Positions 1 through 64,000 of a stretch of DNA of 64,000 nucleotides are shown piece after piece; position 1 is the stretch's first letter, and every line of letters starts with the position of its first letter. The stretch covers positions 6,448,001-6,512,000 of the forward strand of contig AP026540.1 of assembly GCA_026075535.2 (NCBI GenBank). The letters are read 5' to 3'. Origin of the DNA: Tricholoma matsutake. Lineage: Eukaryota > Basidiomycota > Agaricomycetes > Agaricales > Tricholomataceae. A program made the position numbers and the translations under genes. Below the pieces are notes generated by a model, which saw nothing but the letters and a program-made list of their open reading frames with translations, had not been told where the DNA came from and searched no databases.

Positions 1-1610
1 GAGTCCAGCTCAGGGCCACACACCTTGTTCACCTTCAACCACCAAAGAAGGGCATTCAGCCATCTTTCAAAGGTCTCGGTATCAGGTAATCTGCCGTACT
101 TCGATGGATTGGGAACTCGGGGACTGTTCTTGCCTCCAGTGGCAGGAATTTCTGTCAAGACAGAGACCTTGTTGTCGATCTGTCTATGTATCTTGGTATG
201 AATGTCCCTCAAATATTTTGAGGGATGGTGAGAGCCTTTATCTCAATAAGAATTGGGATAGGAAGATGTAGACCAGTAAGGGCTACTTGATTCTCATGGG
301 GTACCAGAACGTCCAGACGGGGTATGTCTGGAAGAAGTGCGTGTTTGCACTCCTCATCGGGATGCCTCTTCCTCGAATCGGGAAGAACATTTGGTACTCT
401 CATTGCTCGACGTGCAATACGTCGAGTTGCTATCACTTCCATTACCATCATCCTCGGACCCATCTCCATCTGGTGGTCCTCCATGGCCTGCATGACTCTG
501 CGCAGGCCATCTGGAATTTACAGATGGTGGGCTCTCTTGCTTTTGATGGCGAGATGAAGGGTCATCCTTATCCCAAGGTTGACCACGGATCCCCTGATCA
601 GGGATTGAAGTGGGATGTCCATCTTGGATATTGCCATCGCGTATCCTTTGAAGGACAATTCTGTTGTTGTTGGTATAGTGTACCTTCTTTTTAGAAGGTA
701 ATTTATGAGGTAACTCGGGGGTCTGTAGATGTGGGGAACCACGTCTGTGGCTGGAAGGATGTTCTCATTCCACTGGGTTAGTGGAATGAGGTTGGACAGG
801 GTTGGGATCTTGTTCTGTTGCTGGGGAACGAGGTATAGTAGGGTTGATTATTTCCCTACAGGCAAAGTGACTGGTGTAACTTAACACCAGATCTTTAAGT
901 TGGTTTTCCAACTTAATCGGTTCGAAATCTCTTGCATCCATGCAATGGGTAAACATATCTGTTGCAATCTGAGCAAAATGCTCAGCTCCAAATTCATCGT
1001 CCGATTCATCCTCTTGAGGTTTGGCCTTGAGGGGTCTTTTCTCTAGGCATCGGCGCAGCTGATCGTCAGCGTTCATCGGCATTGCAGGTGCTGATGCTGT
1101 TAAATCCGGCCATATGGCAGGGAATAATCCAGGTGTTTCATACATCTGGCTGTTGTGGGGAAGATCGATACCACTACCGGGGGTAATTCAGTGGTTGTTG
1201 GGCTCTGGGGTCAAGTCATCCAGAGGAGAAAGCTTCTGCAAGCCAGGAGGAGGTCCTGGATTGGAATGAGTGTCTCGTCAACTGTTGTTTGATGAGAAAG
1301 ATTTTCTGGATTTGGGTTCGCTGTTGTTGGCGTCCTCGATGGTAGGCCGTCGATGGTGTGGGCCGAGGGCAGAGGAATCAAGATTTCTCAAAGTGGCTGT
1401 ATGCGCTTTGAGGGTCTGAAAGTCCCTAGTAGGAGAAACATCATTTCTCGAGGTGCTTGTATGCGCCTTGAGTGGATGGGATCCAGCCAAATCTTTCGGA
1501 GCATGCCAAGGGGAATCCGACCCTGATGGCAATGGATGAGATTTACCTTGTGCATCCTGCTTGGGAGTAGGCTTCAGCTTGTTCTTGTTCTTGGCCCTGG
1601 TCAAAACCAT
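1..1610 (-). pseudogene. Gag polyprotein of element H, partial, with stops
   Basis: Structural (capsid-like) protein of the retrotransposon. Reading from an ATG at 1610 the frame continues to the window edge but is broken by several TGA codons. The part nearest the edge (about 1-250) matches the gag core of element G: both have SYRDKG-like, IDNKV and FERWLN-type segments. At 243-245 H has TGA where G has CGA (44022-44024), a direct example of CpG decay. The N-terminal half is low-complexity, rich in Pro, Ser and charged residues. The zinc knuckle would lie outside the window. Confidence 0.7.
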
Positions 1611-1855
1611 GGTCTCATTCTTGAGGTACAATCTTCAGCAATGGAGAAAAGGAAATTCGGTTGTAGCAGTGGGCAAAAAGCAAAGAGTTGAGTGCAAAGA
1701 AACTTGGTTTGGGTCCTAGCGATGGATATGCTTCCGTTGCTGATTGCGTTGAGAATTTTCTCCCCTCGTGGGAGAAGTTCAGGGTTGTGTTGATGACGAT
1801 TGCTGATGGGGCGATGTTGAGCTTAACTCTATATGAGTTTGAGTGTTTAAAAAAC

Positions 1856-2054
1856 TGTAGTGAGTTGTAGGGGGGTCCCTTAATATCACACAGGAGCTAA
1901 ACACGACTAACATATATTTATTGTGTGTACTCGAGGTGGTAGTAAAAAGATTGCTTATGTAAATAGAAGGCTGGTCCCTTTATAGGGGCCAGCCAGGTCA
2001 ATAGCAAAGAAATATAATATATACAAATGCGGGGTCAAGCCCCGGGTCACCACA
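1856..2054 (-). repeat. 5-prime LTR of element H
   Basis: About 199 bp. Read on the minus strand it starts TGTGGTGACC and ends CACTACA (TG..CA). It contains TATA-like runs and the CCCTATAAAGGG palindrome also seen in the LTR of element G. The partner LTR is outside the window, so the boundaries rest on comparison with G. Confidence 0.7.
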
Positions 2055-2070
2055 ACCACTTACCACCACT

Positions 2071-4208
2071 TTAGCTTGAGCCCCAAAAGCCTATACATAA
2101 ACAGAAGCCATCGTCAATGGCAAGGCTCAGGTATATTCTGGTGAATGTACCTTCTTTTGCCCTGGTGGCATTGCCTTGAAGTAGTTTTTGAAGTCGGCTT
2201 TTGAACCACCTGGGTTCTCTTTGAGCCAATCTTTCATGGTAAAATTCCTGACCCAAAGCAATCAGTCTCAAGAATGTGTGGAATGGAATCATACTTCTCT
2301 GTCATCCCCATGCTGACTACTGCAGCTGGAGCTGCCCTTGATTTTTTTGCAGGCTGAGCCGTTTCCAAAGAATTTTTGATTTGGACCAGAGGATTTGAGG
2401 CAGTAGTCATTGCAGCTAAATTGAGACCACAATGAGCACTTGAGATCGAGTTAATAGGCATTACAGGTGCCATTGAGTTGCAGTGAGGAATAGCCTCTGT
2501 TGTGCCCAAGAAACCAGATGAATCGCCAATCCACACAGTCACAGGAATTGCAGGTGGCATTGGTCCTCCAAGGTTGGATGGTGCATTTGATAATGCAGTG
2601 GCAGGTGTGGCTGTGGGTGTAATGGTAGATGCAGTGTTGGATTCATTGCTGGTGGACATGTTTGCACTGGGATTGATGGTAATACAGGGATTAAATGGCA
2701 AAGATTGGGAGACGGCAGAAGTGTTGGCAATTGGAGGTGCCCGATTAGAGAGCTTGTTGATGTTTTCAAATATAGTGTTGTCATCACTACGTGGAAAGGC
2801 AAGTCATCAGTGATCCATGCTAGGCAACAGAGAAATACTCACAGGGGATCGAAGATTTCTGTGATTGGCTGTTGATAGAAATGTGGCATAGTCAGCAACT
2901 GTACCAGTCATCAATGGAAAAAGGATACATGGGTATCATCATTCTCTGATGGCGGTGAGTCTCTGCCACCTGTGCTTGGACCTAGCGATGGCTCACCAAC
3001 ACAGGTTTCAGCCACCGTGGTGCCACTCGGCACAGTTTCAGGCATGGGCATGTTGGTGGCGAGCTGGTTGATATTTTGGGCTGTGGCATCCGAGTCATGC
3101 ATGTCATTGTCAGAGCCTTCCATCTTCAATAAGCCAGTGTCATTGAGAATAGGCTTTGGAGAGCTTGAACATTTCTGCTTCCTCCCAGAGTGCTTCCCAG
3201 TCTCACCTTCCTGTCGCCGAATGTTCTGCCACCATGAGGCATATGCATGTGCTGCCCATCGGTCCAGTTTCCAAGATCCTTCAGAGAGATGGAATTCCTC
3301 AAACTTGGTCATCGTCTCGATTCTGAAATATTTGTAAGCATCAAGTCCCAATTGACCCCAGGTGGACGGTGCAAGCTCAGCATGTCGTAAAGAATTGAAG
3401 ATTTTTCAAGCCTTGTCACTGAATTTTGCGAGTTGGTGTCGATCAACAGGAACTCCTTCTCCATCCTCCAGGTACAGGTGTTTCTCGTCATCATCTTCAG
3501 AGCTATTCAATGGTCAGCCATGTCTTGGCTTTCTGATCGCAAGGCTGTTGGTGTTGCCATCATCTCGTTTCTGATACTCCTTGTAAGCTTTCTCCAGCCA
3601 AAATTTGATGCTCTTGTAGTTGGTTTGTAGCAAAGAGGGTGCATTCTTTAAGAGAGGGAGCCAATTTGATTCCAAGCATGGAATCCATTCAACCCATTCC
3701 AGGAGTTTTTCATAATTATACCTGTCATGGTTACGAATAGATGTACATAAAATAATGCATAGAAGTGAATGTTAACCTACTTTGTCATTTCTAACTGTCC
3801 CTCCAACTTTACAACTTCATTTTGAAGACGAGAATTTTCATACTGTAACGATTGCAGTTGTCTGGCCATCATGTGAGATTGAGATGGCATATATGCACTA
3901 TTTGGGGTCATGAAAGGATCATAGTAGGGACAATCTGATACAGGACAATGTGTTGACTGGCCAAACTCATGGTCAGCAAGAGTCTCCCATGTGAAGTGAG
4001 GGTATGTTGCCTGAGAGTGATGACCATGTTGAGAGTGAGCATTGTTTGAAAAACCGGCTGAAGATACTAGTGGACTCAGAGACACATTGGAATCTGAAGG
4101 GAGTCCATCTTGAGAATGATGAGGTCTTTGTTGGAAGTTGGATGCCAAATAGAAAGTTGAACTGTGTATTCCTGGGGGTGATTGTAAAGGGGACATCAAG
4201 GGAGACAT
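2071..4208 (-). pseudogene. Second gene of the CACTA-like element, unknown function
   Basis: I do not recognise the family. The frame begins around 4208 with a Ser/His/Gln-rich region, then a short coiled-coil-like stretch (about 3780-3860, LQSLQYENSRLQNEV). After a likely 57-nt intron (about 3721-3777) it continues with a Trp/Lys-rich segment. TGA stops interrupt it near 3513 and 3405 in otherwise good frame. The middle (2940-3350) is rich in aromatic and charged residues (WWQNIRRQ). The end (2234-2701) is Pro/Thr/Ser-rich, then shifts frame near 2240. By position it could be a TnpA-like DNA-binding partner of the transposase, but no motif proves that. Confidence 0.45.
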
Positions 4209-4340
4209 TTTGACAATGCAGGGACATGCAAAGCTCAAATTACAGAAGTGACAAGATACAATTGTGCAACAAAGTTGGATGAAATGAATGTGAGGAACAA
4301 TGAGAGCACAACTGCTGTGGTGGTTGTGAGGAAAGTGCAA

Positions 4341-4969
4341 AATGTGTGATGGTCACAATCACAATCCCATTTCTGCAGGACTTTGATGCGTCTCAATCAT
4401 TTTACCCTTCTGCACCTGAAAGTTCTCCAAGATGTCAATTCCATTGGATCAAGTTAGCCAACTGGATCATCAGACACTTGTCAAGAGTCGGAATCAGTGT
4501 TACATGGCACTTTTGAATGAGGTTCAGCTTCTTCAGTAACCGTTATCATCTGAGCAGTATACATGTAACTGACATGCATTCCAGAGAAATACAAACAACA
4601 TACATAGCTGAAGATACTGTAGGAGAAGTGCAATCTTTCATTCAAGGTCCCATCAGGCATGTTCAATATTGTCACGGTCAAAGATTGGTGCATTGCATCA
4701 CTGGCCCAATTGTGGTGACAACTTTTTCACTAAGTATTCCAGCTGATCCCATCTAAAATATTACAGGCTTTTCAAGATGATCATCTGTGCTTTGATCCCA
4801 ACCGTACACTGGTAGATGAACTGAATGGTGTCCCTTCCTCAACTGGCAATTCAATGAAAAAGAAGTGAACTTGGCTGTGGACTGATAACTTTTGCTTGGG
4901 ACTCTATGGGTGGCAGTGTACTCTCTCAGATTCAAATGGCCATGGCAATGTAATATAGCATGGATTGCC
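4341..4969. other. Spacer between the two CACTA-type genes
   Basis: About 630 bases between the end of the transposase frame and the start of the second gene. Short open frames exist on both strands but none has recognisable motifs. I see no RNA gene or strong repeat. Confidence 0.5.
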
Positions 4970-7055
4970 TTAACAATATTCATCAATAATGTCTGCATTG
5001 TTCCTGTTTCCCTGCCCATCCCCTTCGTCGTCTTCATCACCTTGTCCTAGTAGTGCTGTAATTTCCATTCCAGTTTTCTCAACTAAAAAATGCTCTGTAT
5101 CTGGCATCAAAATCTCACCATCTTGGGCAAATTTGAAGTAAGGCACCATTGAAACCACTGAATTGATGTTTTTGATGTCTATCGCAACCAAAGCATTATC
5201 TCCCTGATAGTGGCATGCATATACGGCTTGGAATGAGTGCTTGAGTAATTCTTGATCAGGAGAGGAGGACATTGAGATGATGGCCAGATTGTGAATCTCT
5301 TCTGCAAATCGTAAACAAAAGAAGAATTGCACTTCGGCAAATTTGGAGTGATTATTAGCGTGAACCTGCATTTAAAAATTAGCAAGTTGGTAAAAAACAG
5401 AGTGGGTTTCTGTACCTTGACAACTCTGGTGTTTCGCAGTTTTCTTTGTGACCGGCACTCCATCCAACAGGATTGAGCAACTTGTCCATTTGGAAGATGA
5501 AGGTGTGCCCAGTGTCTAACTGCATGGGGCCATTGGTCTTATTAGGCCATCCCTTCTCATCCCAAAGTGCCATGATAGCAGATGCCTCTCAATCAGAAAC
5601 ATCAATAGCTGTTGACTGACAGGCTCGCAACAGGGCATAGCCATTACCAAGGTCCTTTCCACCCCATGGGACTTTTGTCAATTCATCTTTGGAGGGTAGG
5701 ACATTGGGCATGATGCTGAGAATGGAATTGATTTGGGCATGAAGCAGTCCACACTGGGCAATGTTGGCGTATGGATCCTTGTCCTGACATATTTCATCTC
5801 CAAGATTGCCAATTGCAGTCTCCATGGTCCATTGAGCATAACAACCTAGAGGCCCCACATGAATAGTCTCTGGTCTAATGTGCATGAGAAGATGGATACT
5901 ATGGCAAAGGAAATGAATCTGCTCTGCATGTCATTGGACATACAGATCCTCAAACTCCTTGTGGAATTCACACAGCAAACGATTTCCTTCCTTAATTTGC
6001 TCAGGGGATAGTTTGAGTTGATACATTACTTGAATGCCTCGTGTCAGTTTGCAAAAGTTTTGCCAACATTTTTCAGGCAGGATAGAATGAAGCAAGGCAG
6101 GCCCTAAACCAAAGAGATAGATTAGAAACTCCCAGGCTTTGTACCCCGAGTTAATTTTCTCGGCAGGGTTTCGAGGCACCTGGCCAAATGAGGAGGGCAA
6201 GTATGGCGTAGCCATCATGACAGTCTTGCCATGGGATTCCCATATTTTTCCAGTCAGAACTTTCCAGTCCCAACTATCCTTGGTATTGGGCTGGTAACAT
6301 TTCACTGTACCACACCACAATCCCAGGAGAAGGTCAGGATCATTGAGGGTGGTGAGGTGCATCAGATCCATGACAAATATATTTGGAACACCAAGGCTAT
6401 GATGCAAGCCACTGAAGATTGTTTGTTTGCTAAGTCCTGTCACAAGCCATCGAGTGTTATACTGTGATAGGTTTTGGGCAGAAAGAAGATGTTGGAGGTT
6501 TGCCTTGTAGTGCTCAGAGCTGTTTTGCCAAAACTCATGCAACTGAGCAAACATTACATCAGGGTGGTCACATCCTGCAACACTATAATTTGTGGGTTTT
6601 TGCAGAAGGGGGAAGTAGTGCCCATCTCCATTACGACGTTGTCCAGAAAGTGTGCAGAATAATCGGCAGCCACATTTTCCACTATGTCCAATGTTGCCGC
6701 ATGCATCTGTCATGGTGGGCCCATCAGCAGTAACCAACATAAGAAATGGAATGGACTTGGGAATATATGAGTGAGCCCATGCGTCCCAGATCTTCAAACC
6801 CTCCTTTTGCAAAGCAGAAATATGGGAGAGGGTGGGATAAAGATAAGAGTCTGTGTGTTTTGGCTTCTTTGGACCACCAATGAAGCCAGCAGGTATAACA
6901 AAGTGTTTCTTGTACCGTAAGTCAGGGGGGAGATTGTGAATCATGTAGATGAATATCCAACAGTCTGAGTCCTTATCTGCATAGAGCTGAGCACCATCGA
7001 GAGATATCTGAATCATCATGTCGCCATTCTTGATCTTTCCCACATGGCAGGCATC
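4970..7055 (-). pseudogene. Tnp2-family transposase, N-terminally truncated
   Basis: Transposase of EnSpm/CACTA type (Transposase_21 followed by a DUF4218-like region). Landmarks in order: SLDGAQLYADKDSDCW and NLPPDLRYKK near 6870-7010, FIGGPKKPKHTDS, then LQKEGLKIWDAW; an FVMDLMHL segment at about 6360; a DUF4218-like part (PETIHVGPLGCYAQWTME) at about 5790-5880; and a C-terminal tail after an intron at about 5371-5417. The family normally has several hundred residues before SLDGAQ; these are missing because element A inserted at 7056. The apparent start in the frame lies inside the LTR. TGA codons at about 5931 and 5589 break the frame where relatives read through. It cannot encode an active enzyme. 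Confidence 0.85.
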
Positions 7056-7511
7056 TGTCAAGACCAATTCTCTTGACTAGATTTCCAATCGTTTTCCACC
7101 CCCTTCCTGGCCACCTTGCATCACAGCCCACCTCCTATCAGCAGCACTGCCTAGAGGTGAAATTCCCTCATTTCCAATTTGATAAAATTAGTTATCTTGG
7201 AAGCTGGTTTGCAATTATCACAGCCTTGGAAACCCCTATCACCTCCGGACTTTAGTATTTAAGCTAGCTACTTTTGTCTTGTATCAGCAGTTGTAAATCA
7301 ACCAAGTCTCCCACTTAATTCTATCCCCTTTAAAACTCCAATTACTTTCTTAAGTCGATCTCAAACTCTTGCTCATCCTCTCTGGAAATTCTCCAGACCT
7401 CTGGTCATCTTCCTTACCCTTGCCTTGAAATTAGGACACTTGATGAGGAGAAGGGCGCAACTTCTTATAATTTGAAGCCAAGTCCTTTCTGCTCCCCCAC
7501 TTGGTATGACA
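7056..7511 (+). repeat. 5-prime LTR of element A
   Basis: About 456 bp, starting TGTCAAG and ending TATGACA. It aligns over much of its length with the longer LTRs of C: a shared TTTAGTATTTAAGC TATA-like box near 7250, AAAATTAGGACAC-like and CTTCTTATAA blocks, and CTTTCTG near the end. With no partner LTR, the right boundary is inferred from the TGTC/GACA end symmetry. Confidence 0.7.
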
Positions 7512-7687
7512 CATCAAGTAAACCCTGCCTCAGATTTCCGTAGGATTCCCTGTCTTACTTGATCCATCCTCTACAACTTCTATCATCCAGGTACAACCGG
7601 AATTCTGATGACTTCCCCATCCAGCTCAGTACTTAACAGTATTTACAAACTCTCACTTCTCTCATCAAATTGATTCCATCTTCTCCT

Positions 7688-9094
7688 ATGACTCCTACTG
7701 AGTCACAGACTCAACGAACTACAAGAAACTCCTGCTGTGCTGGCACAGTACCAGGATTATCAGCAATCTGCCGATCTATACTTCCTTCCCCTAGGCATGC
7801 TTCGACTTTTGGTGCATCCACCAGACCATTCAACATCTTCAGGCAAATCCGTTCTGGAGCACCCTCCATCAGTGCTAATGTCATGTCTCAACCTCTGGAG
7901 ACCCCTCGGAATATGACTCCACTTGAGTATGCAGAGAATGTTGGGCAGCCTAACCCCTTTGATAAGGAAGGTCCAGGTAAAGAGGACGGACTTCCCGGTG
8001 GACCTGACAACCCTAGCAGTCCTGATGGCCCTGGGGATGACCCCAGTCCTGACGACCCTGATGACTCTCTACCTCCCAATAGTGGAAATCCTGATCCAGG
8101 AGATAGGTTCCTTGATGCGCTATTCAAGCTCTCGGATAGTCTCCAAACCCTCTGGCAGAACCAAGCACCCAAGACCGAGAAGATCAAAGTTTGTGATCCT
8201 GACACTTTCGACAGGGCCAATCCCCGGAAACTTTGGGACTTCCTAGTCTCATGCAACCTTCACTTCTGCGATCATCCTCAGGTCTTTGCCTCCAATGAAA
8301 AGAAGATCTTATTCATCCTTTCCTACCTCAAAGGGTCAGCCCTTAGCTGGTTTGAACCTGGACTCAACAACCCAACAAATTCCGCCCATTGGATGTGGAA
8401 CTATGAGGTATTCCTTAGTGAGTTGGAAAGTAATTTTGGTCCTCACGACCCTGTTGGGGACACAGAAAAAGCTCTTTCAGAGCTCACAATGAAGAAAGGT
8501 GGAAGAATAGTGAAGTATAATGTGGACTTCTGGGAACTGGCTTCCTGGGTCAATTGGAATGAGGCCACTCTTCACGACCAGTATTTCCGTGGTCTTCTGC
8601 TCCATCTCTGCATAGAAGTCTTATGGGGGGGACAACCCGATACTCTAGCATCCCTACATCTTAAAGCCCAGGATGCTGACAACATCTATTGGATGCAGGA
8701 AGAAGAAACCTGCTTAGAAGCAAAGACCCCCGGGAATTCCACACACACTGGAAAGAAGGAATCTAAAGGTTCTCCTAGCTCCAATTCCAACACTCAGTCC
8801 AAACCCCAGCCCTCATCCAGCACCAACCACACAAGCCAATCCTTGTCTGGCAGCTCCTCTGGGTCGAAGAACAACTTCCAGAAGGACAAGCCAAAAAACT
8901 CTACTTCTGACAAGTTGGGGAAAGACGGTAAACTAACCAGAGATGAGCATGAACGCTGCATGAAAGAAGGACTTTGCCTCTACTGTGGCAAGAAAGGACA
9001 TGGAGCCAGGAATTGTCCAAAGTCCAAAGCGACCAAAGCCCATGCTGCAGCAGTCACCAAGTCCAAGCCAGACTCTGCAGACCCAAAAAAATAG
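7688..9094 (+). CDS. Gag protein of element A
   Basis: Capsid/nucleocapsid protein of about 468 residues. I chose ATG 7688 because C starts with the same MTPTE at 40022. Features: a disordered Pro/Asp/Gly-rich N-terminal region (about residues 80-140); a retrotransposon gag core with DPDTFD, LRDFL/LWDFL and LSYLKGSALSWFEPGL (about 170-240); and a single CCHC zinc knuckle near the end (CLYCGKKGHGARNC), which binds element RNA. The frame is intact. It ends in TAG at 9092, preceded directly by a run of seven A, and pol continues in the -1 frame. Confidence 0.85.
   Translation: MTPTESQTQRTTRNSCCAGTVPGLSAICRSILPSPRHASTFGASTRPFNIFRQIRSGAPSISANVMSQPLETPRNMTPLEYAENVGQPNPFDKEGPGKEDGLPGGPDNPSSPDGPGDDPSPDDPDDSLPPNSGNPDPGDRFLDALFKLSDSLQTLWQNQAPKTEKIKVCDPDTFDRANPRKLWDFLVSCNLHFCDHPQVFASNEKKILFILSYLKGSALSWFEPGLNNPTNSAHWMWNYEVFLSELESNFGPHDPVGDTEKALSELTMKKGGRIVKYNVDFWELASWVNWNEATLHDQYFRGLLLHLCIEVLWGGQPDTLASLHLKAQDADNIYWMQEEETCLEAKTPGNSTHTGKKESKGSPSSNSNTQSKPQPSSSTNHTSQSLSGSSSGSKNNFQKDKPKNSTSDKLGKDGKLTRDEHERCMKEGLCLYCGKKGHGARNCPKSKATKAHAAAVTKSKPDSADPKK
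9085..9094 (+). promoter_or_regulatory. Predicted -1 ribosomal frameshift site between gag and pol
   Basis: AAAAAAATAG: in the gag frame the codons are CCA AAA AAA TAG. Slipping back one base on the A heptamer gives AAA AAA ATA GTC and enters the pol frame directly. C has the same arrangement (GGAAAAATAG at 38649-38658 on the minus strand) with pol again in -1, though its slippery run is shorter. A slippery heptamer followed at once by the gag stop is a known way to set the Gag to Gag-Pol ratio. I did not identify a downstream pseudoknot. Confidence 0.65.
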
Positions 9095-12000
9095 TCTGCA
9101 ACCCTTGGGAACATGCCACTGGGGCTGAGGGTTGCAGTGACCTTTCCCAACTGGCTGCTTATGTCTGTCTCAACATGTCTGCTCTTTCTGATCCTGAATC
9201 CCTTACCATCCTGCAATCCCTTTCCAAACATTCCCTAAAAATCAGAACTCTTATCGACTCTGGTTCCTTGCATTGTTTCCTTGATTTGTGCAGGACAACC
9301 AACTTAGTGCTGGAACCATTCCTCCAATCAGACTCCAACTATTTGATGGAACTTGTACTCCACCATAACTCAAGTTGTGGAACTCCCAGTCACTTTTCCA
9401 TCTGGTGAAGTGTTCAATCTGACATTTCATGTAACCTCGCTGGACTCTTCCTGTTCTGCAGTACTTGGTCATAACTGGCTGAAGCAATACAATCCGTTGA
9501 TTGACTGGTCTTCAGGCCAGATGAATTTCTGTTCCACAGCTCAAAGAGGTCCTGCCCCCTCAATGTCCTCCGACTCTCCTATCTTGTGTGAGTCACCTTC
9601 ACCTCTGAACCTTCCAGCGGAAACCCGCAAAAACCCTGTAATCACTAAACCCTCGAAACTTGTACCTCCTGAGATCTCTTTCATCAATGCTGCCACTTAC
9701 ATGTGCACAAGCAAACTTCCTGGGGCTGTTGCCTTTCAGATGACATTCTCCCTGGAAGGACTGGTGGCTAAATCCAGGGTAGTGTCTGGGAATCCTCTGG
9801 ACCTTTCAGATGTTCCAGAAGAATATCATGAATTTGCAGATGTCTTTAACAAACAAAAAGCCAACACCCTTCCTCCACACTGTCCCTATGACCTCAAGAT
9901 AGAGACGGAGGATAATGATCCCCCACCTCCAGGTCGCATGTACTCCCTCTCTCCCTCTGAGCTTGAGGCCCTCCAAATATTCATTGAAGAAAACATTTGC
10001 TCAGGCTTCATCCACCCCTCCAAATCCCCTCACAGCGCTCCTATACTTTTTGTCAAGAAAAAGGATGGGAGTCTCCGACTTTGCGTTGACTACCGGGGAC
10101 TCAACCGCATCTCAAAGAAGGACTGCTACCCACTTCCTCTAATCTTGGATCTCCTGGACTCTCCAGGAAAGGCGCGTGTGTTCACCAAAATTGACCTCCA
10201 GCATGCCTATCACTTAGTCTGCATTGCTGAGGGAGATGAATGGAAAACCACTTTCTGCATGCACCACGGTTCTTTCGAATGGCTGGTGGTTCCTTTTGGA
10301 CTCACCAACACACCTGCTGCCTTCCAGTGCCTCATGAACGACATCTTCAGTGACCTATTAGATGTCAGCGTCATTGTCTACCTCAATGATATCCTAATCT
10401 ACTCCAACGACATGAGTCAACATAAGGCTCACATCAAGGAAGTCCTCTGGAGACTCCGGAAAAATGGGCTCTACACTGCTCCGCAGAAATGCAAGTTCCA
10501 TAAAGACAGCATGGAATACTTGGGTCTCATCCTCTCTCTGGATGGGCTCCAGATGTCTGAAGATAAAGTCAAAACCATCCTCAACTGGCCCAAACCTTGA
10601 AAGATTAAGGACATTCAATCCTTCCTTGGATTCTGCAACTTCTACCGACGGTTCATCCATGGATATTCTGACATTGTCATTTCTCTCACCAGACTCACCC
10701 AGAAGCACATGCCTTGGGACTTTGGTAAGAAATGTCAAGAAGCCTTCAACAAATTAAAAGAAGAATTCACTCATGCCCCAGTACTCACTCAATGGCTACC
10801 GGACTCCTGCATTATCTTGGAGACAGATGCCTCAGACTATGCCTTAGCAGCAATTATTTCCATCTATACCTCGGATGGAGAAATCCACCTGGTTGCATTC
10901 CACTCCCGTTCCTTCAACCCGGCTGAATTGAACTACAACACCCACGACAAAGAACTTCTGGCTATCTTCGAAGCTTTCAAATGCTGGTGACAGTACCTTG
11001 AAGGTTCCAGAAATCCAGTAGATGTGGTCATGGATCACAAAAACTTGGAATACTTCAGTACCACAAAGCTCCTTACTCGTTGTCAAGCTCAGTGGTTAGA
11101 ATACCTTTCACAGTTCAACCTCACCATCCGCTTCCGCCCTGGTAAACTAGGGGCTAAACCTGATGTGCTCACTAGATGCTGGGATGTCTACCTCAAAGGG
11201 GGAAATAGCGACTTTGCCTCAGTAAATCTGAGCAACTTTGGTCCAGTCTTTACTCAAGAACAACTCACATCCTCTCTCTGAGCCACTTTCCTTGCTACTC
11301 CTATCATCTGTCAAGCTGTTCTCATGGATGTTGAAAAACTCCACAATGATATCCAATCTTCACTTCCTCTTGATCCCATCTCCTCCTCACACCTTCCATC
11401 ACCATCTGCCCCAAATTGGTCTCTAGATGACAGTGGACTCCTCCGCCACTTCAACTGGATTTATGTCCCAGATGTCGCGGACCTCCATCTTAAAGTCTTA
11501 CAATACAAGCATGACCACATCCTCTCAGGTCACTATGGGCAAAACAAGACCCTTCAGCTTATCCATTCCAATGGTCACACTGCCATACTAGTCATTGTAG
11601 ACCAACTCTCCAAACAGGGTATCTTCATCCCCACAGTAAATGAAATCATGGCACAAGAACTCGCTAATCTCTTCATCATGCATGTCTTCTCCAAACATGG
11701 TGTTCCATCCCACATCACCTGCAACCGGGGTTCCGAGTTCATTTCCCATTTCTTCCGCTCTCTCGGGCAAGCCCTGGACATGAAAATCCACTTCACTTCA
11801 GGTTACCATCCAGAAGGCAATGGACAAACTGAATGCCTCAACCAGACCCTTGAACAGTACTTGTGGATCTTCTGCAACTACCAACAGGACAACTGGTCCC
11901 AGCTTTTACCTTTGGGGGAATTTGCATACAACAATGCTCCCTCAGCTTCCACCGGAGTTTCACCCTTCTTTGCCAACAAGGGTTACCACCTGAACATCAC

Positions 12001-12616
12001 AGTTTTCCCAGAGCGCAAACTAGCCTCACAATGCACATGCCATTTTGTGGTCAACCTTGATGATCTCCACCAGGAACTCCGGAAGCAACTCACAGAAGCA
12101 CAGAAGCGCTATCAAGGTCCTGCAGATAACTGCTGGGCCCCCGCCCCTGACTTCAAAATTGGCGACTATGCCTTTGTCAAAGGTGAGCACTTACACACTA
12201 CACGACCCTCCAAGAAGCTCTCAGAAAAGTTCTATGGCCCTTTCAAGATCATTGCCCATCCGGGTACCCACTCGGTTACCCTTTGACTTCTGGATCACCT
12301 CCAGGCTGTCCACTGGGTATTCCATCTCTCCCAACTAGAAGAAGACACTCCCAACACAATTCCTAATCATATTCAACCTCCACCTCCTCCGGTCATTATA
12401 GACAATGAACTGGAGTATGAGATTGCAGAAATCCTTGATTCAAAAATTGACAACCGCCATCAATGCAAGCTACTCTATTTTGTACAGTGGGAAGGTTACC
12501 AAGGAACCGACGAAGAAACCTCCTGGCTTCCAGCTACAGAACTTGATCATGCCCAGGAACTCGTTACAGACTTTCACACTCGTTACCCAAGGAAACCCAG
12601 ACCTCTTTCCACTTAA
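9092..12616 (+). pseudogene. Pol of element A (PR-RT-RH-IN-chromodomain), inactive
   Basis: Protease motif LIDSGS at about 9250; reverse transcriptase 9900-10600; RNase H with ETDASDYALA and [13 protein letters not shown] segments (10800-11060); integrase 11500-12290; C-terminal chromodomain (YEIAEILDS to VQWEGY) ending in TAA at 12616. Lesions: the RT catalytic box reads YLND instead of YLDD; the integrase lacks the HHCC zinc finger and first catalytic Asp (a deletion at about 11565 compared with C); the second Asp is Asn (CNRGSEF instead of SDRGSEF). TGA stops lie at 10598, 10988, 11279 and 12284. The element cannot move by itself. Confidence 0.85.
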
Positions 12617-12698
12617 CACCCCTTCATTTCAAAACAAGATCCTTATCCATTCAATATATATATAGAAGTCTAAAGAACTCTGGATCCCTACCCAATCC

Positions 12699-13511
12699 CT
12701 ACTCCTCCCCCACTCCTTCACCCTCTGCTTCTTCTGTGAGTCCTGGCAGCTCCCCTTGCACCTTGAACTCCTCCTCCTCTTTGTCCTCTTCTTCTTCATC
12801 CCATTCCTCCTCAGACTTCTGGTTCCACTCTGGATCCAACGCCCCTTGGATGTCCGACATTGTTTCTTGGATGCCCATCACACCCTCACTTATGACCCAG
12901 AGCTCCTGGAGCTCCCACATTTCCTTCTTCATCCCCTTTACCACCCCCACCAACTCTCTAAGCAACTCCATTACTCCCTCATTCTCCCCAAGCCCGGGTC
13001 CCACCAGCAACACCTGCCCCTCCCACACAACCTCTTTGCACTTGTGTTTCGCCTTGGTGCAGGGCTTGCAGGCCTGACCCTGGGTTCCCATCCAGAAACA
13101 CGACAATTTTTGATTTGAACATCTACTAGAAGTCAGCATGGAAGTGCAACAAGAATAAAATGTGACTCACCTTTTGCATGGAATGGTGGCTTGTAGCCAC
13201 ACGGGGACCTCAGTTTCTGGCACCTCCACCCTCACCTTTCCTTTCGCCTTCTTCTTGGGGGAGGCACTCCTCTCAGCCTCATCTGTCTCTGTGGCTTTCC
13301 AGTTCTTTTCTGCCCTCTTGGTGGCAGCCACCTTCCTTTGCTTCTCTTCTGTGGCCTTCTTCTCCACCTCTACTCTGGCTGCCTCCCTCGCAGCCTCCTC
13401 AGCGACCCTGCACTCCTTAGCCTCCCTTGCCTCTTCCTCGAGCTGGAGCTCCTCCATCAACTTTTCTTGCTGGGCCCTGAGGGCCACAATCTTCTCCACG
13501 TGTGAGGACAT
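12699..13511 (-). CDS. Antisense gene in gypsy element A: coiled coil plus Zn2Cys6-spaced cluster
   Basis: A two-exon gene on the strand opposite to pol, tail to tail with it (82 bp between stops). Exon 1 is 13171-13511 (ATG 13511), the intron 13123-13170 (48 nt, GTGAGT..TAG), exon 2 12699-13122. The spliced product is 254 residues with no stop. Residues about 5-85 are a charged Glu/Ala/Lys/Arg helix predicted as coiled coil, followed by a basic SPKKKAKGK patch. Next comes a cysteine cluster with spacing CX2CX6CX9CX2CX6C, matching GAL4-type Zn2Cys6 clusters; the intron falls between the first two cysteines. The tail is very acidic. A related gene sits at the same place in C. Splicing at the second of two adjacent TAGs gives the CX2C spacing and matches C. 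The role is unknown; DNA binding is inferred only from spacing. Confidence 0.7.
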
Positions 13512-13612
13512 GTTAGTATGGTGGGTGGGAAGGTGAAGGTTAGTGTGGTGGTGGTGGTGGTTGAAGAAAAACCTGGGAACCAATCAAAATCAACATACCC
13601 AATTTGGAGTCG

Positions 13613-15903
13613 AACCTTTGAGGCACCATCAGTTTCTGGGTGGTAAGCGGTAGAAAGCTTATGTTTGATTCCTGTAAGTTTCATCAGCACTTTCCAGAAT
13701 TTAGAGACAAATAGCTTGTCTCAGTTGCTGATGATCTCCAGAGGACAGCCATTTTCACAATACCAATTGTTGAAAAAGATATTGGCAAATTCTTCTGTGG
13801 ACATGTTCATGTTACACACCATTAACTGCACGTCGGCCCCTAGTTGATCAGTCATTGTTACGATCTGATCAAAGCGGTAGTGGACCAATAAAATCAATGG
13901 CTATGGATTTGAAACAGCGGTCAGGAATGGGTAAGGGATGGAGTGGGCCAGGTGTTTTGTGTGTATGGGATTTGTTGCGTTGGCATTCTCTGCAGCCAGG
14001 GACATAAGTGGAGATGAGGTCTTTCCTCATGTTGGGCCAATAGAACTCATTTCGCAATGAGGAATAGGTCTTTTTGCCTCTGAAGTGCCCAAGGTGATCG
14101 TGTGCTAAGTGGAAGAGTTGTTCGCAGATGTCGAGGTATTTGGGAATGATGAGCCATGTACCTATGAAAAGTAAACCATTTTTCAATTTAATGTCAAGTT
14201 TGCTATTGATTACTTTTCATTTGATGTCATCAAGTATGCTGCAGCACCAACAAGAGTCATGTTCATACCCCTTACAGATTTTGTGGAAGAGCGAGGGGTC
14301 ATTTTCAATGTTGAAGGTAGCCGCGACCGTGATGTGTTTGGGTGCAGGGTCAGGTAGGTGTGATAATGTGTCTGCGACAGTGTTGTCCTCACCCTTGATG
14401 TATGTAATGGTGTGTTTGTACTGTGATAGATACTCCATCCATCTTGCTTGGCATAGTGAAAGGTCTTTCTGCAAGTCAAAATTCTGGGGTGTTTTATGAT
14501 CTGTGTAGATGTTTATGTGCATACCCAGGAGATCTATGCGCCACTTTGTTAATGTGCACATGATACTCAGTAATTCTTGTTCATGAACAGGGTAGTGGAG
14601 CTCTGGTCCTCTCAGTTGTCTGCTTTCAAACACAACCGGTTGTGATGTTTCCCAAGTTTTGCTGAAAGATAAGACTGCACCTGTGCATTGATTGGTGGTG
14701 TCGCAGGTGACATAGATTTCGTTGTTTCCTGGGTTGTGGTGGTCAATGGTTGTGAGGCAGTTGCGTCCAAGAACAAGTCCTTTGATTGCTTTATAAGCTT
14801 GTTGGTGATCTGTGGTCCAGCGGGGGAAGTCTTTGTTGCATTCCTTTTTGGTTAACGGTGTAAGAATGGTGGTGTGTTCTGCAAGTGAGGGAAGGAAAAT
14901 ACTGATGTAATGCACTAGGCTGAGGAATTGGCAAACATGTTTTGCTGATGTAGGGATGGGCCAGTTCATGATTCGTTCTACCTTGCTGCTGTCTGCTTCA
15001 ATTCCCCTAGCTGAGATATGGTGTCCAAGGAAATTGACTTCTGTCATGAAGAGCTGTGATTTCTTAAGTGAGCAGTATAGGTGGGTGGCACGCAAAGCCT
15101 CTAGTACTTTTGTGATGTTTTCACAATGTTCTGCTGAAGATGAGGACCAGATGATAATGTCATCTAAGTAGACATGGCAGATTTTCCCTATGAGTTCTGA
15201 GAGTGCGAGGGTGACACAACATTGGTGTGTGGCTGGTGAATTTCTTAGTCCCATGGGCATGACAACCCACTCCCAAAAACTGAAGGGGGTGAGCATTGCT
15301 GTATATTTGATGTGGTCCGGATGCATGAGTGTTTGAAAAAAGGAGTTGGTCATGTCAATTTTCCCCCAGATTTTGCCTTTTGAACAGTTGGTGAGAATAT
15401 CATTGATTCAGGGCAGGGGGTAGTGGTCGGGGATGGTGATGCTGTTGAGTTTACAATAGTCATTTACCCATCGGGGTAAGATGGTTGGGTCGGATTTTGG
15501 AATTATGAAAGAGGGCGAGGCATATGGGGAGGAGGACAGACGAATGCATCCTGCAGCATGGTGTTGGTTGATCAATGTCTTCCAGCCAGCTCTGTATTTT
15601 TAAGGGCATGAGTATGCATGACCAACTGAGATTGGTAGTCCCGGCTTGATCTCTATATAGTGGTACACATCAGTAGGCAGGTTTGTTGCATGTGTGATAT
15701 CACTAGGAAAACAGTCCTTGAACAAGGCTTTGTATTTGCAGTCAATGGATTGGAGGATCTTCTCCCCCACTAGTTGTTGTATTCTTGTACAGACAGCTGC
15801 AATGATGCATGGAGAAGATGTTGTGTGTGCTTCGAAGTTGAAGTGTGAGGGGTTCTCATCAAATAAGTTCATAAGTTTGCAATGTACCAAGCATTGTAGT
15901 TTC
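13613..15903 (-). pseudogene. Pol half of gypsy element B
   Basis: Minus-strand continuation of the gag-protease half at 29915-32853; removing D (with one GTTTC copy) joins the two in frame. It contains an RT with YLDDIIIW (about 15170), RNase H (14370-14800, YTDHKTPQNF), the integrase zinc-binding HHCC module (13930-14150, HLGHF and CRECQ) and part of the DDE core, ending in HPETDGAS at about 13613 where A begins. A TGA at about 15405 and a TAA at 15600 interrupt it. The RT differs from those of A, C, D, E and G, so B is a separate, older lineage. Confidence 0.8.
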
Positions 15904-16639
15904 TGTTAAGGGCAAAGCCTCAACCACTCGATCTAGTTGATGTCATTTGATGAGGTGCTTCCTCGACGAGTCATTCGGCATTAGTCTTACTCGGAGCGTC
16001 CGATGTAAGATAGGTAGTGCACTCTAGCAGGGCTTCTGCATAGAGTCGTTCAGGTTCATGCACTAAGGGGCTTCCTTAGTGGTTTCAAGTAAGTTTGTGA
16101 GTTGCAAGTTAAGGCTGTTAATTGCCTAGATCTAAACTAAGGACATCCCTACTACGAGTTGCAGTACTTATACTACGAGGGAGGTCCTTATCGTCCAATC
16201 GGAAAGATAGATGTGTATTAAGTAAGAATAGAAACAATAGGCCTCATGCCTTGCATGAGGTGTCCGATGTCACAGAGTGCTGCGGCGCAGCATGTCAGGA
16301 AACAATAAGAGATAAACCTCATGCCTAGCATGAGGCATCCAATGTCACGGATCCAATGTCAAGGATCCAATCGTGAGAGTCCGACGTCATGGACCTCATG
16401 TCAAGAGGCTGTTGTATCACAGCATGTGTGGGAGTGGGTTCGGGTGCATGGAGTCACCATGCGTCAAGGGTGCCTTGCATGGGAAGGGGATCAAATGCAT
16501 GCAGTCGGCATGCGTCGTGTGTGTGTCTGGTGTCAAGGACATGCCCTAGGCATGAATCATGGAGTGCCTCCTGTCTGGAGGGGATCGTTGGGTTGGTCAG
16601 GTCGATCGGGTCCCATGAGTTACAAGGAAAATTGTAACA
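15904..16639 (-). repeat. 3-prime LTR of element D
   Basis: 736 bp in window orientation TGTTAAGGG..TTGTAACA. It matches 29266-29914 except for indels (extra CATGAGG-rich repeats near 16250-16370) and scattered transitions. The inner edge on the minus strand is preceded by GTGGGGGGGTAA, the likely polypurine tract (16640-16651). Confidence 0.9.
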
Positions 16640-16900
16640 TTACCCCCCCACTATGGTCAAAAGTTCCACACTTCGACCTAAATCTTCATCTCTCCTTCGT
16701 GGTCTGATTGGGCGTGGTCTGGTTATGTGGGTAGGTCGGGGTCAAGGGGTATGATGGAGGAATCGTTTGTGTCCAAGCTTGGACCGTGATCGGGTTCTTT
16801 TCGTTTTATACTGCTTTTAGCAGTGGTGTCAAAGAGTCGGTGGTGTCGTCGGAAGGGGGAGGGGTGTGTAGGGTTTGCGCAGTATCAAGGGTAATCACTG

Positions 16901-16981
16901 TAGTTTTACATCCTTGCGGATGATCGGTAGTTTAATGTCTTTGCGGACGGTCAGTAGTTTAACGTCTTTGTGGACGATCAG
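16901..16981. repeat. 27-bp tandem repeat, three copies
   Basis: Three 27-bp units, each beginning TAGTTT, at 16901, 16928 and 16955, in element D between the accessory ORF and the 3-prime LTR. Read on the minus strand in one frame they give a nine-residue RKDVKL-like repeat, so they may once have been coding. Confidence 0.8.
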
Positions 16982-17066
16982 TTCACACCTAGTTGTGCTC
17001 AGTGGTCTGGGGTGTTGGTGTATGGGGGTGTTGGCTGGAATGCAGCAATGTCCCCAGTTCTCCATG

Positions 17067-17552
17067 TCATCTGAATAAGAGCTGCCTTGCCAGCTCGAAT
17101 CCGCTTTCTTTGTTGTAGTGGGTGTTCCACTGAAGGTCATTCCACAGTAGTGGGCTAATCCCCGCTAGTGGTCTCCTGCCTGGGGTCAGACCATCACGGT
17201 CGACAACAAATTGTTCGGGGAGATAGTCTCCGCCATCTAACTCTTCTTCGAAGCACCACTCCTCAAATTGTGCTTTTACCCAGGTCAAATCCATTTTCAT
17301 GCTCCTTTGCGCATAGAGGCAGCATGTTGGGCAAGTCAAGGATATTCTCTTTATCCAGTCATCTCTGTTTATCCAGAATGTGATTCTGTGTGGGCATTCC
17401 CAAGAGGGTTGCCCCGGCAGTCTGTTCATTCTTGGTGACTGGTCAATGACTCGTCGTCCAGTCACCATGTTCTTCTTGTATTCGTTCTTTATCGAAAGGG
17501 GGTGGGGGTGGGAGTGAACATGAAGGGCATCAACGTTCAGTGGGTCAATCAT
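17067..17552 (-). CDS. Accessory sense ORF behind pol of element D
   Basis: An open frame of 161 codons on the same strand as D pol, starting 71 bases after the chromodomain stop. I recognise no family. It contains His/Pro-rich residues at the start, then a compact segment with cysteines (WECPH, LTCPTCCLY) and many tryptophans (FWINRDDW, TWVKAQFEEW, LLWNDLQW), which suggests a folded domain and not random sequence. The reading frame is intact although neighbouring pol has several stops. It could be an extra element protein or captured host sequence. Confidence 0.5.
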   Translation of the reverse strand: MIDPLNVDALHVHSHPHPLSIKNEYKKNMVTGRRVIDQSPRMNRLPGQPSWECPHRITFWINRDDWIKRISLTCPTCCLYAQRSMKMDLTWVKAQFEEWCFEEELDGGDYLPEQFVVDRDGLTPGRRPLAGISPLLWNDLQWNTHYNKESGFELARQLLFR

Positions 17553-17623
17553 CGTTTAGGGGGTATCAGGGGTGTCGTTTGGCTGGGGTTTGGTTCAGAT
17601 AGTGGGGGTTTCTTGGGTTTCCA

Positions 17624-20600
17624 TCAGAGGTGGTACCTCTTCTTATATGCCGTCAGGATCTCGGGGGCATTCTTTAGGTTCAATTCAGGTTCCCATGTGT
17701 TTTCAGATGTCGGGTAGTCAACCCATTTCACGAGGTAACGGCGTGTCTTGCCATGCTTCTTGTGTGCGATGATCGCTTCCGCTTCATATTTGTTTTCTCC
17801 TTCCACAAGGTCAGGTGGTGGAGTCAGGAAGTTTCGCCCATGAGTGTTGTTCTCATGGTATTGCGTGAGTAAAGCCGCATGGAATACCGGGTGGATCTTC
17901 CATCTCAGCAGCAGTTTCAATCGGTAAGTCATTCTTGACAAGGCATCTTCAATCACGAAAGGCCCTTCTTGTTTTGGCGCCAGTTTTCTTGTTGGGTAGC
18001 CAATCTTCAGGTTCTTGGAGTCATGCCATACTTGTTCTCCAACCTTGAACGGTTCATATTGCCCTTTCGTTCGGGCAGCCATAGCCTGTCTGGCTAGTTT
18101 GTGTGCAGCAAGAGCTTCCCTTCTCGCAGAGAGAAGTTCTTGGATTCTCTGTTCGGTGGCCGGCATGTTCGTCTTTTCATATGGGGTGGGGATAGTGCAT
18201 GGTTGATATCCCATCATCAAGTAAAACAGCAAATGTTTTACTGCGGAGTGCATCTTCTGGTTATGCGCAAATTCTGCTGTTGGGAGATAATGCTCCCAAT
18301 CTTCTGGTTTGTTCGAACAGAACATGCAGAGGTAAACCTCTAGTTCTTGGTTTACTTGCTCTGTTTCTCCATTGGTCTGGGGGTGATAGGCGGTGCTCAT
18401 GGATAGCTTGATTCTGAGCAGTCGTCTGAGTTCTCGGAAGAGTTTGGATGTGAATCGAGGGTCTCTGTCTGAGATGATTCTTCTGGGGAGTCCAAATCTG
18501 GTGTACACATGGCGCAGGTAGAGGTCTGCGGCGCCAAGTGCGTCGATCGTCTTTGCGCAAGGGATAAAAATTACCCCCTTTGTAAGACCATGGTCTACCA
18601 TGACCATGATTGAGTCAAATCCATTTATTATGGGCAGGTCCGTAATAAAATCTGTCGTTACCAGCTCGAATGGTCTGCTGGCATCGGATGATATCAGTGT
18701 CGGCAGTGGGGTTGTCGGGTGTGTATTCACTTTCATTTGCTGGCACTTTGTGCAGCCTTCGATGTACTTCTTGATGAAGTTGGCCATTCCTGGCCACCAG
18801 TAGTCTCGTCAGATCAGTTCAATTGTCTGCCATTGTCCAGGGTGCCCTGTCGTGATGCTATCATGATATTTCTGTATGATCGCTCAGTGGAGGGTCTCGT
18901 CCTGTGGCACGTAGCATCTGTCTTTGAAAAAGAGCAGGCTGTCTTTGAATTTCCAGTCCTCCAATGCAGACTTGATTGGGGGGGTTCCATTGTTCTTCAG
19001 GGCTCGTAAAGCGTCATTTACGAGGTTGTCCTTCATTATTGCTGAGACCAGGGCTCCCTGGAGTTCAGCATCGATCATTTTCACGAATAGTTCATCGGTG
19101 AGGATGGTCTTGTCCTTGTTATTGGTGTCTTCTTCAGCTATATGATCTGCTCTCCTTGATAGGGCATCAGATTGTACCATCTGTGATCCGGGTACGTGTT
19201 GTAGCTTCAGGTCAAATTGTGACAGGTAGATGCTCCATCTAGCCTGTCATCGGTTTAGTTTCTGTGGCTGATGGAAGTACGTCAGGTTCTTGTGATTGGA
19301 CAGTACTGTCACAGGGAATGGTGTCCCCTGTAGGTAGTGTCTCCGTGTTTCCAGCGCTCGGATTACTCCCAATAGTTCCCAGTCATATATCTCGTAATTT
19401 CTTTCCGCTTCGTTGAAAGAATGTGAAATGTATCCGCATGGGTGCCAGTCTCCATTGGCGTCCTGTTGTTTGAGTACTGCACCTGTCGCAAATTTCGAGG
19501 CATCAGATTCCACCACAAATGGTTTCGTTGCGTCTGGCATCAGCAGTACTGGGGTTTTGTTGAACTTCCTTTTTAGTGCATTGAATGACTGCTGGCAGTT
19601 GTTCGTCCATTCGAATTTCTGGTTCTTCTTCATCAAATCATTTAGCAGTCTGGCCAGATCCACGAAGTGTCTGATGAATCATCGATAGAAGTTTCCGAAT
19701 CCTAGGAAGGATCTTACATCCTTCACTGTCCTTGGTGTGGGCCAGTCTTTGATCCCAGCCAGTTTTGTGTTGTCCATTGCAAGTTCATTGGGTCTGACGA
19801 TCATGCCCAAGAACTCGACTTCTTGCATGTTGAATTTGCACTTCTCTATTTTCAGGTAGAGATCACATTGTCGTAGTCGTTTGAGGACCCTTTCGGTCCT
19901 TATCCGGTGTTCTTCCGTTTTTGAGAAGATCAGGATGTCATCCATATAGATGACGAGCCATCCTTCATCTAGCATATCTCGGAAGAGATTGTTCATCACC
20001 GCCTGGAATGTTGCCGGTGAGTTGCACAGCCCAAAGAACATCACCATTGGCTCAAATAGCTCTCGGTTAGTCTTGAATGCTGCCTTCCACTCGTCTCCTT
20101 TCTTTATCCGTACGTTATGATATCCCCATTGAATATCAAGTTTTGTGAAAAATCTCACTCCCTTCAGCTTGTCCAAGAGGTCTCCGATCAGTGGCAGGGG
20201 GTAGTTGTTCTGGATCGTTCCTTTGTTCAGATAGCGATAGTCTTGGCAAGGTCGTAGAGCATCAGAGTCCTTCGACACGAAGAAGAACGGGGATGCCATG
20301 GGTGATTTTGACGGTCGGATGTATCCTTTCTCCAGGTTTTCATCTAGAAACTCATTGAGTTTCTCTTGTTCTTTCAGTGTCAATAGGTAGACTTTGCAAT
20401 CCTTTGGTACAAAGCCTTCCTTCAGGTCGATTGCATGATCCCACGGTCTTGATTCTGGGAATTGTTCAGATGCGGCTTTCTCAAATACCTGCCTGTACTT
20501 CTGGTATTCTGGTGGCAGTAAATCGTCCAGGGTCCATTGGCTAGTCTCCTTTCCCTCCTCTTGCTCATGCGCTAGTCGTTGGGATATGGATGTCTTTGCT

Positions 20601-22519
20601 CTGATCCATATGTCTGAGTTGAGTAGGTACCGTGGGGAGCCCTTGCCTTTCGTGAGCCTGCTGATTGTGTTCGTTTTTTGGATGTATCTGTGTGTCGGCT
20701 CTCGATGTTCCTCCGTCAGGGGCAGTTCTATGTCTGGTCCGAATAGGCCAATGACCAGTTCGCCTTGCACGTATGTGATCAACACCAAGTCATCCTCGAT
20801 TGTGTCTTGTTCAGGGGTCTGGTTTGTCATTCGTATGTCCATGCCTGTGTCTGCCAGTAGTTCTTCGTCGGGTACCTCTTCAATCTTTACTTGAGGTGGG
20901 GTCTCCCTGGGCATAGGTATTCCGGTGTCGTTAGTACCATAACCTGGGGTTCCATGATTGCATATCAGGGTAGCCTCCTGATGAGGGTCTTTTGTCCTAT
21001 TTTGTAATGCCGTTTTCAAGTGTCGTTTGCTGGTGCTTTCCTCCCCTGTGGAGGTCAGCAGTTCCTTCATCTTTTGCATGATTCGTCGTGCCCTGTCACA
21101 TTCATTGTTTTTACCCTTTTCCAGTTGTTTCTTCTTCTGGTTCTCTTGGGTTTTGGTGACAGCACGTCGTGCTGCTTCAAGGTTTCTGGTTTCTTTAGGA
21201 GTGTTGCTGCTCCTGGTCTTTGCGACAGCTATCTGGGTGGAATTTAGTTCTTTGGCTTTCTTTTCGGAAAGCCTTTCCTTCGTTTTTGCCATGGCTAGTC
21301 GTGCTCGGGCAAGGTTTCTCTCCTTCTCTTTGGAGAGTCTTTTTCTTGTTTTTGCCACAGCCAATCTGGCTTGGGCAAGATTTCTCTCCCTTTCTTTTTC
21401 TTCAGAGAGCCTTTGTCTTGTTTTGGCCACGATGCGTCGAATTCGGTCGTTGGGTGCTTCCCTTTCAGTGTTGACCCTGGGGAGCTTTAGGGTGTTCAGG
21501 AGGGCTCGTTTGGCTCTTCTTGTCTTCTCCAAGATCCATTGGATTTGAGCCTGTTGTTCTTCGTCTCAGAACTCAAGAGTTCCTTTCTTCCAATTGATAA
21601 TCGGGTTCACCTCCCGTAGCCATGACAGGCCCAGGATCACCGATTCCTTGCCTAGTCCAGTGACTAGGTATTCCATTGGGTAGCTTCGTCCATTGATGTG
21701 GAGTCTCCCTTTCACATATCTTGTGATCGTTCCCTGTCTGTTCAGGGTTCCATCTATGTTTGTGGCCCAGATGGTGTGGCCTAAGGGATATGTCCTGATC
21801 CCTTCTCATTCGACAAATTTCAAGTCAATAAAGACTCCTCCTGCTCCAGAGTCGAGGAGCACATTTGTTGCGACGTCTTTCCCGTTGTCTGACTCAGCTA
21901 CCCGAATAGACAGGTGCATAGATTGTCTATTCATGGTAGCTAAGAGTACAGACCCTAGGGAGACTACAGCAGTGACTGGCATTGTATCAGGCCGCTGTTC
22001 TAAAAACCCGATTCCTCCATGAGTTTGAGGGCTCGTTCCTTTTCTTCTTTGTCTAGTTCATCCAGCATCGTGCGGATCTTTTGGTAGGTGTCCACCCCAG
22101 TCTTCTTCTGGGTGAAGCGGTTTCGGTAGGGAGGGGGCGCTGACCCCATCTGAGTGGGGTTCTTTCCATCCCTGTGGTCGGACGATCAGTGTCCCGGTTG
22201 GTGGCAGATGAAACACAATCCCTTTTGGAGGTGTTCCACACATTCTTGGTTTGTCAGTTGGTTGATGTTGAGAGAGGGCTGTCCTTTCTTCATCATTTCT
22301 TTTGTCATCTGGTTTTTCCTGGTCTTCCCCAGGATTGCCATGGCCCGTTTCCATTGGCCTTCATATTTCGAAGCTGCCTTTATCCAGCCTTCGAGAGTGT
22401 TGGGCACTGTCTCCATTGTGTGCACCCTCTTCAGTAATTTGGGGTGCAGTCCATCCATGAAGTACTCGATCATGGCTGCATCTTCAGTGATTCCCATCCT
22501 GTCTTTCAGGATGCAGAAG
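17624..22519 (-). pseudogene. Gag C-terminus, protease and Pol of element D
   Basis: Reading downward: gag end with a zinc-knuckle start (CFICHQPGH, about 22190) whose next codon is TGA; protease with LLDSGAGG near 21850; a linker of charged helical repeats (about 21080-21450, units like AKTRQRLSEEKER); RT with YMDDILIF at about 19950; RNase H (19247-19663); integrase HHCC and DDE core (17900-18860: TTDF, SDRDPRF, HPQTNGETEQ); and a chromodomain with YLVKWVDYP at about 17700. Catalytic residues are present. In-frame TGA codons at 18809, 18884, 19247, 19679, 21566 and 21806 sit where the family has Arg. Confidence 0.85.
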
Positions 22520-22524
22520 TTCGC

Positions 22525-22950
22525 TATAAGGGCAACCTCAGCCTCTAGCAAAGGGAAATCCGAAGTTAAAATTATGCTACATAATACAGGGATTGGGGGT
22601 GCACCTAGCAAAGGGAAATCCGAAGAGAAAACTCTAAGGATCCCCTTGCTGATGCCCAGTATATGTGAAGACGACAAAAATCAAATATAACCTAAAAATA
22701 GAAAAAGGCGGAGATAGGCAGATCAAGGCCGCCGAATGACATCATACCAAGGGGTATGTGTCGGAAGGGGTACTCCGCCTCTAAATATAAAAGTGTCAAC
22801 ATGTACAAACATGATAGCAAGGGAAAATTAGTAATAAAATCCGGAAAAATCATAGAAAATGAAAAATAGAAGGAAATGAGGTGGGGAAAAATATAGGACG
22901 AACATAAAAAATAGGAAAAACACACAGGGCACCTCCCTAGTCCCCTTACA
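22525..22950 (-). repeat. 3-prime LTR of element E
   Basis: 426 bp. On the minus strand TGTAAGGGG..CCCTTATA, so the end is TA and not the usual CA. The same length as its partner, with no indels. Confidence 0.95.
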
Positions 22951-22991
22951 TCACCCCCTCTCTAAGATGCATCGCCCCGATGCATTCGAAA

Positions 22992-25900
22992 TCATATACG
23001 ACCAAAGTCCGTGACTTGAATGCAACGTGGTGCAGCAGTGTGCCATCGGTGGAATTCCTTGATTAACCGGGGGGCATTTATGTCAGACTCTTCGACCCAT
23101 GAGTTCTCCTCATACCCATAACCCTTCCAATGTACCAAATACTGGAGTTTTCCTTGACGTAAATGGCTGTCCAAGATTGACTCGACTTCATATTGGGGTT
23201 CTCCCTCGATCACTGTAGGTGGTGGTGGTGGGTGTGAATGGCGTCCCGGAAATGGATCTGGGGGAGCTGGAAGCAATTTGACGACATGGAAGATGGGATG
23301 GAGTCTGGACATGGAGGCTGGGAGGCGTAGATGATAGGCATGTGTTCCAATGCACTTGACAATGGGGAAAGGTCCCAAGAAGTGATGAGCAAGTTTCTTG
23401 GATGGACATGTAGTGGAAATGTCACTGGAGTCAAGATAAACTCGATCACCAACCTTGTACTGAGGGGTTGGGGAGTGCCGTTGGTTGTAAAATCGTGCCA
23501 TGTCGTCCTTCGCCTTTGCTAAGGCTGCCCTTGCCTCCTCCAAGCTATCCCTCATGCGTTCTGTGAACTCATTCACTGTCTCGATGTGTGAGGGAGTTTG
23601 GCGAGGTTCAAATCCCATGCGTGGATGTCATCCAGTGTCTAAGAGGAAAGGGGTCTGTTGAGTGGAAGCATGGACATGGTTGTTGTATCCAAACTCGGCC
23701 AAAGGAAGGAGATCATCCCAATCGTCCTGGCGTTCATTGACAAAGAGGCAGATGTACTGCTCCAGTTCCTGGTTGACTCGCTCCGTCTGGCCATCGGTTT
23801 GTGGGTGATAAGCGGTTGAAGCGAGGAGTTTGATCCCCAGGAGTTGGTACAGCTCACGAGTGAACTCTGCCATGAACTGAGGGCCACGATCCGAGAGGAA
23901 GGCACCAGGAAGTCCATGTAATTTCCACACGTGGTGGAGGTAGAGTCGAGCAGCACCTAGGACACTGACAGTGGTGTGAGTGGGAATGAAGTGAGCGCGT
24001 TTTCCCACTGAGTCAACTGTGCACATCACCGCATCAAACCCGTTTGACTCTGGCAATTCCACCACAAAGTCGACGCTGACAACATCCCAACGACTCTCTG
24101 GAACAGGAAGAGGGTGTAGCTCACCAATAGGCTTGCGATGAGGAACCTTGGTGCGTAAGCAAAGGTCACAAGTGCGACAATACTGACCAATGAGCCACGA
24201 CATTTGTGGCCACCAATAGTTCCATGAGGTGAGCTCCAAGGTCTTCCAGCGTCCGGGGTGGCCAGCAATCTGTGAGTCATGGTGTTGGGATATGATGCGC
24301 CGGCGAAGGTCTGGGTCATTGGGAACATATGTGATCCCTGAAATACAACAAGTCCTCCTTTTCAGCCCACTCTGCCGCACATAAGGAAAGGGTCGATCCC
24401 TTCCTCAGTTCTTTAACAGCTCGGGCGACAACATCCTCATGTAAACCGCTATGGTTTGCGCAACGAATGTCACATAGGATGTCCCGCTCCTCGCCCTGGG
24501 GTGCAATGCCTTCCAGTGCCCGAATGGTGAACAGCTCTGGCTGCAACAGCACAATGTTTTGGTTGTCACCGCTGCCATCCCCATGGTCTGCACGTCGGGA
24601 TAGGGCATCGGTCTTCCCCATGCTGCGACCCGGATGGTGGTGTAAGGAGAAGTCAAATCTAGATAGATACAGGGACCAATGAGCTTGACGACGGTTCAAT
24701 TTCTTGGCCGTCATGAAGTACTCGAGGTTCTTGTGATCCGTCCAAATTTCCACCTTGTGTTGGGCACCCTCGAGGAAGTGTCGCCACTCCTCTAGTGCAC
24801 GCATTATCGCCAACATCTCCTTGTCATGGATCTCGTAGTTTCTCTCTACAGCACTAAGGCTTTTGGAGTAGAACGCAACAGGATGCCACTTCTGGTCCTC
24901 TGGAGACTGCTGAGACAACACGGCGCCTGTTGCAAAGTCAGAACTGTTGGCTTCTACACGAAAAGGACGCGAATCGTCAGCAAAGGTAAGGATCGGAGCG
25001 GAAGTGACCATCTCCTTAAGCTTTTCGAATGCCTCCTGTTGTGCATTATCCCACCTCCATGCCTCCTTTCCTGTCAAGTCGAACAGCGGTCGTGCATGAT
25101 GTGAGAAATCCTTGATAAAACGCCGATAGAAATTGATGAAGCCCAGGAAAGACTGCACCTCCTTCTTGTTCGTGGGCATCGGCCAAGCTGTGACCCCGTT
25201 TACCTTGATAGGATCCATCTCCACTTGACCCTCCGAGATAATCAGGCCAAGGTACTTGATCTTGGTCCTTTCGAACTCGCATTTGTCCTGACGAAGGTAG
25301 AGTTTGTACCGTCGAAGTCGCTCTAGGACGAGGCGCGTGATGCGATGGTGCTCTTCAACTGTGCGAGTGAAGATGAGGATGTCGTCGAGATAGATGCAGA
25401 CAATGCCTTTGAGGATGAGGTCATGGAAGATGTCGTTCATCATGGTCTGAAAGGTGGCAGGGCTATTAGTAAGGCCAAAGAACATGACAAGCGGTTCAAA
25501 AAGACCACGGTTGGTATGAAAGGCTGCCTTCCACTCATCTCCCTCCTTTATCCTCACATTATTATAGCCCCAACAGACATCGAGCTTGGTGAAGTATCGG
25601 GCTCCACGGAGCTGGTTTACGAGTTCGGAGATGAGGGGTAGTGGGTAGCGATTTTTGACTGTGATGTTGTTGAGCCTTCTGTAGTCTTGAACCAGTCGAA
25701 GTGAGCCATCCTTCTTCTTGACAAAGAAAAAGGGAGAGGCCATGGGTGACTTCGATGGTCAAATACGTCCAGAGGCCAGGTGCTCGTCGATGAACTGGTC
25801 AAGCTGCCGTTGTTCTTCCGGAGAGAGAGGATAGACCTTGCAGGATGAAGGGGTTGCGCTGGGGGTGAGTTCGATCGTGTGATCCCATGGCTTACGCGCA

Positions 25901-26862
25901 GGAAGAGAGTTGAATGACTCCTTGGAGAATACGTCTTCAAACTCATGGAGATGAGGGAGTAAGGAGTTAGTAGAGGATTTAGCAGCATTGTTTTTGTGGA
26001 AGGCCTCAGCGAGGCGTTGGGATATGTTTGATGTGGCACACACCTCATGCGATGAGCGAATCACAGTGTAGAAGATCCGATCACCCTCCTCCACTTCCTC
26101 TGGGTCCTCATCATCATCATCCGAGTCCGGCATTAGATCAGGAACCCCTTCCAACTCCACTTCAGGTATAGGCAGGGGTCCAGCACGACACTTCTGAGTT
26201 CATTGTATTGCTGCCTTCTGTCCACGACGTTCTTGCCTGGCTTCCATGAAACATGTCCGACAGCGGGATGGACATCGGCTCATGGTAACCTCCCCGGTGC
26301 ACCAGTCGACCTCTGGGTTATGGTCTCGAAGCCATGGATATCCCAAAATCACCTTTTGCTTTCCTAATTGAGTGACAGCAAAAAGGGCACGCTCACTATG
26401 ATCTTTGTAATGGAGAACCAGGTCTGCAACCTCTCGGATGGCACCAACTTCATTTGGGGATCCATCCACGTTATATACAGGTATCAGATGTGAGAGTGAG
26501 CAAGTATTTAGACGATGTTGTTGTACCAGATGGGAATTGATGAAGAGACCAGTTGCACCAGAGTCCAGGAGTGCAGAGACACCAAGTATCTGTCCAGTGT
26601 CGGTCGTCTGCAGTTCGATGGCTAGGTTTAAGGAATGTGCAGAGGGAGTGGATGCCACAATATACTTGCGTGGTAGTTTACGCTCCCATGATTTAATTTT
26701 GGGATGTGGAGTAGAAGGAGAGGTGGGGAGAGCAGGTACATCTTTAGCCAACTTCGAAGGGTCAGAGCAGGGAGCAGTCATAGAAATGGATTCATTCTCC
26801 GGGGATTCAACTGACAAGACTTCAAAGCGGTTATGGACAGGCAGTGAGGGCATACGATTCAC
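22992..26862 (-). pseudogene. Protease and Pol of element E
   Basis: Protease LLDSGATGLF at about 26560; RT with IYLDDILIF at about 25390; RNase H ending near 24720 ([10 protein letters not shown]); integrase with HHCC finger (24150-24330), DFVVELP, LSDRGPQF and HPQTDGQTERVNQELEQ; chromodomain YEVESILDS..YLVHWKGYGYEENSW near 23080-23200. All catalytic residues are intact. Lesions are TGA at 26200, 25759 and 23628 and one small frameshift near 24345. The close relation between LTRs suggests a recent insertion followed by few but specific mutations. Confidence 0.88.
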
Positions 26863-26978
26863 TCGCTGCGAATAGGAAAATCCTGCTCCTCTACAACTTC
26901 CAACTTAATCTCCTCTGCAACTTGATCCTTCGCTTCCTCAACATCTACAAGTGCCAACAAATCTTGCAGGAGTTCGTC

Positions 26979-28112
26979 TCATCCCTCGGGGGTGAGCATG
27001 CAGATATCCTGATGATGGGGACACGCTCCAGCCCTGTGTCCAGGTTCCCCACAACGGTAGCAGAGATCCAACTTACGTGCACGGCTGCGGGCTGCATCAA
27101 CATCCATTGGTACTGGGACATTGATGGCTGGTGTGGGAGTTTGACGAGCAGGAATGGGGTTAGGGCGGGGGAGGCTTTGATTGAAGGTGTAGGGTGTATG
27201 AGTGGTAGTTGGAGCACGGAATGCAGCATTAAACGCCGCATTTGTGAGTCGGCTCTCGTCACAGAGTGAAGCAGCTTCATACCAAGCAAGGATATCATCG
27301 TCTGCTGGGCGCCCTTCCAACATCTGTGCAATCTGGTCCTGAATTTCTCGGTGGAGCCCCCGTCGGAACTTCACCACCACTGGTAACCCACTCCCATATC
27401 CTGCCATGTCCACCAAATCCTTGAACTCATCGATATAGTCGTCCATGGATCGACGTCCCTGGTGGTAAGTGGATGACTCAAGTCATGTCACTGCTCGGTG
27501 GCGTTCATTGAGGGGGCAGAAGTGGCATACAAACTCAGCTCGAAAGTCACCCCAAGTGGAGAAAGGTAGAGAACCGAGTTCTTTAGTTTGACGTAGGATA
27601 TGGTCCACATAGAGATAGGCGCGTTCAGATTTCATGTATGTGAAGGCCCAATAAATTTTTGCAGCCTCATCGATGAATTGATGCGACTGGAGACTAATGT
27701 ATAACTCACAGGAATTAAGGAATGCACGTCCCTGCGCACGTGCACCATTAAATTTGGTGGGGGGGGACAGTTTGATCTGGGCACATTCCTTAGTGGACGC
27801 GTTTGGCAAAACGTCGTTGTTGGGTGCGCTTGGAGTTGTGAAGGGGGAACTATTAGTCGTAGGGTTAGCCTGGAGGGTCCTAACGAAGGTTTCAATCATA
27901 GATTTAAGCGAGTCGATTTGCGCACGCATTCCGGAAATGTTGCTTTCAAGCGCGTCGAAGCATTCTGATGCGTCCATGTCGCTAGGGAGCGCGTTTGGCG
28001 AAAATGGCAGCGTAATAAAGGCGAGAGTATCTGGAATGGTGTGTAGGGACTCTGTGGAGCTTTGGGAAGCGTCGTCCAGTCCGTACCTGCCTATTTTGGG
28101 CAGCGCATTCAC
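26979..28112 (-). pseudogene. Gag of element E
   Basis: Gag with a capsid core (FNGARAQGRAFLNSCELYI, about 27700; WGDFRAEFVCHF at 27540) and one CCHC zinc knuckle (CYRCGEPGHRAGAC at 27030-27075). The frame is broken once by TGA at 27483-27485, then continues (LESSTYHQGRRSMDDYIDEF), the position of an Arg in a normal reading. The start is uncertain: the first ATG after the open frame begins is at MDASECF near 27977. Confidence 0.8.
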
Positions 28113-28131
28113 GATTTTCAGGCCTTAGGGG

Positions 28132-28141
28132 AGAGTTTTCT
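28132..28141 (-). promoter_or_regulatory. Self-priming primer-binding site of element E
   Basis: Two bases inside the 5-prime LTR the minus strand reads AGAAAACTCT, the exact complement of AGAGTTTTCT in the LTR (28245-28254). The two-base spacing and the TATA position match those in element D, although the sequences differ. Confidence 0.7.
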
Positions 28142-28143
28142 AC

Positions 28144-28569
28144 TATAAGGGCAACCTCAGCCTCTAGCAAAGGGAAATCCAAAGTTAAAATTATGCTACA
28201 TAATACAGGGATTGGGGGCGCACCTAGCAAAGGGAAATCTGAAGAGAAAACTCTAAGGATCCCCTTGCTGATGCCCAGTATATGTGAAGATGACAAAAAT
28301 CAAATATAACCTAAAAATAGAAAAAGGCGGAGATAGGCGGATCAAGGCTGCCAAATGACATCATACCAAGGGGTATGTGTCGGAAGGGATACTCCGCCTC
28401 TAAATATAAAAGTGTCAACATGTACAAACATGATAGCAAGGGAAAATTAGTAATAAAATCCGGAAAAATCATAGAAAATGAAAAATAGAAGGAAATGAGG
28501 TGGGGAAAAATATAGGACAAACATAAAAAATAGGAAAAACACACAGGGCACCTCCCTAGTCCCCTTACA
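28144..28569 (-). repeat. 5-prime LTR of element E
   Basis: 426-bp partner of 22525-22950. On the minus strand CATATACTGG lies about 28-30 nt upstream of AGAGTTTTCT (28254 down to 28245), the predicted RNA start. Confidence 0.95.
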
Positions 28570-28574
28570 TTCGC

Positions 28575-29245
28575 CACGTATTCTTCAAGGTTCCCTGAAC
28601 CTTGTTTGAGATTCTTAATCTCAGTCTTTGCCGTTCCGGCATCATCAATCGGTGAGAAGGCTTCTAGGACCTTCTGTCTGAAATCTGCATATTCTCTGAG
28701 TCCCTCGGATTGGTGTTGGTTGACAAATGCCTGCGCCTAGGCAGCTGCTGTCCCTCCATTCATGAAGGACAGCGTAAAGATAATCTTCTTGTCATTTGTG
28801 TCATAGACCTGGTTGTTGATTCACAAGTACAGGTCTATCTCCTGCAGGAACCTGGCAGTCTTGGTCCGCTCTCCTGAGAAGTCTGTGGGTGATCAGATTT
28901 GAATGTCCTTCACGGACATCATTGGTGCAGTTGCAGCGGGTTCGGATATCTCATTGTGGAGGTTGTCGGTTTTGTCTATTAGGAAGCGGGTGGATGTTTC
29001 GGGTGGGGGTGTGTGTGGTTGTTCAAAGTCTTCATCGGTGAGGAAATCCCCTCTTTGTCTGTCGGTTGATCTGTAGAACCAACGCTGTGCTGGGGTCGAG
29101 TAACGGACTAGTCTTCTGTTGTATCGGTACCAAGATGAACCTGGCTGTGGTTCTGCTTCTCTTGGTGGTCAGTCTGGGGTTTGTCTAGACCCAGGTCGCT
29201 GTGGTGTGTTTCGAGATGTATTGCCTACACCTAGGTAGGTGGGCT
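28575..29245 (-). pseudogene. N-terminal Gag of element D
   Basis: First part of D gag, separated from the rest (below 22520) by element E. The frames join precisely at the TTCGC duplication (GNLEEYVA then NFCILKDRMG). Core features: DFSGERTK, FTLSFMNGG and the ADFRQKVLEAF helix region. At least four TGA or TAG stops lie in frame, at positions where Arg or Trp would fit. The start codon is not clear. Confidence 0.7.
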
Positions 29246-29251
29246 AGCAGA

Positions 29252-29263
29252 TAGTTTAGATCT
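29252..29263 (-). promoter_or_regulatory. Self-priming primer-binding site of element D
   Basis: Two bases inside the 5-prime LTR the minus strand reads AGATCTAAACTA. The same 12 bases occur on the opposite strand of the LTR at 29474-29485, so an RNA starting there could fold back and prime its own reverse transcription, as in Tf1/sushi elements. No tRNA-like TGG start is seen. Confidence 0.7.
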
Positions 29264-29265
29264 TA

Positions 29266-29914
29266 TGTTAAGGGCGAAGCCTCAACCACTCAATCTAGTC
29301 GATGTCATTCGATGAGTCGTTCGGCACTAGTCTTACTTGGAGCATCCGACGTAAGATAGGTAGTGCACTCTAGCAGGGCTTCTGCATAGAGTCATTCAGG
29401 TTCACGCACTAAGGGGCTTCCTTAGTGGTTTCGAGTAAGTTTGCGAGTTGCAAGTTAAGGCTGTTAATTGCCTAGATCTAAACTAAGGACATCCCTACTA
29501 CAAGTTGCAGTACTTATACTACGAGGGAGGTCCTTATCATCCAATTGGAAAGATAGATGTGTATCAAGTAAGAATAGAAACAATAGGCCTCATGCCTTGC
29601 ATGAGGTGTCCAATGTCAAGGACATGCTGCGGCGCACCATGCCAATCGTGAGAGTCCGACATCATGGACCTCATGTCAAGAGGCTGTTGTATCACAGCAT
29701 GTGTGGGAGTGGGTTTGGGTGCATGGAGTCACCATGTGTCAAGGGTGCCTTCCATGGGAAGGGGATCAAATGCATGCAGTCGGCATGCATCGTGCATGTG
29801 TCTGGTGTCAAGGACATGCCCTAGGCATGAATTATGGAGTGCCTCCTGTCTGGAGGGGATCATCAGGTCAGTCGGGTCAGTCGGGTCCCATGAGTTACCA
29901 GGAAAATTGTAACA
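29266..29914 (-). repeat. 5-prime LTR of element D
   Basis: 649 bp partner of 15904-16639. On the minus strand a TATA-like GTATAAG lies near 29515-29520, about 33 nt upstream of TAGTTTAGATCT (29485 down to 29474), the predicted transcript start used for self-priming. Confidence 0.9.
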
Positions 29915-31223
29915 GTTTCCATGACTGTGCTTGTCCCTGTTTGATGGCTGTCTTTTCAGCTTCTCTGTGTTTATACGGCGATACTACAGGCTCCTTTTGG
30001 ATTGGAGCAGGAGGGTTCAAGAGGTCGTAGTTACTTTCTTTGGCTATTGCTGTTCGGAGCTCAGCATCAATGACAATTTTATTTTTTGCTAAGAAATCTA
30101 GGCCTAAAATGAGGTCGGTATGCAGGTTTGGGCAAATGATGGCATTGACTATGCAAGATTTCCAGGCAGCATCTTGTAATTGCAGGTGTATTCTACAGTA
30201 TTCATCTAAGGTTGTGATAGTGGCTGAGTCTTTCTTTCTTTCTATGAAGGTGCCTGACACTGAAAGTGGTTTGAAAAGTTTATGTCAAGGTAGACACATC
30301 ACATCAGCAAAGTTAGAGGAAATCAGCACTGGTGTAGATTCATGGTCAATGAGAGCTCATATCAGAGTAGGTGCACAGGTGGCGGGCGCACCAATGCAAC
30401 ATGTCCACCAAAGGTGGTTTGGGAGAGAAAGGCTGTGAGGGACGTACTCTTCAGTTTCATCGTCGCTGCCTATGTTGAAGACAGCGGCAACCATGTTGGT
30501 GCTTTGTTTCTTCTTGAATGTGGCTTTGGCCTTGAGGGCGTTGGCGAGGGTGACATTCCTGCATGCTTCAGGCAATGGGTGTTCTTTTAGACCCAGTGTA
30601 CAATCACCTGCAAGGTGTCCAACGTAGAAGAGGTGGCAGCAGAAACACCCATGGTGAGCTTTGAGGAGATCGTGTTCTGCTTGAGTGAGTTTGGGGGTGC
30701 CGGTGCCAGAGGATGGAGTGATGGATGAGGCATTTGTGGGGGCGCTGGTGTTCATAACAGTCAAGTTCCAGAGGATGTTGTGGGGCTTGGTGCTCGTTTG
30801 GGCAGCTGTGCCATCGATGGTGATCTGGAGCCACTCAGCTCATTTGTTGGTGAGCTTGATGTCCAGGAGAAGGATGTGTTTGATCCACAGGTTGAGGTTT
30901 GTGATTTTGTCAAGATCCAGATGAGTGTTGTTGGCATCATAGGAAACTTTGAGTGCTGGGAAGAGTCTTGGTACAAAGTGAGCACGAAGTTTGTCGTCAG
31001 GGATGTGGTAGTCTGATTTTGCAATCCTGAGTTCTGCATTTGCCTGGCGGATGGTCTCTGTCCAAGGCAGGAAGGCACTTGAGCCCTGCATGCTAATTTG
31101 GGTGGAGATGAGATCATCTTGCCAGTTACGTGGCAGGAACTTCTTTTTGAACTCAAGGAGGAACTGAGGGAAGGTGAGAGCTGTGAGACGAGCAAGGTTG
31201 GTGTTAATCCAGAATTGGATGCT

Positions 31224-32299
31224 TAGGGCATGGCACAGGTAACCCTCAGGTATATTTTTGTATACCCCTACCCGTACCTGTGAACACTGTACCTGCATGG
31301 GTAGGGGTATGGTGTTACCACAGGTTTTTGTGGGTTACCCATGGTTATTCGTGGGTATTGATATGAATATGTATTTTAATAATCTAATTACACTAAATTA
31401 ATATATAGAAAGTGACCCCCCTCTCGTGTTTGGAGCAAGGGAGGGGGGGTGGTGCCTGTAGTCACCGAGAACAGAATGAGTAACCCCCCCACTCACATTT
31501 GCAGCAAGAGAGGGGGGGGTGCTGCCTGTAGTGTTTCCACCCCATGAGCAGTTGCTCGTGGTGGCAGTTGGAGGTGCTATCATCTCAGGTCCTGCTCCTG
31601 GTCATCATTGTCATTCCACCCGCTATCCACCCCACAAGCAGTTGCTCATGAGGCTGGGGCGGGTGGTGTGCCATCGTGATTGGCATGGGGTTGTTCCATG
31701 TGAGTTCCTCGTTCTGAGGGAATTCCAACCTAGGAAATGAAAGAAACAAAATAGTTAGTTTACAAAAAAAGAAACAAATGAAAAAAACTTACTGTGGGCC
31801 CAAACAATGCAATCATATTGTTTGGGCCCAGGTGACATGGCACCATTGGGTGTGTGTTGTTAGCTGTCATTGTCCATCATTATCAGTAGTTTAGAACCTG
31901 AAAAAGAAGAAACATAATCAGTTAGTTTACAAAAAACAAGAAATGAAACACAAAAAAACTTACTATAGGCTCAAATGATGATTCACGTCATTTGGGCCAT
32001 GTTGTGGCCATTGTGGCTACTTACTTGTCGTCCTGGCTCCCCGTTTCCACCCCGCAAGCAGTTGCTCATGGCGGTGGTTGGGGGTGCTATGGTGGTTGGA
32101 TCGTCCTATAGTTTAGAATTAGACATGTCGTGAGTAATCAACAAGGTCAGATGATCACTCACCTGACCAAAATCCGGGTACTGGCATACCCGCACATACC
32201 CGTAACACCGTGGAAAAGGGTACGGTGTTGCCCAGGTATGGCAATCCCATACCCATGACTGGAAACACACAGTGTTACCCATACCCATGCTGTGCCCTA
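31224..32299. mobile_element. hAT-like non-autonomous DNA transposon, 1.08 kb
   Basis: Starts TAGGGCATGGCACAGG and ends CTGTGCCCTA, imperfect terminal inverted repeats, flanked by the 8-bp duplication TGGATGCT (31216-31223 and 32300-32307). Excision restores the gag frame of element B. Near both ends many GGTA, GGGTA and GTTACCC motifs recur in both orientations, like hAT subterminal binding sites. Inside are diverged internal repeats: TTCCACCCC..GCAGTTGCTC three times, an A-rich AGTTAGTTTACAAAAAA block twice, and a poly-C/G block twice. No transposase is present. Confidence 0.85.
31795..31830. repeat. 14-bp perfect stem with 8-base loop
   Basis: TGGGCCCAAACAAT and its exact complement ATTGTTTGGGCCCA around GCAATCAT, inside the hAT-like element. 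A second, weaker copy (GGCTCAAATGATG..CATTTGGGCC) lies near 31967-31998. Confidence 0.8.
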
Positions 32300-32853
32300 T
32301 GGATGCTGGAGCCTTCGAAATTGTAGATGATGGCTTCTACACGGTCTTTCTTGGTGACAGCTTTGTGTTGGAAAAACCTACAGCAAGAGTTCTTGAAGAC
32401 TTGCATGGCTGCAATGGTAACATGGCCTGCTGACAGGACAGGCGCATGGCTAGCAGACTGCTGTTGGATGGTGGCAGGAGTGTAAGGGATTTGAGCTGAC
32501 ATGTTGTATGCTGAACAATTGTGTGGGGGCAGGTGTGGCGGTTCAAGATCTGAGTCTGAGGAACCGGGAGCTGGGGTGGGGGTGACAATGGGTGTCAGTG
32601 GTGAGGGTGTGAGTGGGGGCAAGCTTGTGGATGCTGTGGACTGGGGCGTGGCAGGGTGTTGTGTATGTGCGTGGCTGTGAGTGATCCGAGGGAGGGGGTG
32701 GACAGTTTGCAAGACAGTTTGGATTTGTTGGAGGCAGGGAAGGCAAGATGCAAAAAGGGTGGGGTGATTCTGCTGTCTTAGTTTTTGCAGTTTATATGTG
32801 CTAACAGGTGGGTCAATCACTGATGTAGGCTTCTGTTTTCTAGGCAGTGACAC

Positions 32854-33242
32854 AAGTTATGAGGCACAATGATGTCTCTCAAGGTGAAAATTTGGGCGGG
32901 CTCAGGAGAAGCAGGGGGTGATCACGTTGATGGTGGTGATAAGAGGGTGATAAGAGGGCGAGGTTCAAGATTGGTTGTAGTAGCTCATATATAGATCGTC
33001 CAGCAACCACATTCATCTCAAAAAAAAAGTGGAAGGGAGTATGGACTCCCAACACTCAAGAAGAGGGAAAATGAGATGAAACTAGTATGGATTCAAGAGG
33101 TAATACTACTACAAATAATCATATGAGAATGAACTGGTTACATGTGATATGCAAGTGACCATGTTGAATATGCCTCATGATGTGTACATGGTGGTGATCA
33201 GGATGCCAAGTAAGTAAGGGTAAGAGAGACTCTCTTACAAGT
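32854..33242 (-). other. Possible 5-prime leader or LTR remnant of element B
   Basis: About 390 bases upstream of B gag without a gene. On the minus strand there is a TATA-like CTATATATGAG near 32990. No second copy exists in the window, so an LTR cannot be proved. C begins at 33243 and may have cut it. Confidence 0.35.
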
Positions 33243-33886
33243 TGTCGGGTTGTAGTGGGTCCTGCGAAGGGGAACAGAAAGGACTCAGCTTCAGCTTATA
33301 AGAAGCCGTGCCCTTCACCTTGTCTGGTGTCCTAATTTTGAGACAAAGGTTTGAAGGTAGGAGCAGGGAAGTGTGGGAAATCCAGGGGGGGAGTATGGAG
33401 GGACTTGGGTTAAGTTCAGATGAGACCAAAGCTTGGGAGGAAGAACTAGAGGTTGAGTCGAATGAAGTTCAGACTCTTAGAGGACAGAGGTAGGAGTAGA
33501 ATGAGATTTAGATTGGCAAGTTAAAGATGGGGCTTTGTCAAGTCTATGTCATATATGAACTGAGGAATACAAGTCGAACTAACTAAGCTTAAATACTAAA
33601 GTCCGGAATTGGAGCGGAATGTGTCGGTAACTGCAGCAGTGTCTCAACTGCATAAATAAATTACTTAGCAGGGGCCACACAGGAGTCCATAGTTGAATTT
33701 GCAAAAGAGACAGCAGCCTTGGTAAGGCAGCCATGGGTGCTGTACAAGGCGGCCTGGTGCACAGCAGTGTGGGCAGTGCAAGGCAGCCAGGAACGAAACA
33801 GGAGGAGTTGGTGACTGTCGGATTCGAGCTGCAGAAAAGTGTCAGATGGATGCAGGTTCCAATCGGATGAGGAATGGTTCTTGACA
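33243..33886 (-). repeat. 3-prime LTR of element C
   Basis: 644 bp, TGTC..GACA. It contains one copy of the 27-bp unit that is repeated six times in the partner LTR. Confidence 0.92.
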
Positions 33887-33983
33887 GTATTTCCCCCTTA
33901 GTGCTGAGCCTACGAGGCACATGGGAGTTTGAGTCTGAATAAGGAAGTTGGTTGAAAAAATTTTCTCGTTGTTTCCTACTCCC

Positions 33984-34967
33984 ACCACCTAATCAATATG
34001 TCCCCCCCAGCTATCTCCGTGAAGCCCAACACAAACAGAGGGAGCAGGCAATGAAAGAGCAGATGGAATGGGAGATGAAGGAGCTGGAGGAAGTGGCGAG
34101 AGAGGAGGAGCGGAGGGCGCAGGAGGCACAAAAGGCAGCAGAGGAGGCTGCAAAGGCCGAGGAGGCACGAGAGGCATGGAAGAAGGAAGCAGTGGCTGCA
34201 AGAAGAGCAGAGAAGAAGCGGGCGGCTGCGGCTGCAGGTTTGGGGGACGAGGCTGAGGGGAGCAAGTCCCCAAAGAAAAAGAAAGTCTGCCAAGTCAAAG
34301 GCGTGAGTGGGGTCAGAGGAGTCCAAGGGTCCAGTGTGGGTGCAGGTGGTGTTGCCCTGCAAAAGGTGTGTTTCTTGTTTTACTTCTCCATCCTCCTGAT
34401 AAGTGGCCTAGATGTAAATATCAAAAAATCTCATGTTTCAAGATGGGCACGCAGGGATGCATGTGCAATAATTACACACATGTCAAGCACAAATGCGAGG
34501 AGGTAGTGTGGGAGGGGCAGGAGGTCCCTGCAACAAAACTGGTGGGAATGGTGGCAGGAACAGCGGGGGGTAGCAGGGAGATCGCAGAGCTGCTGCGGCA
34601 GCTGGTGAAGACGGTGAGGAAAGGGTTCGGGGATCTTTCCCGCAACATGGAGGAGGTTCAGGATGCCTTGGACCCAATGTGGGAGGAGGAGGAAAGTGCA
34701 GGGGAGGAGAGTAACGATGACAAAGTCAAGCAGGTGGTAAGGGAGTCCCAGTGGGAGAGACGCAGAATCCACCAGTCAGGAGACAACTGGGCAGCATTCC
34801 AGAAGTATCTGGAAAAAAGATGGGCAGATGACGAGGAGGAGAGCGAGGGTGGAGAAGAGGGCAAGGGTGGTGAAGAGGGTGAGGGTGGGGTAGAGGGTGA
34901 GGTTGACAAAGAGGGTGATGGTGGGGAAGAGGGTGATGAAGATGGCAAGGGGGAAGTGGAAGTGTAG
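33984..34967 (+). pseudogene. Antisense gene in element C, decayed copy of the Zn2Cys6-type gene
   Basis: Runs opposite to C pol, 97 bp from its stop. An ATG at 33984 is followed by a C homopolymer where one base seems lost; the next frame carries the charged coiled coil (QHKQREQAMKEQ onward, 34030-34230) and an SPKKKK patch. A second shift near 34300 leads into PVWVQVVLPC, like PVWLQATIPC in A. The intron is 34366-34411 (46 nt, GTGTGT..CTAG), again between the first two cysteines. The cluster reads CX2CX6C then CX9..C, but the fifth cysteine is Tyr. The acidic tail runs to TAG at 34965. The shared KHKC.EVVWEGQ and ALDP.W segments prove common origin with A. Confidence 0.65.
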
Positions 34968-35064
34968 GATCTGGGTGGAATCAAAAAATTATTTTTACTT
35001 TGTTTCTGTTTGTAATAAGATTTATTTCTGAGTCTTGACTGAGTTAAGGAGTAAGGTGAATAGG

Positions 35065-38000
35065 TTAAGCAGGTAATGGACTGAGTTTCTGTGGGTAGCG
35101 GGTATGAAAATCCACAAGGAGTTCTTGGGCATGGTTGAGTTCCGTAACAGGTAGCCAGGAGGTTTCTTCATCAGTTCCCTGGTAACCTTCCCATTGGACA
35201 AGGTAGAGAATCTTGCAGCGCTGTTGATTGTCGACCTTGGAGTCAAGGACTTCAGCAATCTCATACTTGAGCTTGTCGTCAATAGTGATCAGAGGAGGTG
35301 GAGGTTGTACTCAATTTGGAATTGTGTTTGGGGAGTGTTCTTCTAGTTGGGAGACATGGAAAATGGGGTGGATGGCCTGCATGTGGTCCAGCAGCCACAG
35401 GGTGACTGAGTGAGTCCCTGGGTGTGCAATGATTTTGAAAGGACCATGGTTCTTTTCAGAAAGTTTCCTGGAGGGACGGGTGGTATGGATATTTTCTGCA
35501 GTGACGTAGGCAAAAATTGCCAATGTTGAAGTTGGGTGCAGGTGGATGTTTGTCCGCAGGACCTTGATAACATTTTTGAGTGGCCACAAGCTGTTTCTGA
35601 AGTTCTTGATGAAGGTCGTCTAAGTCGATGACAAACTCGCGGGCGTGTTGTGAGGCCAAGTTGTGTTCAGGATAGATGGAAATGTTCAGGTGGTAGCCTT
35701 TGTTGGCAAAGAAAGGGGATATGCCAGTAGAGGTGGAGGGAGCATTGTTGTAGGCAAACTCACCCAAGGGCAAGAGGTGAGACCAGTCATCCTGCTGATA
35801 GTTACAGAAGATCTGGAGGTACTGTTCAAGGGTCTGATTAAGTCGTTCCATCTGACCATCACCTTGCGGGTGATAACTGGAAGTGAAGTGGATCCACATG
35901 TTGAGAGCTTTTCCGAGGAACAGGTTGGCTAATTCTTGGGCTGTGATCTCGTTGACAGTCAGGATGAAGATGCCTTGTTTGGTGAGTCGGTCAACAATGA
36001 CCAGGATGGTGGTGTGGTCATCAGAGTCAGGTAATTGTTCAATGAAATCCATGGAGATCGAGTTCCAGAGTCATTCCAGGACCGGAAGTTGCTTCAAGAA
36101 CCCATAGGGTTTGTGTCAAGGCGACTTGGATTGCTTGCAAGTGGTACAGGACTTGCAGAATTCCTGGACAAATGTGCGGAGGTTTGGCCAGACATATTCT
36201 CGGCGGATGAGCTGCTGAGTTTTGTTTTGTCCGAAGTGGCCAGAGAGAATGTGTTTGTGTTTGTATTGCAGGACCTTGAGACGAAGATCCGCAATGTCCA
36301 GAACATAGATCCAGTCAAAATGGCAGAGTAATCCTGCTTTGTCTATAGTCCAATTGGGGTCAGTAGGTGTTGGAAGGTGTGCAGATGATAGTGGGTCAAG
36401 GGGTAGGGAGGTGCAGATGTCATTGTGAAGTTTCTCAACATCCATGATTACTGCTTGTCAGATGACAGGCGTTGCAAGGTAGGTGGCGTGGAGAGAAGAG
36501 GTAAGTTGTTCCTGTGTGAATACAGGTTGGAAATTGGTTGGGTTTATGGAGGCAAAGTCGCTATTTCCCCCTTTGCAGTAGACGTCCCAATGTCTTGTGA
36601 GCGCATCTGGCTTGGCCCCTAATTTTCCAGGGTGGAAGCGGATAACCAGATTGAACTGTGAAAGGTACTCGGACCATCTGGCTTGGCGGTGGGTGAGCAG
36701 TTTGGTGGTGCTGAAGTACTCAAGGTTCCTGTGGTCCATGACCACATCAATTGGGTTTGCCAAACCCTTAAAATATTGCCACCAATGCTTGAAAGTTTCG
36801 AAAATGGCCAGAAGTTCCTTATCATGTGTATCGTAATTTAGTTCAGCGGGGTTGAAGGAGCGGGAATGGAAAGCAACAAAATGAATTTCACCATCCACTG
36901 TGTAGGTCAAGAGGATAGCCGCCAGGGCATAATCAGAAGTGTCAGTTTCAAGTACCATTTGGGAGTCAGGTACCCATTGAGTTAAGACAGGAGCATGAGT
37001 GAATTCTTGTTTGAGCTTTTCAAAAGTGTCGTGGCACTTCTTGTTGAAGTCCCAGGGTGCGGATTTCCGCATCAAGTGGGTGAGTGGAATGACAATGTCT
37101 GAGTAGCTTTTAATGAAATGGCAGTAAAAGTTGCAAAAGCCTAAGAAGGATTGTATATCCTTGACTTTCCTAGGCTCGGGCCAGTTGAGCAAGGTTTTGA
37201 CTTTATCTTCTGACATCCGCAGTCCATCCAGTGAAAGGATGAAACCTAAATATTCAACAGTGTCTTTGTGGAACTCACATTTCTGAGGTGAAGCGTAAAG
37301 TCCATTCTTTCAGAGTCTCCAAAGAACTTCCTTGATGTGAGCTCCATGCTGTGATATATTGTCAGAGTAGATCAGGATGTCGTCAAGGTAGACGATGACA
37401 CAGACATCCAGCATGTCACTGAAGATGTTGTTCATAAACCGCTGGAAGGCTGCGGGTGTATTAGTGAGGCCAAATGGAACTACCAACCACTCAAACGATC
37501 CATAGTGAGTGCAGAAAGTAGTTTTCCATTTGTCACCATCTGCAATGCGGACCAGGTGATAGGTGTGCTGCAAGTCTATCTTGGTAAACAGGGGGAGTTG
37601 AGGAGGTCAGAAATGAGTGGAAGTGGGTAGCAGTCCTTCTTCATGAGATGGTTGAGGCCTTGGTAGTCGACACAAAGTTGTAGGCTGATGTCCTTCTTCT
37701 TGACGAAGAGAATAGGAGCACTGTGCAGGGATTTAGAGGGGCGAATGAAACCTGAGCAGATGTTTTTGTCAATGAAGACTCGTAAGGCTTCTAATTCAGA
37801 GGGAGAGAGAGAGTACATGCAACCCGGAGGAGGTGGAGCATTATCTTCTGTTTCTATCTTGAGGTCATAAGGGCGATGCAGAGGAAGGGTATCTGCTTTA
37901 GCCTTATTAAAGACATCAGCAAATTCATGATACTCAGCAGGAATGTCAGAAAGATCTGCCAGGTTCAAGGTTTGAGCAGAGCAGGCAGATAATCCTTCCA

Positions 38001-38651
38001 GTGCAAAGGTCATCTGGAAGGCTACTGCCCCAGGAAGTTTGCTAGCACGTGCATAAGCGGCAGCATTGATGAATGAAATGTCAGGAGGGGTAAACTTAGG
38101 TGGAATGGGAGGTTCTGAAGGTGTGGGTAAATCAAGGGTTTCTACCGGAAGCTTCAGGGACATGGGTGACGTCAAAGGTGCTGGACCTCTATGAACTGCG
38201 GAGCGGAAAGCAATTTGGCTTGAAGACCAGTCAATCAACGAATTGTATTTCTCCAGCTAGTTATGACTGAGTATGGTGGAACAGGAAGAGTTGAGCGAGG
38301 TTACATAAAATGACAGATTGAACACTTCACTGGTAGGGAAGGTGACCGGAAGTTTGATGACTTGAGTTATGGTTGAGTTGCAAGATCCATCAAAATGTCG
38401 TAGTCCAATCAGGTTAATAGATTCGGTGATAAGTTGGTTATCCAACATGAAAGAAGAGTCGAGAAAACAATGGGAGGAGCCAGAGTCAATAAGGGTTCAC
38501 ACAGGAGCAGAATAGTCGGGAATGGTTAAAAAGATGGTGAGGGAGTCAGGGTTGGAAAGAGCAGACACATTGAGACAAACATAGGCAGCCAAATGGGTAA
38601 GGTCAACGCAACCCCCAGCCCCAATGGCTATTTCCTGAGGGTTGCAGACTA
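35065..38651 (-). pseudogene. Pol of element C, inactive
   Basis: Protease LIDSGS (about 38490), RT with an intact [10 protein letters not shown] (about 37390), RNase H (36650-36950), integrase with zinc finger and first Asp (MDFIEQLPDS, about 36050), then a deletion that removes the block with the second catalytic Asp (NLF joins LGKALNM at about 35925). The chromodomain ends in TAA at 35065. TGA or TAG stops occur at about 38495, 38257, 37310, 36458, 36117 and 36075. The RT is better preserved than in A, but integration is lost. Confidence 0.85.
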
Positions 38652-40022
38652 TTTTTCCGAGTCTGCAGTGTTGGAAAGGACAGCAGAAGCTCAGGCTTTT
38701 GCAGCTTTGGATTTCAGGCAGTTTCCTGCTACATGCCCTTCCTCCCCACAGTAGAGACAAAGTCATTCTCTCATGCAATGTTCTCGTTCTTCCCCAGTAA
38801 GCTTGCCATTCTTCCCCAACTTATCAGAGATGGACAACTTGGGCTTGTCCCGGGGAGTGTTCTTTGTCATGGAAGACTGCTGGTTGGAGGTGTTGCCATG
38901 GGCAGAGTTTGAAGAGGATTGGTTGGTAGACAAGGAAGGGCTTTTGGAAGTGTCCTTCCGACTAGGGTTAGTGAAGTTACTGGAATTCTTTGTTTCAAAG
39001 TGGGATTCATCTTTTTGCATCCAGTAGATGTCATCGCTGTCCTGCAATTTCAAGTGTAGTTCTGCAAGAGTATCGGGTTTACCACCCCAAAGAACTTCTA
39101 TGCGAAGTTGGAGCGGAAGACCGCAGAAATATCAGTTGCAAAGGGCAGCTTCATTCCAGTTGACTCTAGAAGCTAATTCCCAGAAATCAACATTATACTT
39201 TGTGATTCAACCACCTTTCTTCATTGATAAGTCAGAGAGAGCTTTTTCCACATCTCCGACTGGGTCATGCGGGCTGAAGTTGCTTTTGAGCTCAGCAATG
39301 AAGGCTTTGTAGTCCCACATCCAGTGTGCAGAATCTGTTGGGTCATTAAGACCAGGCTGAAACCAACTGAGAGCTGATCCCTTAAGATAAGAAAGGATAA
39401 ATATGATCTTTTTCTCATCAGAGGAAAATATGTGTGGACGGTCACAGAAATGAAGATTGCAGGAGACTAGGAAGTCTCTAAGTTTCTTTGGATTGGTACC
39501 ATCAAAAGTGTCAGGGTCACGAACTTTGATTTTTTTGGTCTTGGGTGCATTATTCTGATGAAGGGTGCAGATACTCTCCGAGAGGTTGTAAAGGACATCT
39601 ATGAACCTATCCCCTGGATCAGGGTTTTCCACCGTGGGAGGTTGATCATCTGGATCATTGGGATTGGGGTCACCCCCAGGGCCATCAGGTCCACCAGGAG
39701 GTCCATCCTCTAGACCAGGATCTTCCAACCTGAAGTGTTCAGGCTGGTTGATGCCCTCTACATACTCAAGGGGAGTTGTTGGTCAAAAACCTTCCAGGTT
39801 GGTGGAAGGGTGCGGGGCATGGGTGGACATGAGATTAGCACTGATTGAGGGGGCTCCTGAGCCGATTTGTTGGAAGATGTTTGAGGGTCTGGAAGATACT
39901 CCGAAAGTAGTGGTGGGTCGAGGGTCAGGAAGGGTGGATCGCTGAATTGCAGAGATCCCAGGAATAGTGCTGGCGCATTGGGAATTTCTGGTTGTGCACT
40001 GGCAGGTCTCAGTAGGGGTCAT
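38649..40022 (-). pseudogene. Gag of element C
   Basis: Clearly homologous to A gag: MTPTE start at 40022, Pro/Asp/Gly-rich spacer, DPDTFDGTNPKKLRDFL, LSYLKGSALSWFQPGLND, and zinc knuckle CLYCGEEGHVAGNC (about 38720). Stops at about 39783, 39207, 39133, 38763 and 38692 interrupt it, mostly TGA. The true end is TAG at 38649, preceded by a short A run with pol in the -1 frame. Confidence 0.82.
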
Positions 40023-40131
40023 AGAGAGGAATGAGATGAGTGAAGTGTGAGTTCATATATACTGTTAAGAACTGATCCTAGAAGATATGTCAGAATCTGG
40101 TCGGACCCTGTGGATATTGATAACAGAAAGT

Positions 40132-40911
40132 TGTCAGGTTGTAGTGAGTCCTGCGAAGGGGAACAGAAAGGACTCAGCTTCAGCTTATAAGAAGCTGCAC
40201 CCTTCACCTCATCTTGTGTCCTAATTTTGAGATGAAGGTTTGAAGGTAGGAGCAGGGAAGTGTGGGAAATGCAGGGAAGGAGTATGGAGGGACTTGGGTT
40301 AAGTTCAGATGAGACCAAAGCTTGGAAGGAAGAACTAGAGGTTGAGTCAAATGAAGTTCAGACTCTTAGAGGACAGAGGTAGGAGTAGAATGAGATTTAG
40401 ATTGGCAAGTTAAAGACAGGGCTTTGTTGAGTCTATGTCGATATACAAACTGAGGAATACAAGTCAAACTAACTAAGCTTAAATACTAGAGTCTGGAATC
40501 GGAGCAGAACATGTCGGTAACTGCGGCAGTGTCTCAACTGCATAAATAAATTACTTAGCAGGGGCTGCACAGGAGTCTGTAGTTGAATTTGCAAAAGAGA
40601 CAGCAGCCTTGGTAAGGCAGCCATGGGTGCTGTACAAGGTGGCCTGGTGCACAGCAGTGTGGGCAGTGCAAGGCGGCCAGGAATGAAATGGGAGGAGTTG
40701 GTGACTGTCAGATTCGAGCTGTGGAAAAGTGTCAGACAGATGCAGGTTCCAATCGGACAAGGATGGATGCAGGCTCCAATCGGACAAGGATGGATGCAGG
40801 TTCCAATCGGACAAGGATGGATGCAGGTTCCAATTGGACAAGGACAGATGCAGGTTCCAATCAGACAAGGACAGATGCAGGTTCCAATCAGATGAGGAAT
40901 GGTTCTTGACA
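40132..40911 (-). repeat. 5-prime LTR of element C
   Basis: 780 bp. It aligns with 33243-33886; the length difference of 136 is five extra 27-bp units plus one base. A TATTTAAG box lies near 40480-40490 on the minus strand. Confidence 0.92.
40739..40900. repeat. 27-bp tandem repeat, six copies, in an LTR
   Basis: Units of 27 bp starting GATGCAGG at 40739, 40766, 40793, 40820, 40847 and 40874; units differ by one to four bases. The other LTR of the same element (33850-33876) has only one unit. The array lies in the first 175 bases (U3) of the LTR. Confidence 0.93.
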
Positions 40912-41520
40912 CATTTCTTTGGGAAATGCTGAGATGTTGCTTTGTTCGAGAGTAGCAGTCCTCAGAGCCTCAATGAATTCAGCAGTGGTTTGTAGATCAT
41001 CTATCTGAGCATCAAGTCTGGATGTCGCTTCTTCATTAATGTTGGACTTGACTGTGGGTGAGTGGGGCTGAGTAGATGAGTTTGTAGCATGATTTTGCTT
41101 GTGAGGTTGGATGCCAATGCCTGAAGAAGAATGTGCCATATTTGACTCATGGGATGAAGATGAGAGAGAGCAAATATCATTTGCAGTGGTACTACAGGCT
41201 GAGTGGAGGTCAGATTGTGTGAAAGGATGTTCCTCAGTTCCTCCATTAAAACTATTCTCCTAAAGATATTGAGAACCTGGTCAATATGGCAGTTCTGAGC
41301 CATGGTTTTCTGAGCCATGATTCCACTCACCAAGCCAGCATTTCTCATATCTTCTGTCGGTCTCTGCCTGACATGCCTCCCATAGTCATCCACACTGAAG
41401 GAGTCAGCGGGCCGTTTGAGTCCAGCTGGAATTGTCCGGTTGCGGCTTGAAAGGAAAGCGGCAAGAGATTCATCTTGTGCATTTTGTACATGAGCATGCT
41501 GAGATGCAGTGTTGGTTCAT
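40912..41520 (-). pseudogene. Fragment of an unrecognised two-exon gene, cut by element C
   Basis: A minus-strand frame reads through ESLAAFLSSRN.., RPADSFSVDDYGRHVRQRP.. to ..MRNAGL (about 41340), then a likely intron with GTGAGT and CTTTAG (41264-41338), then a Ser/His-rich part and a helix (SRLDAQIDDLQTTAEFIEAL) that ends where the LTR of C begins. Upstream an in-frame TGA at about 41518 blocks the start. I know no family. It lies head to head with the Myb/SANT gene, so it may be a third gene of the Harbinger-type element or a host gene remnant. Confidence 0.4.
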
Positions 41521-42456
41521 GGTGGCATGGAGTGAATGGAAGTGAAAAAAGTCCCAGAAGTTTTTCATGTAACACAACCAGACACTAAGAGGGTGGTCGG
41601 TAACAGAAATTCAGCAAATTCTCACAGACCTCATTGTCTGCCAAGTGATGCCGAGTATGATGGCATGTGAACATCAGCCACATGCTGACTCAGGCTTGCA
41701 TTGAACAACTTGTCATCATGCATACACGCTGTTCATCTAACAGTCCCCCTAGGCCTCTGCCTGCTGCCAATGTTGCTGCCAGTGCTGCTGCTGCTGCCCC
41801 TCAGTGTCACTGGTCCCCCGCTGATGAGGAAAGAATGATCACTTTCCTTTGCTCTAAAAAGGATGCCACAGCAGATGGCGCCAACTTTAAGCCGGCTGTC
41901 TGGAATGCGCTGGTCGCAGAGATGGCATTGCATCATGGAATGGGTGCTCCTAAGACTGCCAAAGCCTGTAAATCTAAATATTCATGGGTGTGTACAGTTC
42001 TCTGGACTCCTTGATCTTCAATGATCAACCAATTCTCTCCAGCTTCGGACTGCCTACAATACTGTCACAACTCTGAAAGGGTTATCTGGTTTTAATTGGG
42101 ATGATGAAAAAGGAATGAATATTGGCATAGGTGAAGTGGATGCTTGGAAGGCATACATTACAGTATGTTGTACATTAATCTTGTCTGATTGTGCCACTGA
42201 TTTAGTTGCAGAAACATGATGGCACCAAGATGTACACAAACAAGGGATTTCCTCTCTACCATATCATGTTGGCACTCATGCCTGGCCTTGGAAAGGGAAC
42301 CCATGCTTTCCAACCATCTGATCAAACACAGGGTGCTTCTAGTGCAGTTTCAACTATGCCTCCTGAACCAATCAGCGACGAGGAGACTCCTGTCAATTCA
42401 TCTGCTCTGCGAACACCTGTTATTCAGCCTCCTACCGTTCCTTTATCTACACCACC

Positions 42457-42639
42457 TGTAGTGATCCAGGGTGATGCCCAGTATTTACATATATCTACTT
42501 AGTGTTTGCACAAGCCACCAGTCCCTTTATAAGGGCTGGTTTTAATTACATCGATAGACTTTTTTACACAACAGCAAAATATACGTTAATCATGTTCTTG
42601 CGGCATGTGATATAAGTCTACCCCCTTTGCTTTACTACA
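42457..42639 (+). repeat. 5-prime LTR of element G
   Basis: 183 bp, TGTAGTGATCC..TTTACTACA, very short for a gypsy LTR. It contains a CCCTTTATAAGGG palindrome. Differences from the partner are mostly CpG versus TpG or CpA. Confidence 0.95.
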
Positions 42640-42794
42640 CTTTTTTGAACACTCAAATCTGTTATTTTACCAAAAGAATATCCACTCAACTTTGCCTTCA
42701 TGAATGTCATATCATGCCATAATATCAAAATTGACCCTGATGCCACTGGCGACAGTTCATCTAGACTCGTGATCTGAGTTTGACACTACCCGCA
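42640..42794 (+). promoter_or_regulatory. Leader with unusual primer-binding region of element G
   Basis: Begins CTTTTTTGAACACTCAAATC. The same run (TTTTTTAAACACTCAAAC) follows the LTR of H, so it is conserved, but it does not start with TGG as tRNA primer sites do. Only about seven bases can pair with the LTR (GAACACT with AGTGTTT). The priming mode is unresolved. Confidence 0.4.
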
Positions 42795-45700
42795 ATGGAC
42801 CCCAGCCCAACTGACATGTCCTCTATGAAAGTAAAGAAGAAGACCGCCTGAGCCAGGACTAAAGGTGGTTTGGATTCAGAACCCCCTGGTGACCAGTCCC
42901 ATAACCCAGCTGATGGGAATCAGTTGAGTGCCGTCAAAGAAGTCGAAGAAGTCGATTCGGCATTGAGAGCATCGACCCAAGATCCAGTTCCTGCTAGCAG
43001 GGTCCATTGTCAGAATGATTCACCTTCCCCATCTCCTCCCCCCTCTTCGGGTCCACACTCTCCAGAGAGTATGCCCAGACTCTCCCCTAGTTGGGAGAGC
43101 CAGTCTGCCCCTCACCACAATCATGGAAATACCTCGCTGTGAGAGAACCCCATGTGCCCATCTGGTAGACCAGTCTCGACTCCCTCACCCACACCTATGG
43201 ATGAGGGAAGTAGCAAACGATGTCGAGAGGAGAAGAAACCTGAAAACATCATTCCACCTAGCCAGGAGGAAAGGAGCATAGCCTCATACACCACTCTGGC
43301 CTGTGAGATCATCAACAGGCACCTGGATCAGGACAGTTATGACCCAACTCAACTCAACGCGCAAATACAAGAGCTGATGAGGGGGTTCTCTGTCCAAATT
43401 TGTTGTGAATCTGGTAGTCAGGGCCCCGCCTCTCCTCCCAGTCGGGAGGAGAATAGTACTCCAAATCTTTCTCATGGTGGGACCCCCGCTTCAAACCATA
43501 AGGAATCCGACATTGGGACCCCTCAAAAGAAGTCAGTTCACTACGATGGAGCCAGCAAAGTGGCTCTTCAATGATTCAGAGACTCTGCTCTCTGCAAGGG
43601 ACAGCATACCAATATCCCAGACCAGGGTATACATTTTGATGTCAAGGGATTCCCATATGAAGAGGCCCCCTCTTCCAAGGAAAGCCCACATGGCCATGCT
43701 CCTAGCTCTATTCATCCAGAGCAAGGAAGAAGAGAAGAAACCCCTGGGTGCAGAGGGCCAAGGAGAATTGGAGGTGGAGGAGGTGACTCCTCCCCTTCCG
43801 ACAGCGACAGCAATGATAGCGATAGAGATGAGGAAACTCCTCCTCCCTATGATGAGGAGGACGAGGTCGAAGAGCATAGCCTCCTTCGCCCTAATTCTCG
43901 GTCCTGCTCAAGGTCGAGACCCAACCCAAGCATCAGTCATCAAGGAGATACCCCATCTGCCTCTGCTCACACAGATGCCCATTCCCATCGACGAGAGTAC
44001 AGTGGGGAGCTCGAATCCTACCGAGATAAAGGCACCTGTCGCCCTTCCAAATATTTGAAGGTGATGCATGCCAAGTTCCATCAGCAGATTGACAATAAGG
44101 TGTTCGCAACTGTGGAATTGCTCCTGGATCGAAAGAATGGACCCCATGTTCCCACTCCCCCAACTTATGGCGGGAGCTCGGATACTGAGGTGTTCGAACA
44201 GTGGCTGAACACTCTCCTTCAATGGTTGAAGGTGAGCAAAATGAGTGGTCCCAGTCTCGATGCCGAAAGGATTGAGTATACAGGCATGTACCTAGAAGGA
44301 GTAGCCCTGATCTGGTTTGAGGACAACGTGGATGGAGTATACTGCCACTGGGCCCAGTGGTCTTTTAAGGATGTGATCACCGGTCTATATGATCGGTTTA
44401 TACACAACAATGCTACCCATGACATGGCCAATCACTTTGCAAAGGTGAAATATGATGTAGTCAAAGGAGTCATGAGCTATTACCATAAACTGGAGCAATA
44501 TGCTACCAGGATGATCCAAGCCCTGGACCGTTTCACCTTCAAGACCCAACTTTTGTCTGGGTTATGCCAGACTATGGTGTCTTTCATATTTGACAAAGGC
44601 TGTTCCACGGAAGCCAGTTCCATGGATACCATCCTGTACTATGCCTGTGAGGCCAAAGAAATATTCAGGAAGAAGAAGAGATACCAGGAGTGTAAGTGCC
44701 TGGTGGAGGCCCTGTCTTCCAGTAAGGATGTTCCAAAACCCAAGGTGACCACCTCTGCCCAGGAGGGTCAGTCCCCTGAGCAATCTCATGAATGGACCCG
44801 AGATCCACCCAGGCAAGACAGTCGACCTAGGAACAGGGACAGGCCCAATAGAACTCACAAAGTGTTTTCTGTGAGGAAGGAACCTCATCAGGAGGATAGG
44901 AAGACACCCATATCTGGAGACTGGACTCCCAGAGATCATGCCCCTACTAAAAAGTATGAGGAAACCAAGCCTCCTCCCATCTGCTACAAGTGCAGGGGAT
45001 TAGGTCATTACTCCACTGATAACAAGTGTCCCGAGTACAATACCCTGGGACAATCGAAACCCCATATGGGCACAAGGATGTATGCTGCCCATGAGGAACT
45101 TGATGGCACCAAGAATGATCCCCCTCCAGTGGAGGATGAACAATTGGCATTAGTTCATAGTGATCCTGAGGAATCAGACCAGGACATGTTGGGATCCCAA
45201 TACAGTTCTGATGGGGATCCATACCCCCTGAACTCAGACAATGAATCAGGATCCAATGAAGGTGATGACCCCGAACGATTTGGAGTCATCCAGGAGGCAA
45301 TCTATGATTATGAGTCAGATTCAGCATCTGACTCATGTCCCTCCATGCAATCGGTATCCGACTCAGAGGAGGATTCCGAGGAGGAGACGGTTGAACCAAG
45401 TCATCCCCCTGAGCAGATGGGGGTGATCACTGACTCCTCCCCTCCCATCTCCATGAATCTCAGGCGCCCCCCTGCCCTGAGGAAGTCATCCAAGAAAATT
45501 GTCCGACCTCCTCGAACTGAGAAGGACAACTGATGCTTCATCATAAGGATGAAGATCCATGGTCTTGAAGCTAACGTACTTCTAGACTCGGGGTGTACGG
45601 CAGACTCAGTTTCACCTGAGTTTACCATATCTGCGAATCTGAAAGTGCACGAGCTGGAGGACCCAGTACCCCTCCAGCTAGGTACGGTGGGAAGTCAGTC

Positions 45701-48700
45701 CAAAATCAATTTCGGGCTCTTTGCAGAGTTCGAATTAGGGACCATAAGACCCAATCATTATTTCAATGTGATCAACCTCAATAGATATGACGCCATTGTG
45801 GGTATGGTGTTTATGAGGAAATATGGGCTCATCCTGGACTTCGAGCAAGACCAGGTGTGGTTTCAGGGCCAGGTCCTCCCCACCATTGTCAAGAGCAAAA
45901 GCACTTTTCGACAAGTACGCAGATATGCCATGAGAACTCAACCTGTACAGGATGAGTGACTTGACAGCGGCACAAGGGCCGCTGTCAGCATATTGAAGGA
46001 TCCCAATAAGCTAGGGATAAGTTTGGTTTCAGCCCAGCCTCCATCTAGAGGCCGGGCCTCCATGACAATGAAGGAGGAGAACGATGTGGATTGTCCCCAT
46101 AAGGGGCATGGATTGGGGACATCAGACCCCATCCTCCTGGGGCCCAAAGACAAAGACTTGGATTCCTCAAATAGGGGCCTTGACCAGGAGCTGGAGAGCA
46201 ATGATGAGGACTCTGGCGATTGGGATGAATATGTTGAGGAGTTTACTTGGGACAGATACCCCGAGGGACCAAATTGCACGATCGATCTAGGTCGCCCCAC
46301 AGTGCAGGAGGTGCTCTCAGAACAGCAACTGTCAGACCTGAATGAAGCACTCTTTGCTATCTGCGAAGAGCTAGTTGAGAGCGCAAAGACCCAAGGACCT
46401 TTGGGCAAGAAGGACATTCCCCGGTTGTGGGAGGAATGGCTTGAGGTCTGCAAGGACATCCTGCAGGGTGTACCAGAATGACTCCCTCCAATGAGGGAGA
46501 TCAACCATCAAATCCCATTGGTGGATGAAAAGAAGAGGTATAACTATCACTTACCTAAGTGTCCCGACTCGATGCGACAACCCCTCGCCAATAAGATTGA
46601 GAGGTATTGTCAGGTGGGATGGTGGAGACCAGTGCACCCAGAGCAAGCTGCTCCAATGCTGGTGGTCCCCAAGAAAAATGGGGACATTCATACCATGGTG
46701 AATGTGAAAAAGAGGAATGACAATACCATCAAGAATGTGATGCCTTTCCCTGATCAGGACCTGATCAGGCTGGATGTAGCTCAAGCGAAGTATCGTTCAA
46801 AGATTGACTTATCTGATGCTTATGAGCAGATTCTGGTCGACCCAGAGAATGTCTGGAAAACAGTGTTCGTGATGGTACTGGGCACTTTTGAGAGCCTGGT
46901 GATGCAGCAGGGTGATTGCAATGCCCCAGCTACTTTCCAACAATTGATGAACTGCATCTTCAGGGAGTACATTGGATGGTTCATGCATGCTTATCTTGAT
47001 GATATCTTTGTGTTCAGTGACTCAGTTGTTGAACATCAACACCACCTGCAGCTCATGTTCAATAAACTACGAGAGCATGAACTGTACCTTCATGTGGATA
47101 AATGTGAACTATATGCCAAGAAACTTGAATGTCTCAGCCATATGATAGATGACAAGGGCCTCCACGCTGACAGCAATAAAATGGCAAGGATACAAGAATG
47201 GAAGGTGCCTCAAAACTATCATGAGGTGTAATGGTTCTTGGGACTAGTTCAGTACCTAGCCCACTTCCTCCCCAATATTTTGGCATACACCAGTCCACTC
47301 TCTGCTATGATGAAGAATGGACAATCATTCCATTGGCATCCTCTGCACGATAGCTGTTTCCAGACTATCAAAGACATCTGTTGTTCGACCCCAGTTCTAA
47401 AACCCATTGATGCCAGCTCAGAGGAGCCCATCTGGGTGATTTGTGACCCTTCGGTATTTGGGGTTGGGGCCATGTATGGGCAGGGCCCTGAATGGCAGAG
47501 CTGTCGACTGGCCATATTCCTATCCAAAAAGTTCTTGGATGCTCAAAGGAACTATAGGACCTTTGAGCACAAAACCATCGTGATCCTTGAGGTGCTTCTC
47601 AAGTGGGAAGATAAGCTAATAGGTCGGCGACTTCACGTGGTGACAGATCACAAGGCCTTGGAGTTTTTCCAGACCCAGTGTCGATTATCAGCCCATCAGT
47701 CCCAGTGGATGGAGTACCTCTCATGCTTTGACTTTGACATATGATATGTCAAAGGGAACCTCAACAAGGTCACAGATGCCCTGTCCCGGTATTACCAGTT
47801 TGATAACTGGGAAGATGCACCCCTGGTGCAACATTATGTGTTCACCAATGTATGCCTTGATCCTATGCACAAGGACTTGCCCTGGGATTGTCATTTGGAA
47901 ATTAGGAATCAAGTCATTGAGACACAATCTGCCAAGGCCCAGGTCCATTGAGCAGAAGAGCATCTAAGAGCCTTGCATGAGCGGGTTGAGGATTGAGAAC
48001 TGGCTGCAGCAGTGCTCGCCGGTGCACAGGACGAGAATGGGATGGGAGGTCTTAAAGAGCCCTGAGGGGAAGACCCCACAGTATATGAATCACTGGCCAA
48101 ACACCAGGATTTGAAGGTGTCCTTGTCAGAACAGGATCTGATGGATGAGGACATCCAACAGGGATATAAGGAGGACAATGTATTTGGCAAAGTCCTGGAT
48201 AACCCAGAAGATCACCCCAACTTTGAGGTGATCGACGGTATAATATGGATGAAGAACAAAGGAGGAGAACATGTTGTGTGCATTCCCTCAGTGCCCTCCA
48301 AGGACACAACTTTACATGGCTGTATCATCGACCAAGCCCACTCAATTGTCAGGCACTTTGGCCCGACAAAGACCTCTGAGTATGTTAGGCGATGGTATTG
48401 GTGGCCTTGCCTCCAATACAAAGTGGATAAGTTCTGCGAATCGTGTGAGGCCTGCATTCAGTCCAAGGGGGAGTATCACTCCCCTACGGGTAAGTTACAT
48501 TTGTTGCCCACCCCGATCCATCCTTGGGAATCCATAGGGATGGACTTTATTGGTCCATTCCCTGAGTCGGAAGGGTTTAATTACCTATGGGTGGTGATAT
48601 GCCGATTGTCATCTATGGTGCACCTGGTTCCCATAACAATCACCACCACTGCCTCTGAGTTATCGTCTCTTTTCATCAAAGAGATAGTTAGGCTACATGG

Positions 48701-49639
48701 GTTGCCTGGATCCATCGTTTCGGACTGGGATTCCAAGTTCACCTCCCGCTGGTGGTGGGAAGTCCACCGAGTCTTGAATGTAAAGTTACTGATGTCCACC
48801 TCCTTCCATCCTCAGATGGATGGTGCTACTGAGCAAGCCATCGATCCATCGCTCAGATCTTACGGTCTTTTGTGGCTTCCAACCAGAAAGACTGGGTCAA
48901 ATTCCTGGCGTTGGTTGAGTTTGCTATCAACTCCACCATCAATCGGGCTACTGGGATGGCTCCATTTGAGGTAACCTATGGGTATCTTCCTCGCATGATG
49001 CGAGAAATACCTACTCCAGAGCAAGTGCCACCCGGAGTACGGACCTTCACCATGGATGCGTTATGCAACATGGTGATCACTCATGACAATATTATCGCTG
49101 AGCGCATGTTCCAATGGTTCCATGCCAACAAACAGCGTGGAAAGGAGCCCAACATCAGACCAGGAGAGAAAGTATACCTTTCTACCAAGAACCTGACATT
49201 GCCCAAGGGGAGGGCCAGTAAGCTCCTTCCCAAGTTCATAGGACCGTATGAGGTCCTGTGAAGCTACCCAGATACTTCCAATTATGATCTGGACTTACCT
49301 TCCAAGCTCCAGAGTCGGCAGATACATGGCAGATTCCATGTGAACCTGCTACGTCCCCATTATGAGAATGATAACACCCTGTTTCCCAACAGAAGGTGCC
49401 TGGACCCTTACGACTTCAGCGCCCCTGACGACGCTGAATGGTGGGTCAAGGAGATCATGTCCCATCATTGGAAGGGTTGTGCATTGGAATTGGAGGTGAA
49501 GTGGAGTGTGGGCGAGTCCACTTGGGAACTGCTGGCCATGTGCAATGAGTTGGCTGCCCTGGATGCTTACTTGGCCCTTGTGGGTGCCAAGGAATGGATG
49601 GATCTGCCCAAGTGTGCACCAGCACACAAAGGACGATAG
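42795..49639 (+). pseudogene. Gag-Pro-Pol polyprotein of element G
   Basis: One continuous frame for gag, protease, RT, RNase H, integrase and chromodomain. Gag: acidic, low-complexity N-terminus, core at 44055-44700, zinc knuckle CYKCRGLGHYSTDNKC at about 44980-45030. Protease LLDSGCTADS at 45570. RT with AYLDDIFVF (about 46995). RNase H VTDHKALEFF at 47640. Integrase MDFIGPFPE, SDWDSKF and HPQMDGATEQ, then a one-base deletion near 48840. The chromodomain-like end is WWVKEIMSH..LEVKWSVGESTWE. TGA stops: 42849, 43140, 43572, 45531, 45957, 46479, 47742, 47949, 47994, 48063 and 49259; a TAA is at 47229. It has a gag-pol fusion, unlike A and C. Confidence 0.85.
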
Positions 49640-49826
49640 AACTTCTCAACTTGGTCAAGAAGGCCAGGCAGCTGTGGGCCTGGCATCTTTTACAATGGTG
49701 GGAAGATTCAAACTCTTCAGGCGTGATGGTCATGTTTTTCCTGAGGCATGGGAAAGTGCTGTACAGTTGACCGGCAGAGTTGAATCAATTTTTTTTCTTT
49801 TCTTTCTTCAAGTCCAACCATTCATC

Positions 49827-52254
49827 ATGGATGGCCAGTCCAACGACTACTCAATGGATGACTCACCAACTTTTCACCATTTTCGTGAGGCTGACATGCC
49901 TCAAAGGGAGAGGGATAGGAGGGAGGAAAGGCAAGAAAGGAGGGACCTCAAACTGCAAGGCTCAAGGAGGGAAGTGAGGAGAGAATTCAAACCGCAAGGC
50001 TTGAGGAGAGAGGATAGGAGAAGACGGTCTCCATCCACTGGCAGCTCTGTTGAGCACGCGAGAGTCGATCAGAGATGAGAAACGAGGACCACCCCCCCTA
50101 GGGAGGAGTGGAGGTATGATAGTCACCTGGGTGTCATAGTTCAGCGGGTAGGATGTGAAGTTTGCAAGGCCTATGTGATGCACATGTACCAGCACAAATT
50201 TGAACAGGACAGGGACTACTTTGAGGCTCAGGATTGACAAGACTGAGACCTCATGGTGGAAGTCAGATGCACCGCTGAGTGGACGTACAACAGCTACAAC
50301 AATGAGATCACCAACCTCAAGGCTAGGATTCACAGCCTCGAGGATCAGGTGGACCGACAGTGAGAAGACTGGCCCACTAAGAGATCCTGTGCTCGCGAGC
50401 CTTCCCCAGTCGCTGGGCCCCTCGTTCGATCCAACTATGCAGGTGCTGCTTCAAGGCCTGCTGCTCTGCCCCCTGGTCCTTCCCATCCTCCTCGAACCCC
50501 ATCAATGCCATGGAGGTGGATGGCTTTCGCACCCACTACCCACCACTTCTGCCCGCCTCTCCGAAACATCACCTCCAGGTCCCATCCCTCTCCCATTCCT
50601 GGTCTGCCAACTGGGTACCCACTCCTAGGGAACCCCCGTCTATGGCCCCAAAACTACCCTGAAGTGCAGCAGAGTTTGATTGCTGGGCAGTGGCTGCCCA
50701 ACAAGAAGGAAATGAACTGGACCTTCGACGGGCCCAGTCATACCTGTGCATGGCCAGTCTAACTGCCCCTGTGGCTCGCACGTTGCTCATGAGCCACACG
50801 ATTGTGACTGGGAGACTTCCCAAGTGGTTGCCTGTGGAGCGCCAGTCAGCTAAGGGAATCCACTGACTCCAGGACCCTGACCAGATGCCTCAGCCTCCGG
50901 TCAACGACTCACCAGAGTCCTGGGCACAGTTTATGCATCGCCAACTATTTCAATTCCGGAATGCCCCCGGGTTGATACTGGATCACTCGTGAGTTAGCCT
51001 CCCTCATGTTCGAGGAATGCTCCTCATGAGGCAACAAATTCCTTCTGGGATTCCCCAGAAGCAAAAACAACTATTACAATTACTCCTGGCAGAAGTGTTC
51101 TGTACCCCCGGGTTATACCGAAGGACCCGCCAGGAGCTACACCTATCTATGAGCATTCGGCGTGATCGACAGTTTATGTCGAACATTTCTCCCAACATCA
51201 CCGTCGAGGACGTGGTTTGCCATCTTGCTCTTCTGGGAGTCTCTGACCATGAGATCAGAGAAGCTTATCATTATGGGCTAGGATGGGTCACCGGGGCAGC
51301 GGAGTCATGACGTGAAGAAGACTCGGCTCCGGCTTCAGACATTCTCCAACTTTTGAAGCAGTTACCTGCCCCCGATGCCTATGATGCCTCTTTGATGACG
51401 GAACCCCAGTGGTGGATTGCCCCACCGGGGAGCAGGTGTTTAACTCAGCCCCCACCTCCTAAGCAGAAATGAGACCCTGATGCACTCGACCTTGCATTTC
51501 CCCTGGGAGGCCACCCAGGGTTGTCAGTGTCCATGCACGTTGTCCCATGTCTCCTACTGCACCTACCCCCGCTGCTCCAACCTCAGTGGTCTCCCCACCA
51601 GTGGGCCCATCTGGCTTTCGATCCCTCTCCATTCATCCTAACTTGCCTCAGGCATGGTTGAATATCAATGCATCCACAATGACAGTTCCCTCTGCTGTCA
51701 TTCCCCCATCCACCAATCCTATTCCTACTCAGCCCATCATTGCGGTTGAGTCCAATCTGATCCCTGGAGTCCCCGAGCTGGTTCAAGGGACTGCCTCCCA
51801 AGTGTTGGCGACCCCAGACTATGCTGATGGGGGATGGACCTATGTGGGTCCCCCGCACCGAACCAAGGCTGATAAGAACCGTGCCAAAAATGAGCAAAGG
51901 AGACAATGTGCTGCTGCCGCAAGCATGGCTCCAAACAAGTCTGGAGCAATCCAGTCTAGCTTCCCCACCGTGCGGGTCACCCAAAGTCGATGGAACAAAA
52001 AGGGATATGACACCGAGGAGACTGACTCAGTGTCAGAGACTGATGAAGAGGCAGGCTCCATGACTGCTCCCCTCAGAGGAGAACAGTTGCCTGGGCCTTC
52101 CCCTGTTCCTCTGACCCCCGTCTCCCAAACCATGGCTCCTCTGACCCCCACTATTCTCTCCACTCCGCTCGGAGGCGGGATGGATCTTGATGACCCTGTT
52201 GGTATGGAACCCTTGCCTTCCACCTCCTCCCTATGTGGCGAGGAGGCAAAATAA
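49827..52254 (+). pseudogene. Third ORF behind pol in element G
   Basis: Sense-strand accessory coding region. It begins at ATG 49827 with a short acidic segment and an Arg/Glu-rich low-complexity part (RRERQERRDLK-like). A region with EVCKAYVMHMYQHKFEQD and a coiled-coil-like YNNEITNLKARIHSLEDQV follows (50160-50360), then a Pro-rich stretch and a folded-looking part (51000-51310: VSLPHVRGMLLMRQQIPSGI, NISPNITVEDVVCHLALLGV). It ends with a Thr/Ser/Pro-rich tail containing GWTYVGPPHRTKADKNRAK (51830-51890). TGA stops at about 50076, 50236, 50242, 50361 and 51308 and some frame changes interrupt it. I recognise no family. An accessory element protein is the best guess. Confidence 0.5.
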
Positions 52255-52429
52255 CCTCTTGCATGACTCTCGTCTCCACCCCGCTCGGATGCGGAATGGA
52301 TTTCCATTGCCCTGTCTCCTTGGGACTTAGTTTCCTTCCCACCATCATGGTGAAGACAAACTTTCTTGTACATGTCTTGTTTCTTTTGGGTTTTGGCTTG
52401 GACCATGGGTCCAAGCCAGAAGGGGAGAA

Positions 52430-52612
52430 TGTAGTGATCCGGGGTGATGCCCAGTATTTACATATATTTACTTAGTGTTTGCGCAAGCCACCGGTCCCTT
52501 TATAAGGGCCAGTTTTAATTACATTGATAGACTTTTTTACACAACAGCAAAATATACATTAATCGTGTTCTTGTGGCATGTGATATAAGTCTACCCCCTC
52601 CACTTTACTACA
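52430..52612 (+). repeat. 3-prime LTR of element G
   Basis: 183-bp partner of 42457-42639, directly after the polypurine tract AGGGGAGAA and directly before CCACC. Confidence 0.95.
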
Positions 52613-53212
52613 CCACCTCCACCTTCTTTGCCTCCACCATCCATTGGATCCAGTCATCATGACCTGCCACCTCCATCTTCATTATGACAAATCGAACACA
52701 TCACAGGATCTTCATCCACCTCCTCAAAATGTAAATACTCGGCACTGGATGCCAGCCAATCAGGCTGGTCCTCAGCAGTGGCAGGAAAGAAACAGCTCTC
52801 CACTGTTCCAGGCACGGTTGCATTGAATGGCATCAAGGAGTCATTGGACACATTTAACAAAATGATCGAGTGTAGTCTTGTACAACCTCAGGAGCGCGTC
52901 CGCAATACCTCTCCAGAATGTTGTGCTAAAGCCATGGCTCGTCTCCAGGAGATTGAGACCCACTTGGATGATGCATGCATGATCGCACTGATTGACCTGT
53001 TCAAAGCTGACACAACAGAAGCAGATACATATATGTCGCTGCAACGCGATGTTCTACATAAGAAGTGGCTTGAGAAGCAGTTGGTGGAGCACTGCGGGTT
53101 TCCTGCTGACATCACCACAATGGCTTGATTTTTATTCTTGCATCTGTATTCCCCAAACAAACATTGCTCACAAGTGATATGTAGACTACTACATGTAAAA
53201 TCATATGTGTAG

Positions 53213-55284
53213 TTATATGGCTCCCCTTCGTCTCAGTTCAGCTTGATACTGTTGCCACATTGCACTAGCAATGAGATCTCTCCTACTATCTGCGACTTGG
53301 TGCTCTGCAGTCCTGGCAGGTCCCAATGCCAAATCTCCAGTGTCTACACCATGTCCTGGCAGTGTTGCCTGATCAGCAGCATCACGATTGAGAAGCTCCT
53401 GTATGTCCTCATCATCATACTCCCTAATGAAATTGTGAATGGCAGCAAGTGCCAGAGCAAGCTTCACTTGTGTATCTACATCCAAGTTGGGATTGCTCCT
53501 CAGAATTGTGAACCGGTTCTGCAAGATGCCAAAAATGTGCTCAACAATATTGCGTGCTGATGTGTGATGGAGATTGAACAGCTCTTGAGCGCTGGCAGGG
53601 CTATCACAAATGTAAGAATCAGATGATATGGAGTCTTGGAACTATACAGTACCAAAGTTCTGCACAGCTCCATTCCATGAGATGATAGTGTACACCTCGA
53701 TAAGGGAGCATAAGGGAAAGTGAGTTGGGAAAGCCTGCATCAATAGTGATTGCTGGCTGTTGGAACATGCAAGTCTGTGATGCAGGCATTGTTAAACATT
53801 GTTGAGTCTGTAACAGATCCCTCCCATCCACTGAAGACATACACAAATCTGTGTGAAAAGCCACAAGCAGCAAGGCAATTCTGTGTAACACGGCCTTTAC
53901 GATCACGAGCAATCACCCATTGTTCTGGAGTACCTGAGCAGTCAAAATGGGTCCCATCCAATGCACCAATTGCACCTGCAAAAAATGGGTAGAACTTGTC
54001 ATTGTCTGTGATGTATTTAGAAATTGGGTCATTGATGCCAGGCAAGTGTACATACAGTATTTGACCAGTCACGTGTACACTAAATCAATGTTCAGCTTCC
54101 TGTGAGAGATCTATGGGAGATATTGTCAAGGTCTGAGTTACATATGATAGGTAGGCATCAAAATATGTTGTGTATGCAACCTGGTATCCAGAGGTCGCAG
54201 TCTGGATGCATGGTAGGCATCAGCTTCCGATGGTACCTGAATTGACCAAAATGGCTCACTTGTACACTTTTGCCAGAATAGCCTGTAGAATGGCTATAGT
54301 ATATAATTCTGAGCTCTAAAAATTAAAACCAGTATTTCTATGCCTAATAGTATCAAAATATAGTCTCCATAGTCAGGTAATCAAGTACTACAGAATATAA
54401 AGCACGAAATGTGTACCTGTGACATATGTGACATATGTCACCCTTATCCTCATCATTTCGTGTAATCTGACTCATAGAACATGATTCCAGTATTTGTTAG
54501 TGAAGTTTTGCTGTTAAATATGTTAACAGGCTCTCATAGATTGGGTTGGGAAGTTTTCTTTCCATTCAAATAGTCCTTGTCATCACTGAGAACTGGGTTT
54601 CTATTTTTATGATCATGCACTAAACCGGATCAATCAGCCACCCTAAAACAGCAAACCTAGATATTCACTACCAACTGCTTATGCAAAGTGTATAGATACT
54701 TGTTGGACCTCAGGAAGCAAAAATATGTATTCCCAGAGCCAATATGAGTAAGAAAAAGGCAAATGTACAAGTGACCCATGGTGTACAAGTGACCGGTCAA
54801 ATACTGTAGTCGGCATAGAATGGGTTGGATGAGAAGATATTCAGCATCTTTAAAAAATATCTGGCATGGACAAGTGTAAGCAAGCAATTGATATGCAATA
54901 TTAGAAGACGTACTTTGAGATTGTCTCATTGGAACGTTGGAAGTGTTCACCTACATGACAAATTGACAGCCCAGTTGTACATTGGTACAGAAAGATCACC
55001 AACTGTTCTTCAAGGAAGACATCCCTGGAGTGTGTTTCACTGATGACCTGGAGATATGCTACCAATATCTTAAATACATGCAGGTGGACACCAAGTTCAC
55101 AACAAATTCGCTCTGGATGGCCCTCCATCAACTCCTTAACCCAATTAGCACCAGTCAGTGCAGAGTCATGATATGGGATTCGGTCAAACTGTGGAGTACC
55201 ATAGGCCAGTGTAGCACACACAACTAAGTTGACGACTATGGCTGTGACCTGAGTAAGAAATCGCCTGTGTTGCTCCCAATCCAT
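53213..55284 (-). pseudogene. PIF/Harbinger DDE transposase, interrupted
   Basis: Exon 1 runs from about 55284 (ATG; the open frame goes up to 55443) to 54914, then an intron of 53 nt (54861-54913), then the rest. The N-terminal helix-turn-helix region has FLEEQLVIFLYQC and GEHFQRSNETISKYF. The catalytic domain has GAIGALDGTHFDC, GWEGSVTDSTMF, DAGFPN and, near the end, ARNIVEHIFGILQNRF, so the DDE residues are recognisable. The MITE 54055-54806 splits it after FYADY; removal restores VHLPG. A frameshift lies near 53745 and an approximately 70-base disordered stretch near 53600-53670. It is not functional as it stands. Confidence 0.85.
54055..54806. mobile_element. Tc1/mariner-like MITE, 752 bp
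   Basis: Flanked by TA at 54053-54054 and 54807-54808. Terminal inverted repeats of about 26 bp start CAGTATTTGACC at both ends with two mismatches; a TGTACAAGTGACC unit is repeated next to the right end and a related one lies near the left. No ORF of note. It contains the 14-bp palindrome GTGACATATGTCAC near 54427. It interrupts the Harbinger transposase precisely. Confidence 0.88.
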
Positions 55285-55820
55285 GATATGTGAGGTGAGT
55301 TGATAAATAGTAGATATCATCACACTTATAAGCTGAATCTTTATCATGAGGGTACTGAACATGGCTCTCCGACCTGTAGTATGATTGTGACAAATAGTGA
55401 ATGCAGCTCTCCTCATGATCATAAAGAACAATTGGGTGAGCATGGCTCTCCCTGAGTCTTTTAGCTGATGATAGAGGTTGTTATGGAGAATATCATTATA
55501 TCAAATGCAACTCTCATTCAGTCTTTGTGCCAATGCTACATACTACGATGAATAGCAAGAATCCCACTGAGATGGAATGCATCACATTCCTCATTCCACA
55601 TCATATTTATTCAAGATCCGACATATCACATCACAAAATATATGTGAGAAGAAATATACATTTCTATTGCCAACCACCCTCTAATGATGTCGTTGAATCA
55701 TAATCAATTCAACCAGTTACACTCTTGTTCAGAGGGCAGTGAATAGGTATTAATGGGAGATTATAGATTTTATGTGAGAGGATGAAAAAAAATGTTAGGT
55801 AATATCCACATTCTTCACTG
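55285..55820. other. AT-rich region with no gene seen
   Basis: Probably holds the outer end of the Harbinger element and its border with host DNA. No terminal repeat could be matched to the left side. Short frames only. Confidence 0.4.
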
Positions 55821-56140
55821 GGGCTCATTGGTTGCAATGGCATAATACACCCTTTGTGTGCAACCACAATGACAACAAGGTTTTCTCAACTTTTCTGTCC
55901 TGTTTGTTCTCGTCCTTTGCACCTCTTAGAAACCAACTATATGCAGAAATTTGAAATTCATTACTTATGTTGTGTCGGGAACTGTCAACAGCGACGAGCA
56001 ACCATCTACGTAGGCTGTTGCAAACAATGAGCGAACACTTTTTATTTCAAAGTCCACACAGGACGAAAGGGGTTCCAAAAATGTGTCACAGTGTGTGATC
56101 AGAATTCGGGCACATGTGCTCCTGGGAATAAAAAAACATT
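55821..56140. repeat. 320-bp direct repeat, left copy
   Basis: Nearly identical to 59465-59785 (about five substitutions and one T indel over 320 bases). It begins GGGCTCATTGG and ends AAAAACATT. The pair brackets the FunK1 kinase gene. No TG..CA ends or flanking duplication, so it does not look like an LTR. Confidence 0.9.
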
Positions 56141-56893
56141 ACCTTGCTTGCAAGGTCTCTCCACCCGACAATAAGCTGTGTCATGTGTTTCACAACATGT
56201 ACAAAGCCCGGTCCTTCCGCCGGTGTATTGACTGACACATGCCAATGACATTCAAAAAACAGTGAATCCACCTCCTCCTACTGTGGTGCCCGACATTTGG
56301 TGGTTGGGGAACAGTTGTACAAACACGGTGCAGCAAGGTGGGCTCGGCCAGACCGTCCAGACATCACTTGCAAGGTGGTTACGGTCGCTGTTCCAATTTG
56401 TGGCGGCTCACCCCTCTTCTTGAATGCTGTGTTGGATCGTGCCTGCCATGCAAGGTCAGGCCTCCCCTGCAGTAGCTTTCTGTCCCAAGGCGTCGAGATA
56501 AATCAATATGTTCTTGGCCATCACTGGCACACCAGATGTCTTAGACCGTACAAGATCATCATGTTCATTAAATTATTGACAGATAAACTAGCTACCAGTG
56601 ATCTGCCAACTTCCAAGGCGGGGGATAGGTACTGCAAGGGACAACGCTTGACCAACGACTATTAGCTATAGCGCTCTACCAACATTCGATGCACACCCTC
56701 GCACTTGCGTCGGAGACACAACTGGAATAATGTCACGAGAACGTGTTGAGTACTGATTCAGCAGCATTTGACGCTTGCGTCAAATGATCACAAGAGTCCA
56801 GCCTGTAATACCATTCACGGATGAAAGCAAAAATAGTGATACAAACAATAAAATCAGTTATAAATGTGAAGCTCCCAGTTCAACCGAAGGTAG
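56141..56893. other. Region downstream of the kinase gene, no gene seen
   Basis: An open frame at 56297-56665 lacks any recognisable motif or intron signal. The 3-prime flank of the kinase gene lies here. I see nothing else. Confidence 0.4.
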
Positions 56894-59313
56894 TCATGAC
56901 CCACTACGTGACCCACTACCATCGGAAAGCCTCTGAGACTTCATGCCTGGAATCCGCAGCTCCAATTTGCCCTCATCCCTCGCCCGTTTCTTGCTAGATC
57001 CAGTACTAATAGGCTGTCCTCGCGCTTTGTCTGACGGTGGCCAAGTATCTATATCAAGAAAGCGCCGGAAGGTATCAACAAGCCAGCTTGGCGATACCAG
57101 GTCATTTAGATGCTTTTGGTATTTGAATGCGGTATTTTCCTCCAGAAAAGATGACGGAATGCCGCTCGATTGCATTTGGTTTAGCACGTCAAGCTGATTG
57201 GCTGTTGGCGGCTCCTCGTAACGAGTGGCGAATGCCTCGGTGAGCTCTCTAATGAGCGCGTCCAGCTGGGGGCAACGGTCAAATTTGACCGTACGGGGTC
57301 TATCACAGCCTACCAGGAAACCCTTCTTGAGGTCTCCTCCCTTTACACCGTCTGCGGTTTCATACTCCTCATCAAAAGCTCTGAGGAATCTGTTCGAACC
57401 GCCTCCAGAAATAGTATGCTTAGTGAAATGTAACGCTGTCCAAGTCAGGACATGAAGGCATGATTCACGGTCGTCCTCGAGCTCATTACATTTGTCATTG
57501 TCTTGAAGAAGCGCAGCTGACATAAAAACTGCCACGTTCCCTGAAGACATCGTCAGAGACAGGGCGACTGCAAAGAGATAGGCACTTACCGTCCTGTCAG
57601 GTCGTCTCGCAATGGATACCTTATTGTCATTTTTTAGCTTGCTTAGGTTGACGCAGAGATCCCAGTCAATCAAGAGGCCATTGTTGTCGTCGGTGATTAA
57701 GATGTTACCTGCACTAATGTCACGATGAAGGACATGAGCATTGAAGTAGGCAACTTGATGGGCTGTGAAGCGAGGAGTTAGTTATAAGGTCAGAGTCCAC
57801 AAAAGATGTCTTACCCTGCATGGCGTCAGCTATGGCACTCACAAACTCCCGTGAGGAGTAGAAAGAAGTCAATGGCCGAGCGACCACATCCAGGGACATC
57901 CGGTAGTGTCTGAGGGCCACCATATCTCTTGACCAACAAGCCCACGACTCGTCTCTTAGTGTATGCGTAAGGGTCATGTGATCGCGGACATCATTCCCCT
58001 TTCCAAACGATGCGATATTTGGCACACGATTTGATTCCAACAGCGCGTAAATTTCACCTTCCTTCTCCATTCCATCTACATCCGCTCTCCAATAATCCTT
58101 CAGGAAGACAATCTCTCTCGTCTCCATATCAAAAGCCAACATCGGTCGAGTGGCTCGTCCGAACGGTGAGCGAGCTGTGTACTTTGGAGGAAATGATACG
58201 ATAAATCGCTTTTCGACTTCAGGCTCATCACGGTCCGGAACCATGAGTATACGGAATTCACAGTGAGCCAGGTTGTTGTCACGCCAACGGCTTTCGAAGG
58301 GCTGGATTTGTTGAATATCTTCCGGGGTCGCTGATGAGACCGAAGTGTCGTAACCCTGCCGGCGACGATCAAGATGATCGTAACGCCAAAAGAAGCCAGC
58401 GAGGAAGTGGGGATGTTTGGTATAGTCGAAGCGCCGGGTCACAGTCGCGCCATCACGATCCCAACGAATGAACCTCGCATACGTTCCGCACACAAGAACA
58501 CAGAAAATGTGAACACGAAACTGACACCCCGAGTGAGCAGCAGCATAAGAGGCCAGTTGGCCACGAACAAGCTGGGCATCGTCCGAGTCATTCTCGAAGC
58601 GAAAGTCGCCTGCTTTTGGATGCAGAGGATCCTCTGGGTCACGGAATGGGTCAGATGTATCGGCGATCTTGAATTCGACAAAGAGGTCCATTTTCGAGAA
58701 ATCGGTCTTGGCATCTCCTTGCGGTTGATCATTAATGGGATAGATGCTGATATCAGGCGCAAGTTTGTCGCGCTGGGTATCTGGATTGGCGTGTGTATCG
58801 ATGAACTTCAATTTGGGGGCGAATGGTGTCACTGCAGCGATCTACTGAATGTTAGTGAGGCATAGAAGATGCAGAAACAAGGGCCATGCTTACGAATGGT
58901 GCGTACATATCAACCTCTCTCCCTGCACTCCCAACACCCGCGAAAGCCCCTTCCCAGTTCGGGCACTTTGTGGTATCTTGAGATATCGGAAGGAATTTGT
59001 CCAAAAATTGAGTTGGCGGCATGGCGCCCAAGAACAGACCGCTTGTTTCCAGAGCGAGACGATAGTTGGCAGAGTCTCTATCATGTATTTCAGAGGCATA
59101 CGTATAACGTCCAGAAGTCTTGTTCGATACCGGAGTACTGGTTGGATTGGACACCTTTGGGGGTGGGGTGACTGGTCGGTTTCGTGAGGACGTTGAGTAA
59201 AATGCGGATGGCGGAACGGCACTGTTGCTGTTGGTAGGTGGAGAAAGCAAGTCCGGGTTAACAGAAGATGAGGATATCGATGGAGATCCAGTAGAGGATG
59301 GGTTACCAGCCAT
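56894..59313 (-). CDS. FunK1-type fungal protein kinase
   Basis: Fungal kinase-like family (Pkinase_fungal). Exons: 59313-58894, 58841-57815, 57762-57590, 57540-56894; introns 52, 52 and 49 nt. A Ser/Pro-rich N-terminus is followed by the family-specific domain (VEFKIADTSDPF, QLASYAAAH, RFIRWDRDGATVT), then the kinase part with FLKDYWRADVDG and EGEIYALLES (helix C Glu), the catalytic loop HRDISAGNIL, and LIDWDLC in place of DFG, as usual here. The tail has a basic KKRARDEGKLE patch. After the third intron GTWQF is read, but the expected MSAALL lies in another frame because of a run of five T at 57526-57530. This may be a frameshift or a sequence error. The substrate is unknown. Confidence 0.82.
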
Positions 59314-59464
59314 GACTACTTAGAATTTAAGCAGCCACGTATTATCAGTAGAAGAGAAATGTGCGTCCGGAAAACTAGTACACACGCGTCGATGGAGAAA
59401 TCTAAGCGCAGAGATTGTGGTGGTTCAAACGAACGCGTTGTTGACATCTGTTTACCGACGTCAT

Positions 59465-59785
59465 GGGCTCATTGGTTGCAATGGCATAATACACCCTTTG
59501 TGTGCAACCACAACGACAACGAGGTTTTCTCAACTTTTTCTGTCCTGTTTGTTCTCGTCCTTTGCGCCTCTTAGAAACCAACTATATGCAGAAATTTGAA
59601 ATCCATTACTTATGTTGTGTCGGGAACTGCCAACAGCGACGAGCAACCATCTACGTAGGCTGTTGCAAACAATGAGCGAACACTTTTTATTTCAAAGTCC
59701 ACACAGGACGAAAGGGGTTCCAAAAATGTGTCACAGTGTGTGATCAGAATTCGGGCACATGTGCTCCTGGGAATAAAAAAACATT
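59465..59785. repeat. 320-bp direct repeat, right copy
   Basis: Partner of 55821-56140. It lies upstream of the kinase start (59313), so both copies are outside the coding region. Confidence 0.9.
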
Positions 59786-60195
59786 TTGAAATCACTTTCG
59801 TCTACTGTGAACGACCCTAATCTTGCAAAAACAAAACTCACACTCGACATACAGACCCCTGGGTTTGGAATATGTATATTAGATACACCCATATGTAGAA
59901 ATTTTCATGAAGGGAGAAGTTGAAGCCGAGCCGCTTAAATGTCAAATCTTGCACTACTATGTAGTAGTGTCCTTTTTAAATTCCAAGCGCTTTGTTACAT
60001 AATGATGAAGCTTGACATGATGGACTCGGGCCGTCAGTACTTCAGTTGCCGCATTGGCAGATCTTCCTTAGAGCCCTACAAGCCTACCCCCGCCCCTGTA
60101 TTTGTATGAATGCTGTTCGCGAGCTCCACAACTTGCCCATATCTGAACGCCCGTCGTTATCATGGCTTAGGAAATTGAACGCACTTGCGTGGTGT
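59786..60195. other. Intergenic region, likely promoter of the acyltransferase gene
   Basis: No gene seen. An in-frame ATG at 60046 could add 50 residues to the next gene, but that stretch does not look like the family. Confidence 0.4.
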
Positions 60196-61638
60196 ATGAC
60201 TTTCAATTTTGGATGTCTCATGATTCATGGTTTTCAAATTGCATTACTCCTACCCTTGCGAGCACTCCCCTTTAAATGGTCTAGTCAGCTGTATGAGAAA
60301 GGAGTTTGCTATACCAAGGGAGCGTTCGGATGCCTGTTAAGTTCGTTTCTTGTCACTTGTCTCTACCATTCCACTAACCTAATCCCACCGTAATAATTAT
60401 GGGTGTAGTGCTCATGTGCCAATGGTTTGCACCCACAAAGTTATGCATAACATTCCAGCAGGAAGGCAATGGGCGGTTTAGTAAGGCAGACATAGAGAAT
60501 ATGGCTGTGAGGGACCAGTACGGAAGAGTCATATCCTTAAATCTACCGACCAAGTTTGTTTTAACATCCAACCACCAAGTGCGGTTACTCTGAGTCTCTA
60601 GTTACAGTCGGTTTCAGCTCATGTTCTGCTAACAGGTTTACGCCGACTGGTGGTACACATGGTGCCTAACATACTTTATTGGTTCCAGGGGAGTTCATGG
60701 TTACATCTATATCACTTTAAAGAAGAGCCTCCAATATATACCGGTTGTTGGATGGGTGTGCTTATCGGATGTTTACCCTGTCATTTCAACTGATTATCGA
60801 ACTAGGGGATGCAACTGTTCAAATTCATCTTCCTTTCTCGCTCTTGGGCTTCAGACCGAGTGCTCTTAGCTTCCAATCTAGCTGCATTAGGAAGACGCGC
60901 GGAGGAAGAAGACAACCCCCTTTGCTTCATTTTATACCCTGAAGGAACGCTTGTAAGCCAGCATACCAGGCCAATCAGCAAGAAGTTTGCGGATAAGGTT
61001 GGAATTGTAAGGCCTTTCCTTTCGGACATCTACCACTAGAACTCATATCAAATAGTCTGACATGAAGAACATGTTGCTTCCAAGGTCAACTGGGTTACAT
61101 TACAGCCTGCGTTCTTTGGCACCTCGAATTCCAGGTCTACAATTGATGGATCTCACAATGGTATATCCAGGTGAATAGCATCCATGACAGCCATCTGTAA
61201 ACCTATATTAAATCCTCCTTAGGGATCCCACCGATGGGATACGGTCAGAGCTATTACACCCTCCGTTCCATTTTCATGGGTGGCGTTCCTCCTCCTGCTG
61301 TCCACATTCACCTGAGAATATTTGATGTAGCCTCTGACGTTCCAATCGGCGCCATGCCAACCAGGAAGTCTGCCGTAAATGGCTTACTAAACCAACATCC
61401 TGCAGAGGTCGAGATACCTGAGGCAGAAAAAGAGCAGTTTGATGTATGGTTGAGAGAATTGTGGCAAGAAAAGGATGAATCGGTTACGAGATTCTTGGAA
61501 ACTGCGTCTTTTTCCGAGGGACGTCGACCGACGACAGTAATCGAAATTCCACTCAGGTTGCGTCGCAAACGAGACATCCTAGATGCTTTCTGCTTTTTCT
61601 TGCCCGCATGCGCCTTTTATATATGGGTAAAGATATGA
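60196..61638 (+). CDS. 1-acyl-sn-glycerol-3-phosphate acyltransferase-like membrane enzyme
   Basis: Probably transfers an acyl chain to lysophosphatidate or another lysophospholipid in the endoplasmic reticulum (PlsC family, LCLAT1/AGPAT5/Cst26-like). Six exons: 60196-60340, 60409-60578, 60636-60755, 60806-61006, 61056-61170, 61223-61638, giving 388 residues in frame. A hydrophobic segment lies near residues 10-25. The catalytic motif NHQVYADWW (HX4D) is split by an intron after NHQ. A GSRGVHGYIY..YIPVVGW block and LYPEGT follow, then the C-terminal acyltransferase part (GYGQSYYTLRSIFMGG, VHIHLRIFDV) and a final membrane segment (DAFCFFLPACAFYIW). The start could also be further upstream. The first intron uses a less usual GTTCGT donor. 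Confidence 0.85.
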
Positions 61639-61746
61639 CAATGATTGTCAAGTTGCTATATGGATGGAGTCATGAATCGCTGGAGCGAGCTTCCATAGAA
61701 CCTGTTTGTATGACTAGTGAATTGCAAAAGTTCAGTAGATAATGTA

Positions 61747-62165
61747 TCATCCTGAGAGCCGTGCTTGTTCCCTCTGTTCCTCTATTTTTTTGACCATGAA
61801 CAGACTGGTGTCCAAGAACCTCTCCACACAATTCGCCAAGCAACTCTCTTCGCTACGCGAAAACCGAGTGGAGGGAGTGCCAGTGATACACCTTGATGAC
61901 ACTCGTTAGCAAAACAAACGTTCGGTGATTAATGAACCCACTTGTCCCAACAAAGGCTGGTGAAAGTGTGGATGGAGGTATGCAATCTAGCCTGGGCAGT
62001 AAACTCAGTCCTGCGATTGTATGAATGATTATAATGCATACCTGGGCCTGCTCTTTCTCCAGAAAACTGGCGAGCTCTTTCTGGTTTTATTGCAGTCTTG
62101 TAAGCATCTGTCGCGTTCAGAATGTGATTTCTAACCTGAGTTGCTTCGTCGAATTTTTCAGACAT
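61747..62165 (-). CDS. TIM8: Mitochondrial small Tim chaperone Tim8
   Basis: Intermembrane-space chaperone of the small Tim family that, with Tim13, guides hydrophobic proteins to the inner membrane. Four exons: 62136-62165 (10 codons), 62042-62080 (13 codons), 61942-61991 and 61747-61891; introns 55, 50 and 50 nt. The spliced frame is 264 nt (87 residues plus TGA), a typical Tim8 length. The twin CX3C motifs are CWDKC and CLANC, 14 residues apart, followed by VERFLDTSLFMVKKIEEQ, the Tim8 signature. The third intron splits the Lys codon of CWDKC. It is too fragmented to appear as a long open frame. Convergent with the acyltransferase (108 bp apart). Confidence 0.92.
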
Positions 62166-62346
62166 AGATACTTGTTTGTTCTGAGTTCGTCGGAATATAA
62201 TTTATGAATTACGTAATTTCCCTAAAAGGTTATTGTGATCTCGGAGGTCTGAGGTTTTGATGAACTAAGTCTAGCTAGCGCTGTCATGAACAAAATTACA
62301 GTAAGTAATGACATTGAAGGACAATGATATTGAATTCACCGGGTCG
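62166..62346. promoter_or_regulatory. Divergent promoter between TIM8 and IES1
   Basis: 181 bases separate the start codons of TIM8 (minus) and the proposed IES1 start (plus), so they probably share a bidirectional promoter. No clear TATA box near either start. Confidence 0.5.
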
Positions 62347-64000
62347 ATGGCAGGTACGTTCATATCTGCTTGTCCGCGGCAGAATCTCCAGGTCCTGCTG
62401 CATATCGTGAGATCCTTGACATCCTCACCTTCGTTCAGTATGGCATAAGGTCCGTTTAATTCCCATTAAGGTTGGTCGTGACTTGGAACGCGAGGACGAC
62501 CTCGCCTCGTGGACTCTACTAACCTCGTGCCTTGATCATTCTTTTCCTATGGCCTCTACCTCGCCTATGTCCCATAACTGGCTTCCTGATCCAGCACCAC
62601 TGTCAGCACTTGCATTTTTATGCATGATATATACTGACATTTAGCAGCGTGGGTTATCTTAGCCGCAAGGCTTTGCCAATAAAGCGTGATGACGCTGAGC
62701 CGTTGACACGCGAGGACGTACAATTTGACTTGCTGAACCACATATTTTCGGATGCCAAAGCCGTTTTCACTAGCCCAATGCCAGGGAAGTCAGCAAAGGT
62801 CACCTTTTCCGAGCTGTACGTCTCTGCGCTGTACAATTCAAGTAAATGTTCCAAAGTCCTCAAGGACAAAATGGTGGATACTCCCGCATTTGCTGTTGAA
62901 CTTGCCAAGTTTTCTCTTCTGACCAATGTTGGGCGCATCAATACTACGATGGCCTGTGAGACCACGGCTGTTTATTGATGTAAACATCTCATTAACTTTT
63001 GCAGTTTTCCCGGAGATGAAAACCGCACTGAGGACCTACCATCCGGTGCCTTCCCTACAGAAAACGGATGGCAATGCTCAGGATGCTCCGCGAATCAAAA
63101 ATTGCCTTAAAGCCGCTCTCCTTCCTTCCGAACTGAAGACAATTCCTCCATCGACTCCCGAAGACATTTTAGAGAAAAGGGTGAGTTCTTCTACCGATTT
63201 GGTGAAGTTCCATAAGAGACCTATCTTAAATTACAAGAGGTCAGGACTACGTCCACCTACAACCGTGGTTAATCTTGTGTTTGTACTAGCCAACCATGCA
63301 GCTGTGAGAACTTAATTCTACCCTCAAGCAGCTCTTGTTGATTGATGAACGTAGCCTCTGGCAGTTATTCATTTCGATGGGTCACTGAATTTCTTGGATC
63401 TTTTTTTGCCGAACCGAGATCTCTCGTCTTTCGACCGCGCTCAAGCCTTCCTCTGGCTTATTTACTATTATCTGGAAAGTTCGGACGAGCACAACCCCTT
63501 TGGTGATGGTTATTCGCGTGCAAACGCTGGCAAAGCACCGTTTCTGCGTAAGCTTACCGACGCACAAATCGGTGCGGAGAATGTCGACACATCAGAAGAG
63601 ATTGCCTGGGGCAAAAAGATGTCCGCCCAGAGAAATGCTTTCCTTCAACGGCTGGTATCTTCAACAGAATACGAGAAGAATGCCAAAGCTTCTGCCCCTC
63701 ATTTTGTGTCAGGTACTTTGTCATCGTATTTTGTCCTTGGTGTAAATTAAAATAGTTGGTTGTTCCAGAAGGTCATAGCGACTTTCATCGACCTCGGCAG
63801 CAAAGACAAGAGCGGGAAAGGTTCAGAGATGAAGGCGCTTTCATGTACTATGTCCCGCGCCGTGATTTACCCTTGTCCGTTGCGCAGAAGAAAGGTGACT
63901 AGTGGCATCTTAGTCAGTACCATGAACTGAAGTATATTCTAGATTCTCAATTCCAGCTTCAAAACAACCAAACCCGCCCCTCTCAGTGGGCTGACCGCAC
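62347..64000 (+). CDS. IES1: INO80 chromatin-remodelling complex subunit 1, partial
   Basis: Fungal Ies1-type subunit of the INO80 remodeller in the nucleus. Exons proposed: 62347-62353, 62383-62449, 62645-62955, 63005-63180, 63238-63303, 63355-63712, 63769-63894 and 63943 to the edge; all phases agree. Family landmarks: EPLTREDVQFDLLNHIFSD, ELYVSALYNSSKCSKVLKDK, LTNVGRINTTMAFFPEM, RTYHPVPSLQ, QDAPRIKNCLK, PPTTVVNLVFVLANHA, FLWLIYYYLE and EENVDTSEE-like (GAENVDTSEE). The 3-prime end lies beyond the window. The first two exons are weak: the first intron would be only 29 nt, and the ATG may be elsewhere. Confidence 0.78.

Follow-up and report, generated by a model that had tools for sequence, protein, structure and literature searches.

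What is an intact, intron-bearing gene doing on the strand opposite the pol gene of a broken retrotransposon? The question is raised by positions 13511-12699 (minus strand) of the window, by which we mean the whole 64,000-nucleotide stretch of Tricholoma matsutake DNA that was analyzed. Here a two-exon gene encodes 254 aa, is interrupted by a 48-nt intron and contains a CX2CX6CX9CX2CX6C pattern in the spliced frame; the first-pass annotation had given the same coordinates, codon number, intron length and cysteine spacing, all of which were reproduced. Exon 1 (13171-13511, minus strand; ATG at 13511-13509) was delimited by its reading frame and by alignment in 30 copies, the intron (13123-13170, minus strand; GTGAGT...CTGAC...TAG, readable on this strand only) by the frame and the copies, and exon 2 (12699-13122, minus strand; stop codon at 12701-12699) by its reading frame. 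A chance ORF was rejected: when the spliced sequence was shuffled with its dinucleotides preserved, none of 2000 versions stayed open, and none of 2000 retained the cysteine spacing.

The neighbor on the plus strand is a broken chromodomain Ty3/gypsy element of T. matsutake (element A), with whose pol the antisense gene lies tail to tail. Its plus-strand parts are a gag ORF (7637-9094; DUF4939 above the Pfam cut-off, Retrotrans_gag just below), an RT ORF (9347-10600; box YLND, Pfam, with protease named from position only), an RNase H piece of pol set apart by a stop (10601-10990; named from position), a broken integrase piece (11282-12286; Pfam matches below cut-off) and the chromodomain with the end of pol (12398-12616; Pfam), whose stop codon (12614-12616) is 82 nt from the antisense stop. 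PF00078 and PF00385 were over their cut-offs, and the integrase core domain and SH3_Tf2-1 were below theirs in this broken copy. Element A is a chromovirus (a chromodomain Ty3/gypsy element) by its RT and C-terminal chromodomain, with the integrase matches sub-cut-off. The pol decay described in the first-pass annotation was thereby borne out in outline: pol is divided among several ORFs, the RT box reads YLND and the integrase is broken. No 3' LTR was seen for element A; similarity to other copies extends no more than about 107 nt upstream from the ATG of the antisense gene, and past that point lies RT-like sequence of another element on the other strand. On the other side of the element, an ORF at 5931-7076 (minus strand) had a Transposase_21 (tnp2) match over cut-off.

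To collect copies of the gene we searched the genome at the DNA level (13 contigs, 161,040,721 bases; a telomere-to-telomere T. matsutake assembly has been published, as stated in the part of PMC10211490 drawn on here). The search gave 348 candidates, of which the best 40 were scored, and all 40 matched at 81-100%, the window's own place included. Thirty copies (L009-L038) were read, comprising 20 long loci, taken with some 7 kb of flank towards pol, and 10 short stretches. Corresponding searches with the protein of a second element in the window (element C) and with a distant relative (P0001), both described below, gave overlapping lists of 636 and 1217 candidates, of which the best 40 and 150 were scored; the P0001 hits L044 and L046 coincide with places among the 40 scored.

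The first-pass annotation had held that copies lying at random in position and strand with respect to gypsy elements would count against its reading. In this genome the antisense gene lay opposite the pol strand in 28 of 28 loci with flank (20/20 long loci and 8/8 others), a count that, as loci were found through the antisense gene, does not give the share of elements that hold it. Pieces of the same pol were found past the gene's stop, on the opposite strand, in all 20 long loci, and the integrase end was 308-676 nt from the gene in 19 of them, with a nested element lying between in the remaining one (L021). The eight other flanked loci, also with pol opposite, were four of the C family including C itself (L039-L042) and four found through P0001 (L043-L046). 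Distances between gene copies followed those of the element's own genes (Mantel r 0.73 with IN, 19 copies, 0/2000 permutations; r 0.71 with RT, 17 copies, 0/2000; r 0.67 with gag, 7 copies, 32/2000), and divergence was faster in the antisense gene than in pol (mean 0.136 vs 0.088 for IN). Strand, pol-matched distances and a constraint like that on gag, RT and integrase (see below) support the view that the gene belongs to the element.

The gene was also sought in the other elements of the window. Element B (15963-29914, minus strand) has a chromodomain pol and presumed LTR pieces at 15963-16639 and 29309-29914, which are parted by a marY1-like insertion. The antisense proteins of A and C had no match inside element B, so not every chromovirus here has a recognizable copy of the gene. 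The insertion itself (22524-28570) is a 6047-bp element with 428-bp direct repeats that are 98% identical and with minus-strand RT and RNase H; the published marY1 length is 6047 bp with an LTR of 426 bp (given in the part of PMC10211490 drawn on here), and, judged from these lengths, the insertion is probably a full-length marY1. Like the elements under study, marY1 is a gypsy-type LTR element of T. matsutake with an apparent copy in the window; unlike them it is about 6 kb with a 426-bp LTR (PMC10211490, PMC10627285, each in part), and the A, C and P0001 proteins had no match inside the copy at 22524-28570. Further along, a fungal protein kinase ORF (PF17667, 46.6 bits) is flanked by direct repeats of roughly 320 bp that share 98% identity and lie 3.6 kb apart (55821-59785); this is perhaps a mobile element with a captured kinase gene.

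Element C carries a real homologue of the gene, as had been noted at first pass, on the plus strand and in damaged form: exon 1 (33998-34365) is frameshifted, the intron (34366-34411) is 46 nt long and at the same place, and exon 2 (34412-34967) has lost one cluster cysteine. The LTRs of C are on the minus strand, the 3' LTR at 33239-33886 (93% identical to 40128-40766, with the inner edge set at a motif) and the 5' LTR, assigned through the same match, at 40128-40766. The A and C families are about 74% identical in pol, and the antisense gene has the same place and strand in both. Tandem 27-nt repeats occur at 40712-40925, close to an edge of C's 5' LTR; one unit is present at the edge of its 3' LTR, and none or one chance octamer at the 3' edges of the other loci inspected. 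As candidate binding sites these repeats led nowhere.

Beyond this genome, P0001 was the sole relative found among 5.8 billion proteins (218 aa on a 970-nt contig, about 50% identical). It crosses the exon junction without an intron and the first part of the N-terminal region is absent; P0001 is probably the spliced transcript of a relative, the contig being taken for RNA solely because the intron is absent. No homologue beyond P0001 was found, with one hit in each search (3506 candidates; 7992 scored; 1), and among viral contigs 28 pattern matches gave 0 confirmed.

The intron gives the direction in which the gene would be read. Its GT..AG borders have minus-strand orientation and would function in antisense RNA only, in agreement with the first-pass annotation, and a stop codon inside it closes the unspliced antisense frame, so that the 254-aa protein as described requires spliced antisense RNA. 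The donor GT was kept in 30/30 copies and the acceptor AG of the 48-nt intron in 27/30. Use of a second AG instead would shorten the intron to 45 nt and turn CX2C into CX3C; this acceptor was kept in 25/30 copies (by eye), so the copies by themselves barely separate the two, and the 48-nt intron is favored because P0001 reads CKRC (CX2C) at this point, which makes the 45-nt form the less likely. The intron falls past Cys-Lys, inside an Arg codon, and of 16 further loci, a pattern search placed it at the same point in 12, where it measures 45, 46, 48, 50 or 51 nt; lengths that are not multiples of 3 indicate an intron that is removed, not read through. The pattern was unmatched in the other four loci (L043, L045, L046 and L053), at least one of which has no donor by eye. 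Shortly upstream of the acceptor is CTGAC, CTAAC or CTGAT, which resembles a branch site (consensus CTRAY). No intronless copy was seen among the 30 copies and the 16 further loci. Genomic RNA that is reverse-transcribed runs the other way and cannot be spliced here, which would explain why the intron is never lost. From these signals we infer that the antisense gene is transcribed and spliced.

We then asked what the reading frame itself records. The first-pass annotation had set the intact frame of the window copy against the dead pol beside it. The frame is indeed intact, but we rejected its intactness as evidence of selection on this copy, since the frame is open to the stop in 5/30 copies (determined by a script without an ATG requirement, with M at the aligned start in three of the five) and close copies diverge almost neutrally; the copies' own frame was stop-free in 18/30 (gapped codons skipped). 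Omega was calculated pairwise between existing copies and corrected for CpG decay through the replacement changes expected from the observed mutation classes; unalignable stretches of L023, L035 and L037 were masked for omega and for cysteine counts and left unmasked for indels. Deep pairs (>17% apart, 133 of 435), which share branches so that pair counts are not independent, held 9983 replacement and 8092 silent differences and gave an omega of 0.55 (bootstrap over codons 0.44-0.64, from 25 of the 133 pairs), and all 435 pairs gave 0.60. Four of the five other frames gave 1.14-1.38 in deep and all pairs (1.22-1.38 in deep pairs). The fifth, on the pol strand and with the same wobble position, gave 0.58 in deep pairs and was rejected as the selected frame, having a stop common to 29/30 copies. 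Close pairs (13 disjoint, ≤12% apart) gave a near-neutral 0.92 (0.76-1.10) for the antisense gene and 0.92-1.07 in every frame. The dN/dS comparison proposed at first pass, in which a value near 1 was to count against its reading, was favorable in deep pairs but not in close ones.

By the same method, gag, PR-RT, RNase H and IN gave 0.56, 0.60, 0.33 and 0.52 in deep pairs (1.26-1.43 one frame off) and 0.73, 0.80, 0.60 and 0.81 in close pairs (5-9 pairs each). By this pairwise measure the antisense gene is constrained between diverged copies like gag, RT and IN and less than RNase H, and it looks looser than pol among close copies. Exonic indels present in at least two copies were multiples of 3 in 7 of 11 cases, including the two that were most widely shared (+3, 13 copies; +6, 17 copies); four, common to 3-4 copies each, were not, and private exonic indels were multiples of 3 in 7 of 39. 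Our reading is of a gene selected together with the element's own genes during copy multiplication, in copies that drift once inserted.

These patterns bear on two explanations in which the protein would matter little. In the first, the antisense RNA itself would matter, through double-stranded RNA or self-limitation, and the reading frame would be incidental; in other elements, antisense transcripts may exert their effect as RNA (PMC7264820, in the part consulted), but frame-specific purifying selection, widespread 3n indels and the conserved cysteines and splice sites all speak for a translated product, and we consider the RNA explanation very improbable. In the second, to which we give hardly any weight, the gene would be a host transcription-factor gene, recently captured and passively carried. 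The intron would suit this origin, as would the fact that Zn2Cys6 genes in fungi belong to the host; a place and strand common to families about 74% identical in pol, and a constraint like that of pol between diverged copies, do not suit a recent passenger. No host source was found, in a search that is weak here, as the Zn_clus profile is blind to the cluster and protein searches fill with element copies. Nothing decisive bears on whether the gene was of host origin.

The mutation spectrum touches on a third explanation, in which the protein would antagonize host silencing (e.g. RNA-dependent or CpG-methylation-based) instead of regulating a promoter. Repeats of T. matsutake show CpG-biased C-to-T mutation (PMC6980582, in the part consulted), the element copies compared here are CpG-hypermutated too, and this would mean a silencing pressure to escape. 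Against this, Pfam returned no silencing family for the protein, only weak sub-cut-off matches, several of them over the acidic tail, and we judge the explanation improbable. As an observation in its own right, the share of CpG transitions among close-copy differences was 0.46 for the antisense gene, compared with 0.64-0.72 for gag and pol (7637-13511 in L009-L038).

The predicted protein begins with a charged N-terminal region (aa 4-75; 13287-13502, minus strand; defined by homology and in part by the P0001 model), which is probably a long helix or coiled coil: the AlphaFold2 model of P0001 has a helix at 2-48 with block pLDDT of 93-98. A basic patch, SPKKKAKGK (aa 84-92; 13236-13262, minus strand; sequence), is a possible nuclear localization signal. 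It is followed by the six-cysteine cluster CX2CX6CX9CX2CX6C (aa 112-142; 13038-13178, minus strand), split by the intron in the Arg codon following the first Cys-Lys, and the protein ends in an acidic C-terminal tail (about aa 213-254; 12702-12827, minus strand; sequence).

Conservation of the cluster was counted in the 30 copies, whose rows were unselected, since rows of alignments A2 and A3 had been picked by cysteine pattern and are biased for cysteines (the pattern occurs in 30 sequences in 46 sources, 21 in A2 and 29 whole in A3, where the window's row is cut to 44 residues). The six cluster cysteines were kept in 30, 29, 30, 30, 30 and 30 of 30 copies, which upholds the cysteine conservation that the first-pass annotation had put forward as a check. 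A cysteine outside the cluster was kept in 18/29, and the mean codon holds its commonest residue in 85%.

Whether this cluster is of the GAL4 type, as first annotated, received a mixed answer. The Zn2Cys6 spacing consensus is CX2CX6CX5-12CX2CX6-8C, and the cluster spacing and the six conserved cysteines fit it. Further likenesses to fungal Zn2Cys6 proteins (PF00172) are the basic residues within one triad and the acidic region. However, PF00172 (Zn_clus) gave 8.1 bits against a cut-off of 21 for the window protein; among ten further proteins it gave 8.0 bits for P0001 and nothing for nine exon-2 pieces, from which the first cysteine is absent. In Zn2Cys6 regulators a helical region usually comes after the cluster, and here it precedes it. 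Likewise, the basic triad that contacts DNA is the first one in Zn2Cys6 domains, and in both the window protein and P0001 it is the second triad that aligns to the start of the PF00172 profile (positions 1-15).

We therefore scored each triad by position against triads of the host's own Zn2Cys6 domains. PF00172 passed its cut-off at 21 places in the genome, none of which are scored places of the A, C or P0001 searches; 20 of the 21 were read, and 9 first and 17 second triads were taken, leaving out L061 (odd match) and L071 (without match) and classing lone triads by eye. In this small host set, the leave-one-out score was correct for 9/9 first and 16/17 second triads. Every copy was then scored, superseding an earlier score on picked variants (8/9 and 6/8). 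In the A family, whose scored copies are related to each other, the second triad scored as a host first triad in 30/30 and the first as a host second triad in 29/29 readable copies (the first triad of L017 is unreadable because of a stop). Among 12 further loci, the second triad scored as host first in 7 and near -1 in 4, with the register lost in one (L051), and the first triad scored as host second in 5, while the remaining 7, which all belong to the C family, scored 0.8-1.7. The scores thus point clearly to triads that are swapped relative to host Zn2Cys6 domains in the A family; in the C family the first triad does not clearly resemble either host kind.

The same evidence has to be weighed for the view that the cluster is a different kind of zinc module, one for protein contacts (GATA-, RING- or LIM-like), in which six cysteines have reached the Zn2Cys6 spacing by convergence. 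PF00172 was sub-cut-off or absent in all 11 proteins, nine of them being exon-2 pieces, the triad order is swapped, and the C family first triad is of no clear host kind. Structure searches gave no fold match: Foldseek of the P0001 model against the PDB returned 0 matches, and a PDB search by sequence over the cluster returned weak matches only, with E values from 3.4 upwards, to chains of RING-type ligases (XIAP). On the other side, the Zn2Cys6 pattern accommodates all six cysteines and both spacings, and the A family triads score as host triads (30/30 second, 29/29 first). We regard another module as a tenable minority view. Structural modeling of the cluster, another check proposed at first pass, was informative for the N-terminal helix of P0001, which was confident, and not for the cluster, where block pLDDT was 37-53 in two AlphaFold2 runs and the fold is not confident. 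No bZIP family was among the Pfam matches up to E 10 for the window protein.

The position of the ATG suggests where the antisense RNA would start. LTR pairs were clearly assignable in 4 of the 20 long loci (90-97% identical), where the LTR match ends 117-142 nt from the ATG; in C it ends about 111 nt from the ATG, giving 111-142 nt across the five elements measured. This proximity of the ATG to the 3' LTR makes it plausible that the LTR, or sequence next to it, serves as a promoter in the reverse direction. The first-pass annotation had given about 100 bp for C and thought such a promoter probable; the distance is close to what we measured, and the promoter stays putative. Upstream of the ATG is a B-box-like motif, GGTTCGACTCC (13606-13616, minus strand), with its near end 94 nt before the ATG. 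The form GGTTYRNNTCC occurs in the direction of the gene in 25/30 copies, starting 81-112 nt from the ATG end, and also in L047 and L048, and it adjoins a conserved block by a polypurine tract. For GGTTYRANTCC, 2 occurrences were found in the window vs 0.74 expected, and ARAGORN found no tRNA in 12 loci.

Taken as an account of function, the reading we favor, at a probability of roughly 0.5, is that a chromodomain Ty3/gypsy lineage carries this as an accessory gene, the likeliest job of which is to bind DNA and regulate expression of the element itself. Transcription of the antisense RNA would begin at the inner edge of the 3' LTR or close to it, and the RNA would run against gag-pol, be spliced once and be translated into a small protein with a charged helical N-terminus, a basic patch, a six-cysteine zinc cluster, a helix and an acidic tail. 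This protein is probably dimeric and nuclear, would bind zinc, may bind the element's own LTR or host chromatin, and would act in trans on the element's transcription, by a logic like that of HBZ/APH of HTLV. A role in the control of the element's LTR or chromatin would be the most economical. The narrower version, in which a spliced antisense DNA-binding regulator uses a triad-swapped Zn2Cys6 module in HBZ-like self-control, is offered as a tentative proposal that we would not expect to hold in every part.

A competing role for the same protein is that of an element-encoded structural or targeting cofactor (a nucleic-acid chaperone, a particle component or a tether of the integration complex). 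Its constraint between diverged copies equals that of gag and integrase; a cysteine cluster, basic residues and a helical N-terminus would equally suit RNA binding or assembly, and the element already has a chromodomain. The opposite strand and the intron, however, suit a small nuclear factor over a bulk structural protein, and the acidic tail and the resemblance of the triads to host Zn2Cys6 domains point the same way. We regard a cofactor as a serious but less probable rival and keep the regulator of the element's own expression as the preferred reading.

In the first-pass annotation no described function was known for this arrangement, a statement that proved too strong: the layout has been described in plants and in Boty/brtn (PMC7264820, in the part consulted). 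Antisense additional ORFs between pol and the 3' LTR are reported for Grande (gene23), RIRE2 and Retand (TRP28) (PMC7264820, PMC11963269). According to the same parts of these papers, TRP28 is antisense, has predicted DNA binding and is in 97% of clusters of Retand (PMC11963269), and Grande gene23 is nuclear, with a promoter upstream of gene23 driving transcription (PMC7264820, PMC11963269). As described there, the plant ORFs resemble the matsutake gene in being antisense, in lying between pol and the 3' LTR, in being retained by most copies and in being suspected DNA-binding regulators; they differ in belonging to other protein families, and Retand is not a chromovirus. Word searches of PMC7264820 and PMC11963269, in the parts available, returned neither "zinc" nor "intron". 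Botrytis cinerea has an antisense gene, brtn, in its Boty-like Ty3/gypsy elements (Zhao et al. 2011, through parts of PMC7264820, PMC8365987, PMC4227169 and PMC5987419); this host is an ascomycete, and brtn was compared by description of its layout alone.

The proposed regulatory logic is comparable to that of HTLV-1, where both spliced and unspliced antisense RNA of the 3' LTR yield HBZ, which lowers 5' LTR expression; HBZ and APH-2 are nuclear, and HBZ/APH regulate the element's own LTR (PMC10186651, in the part consulted). The likeness is one of layout only, namely spliced antisense RNA from the 3' LTR: HBZ/APH are bZIP or other proteins of infectious retroviruses and have no homology to the matsutake protein.

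We file the matsutake gene as a variant of the antisense accessory genes of LTR retrotransposons and not as a PF00172 member. No such gene in a basidiomycete was found in the literature, as searched through titles and abstract openings; as far as searched, the basidiomycete case, the conserved antisense intron and the swapped cluster are new.

Antisense genes between pol and the 3' LTR were already described in plants, Botrytis and Sclerotinia. What T. matsutake adds is a large natural set, a single telomere-to-telomere genome giving hundreds of candidate places in a first search, and in this set a constraint like that of gag and pol can be shown for such a gene. The intron marks antisense expression unambiguously and makes it directly testable. 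Should DNA binding by the swapped cluster be confirmed, the GAL4-type domain would gain an unusual variant; and if the narrower, triad-swapped version of the regulator reading is true, the gene would represent a new, element-specific branch of a large class of fungal transcription factors.
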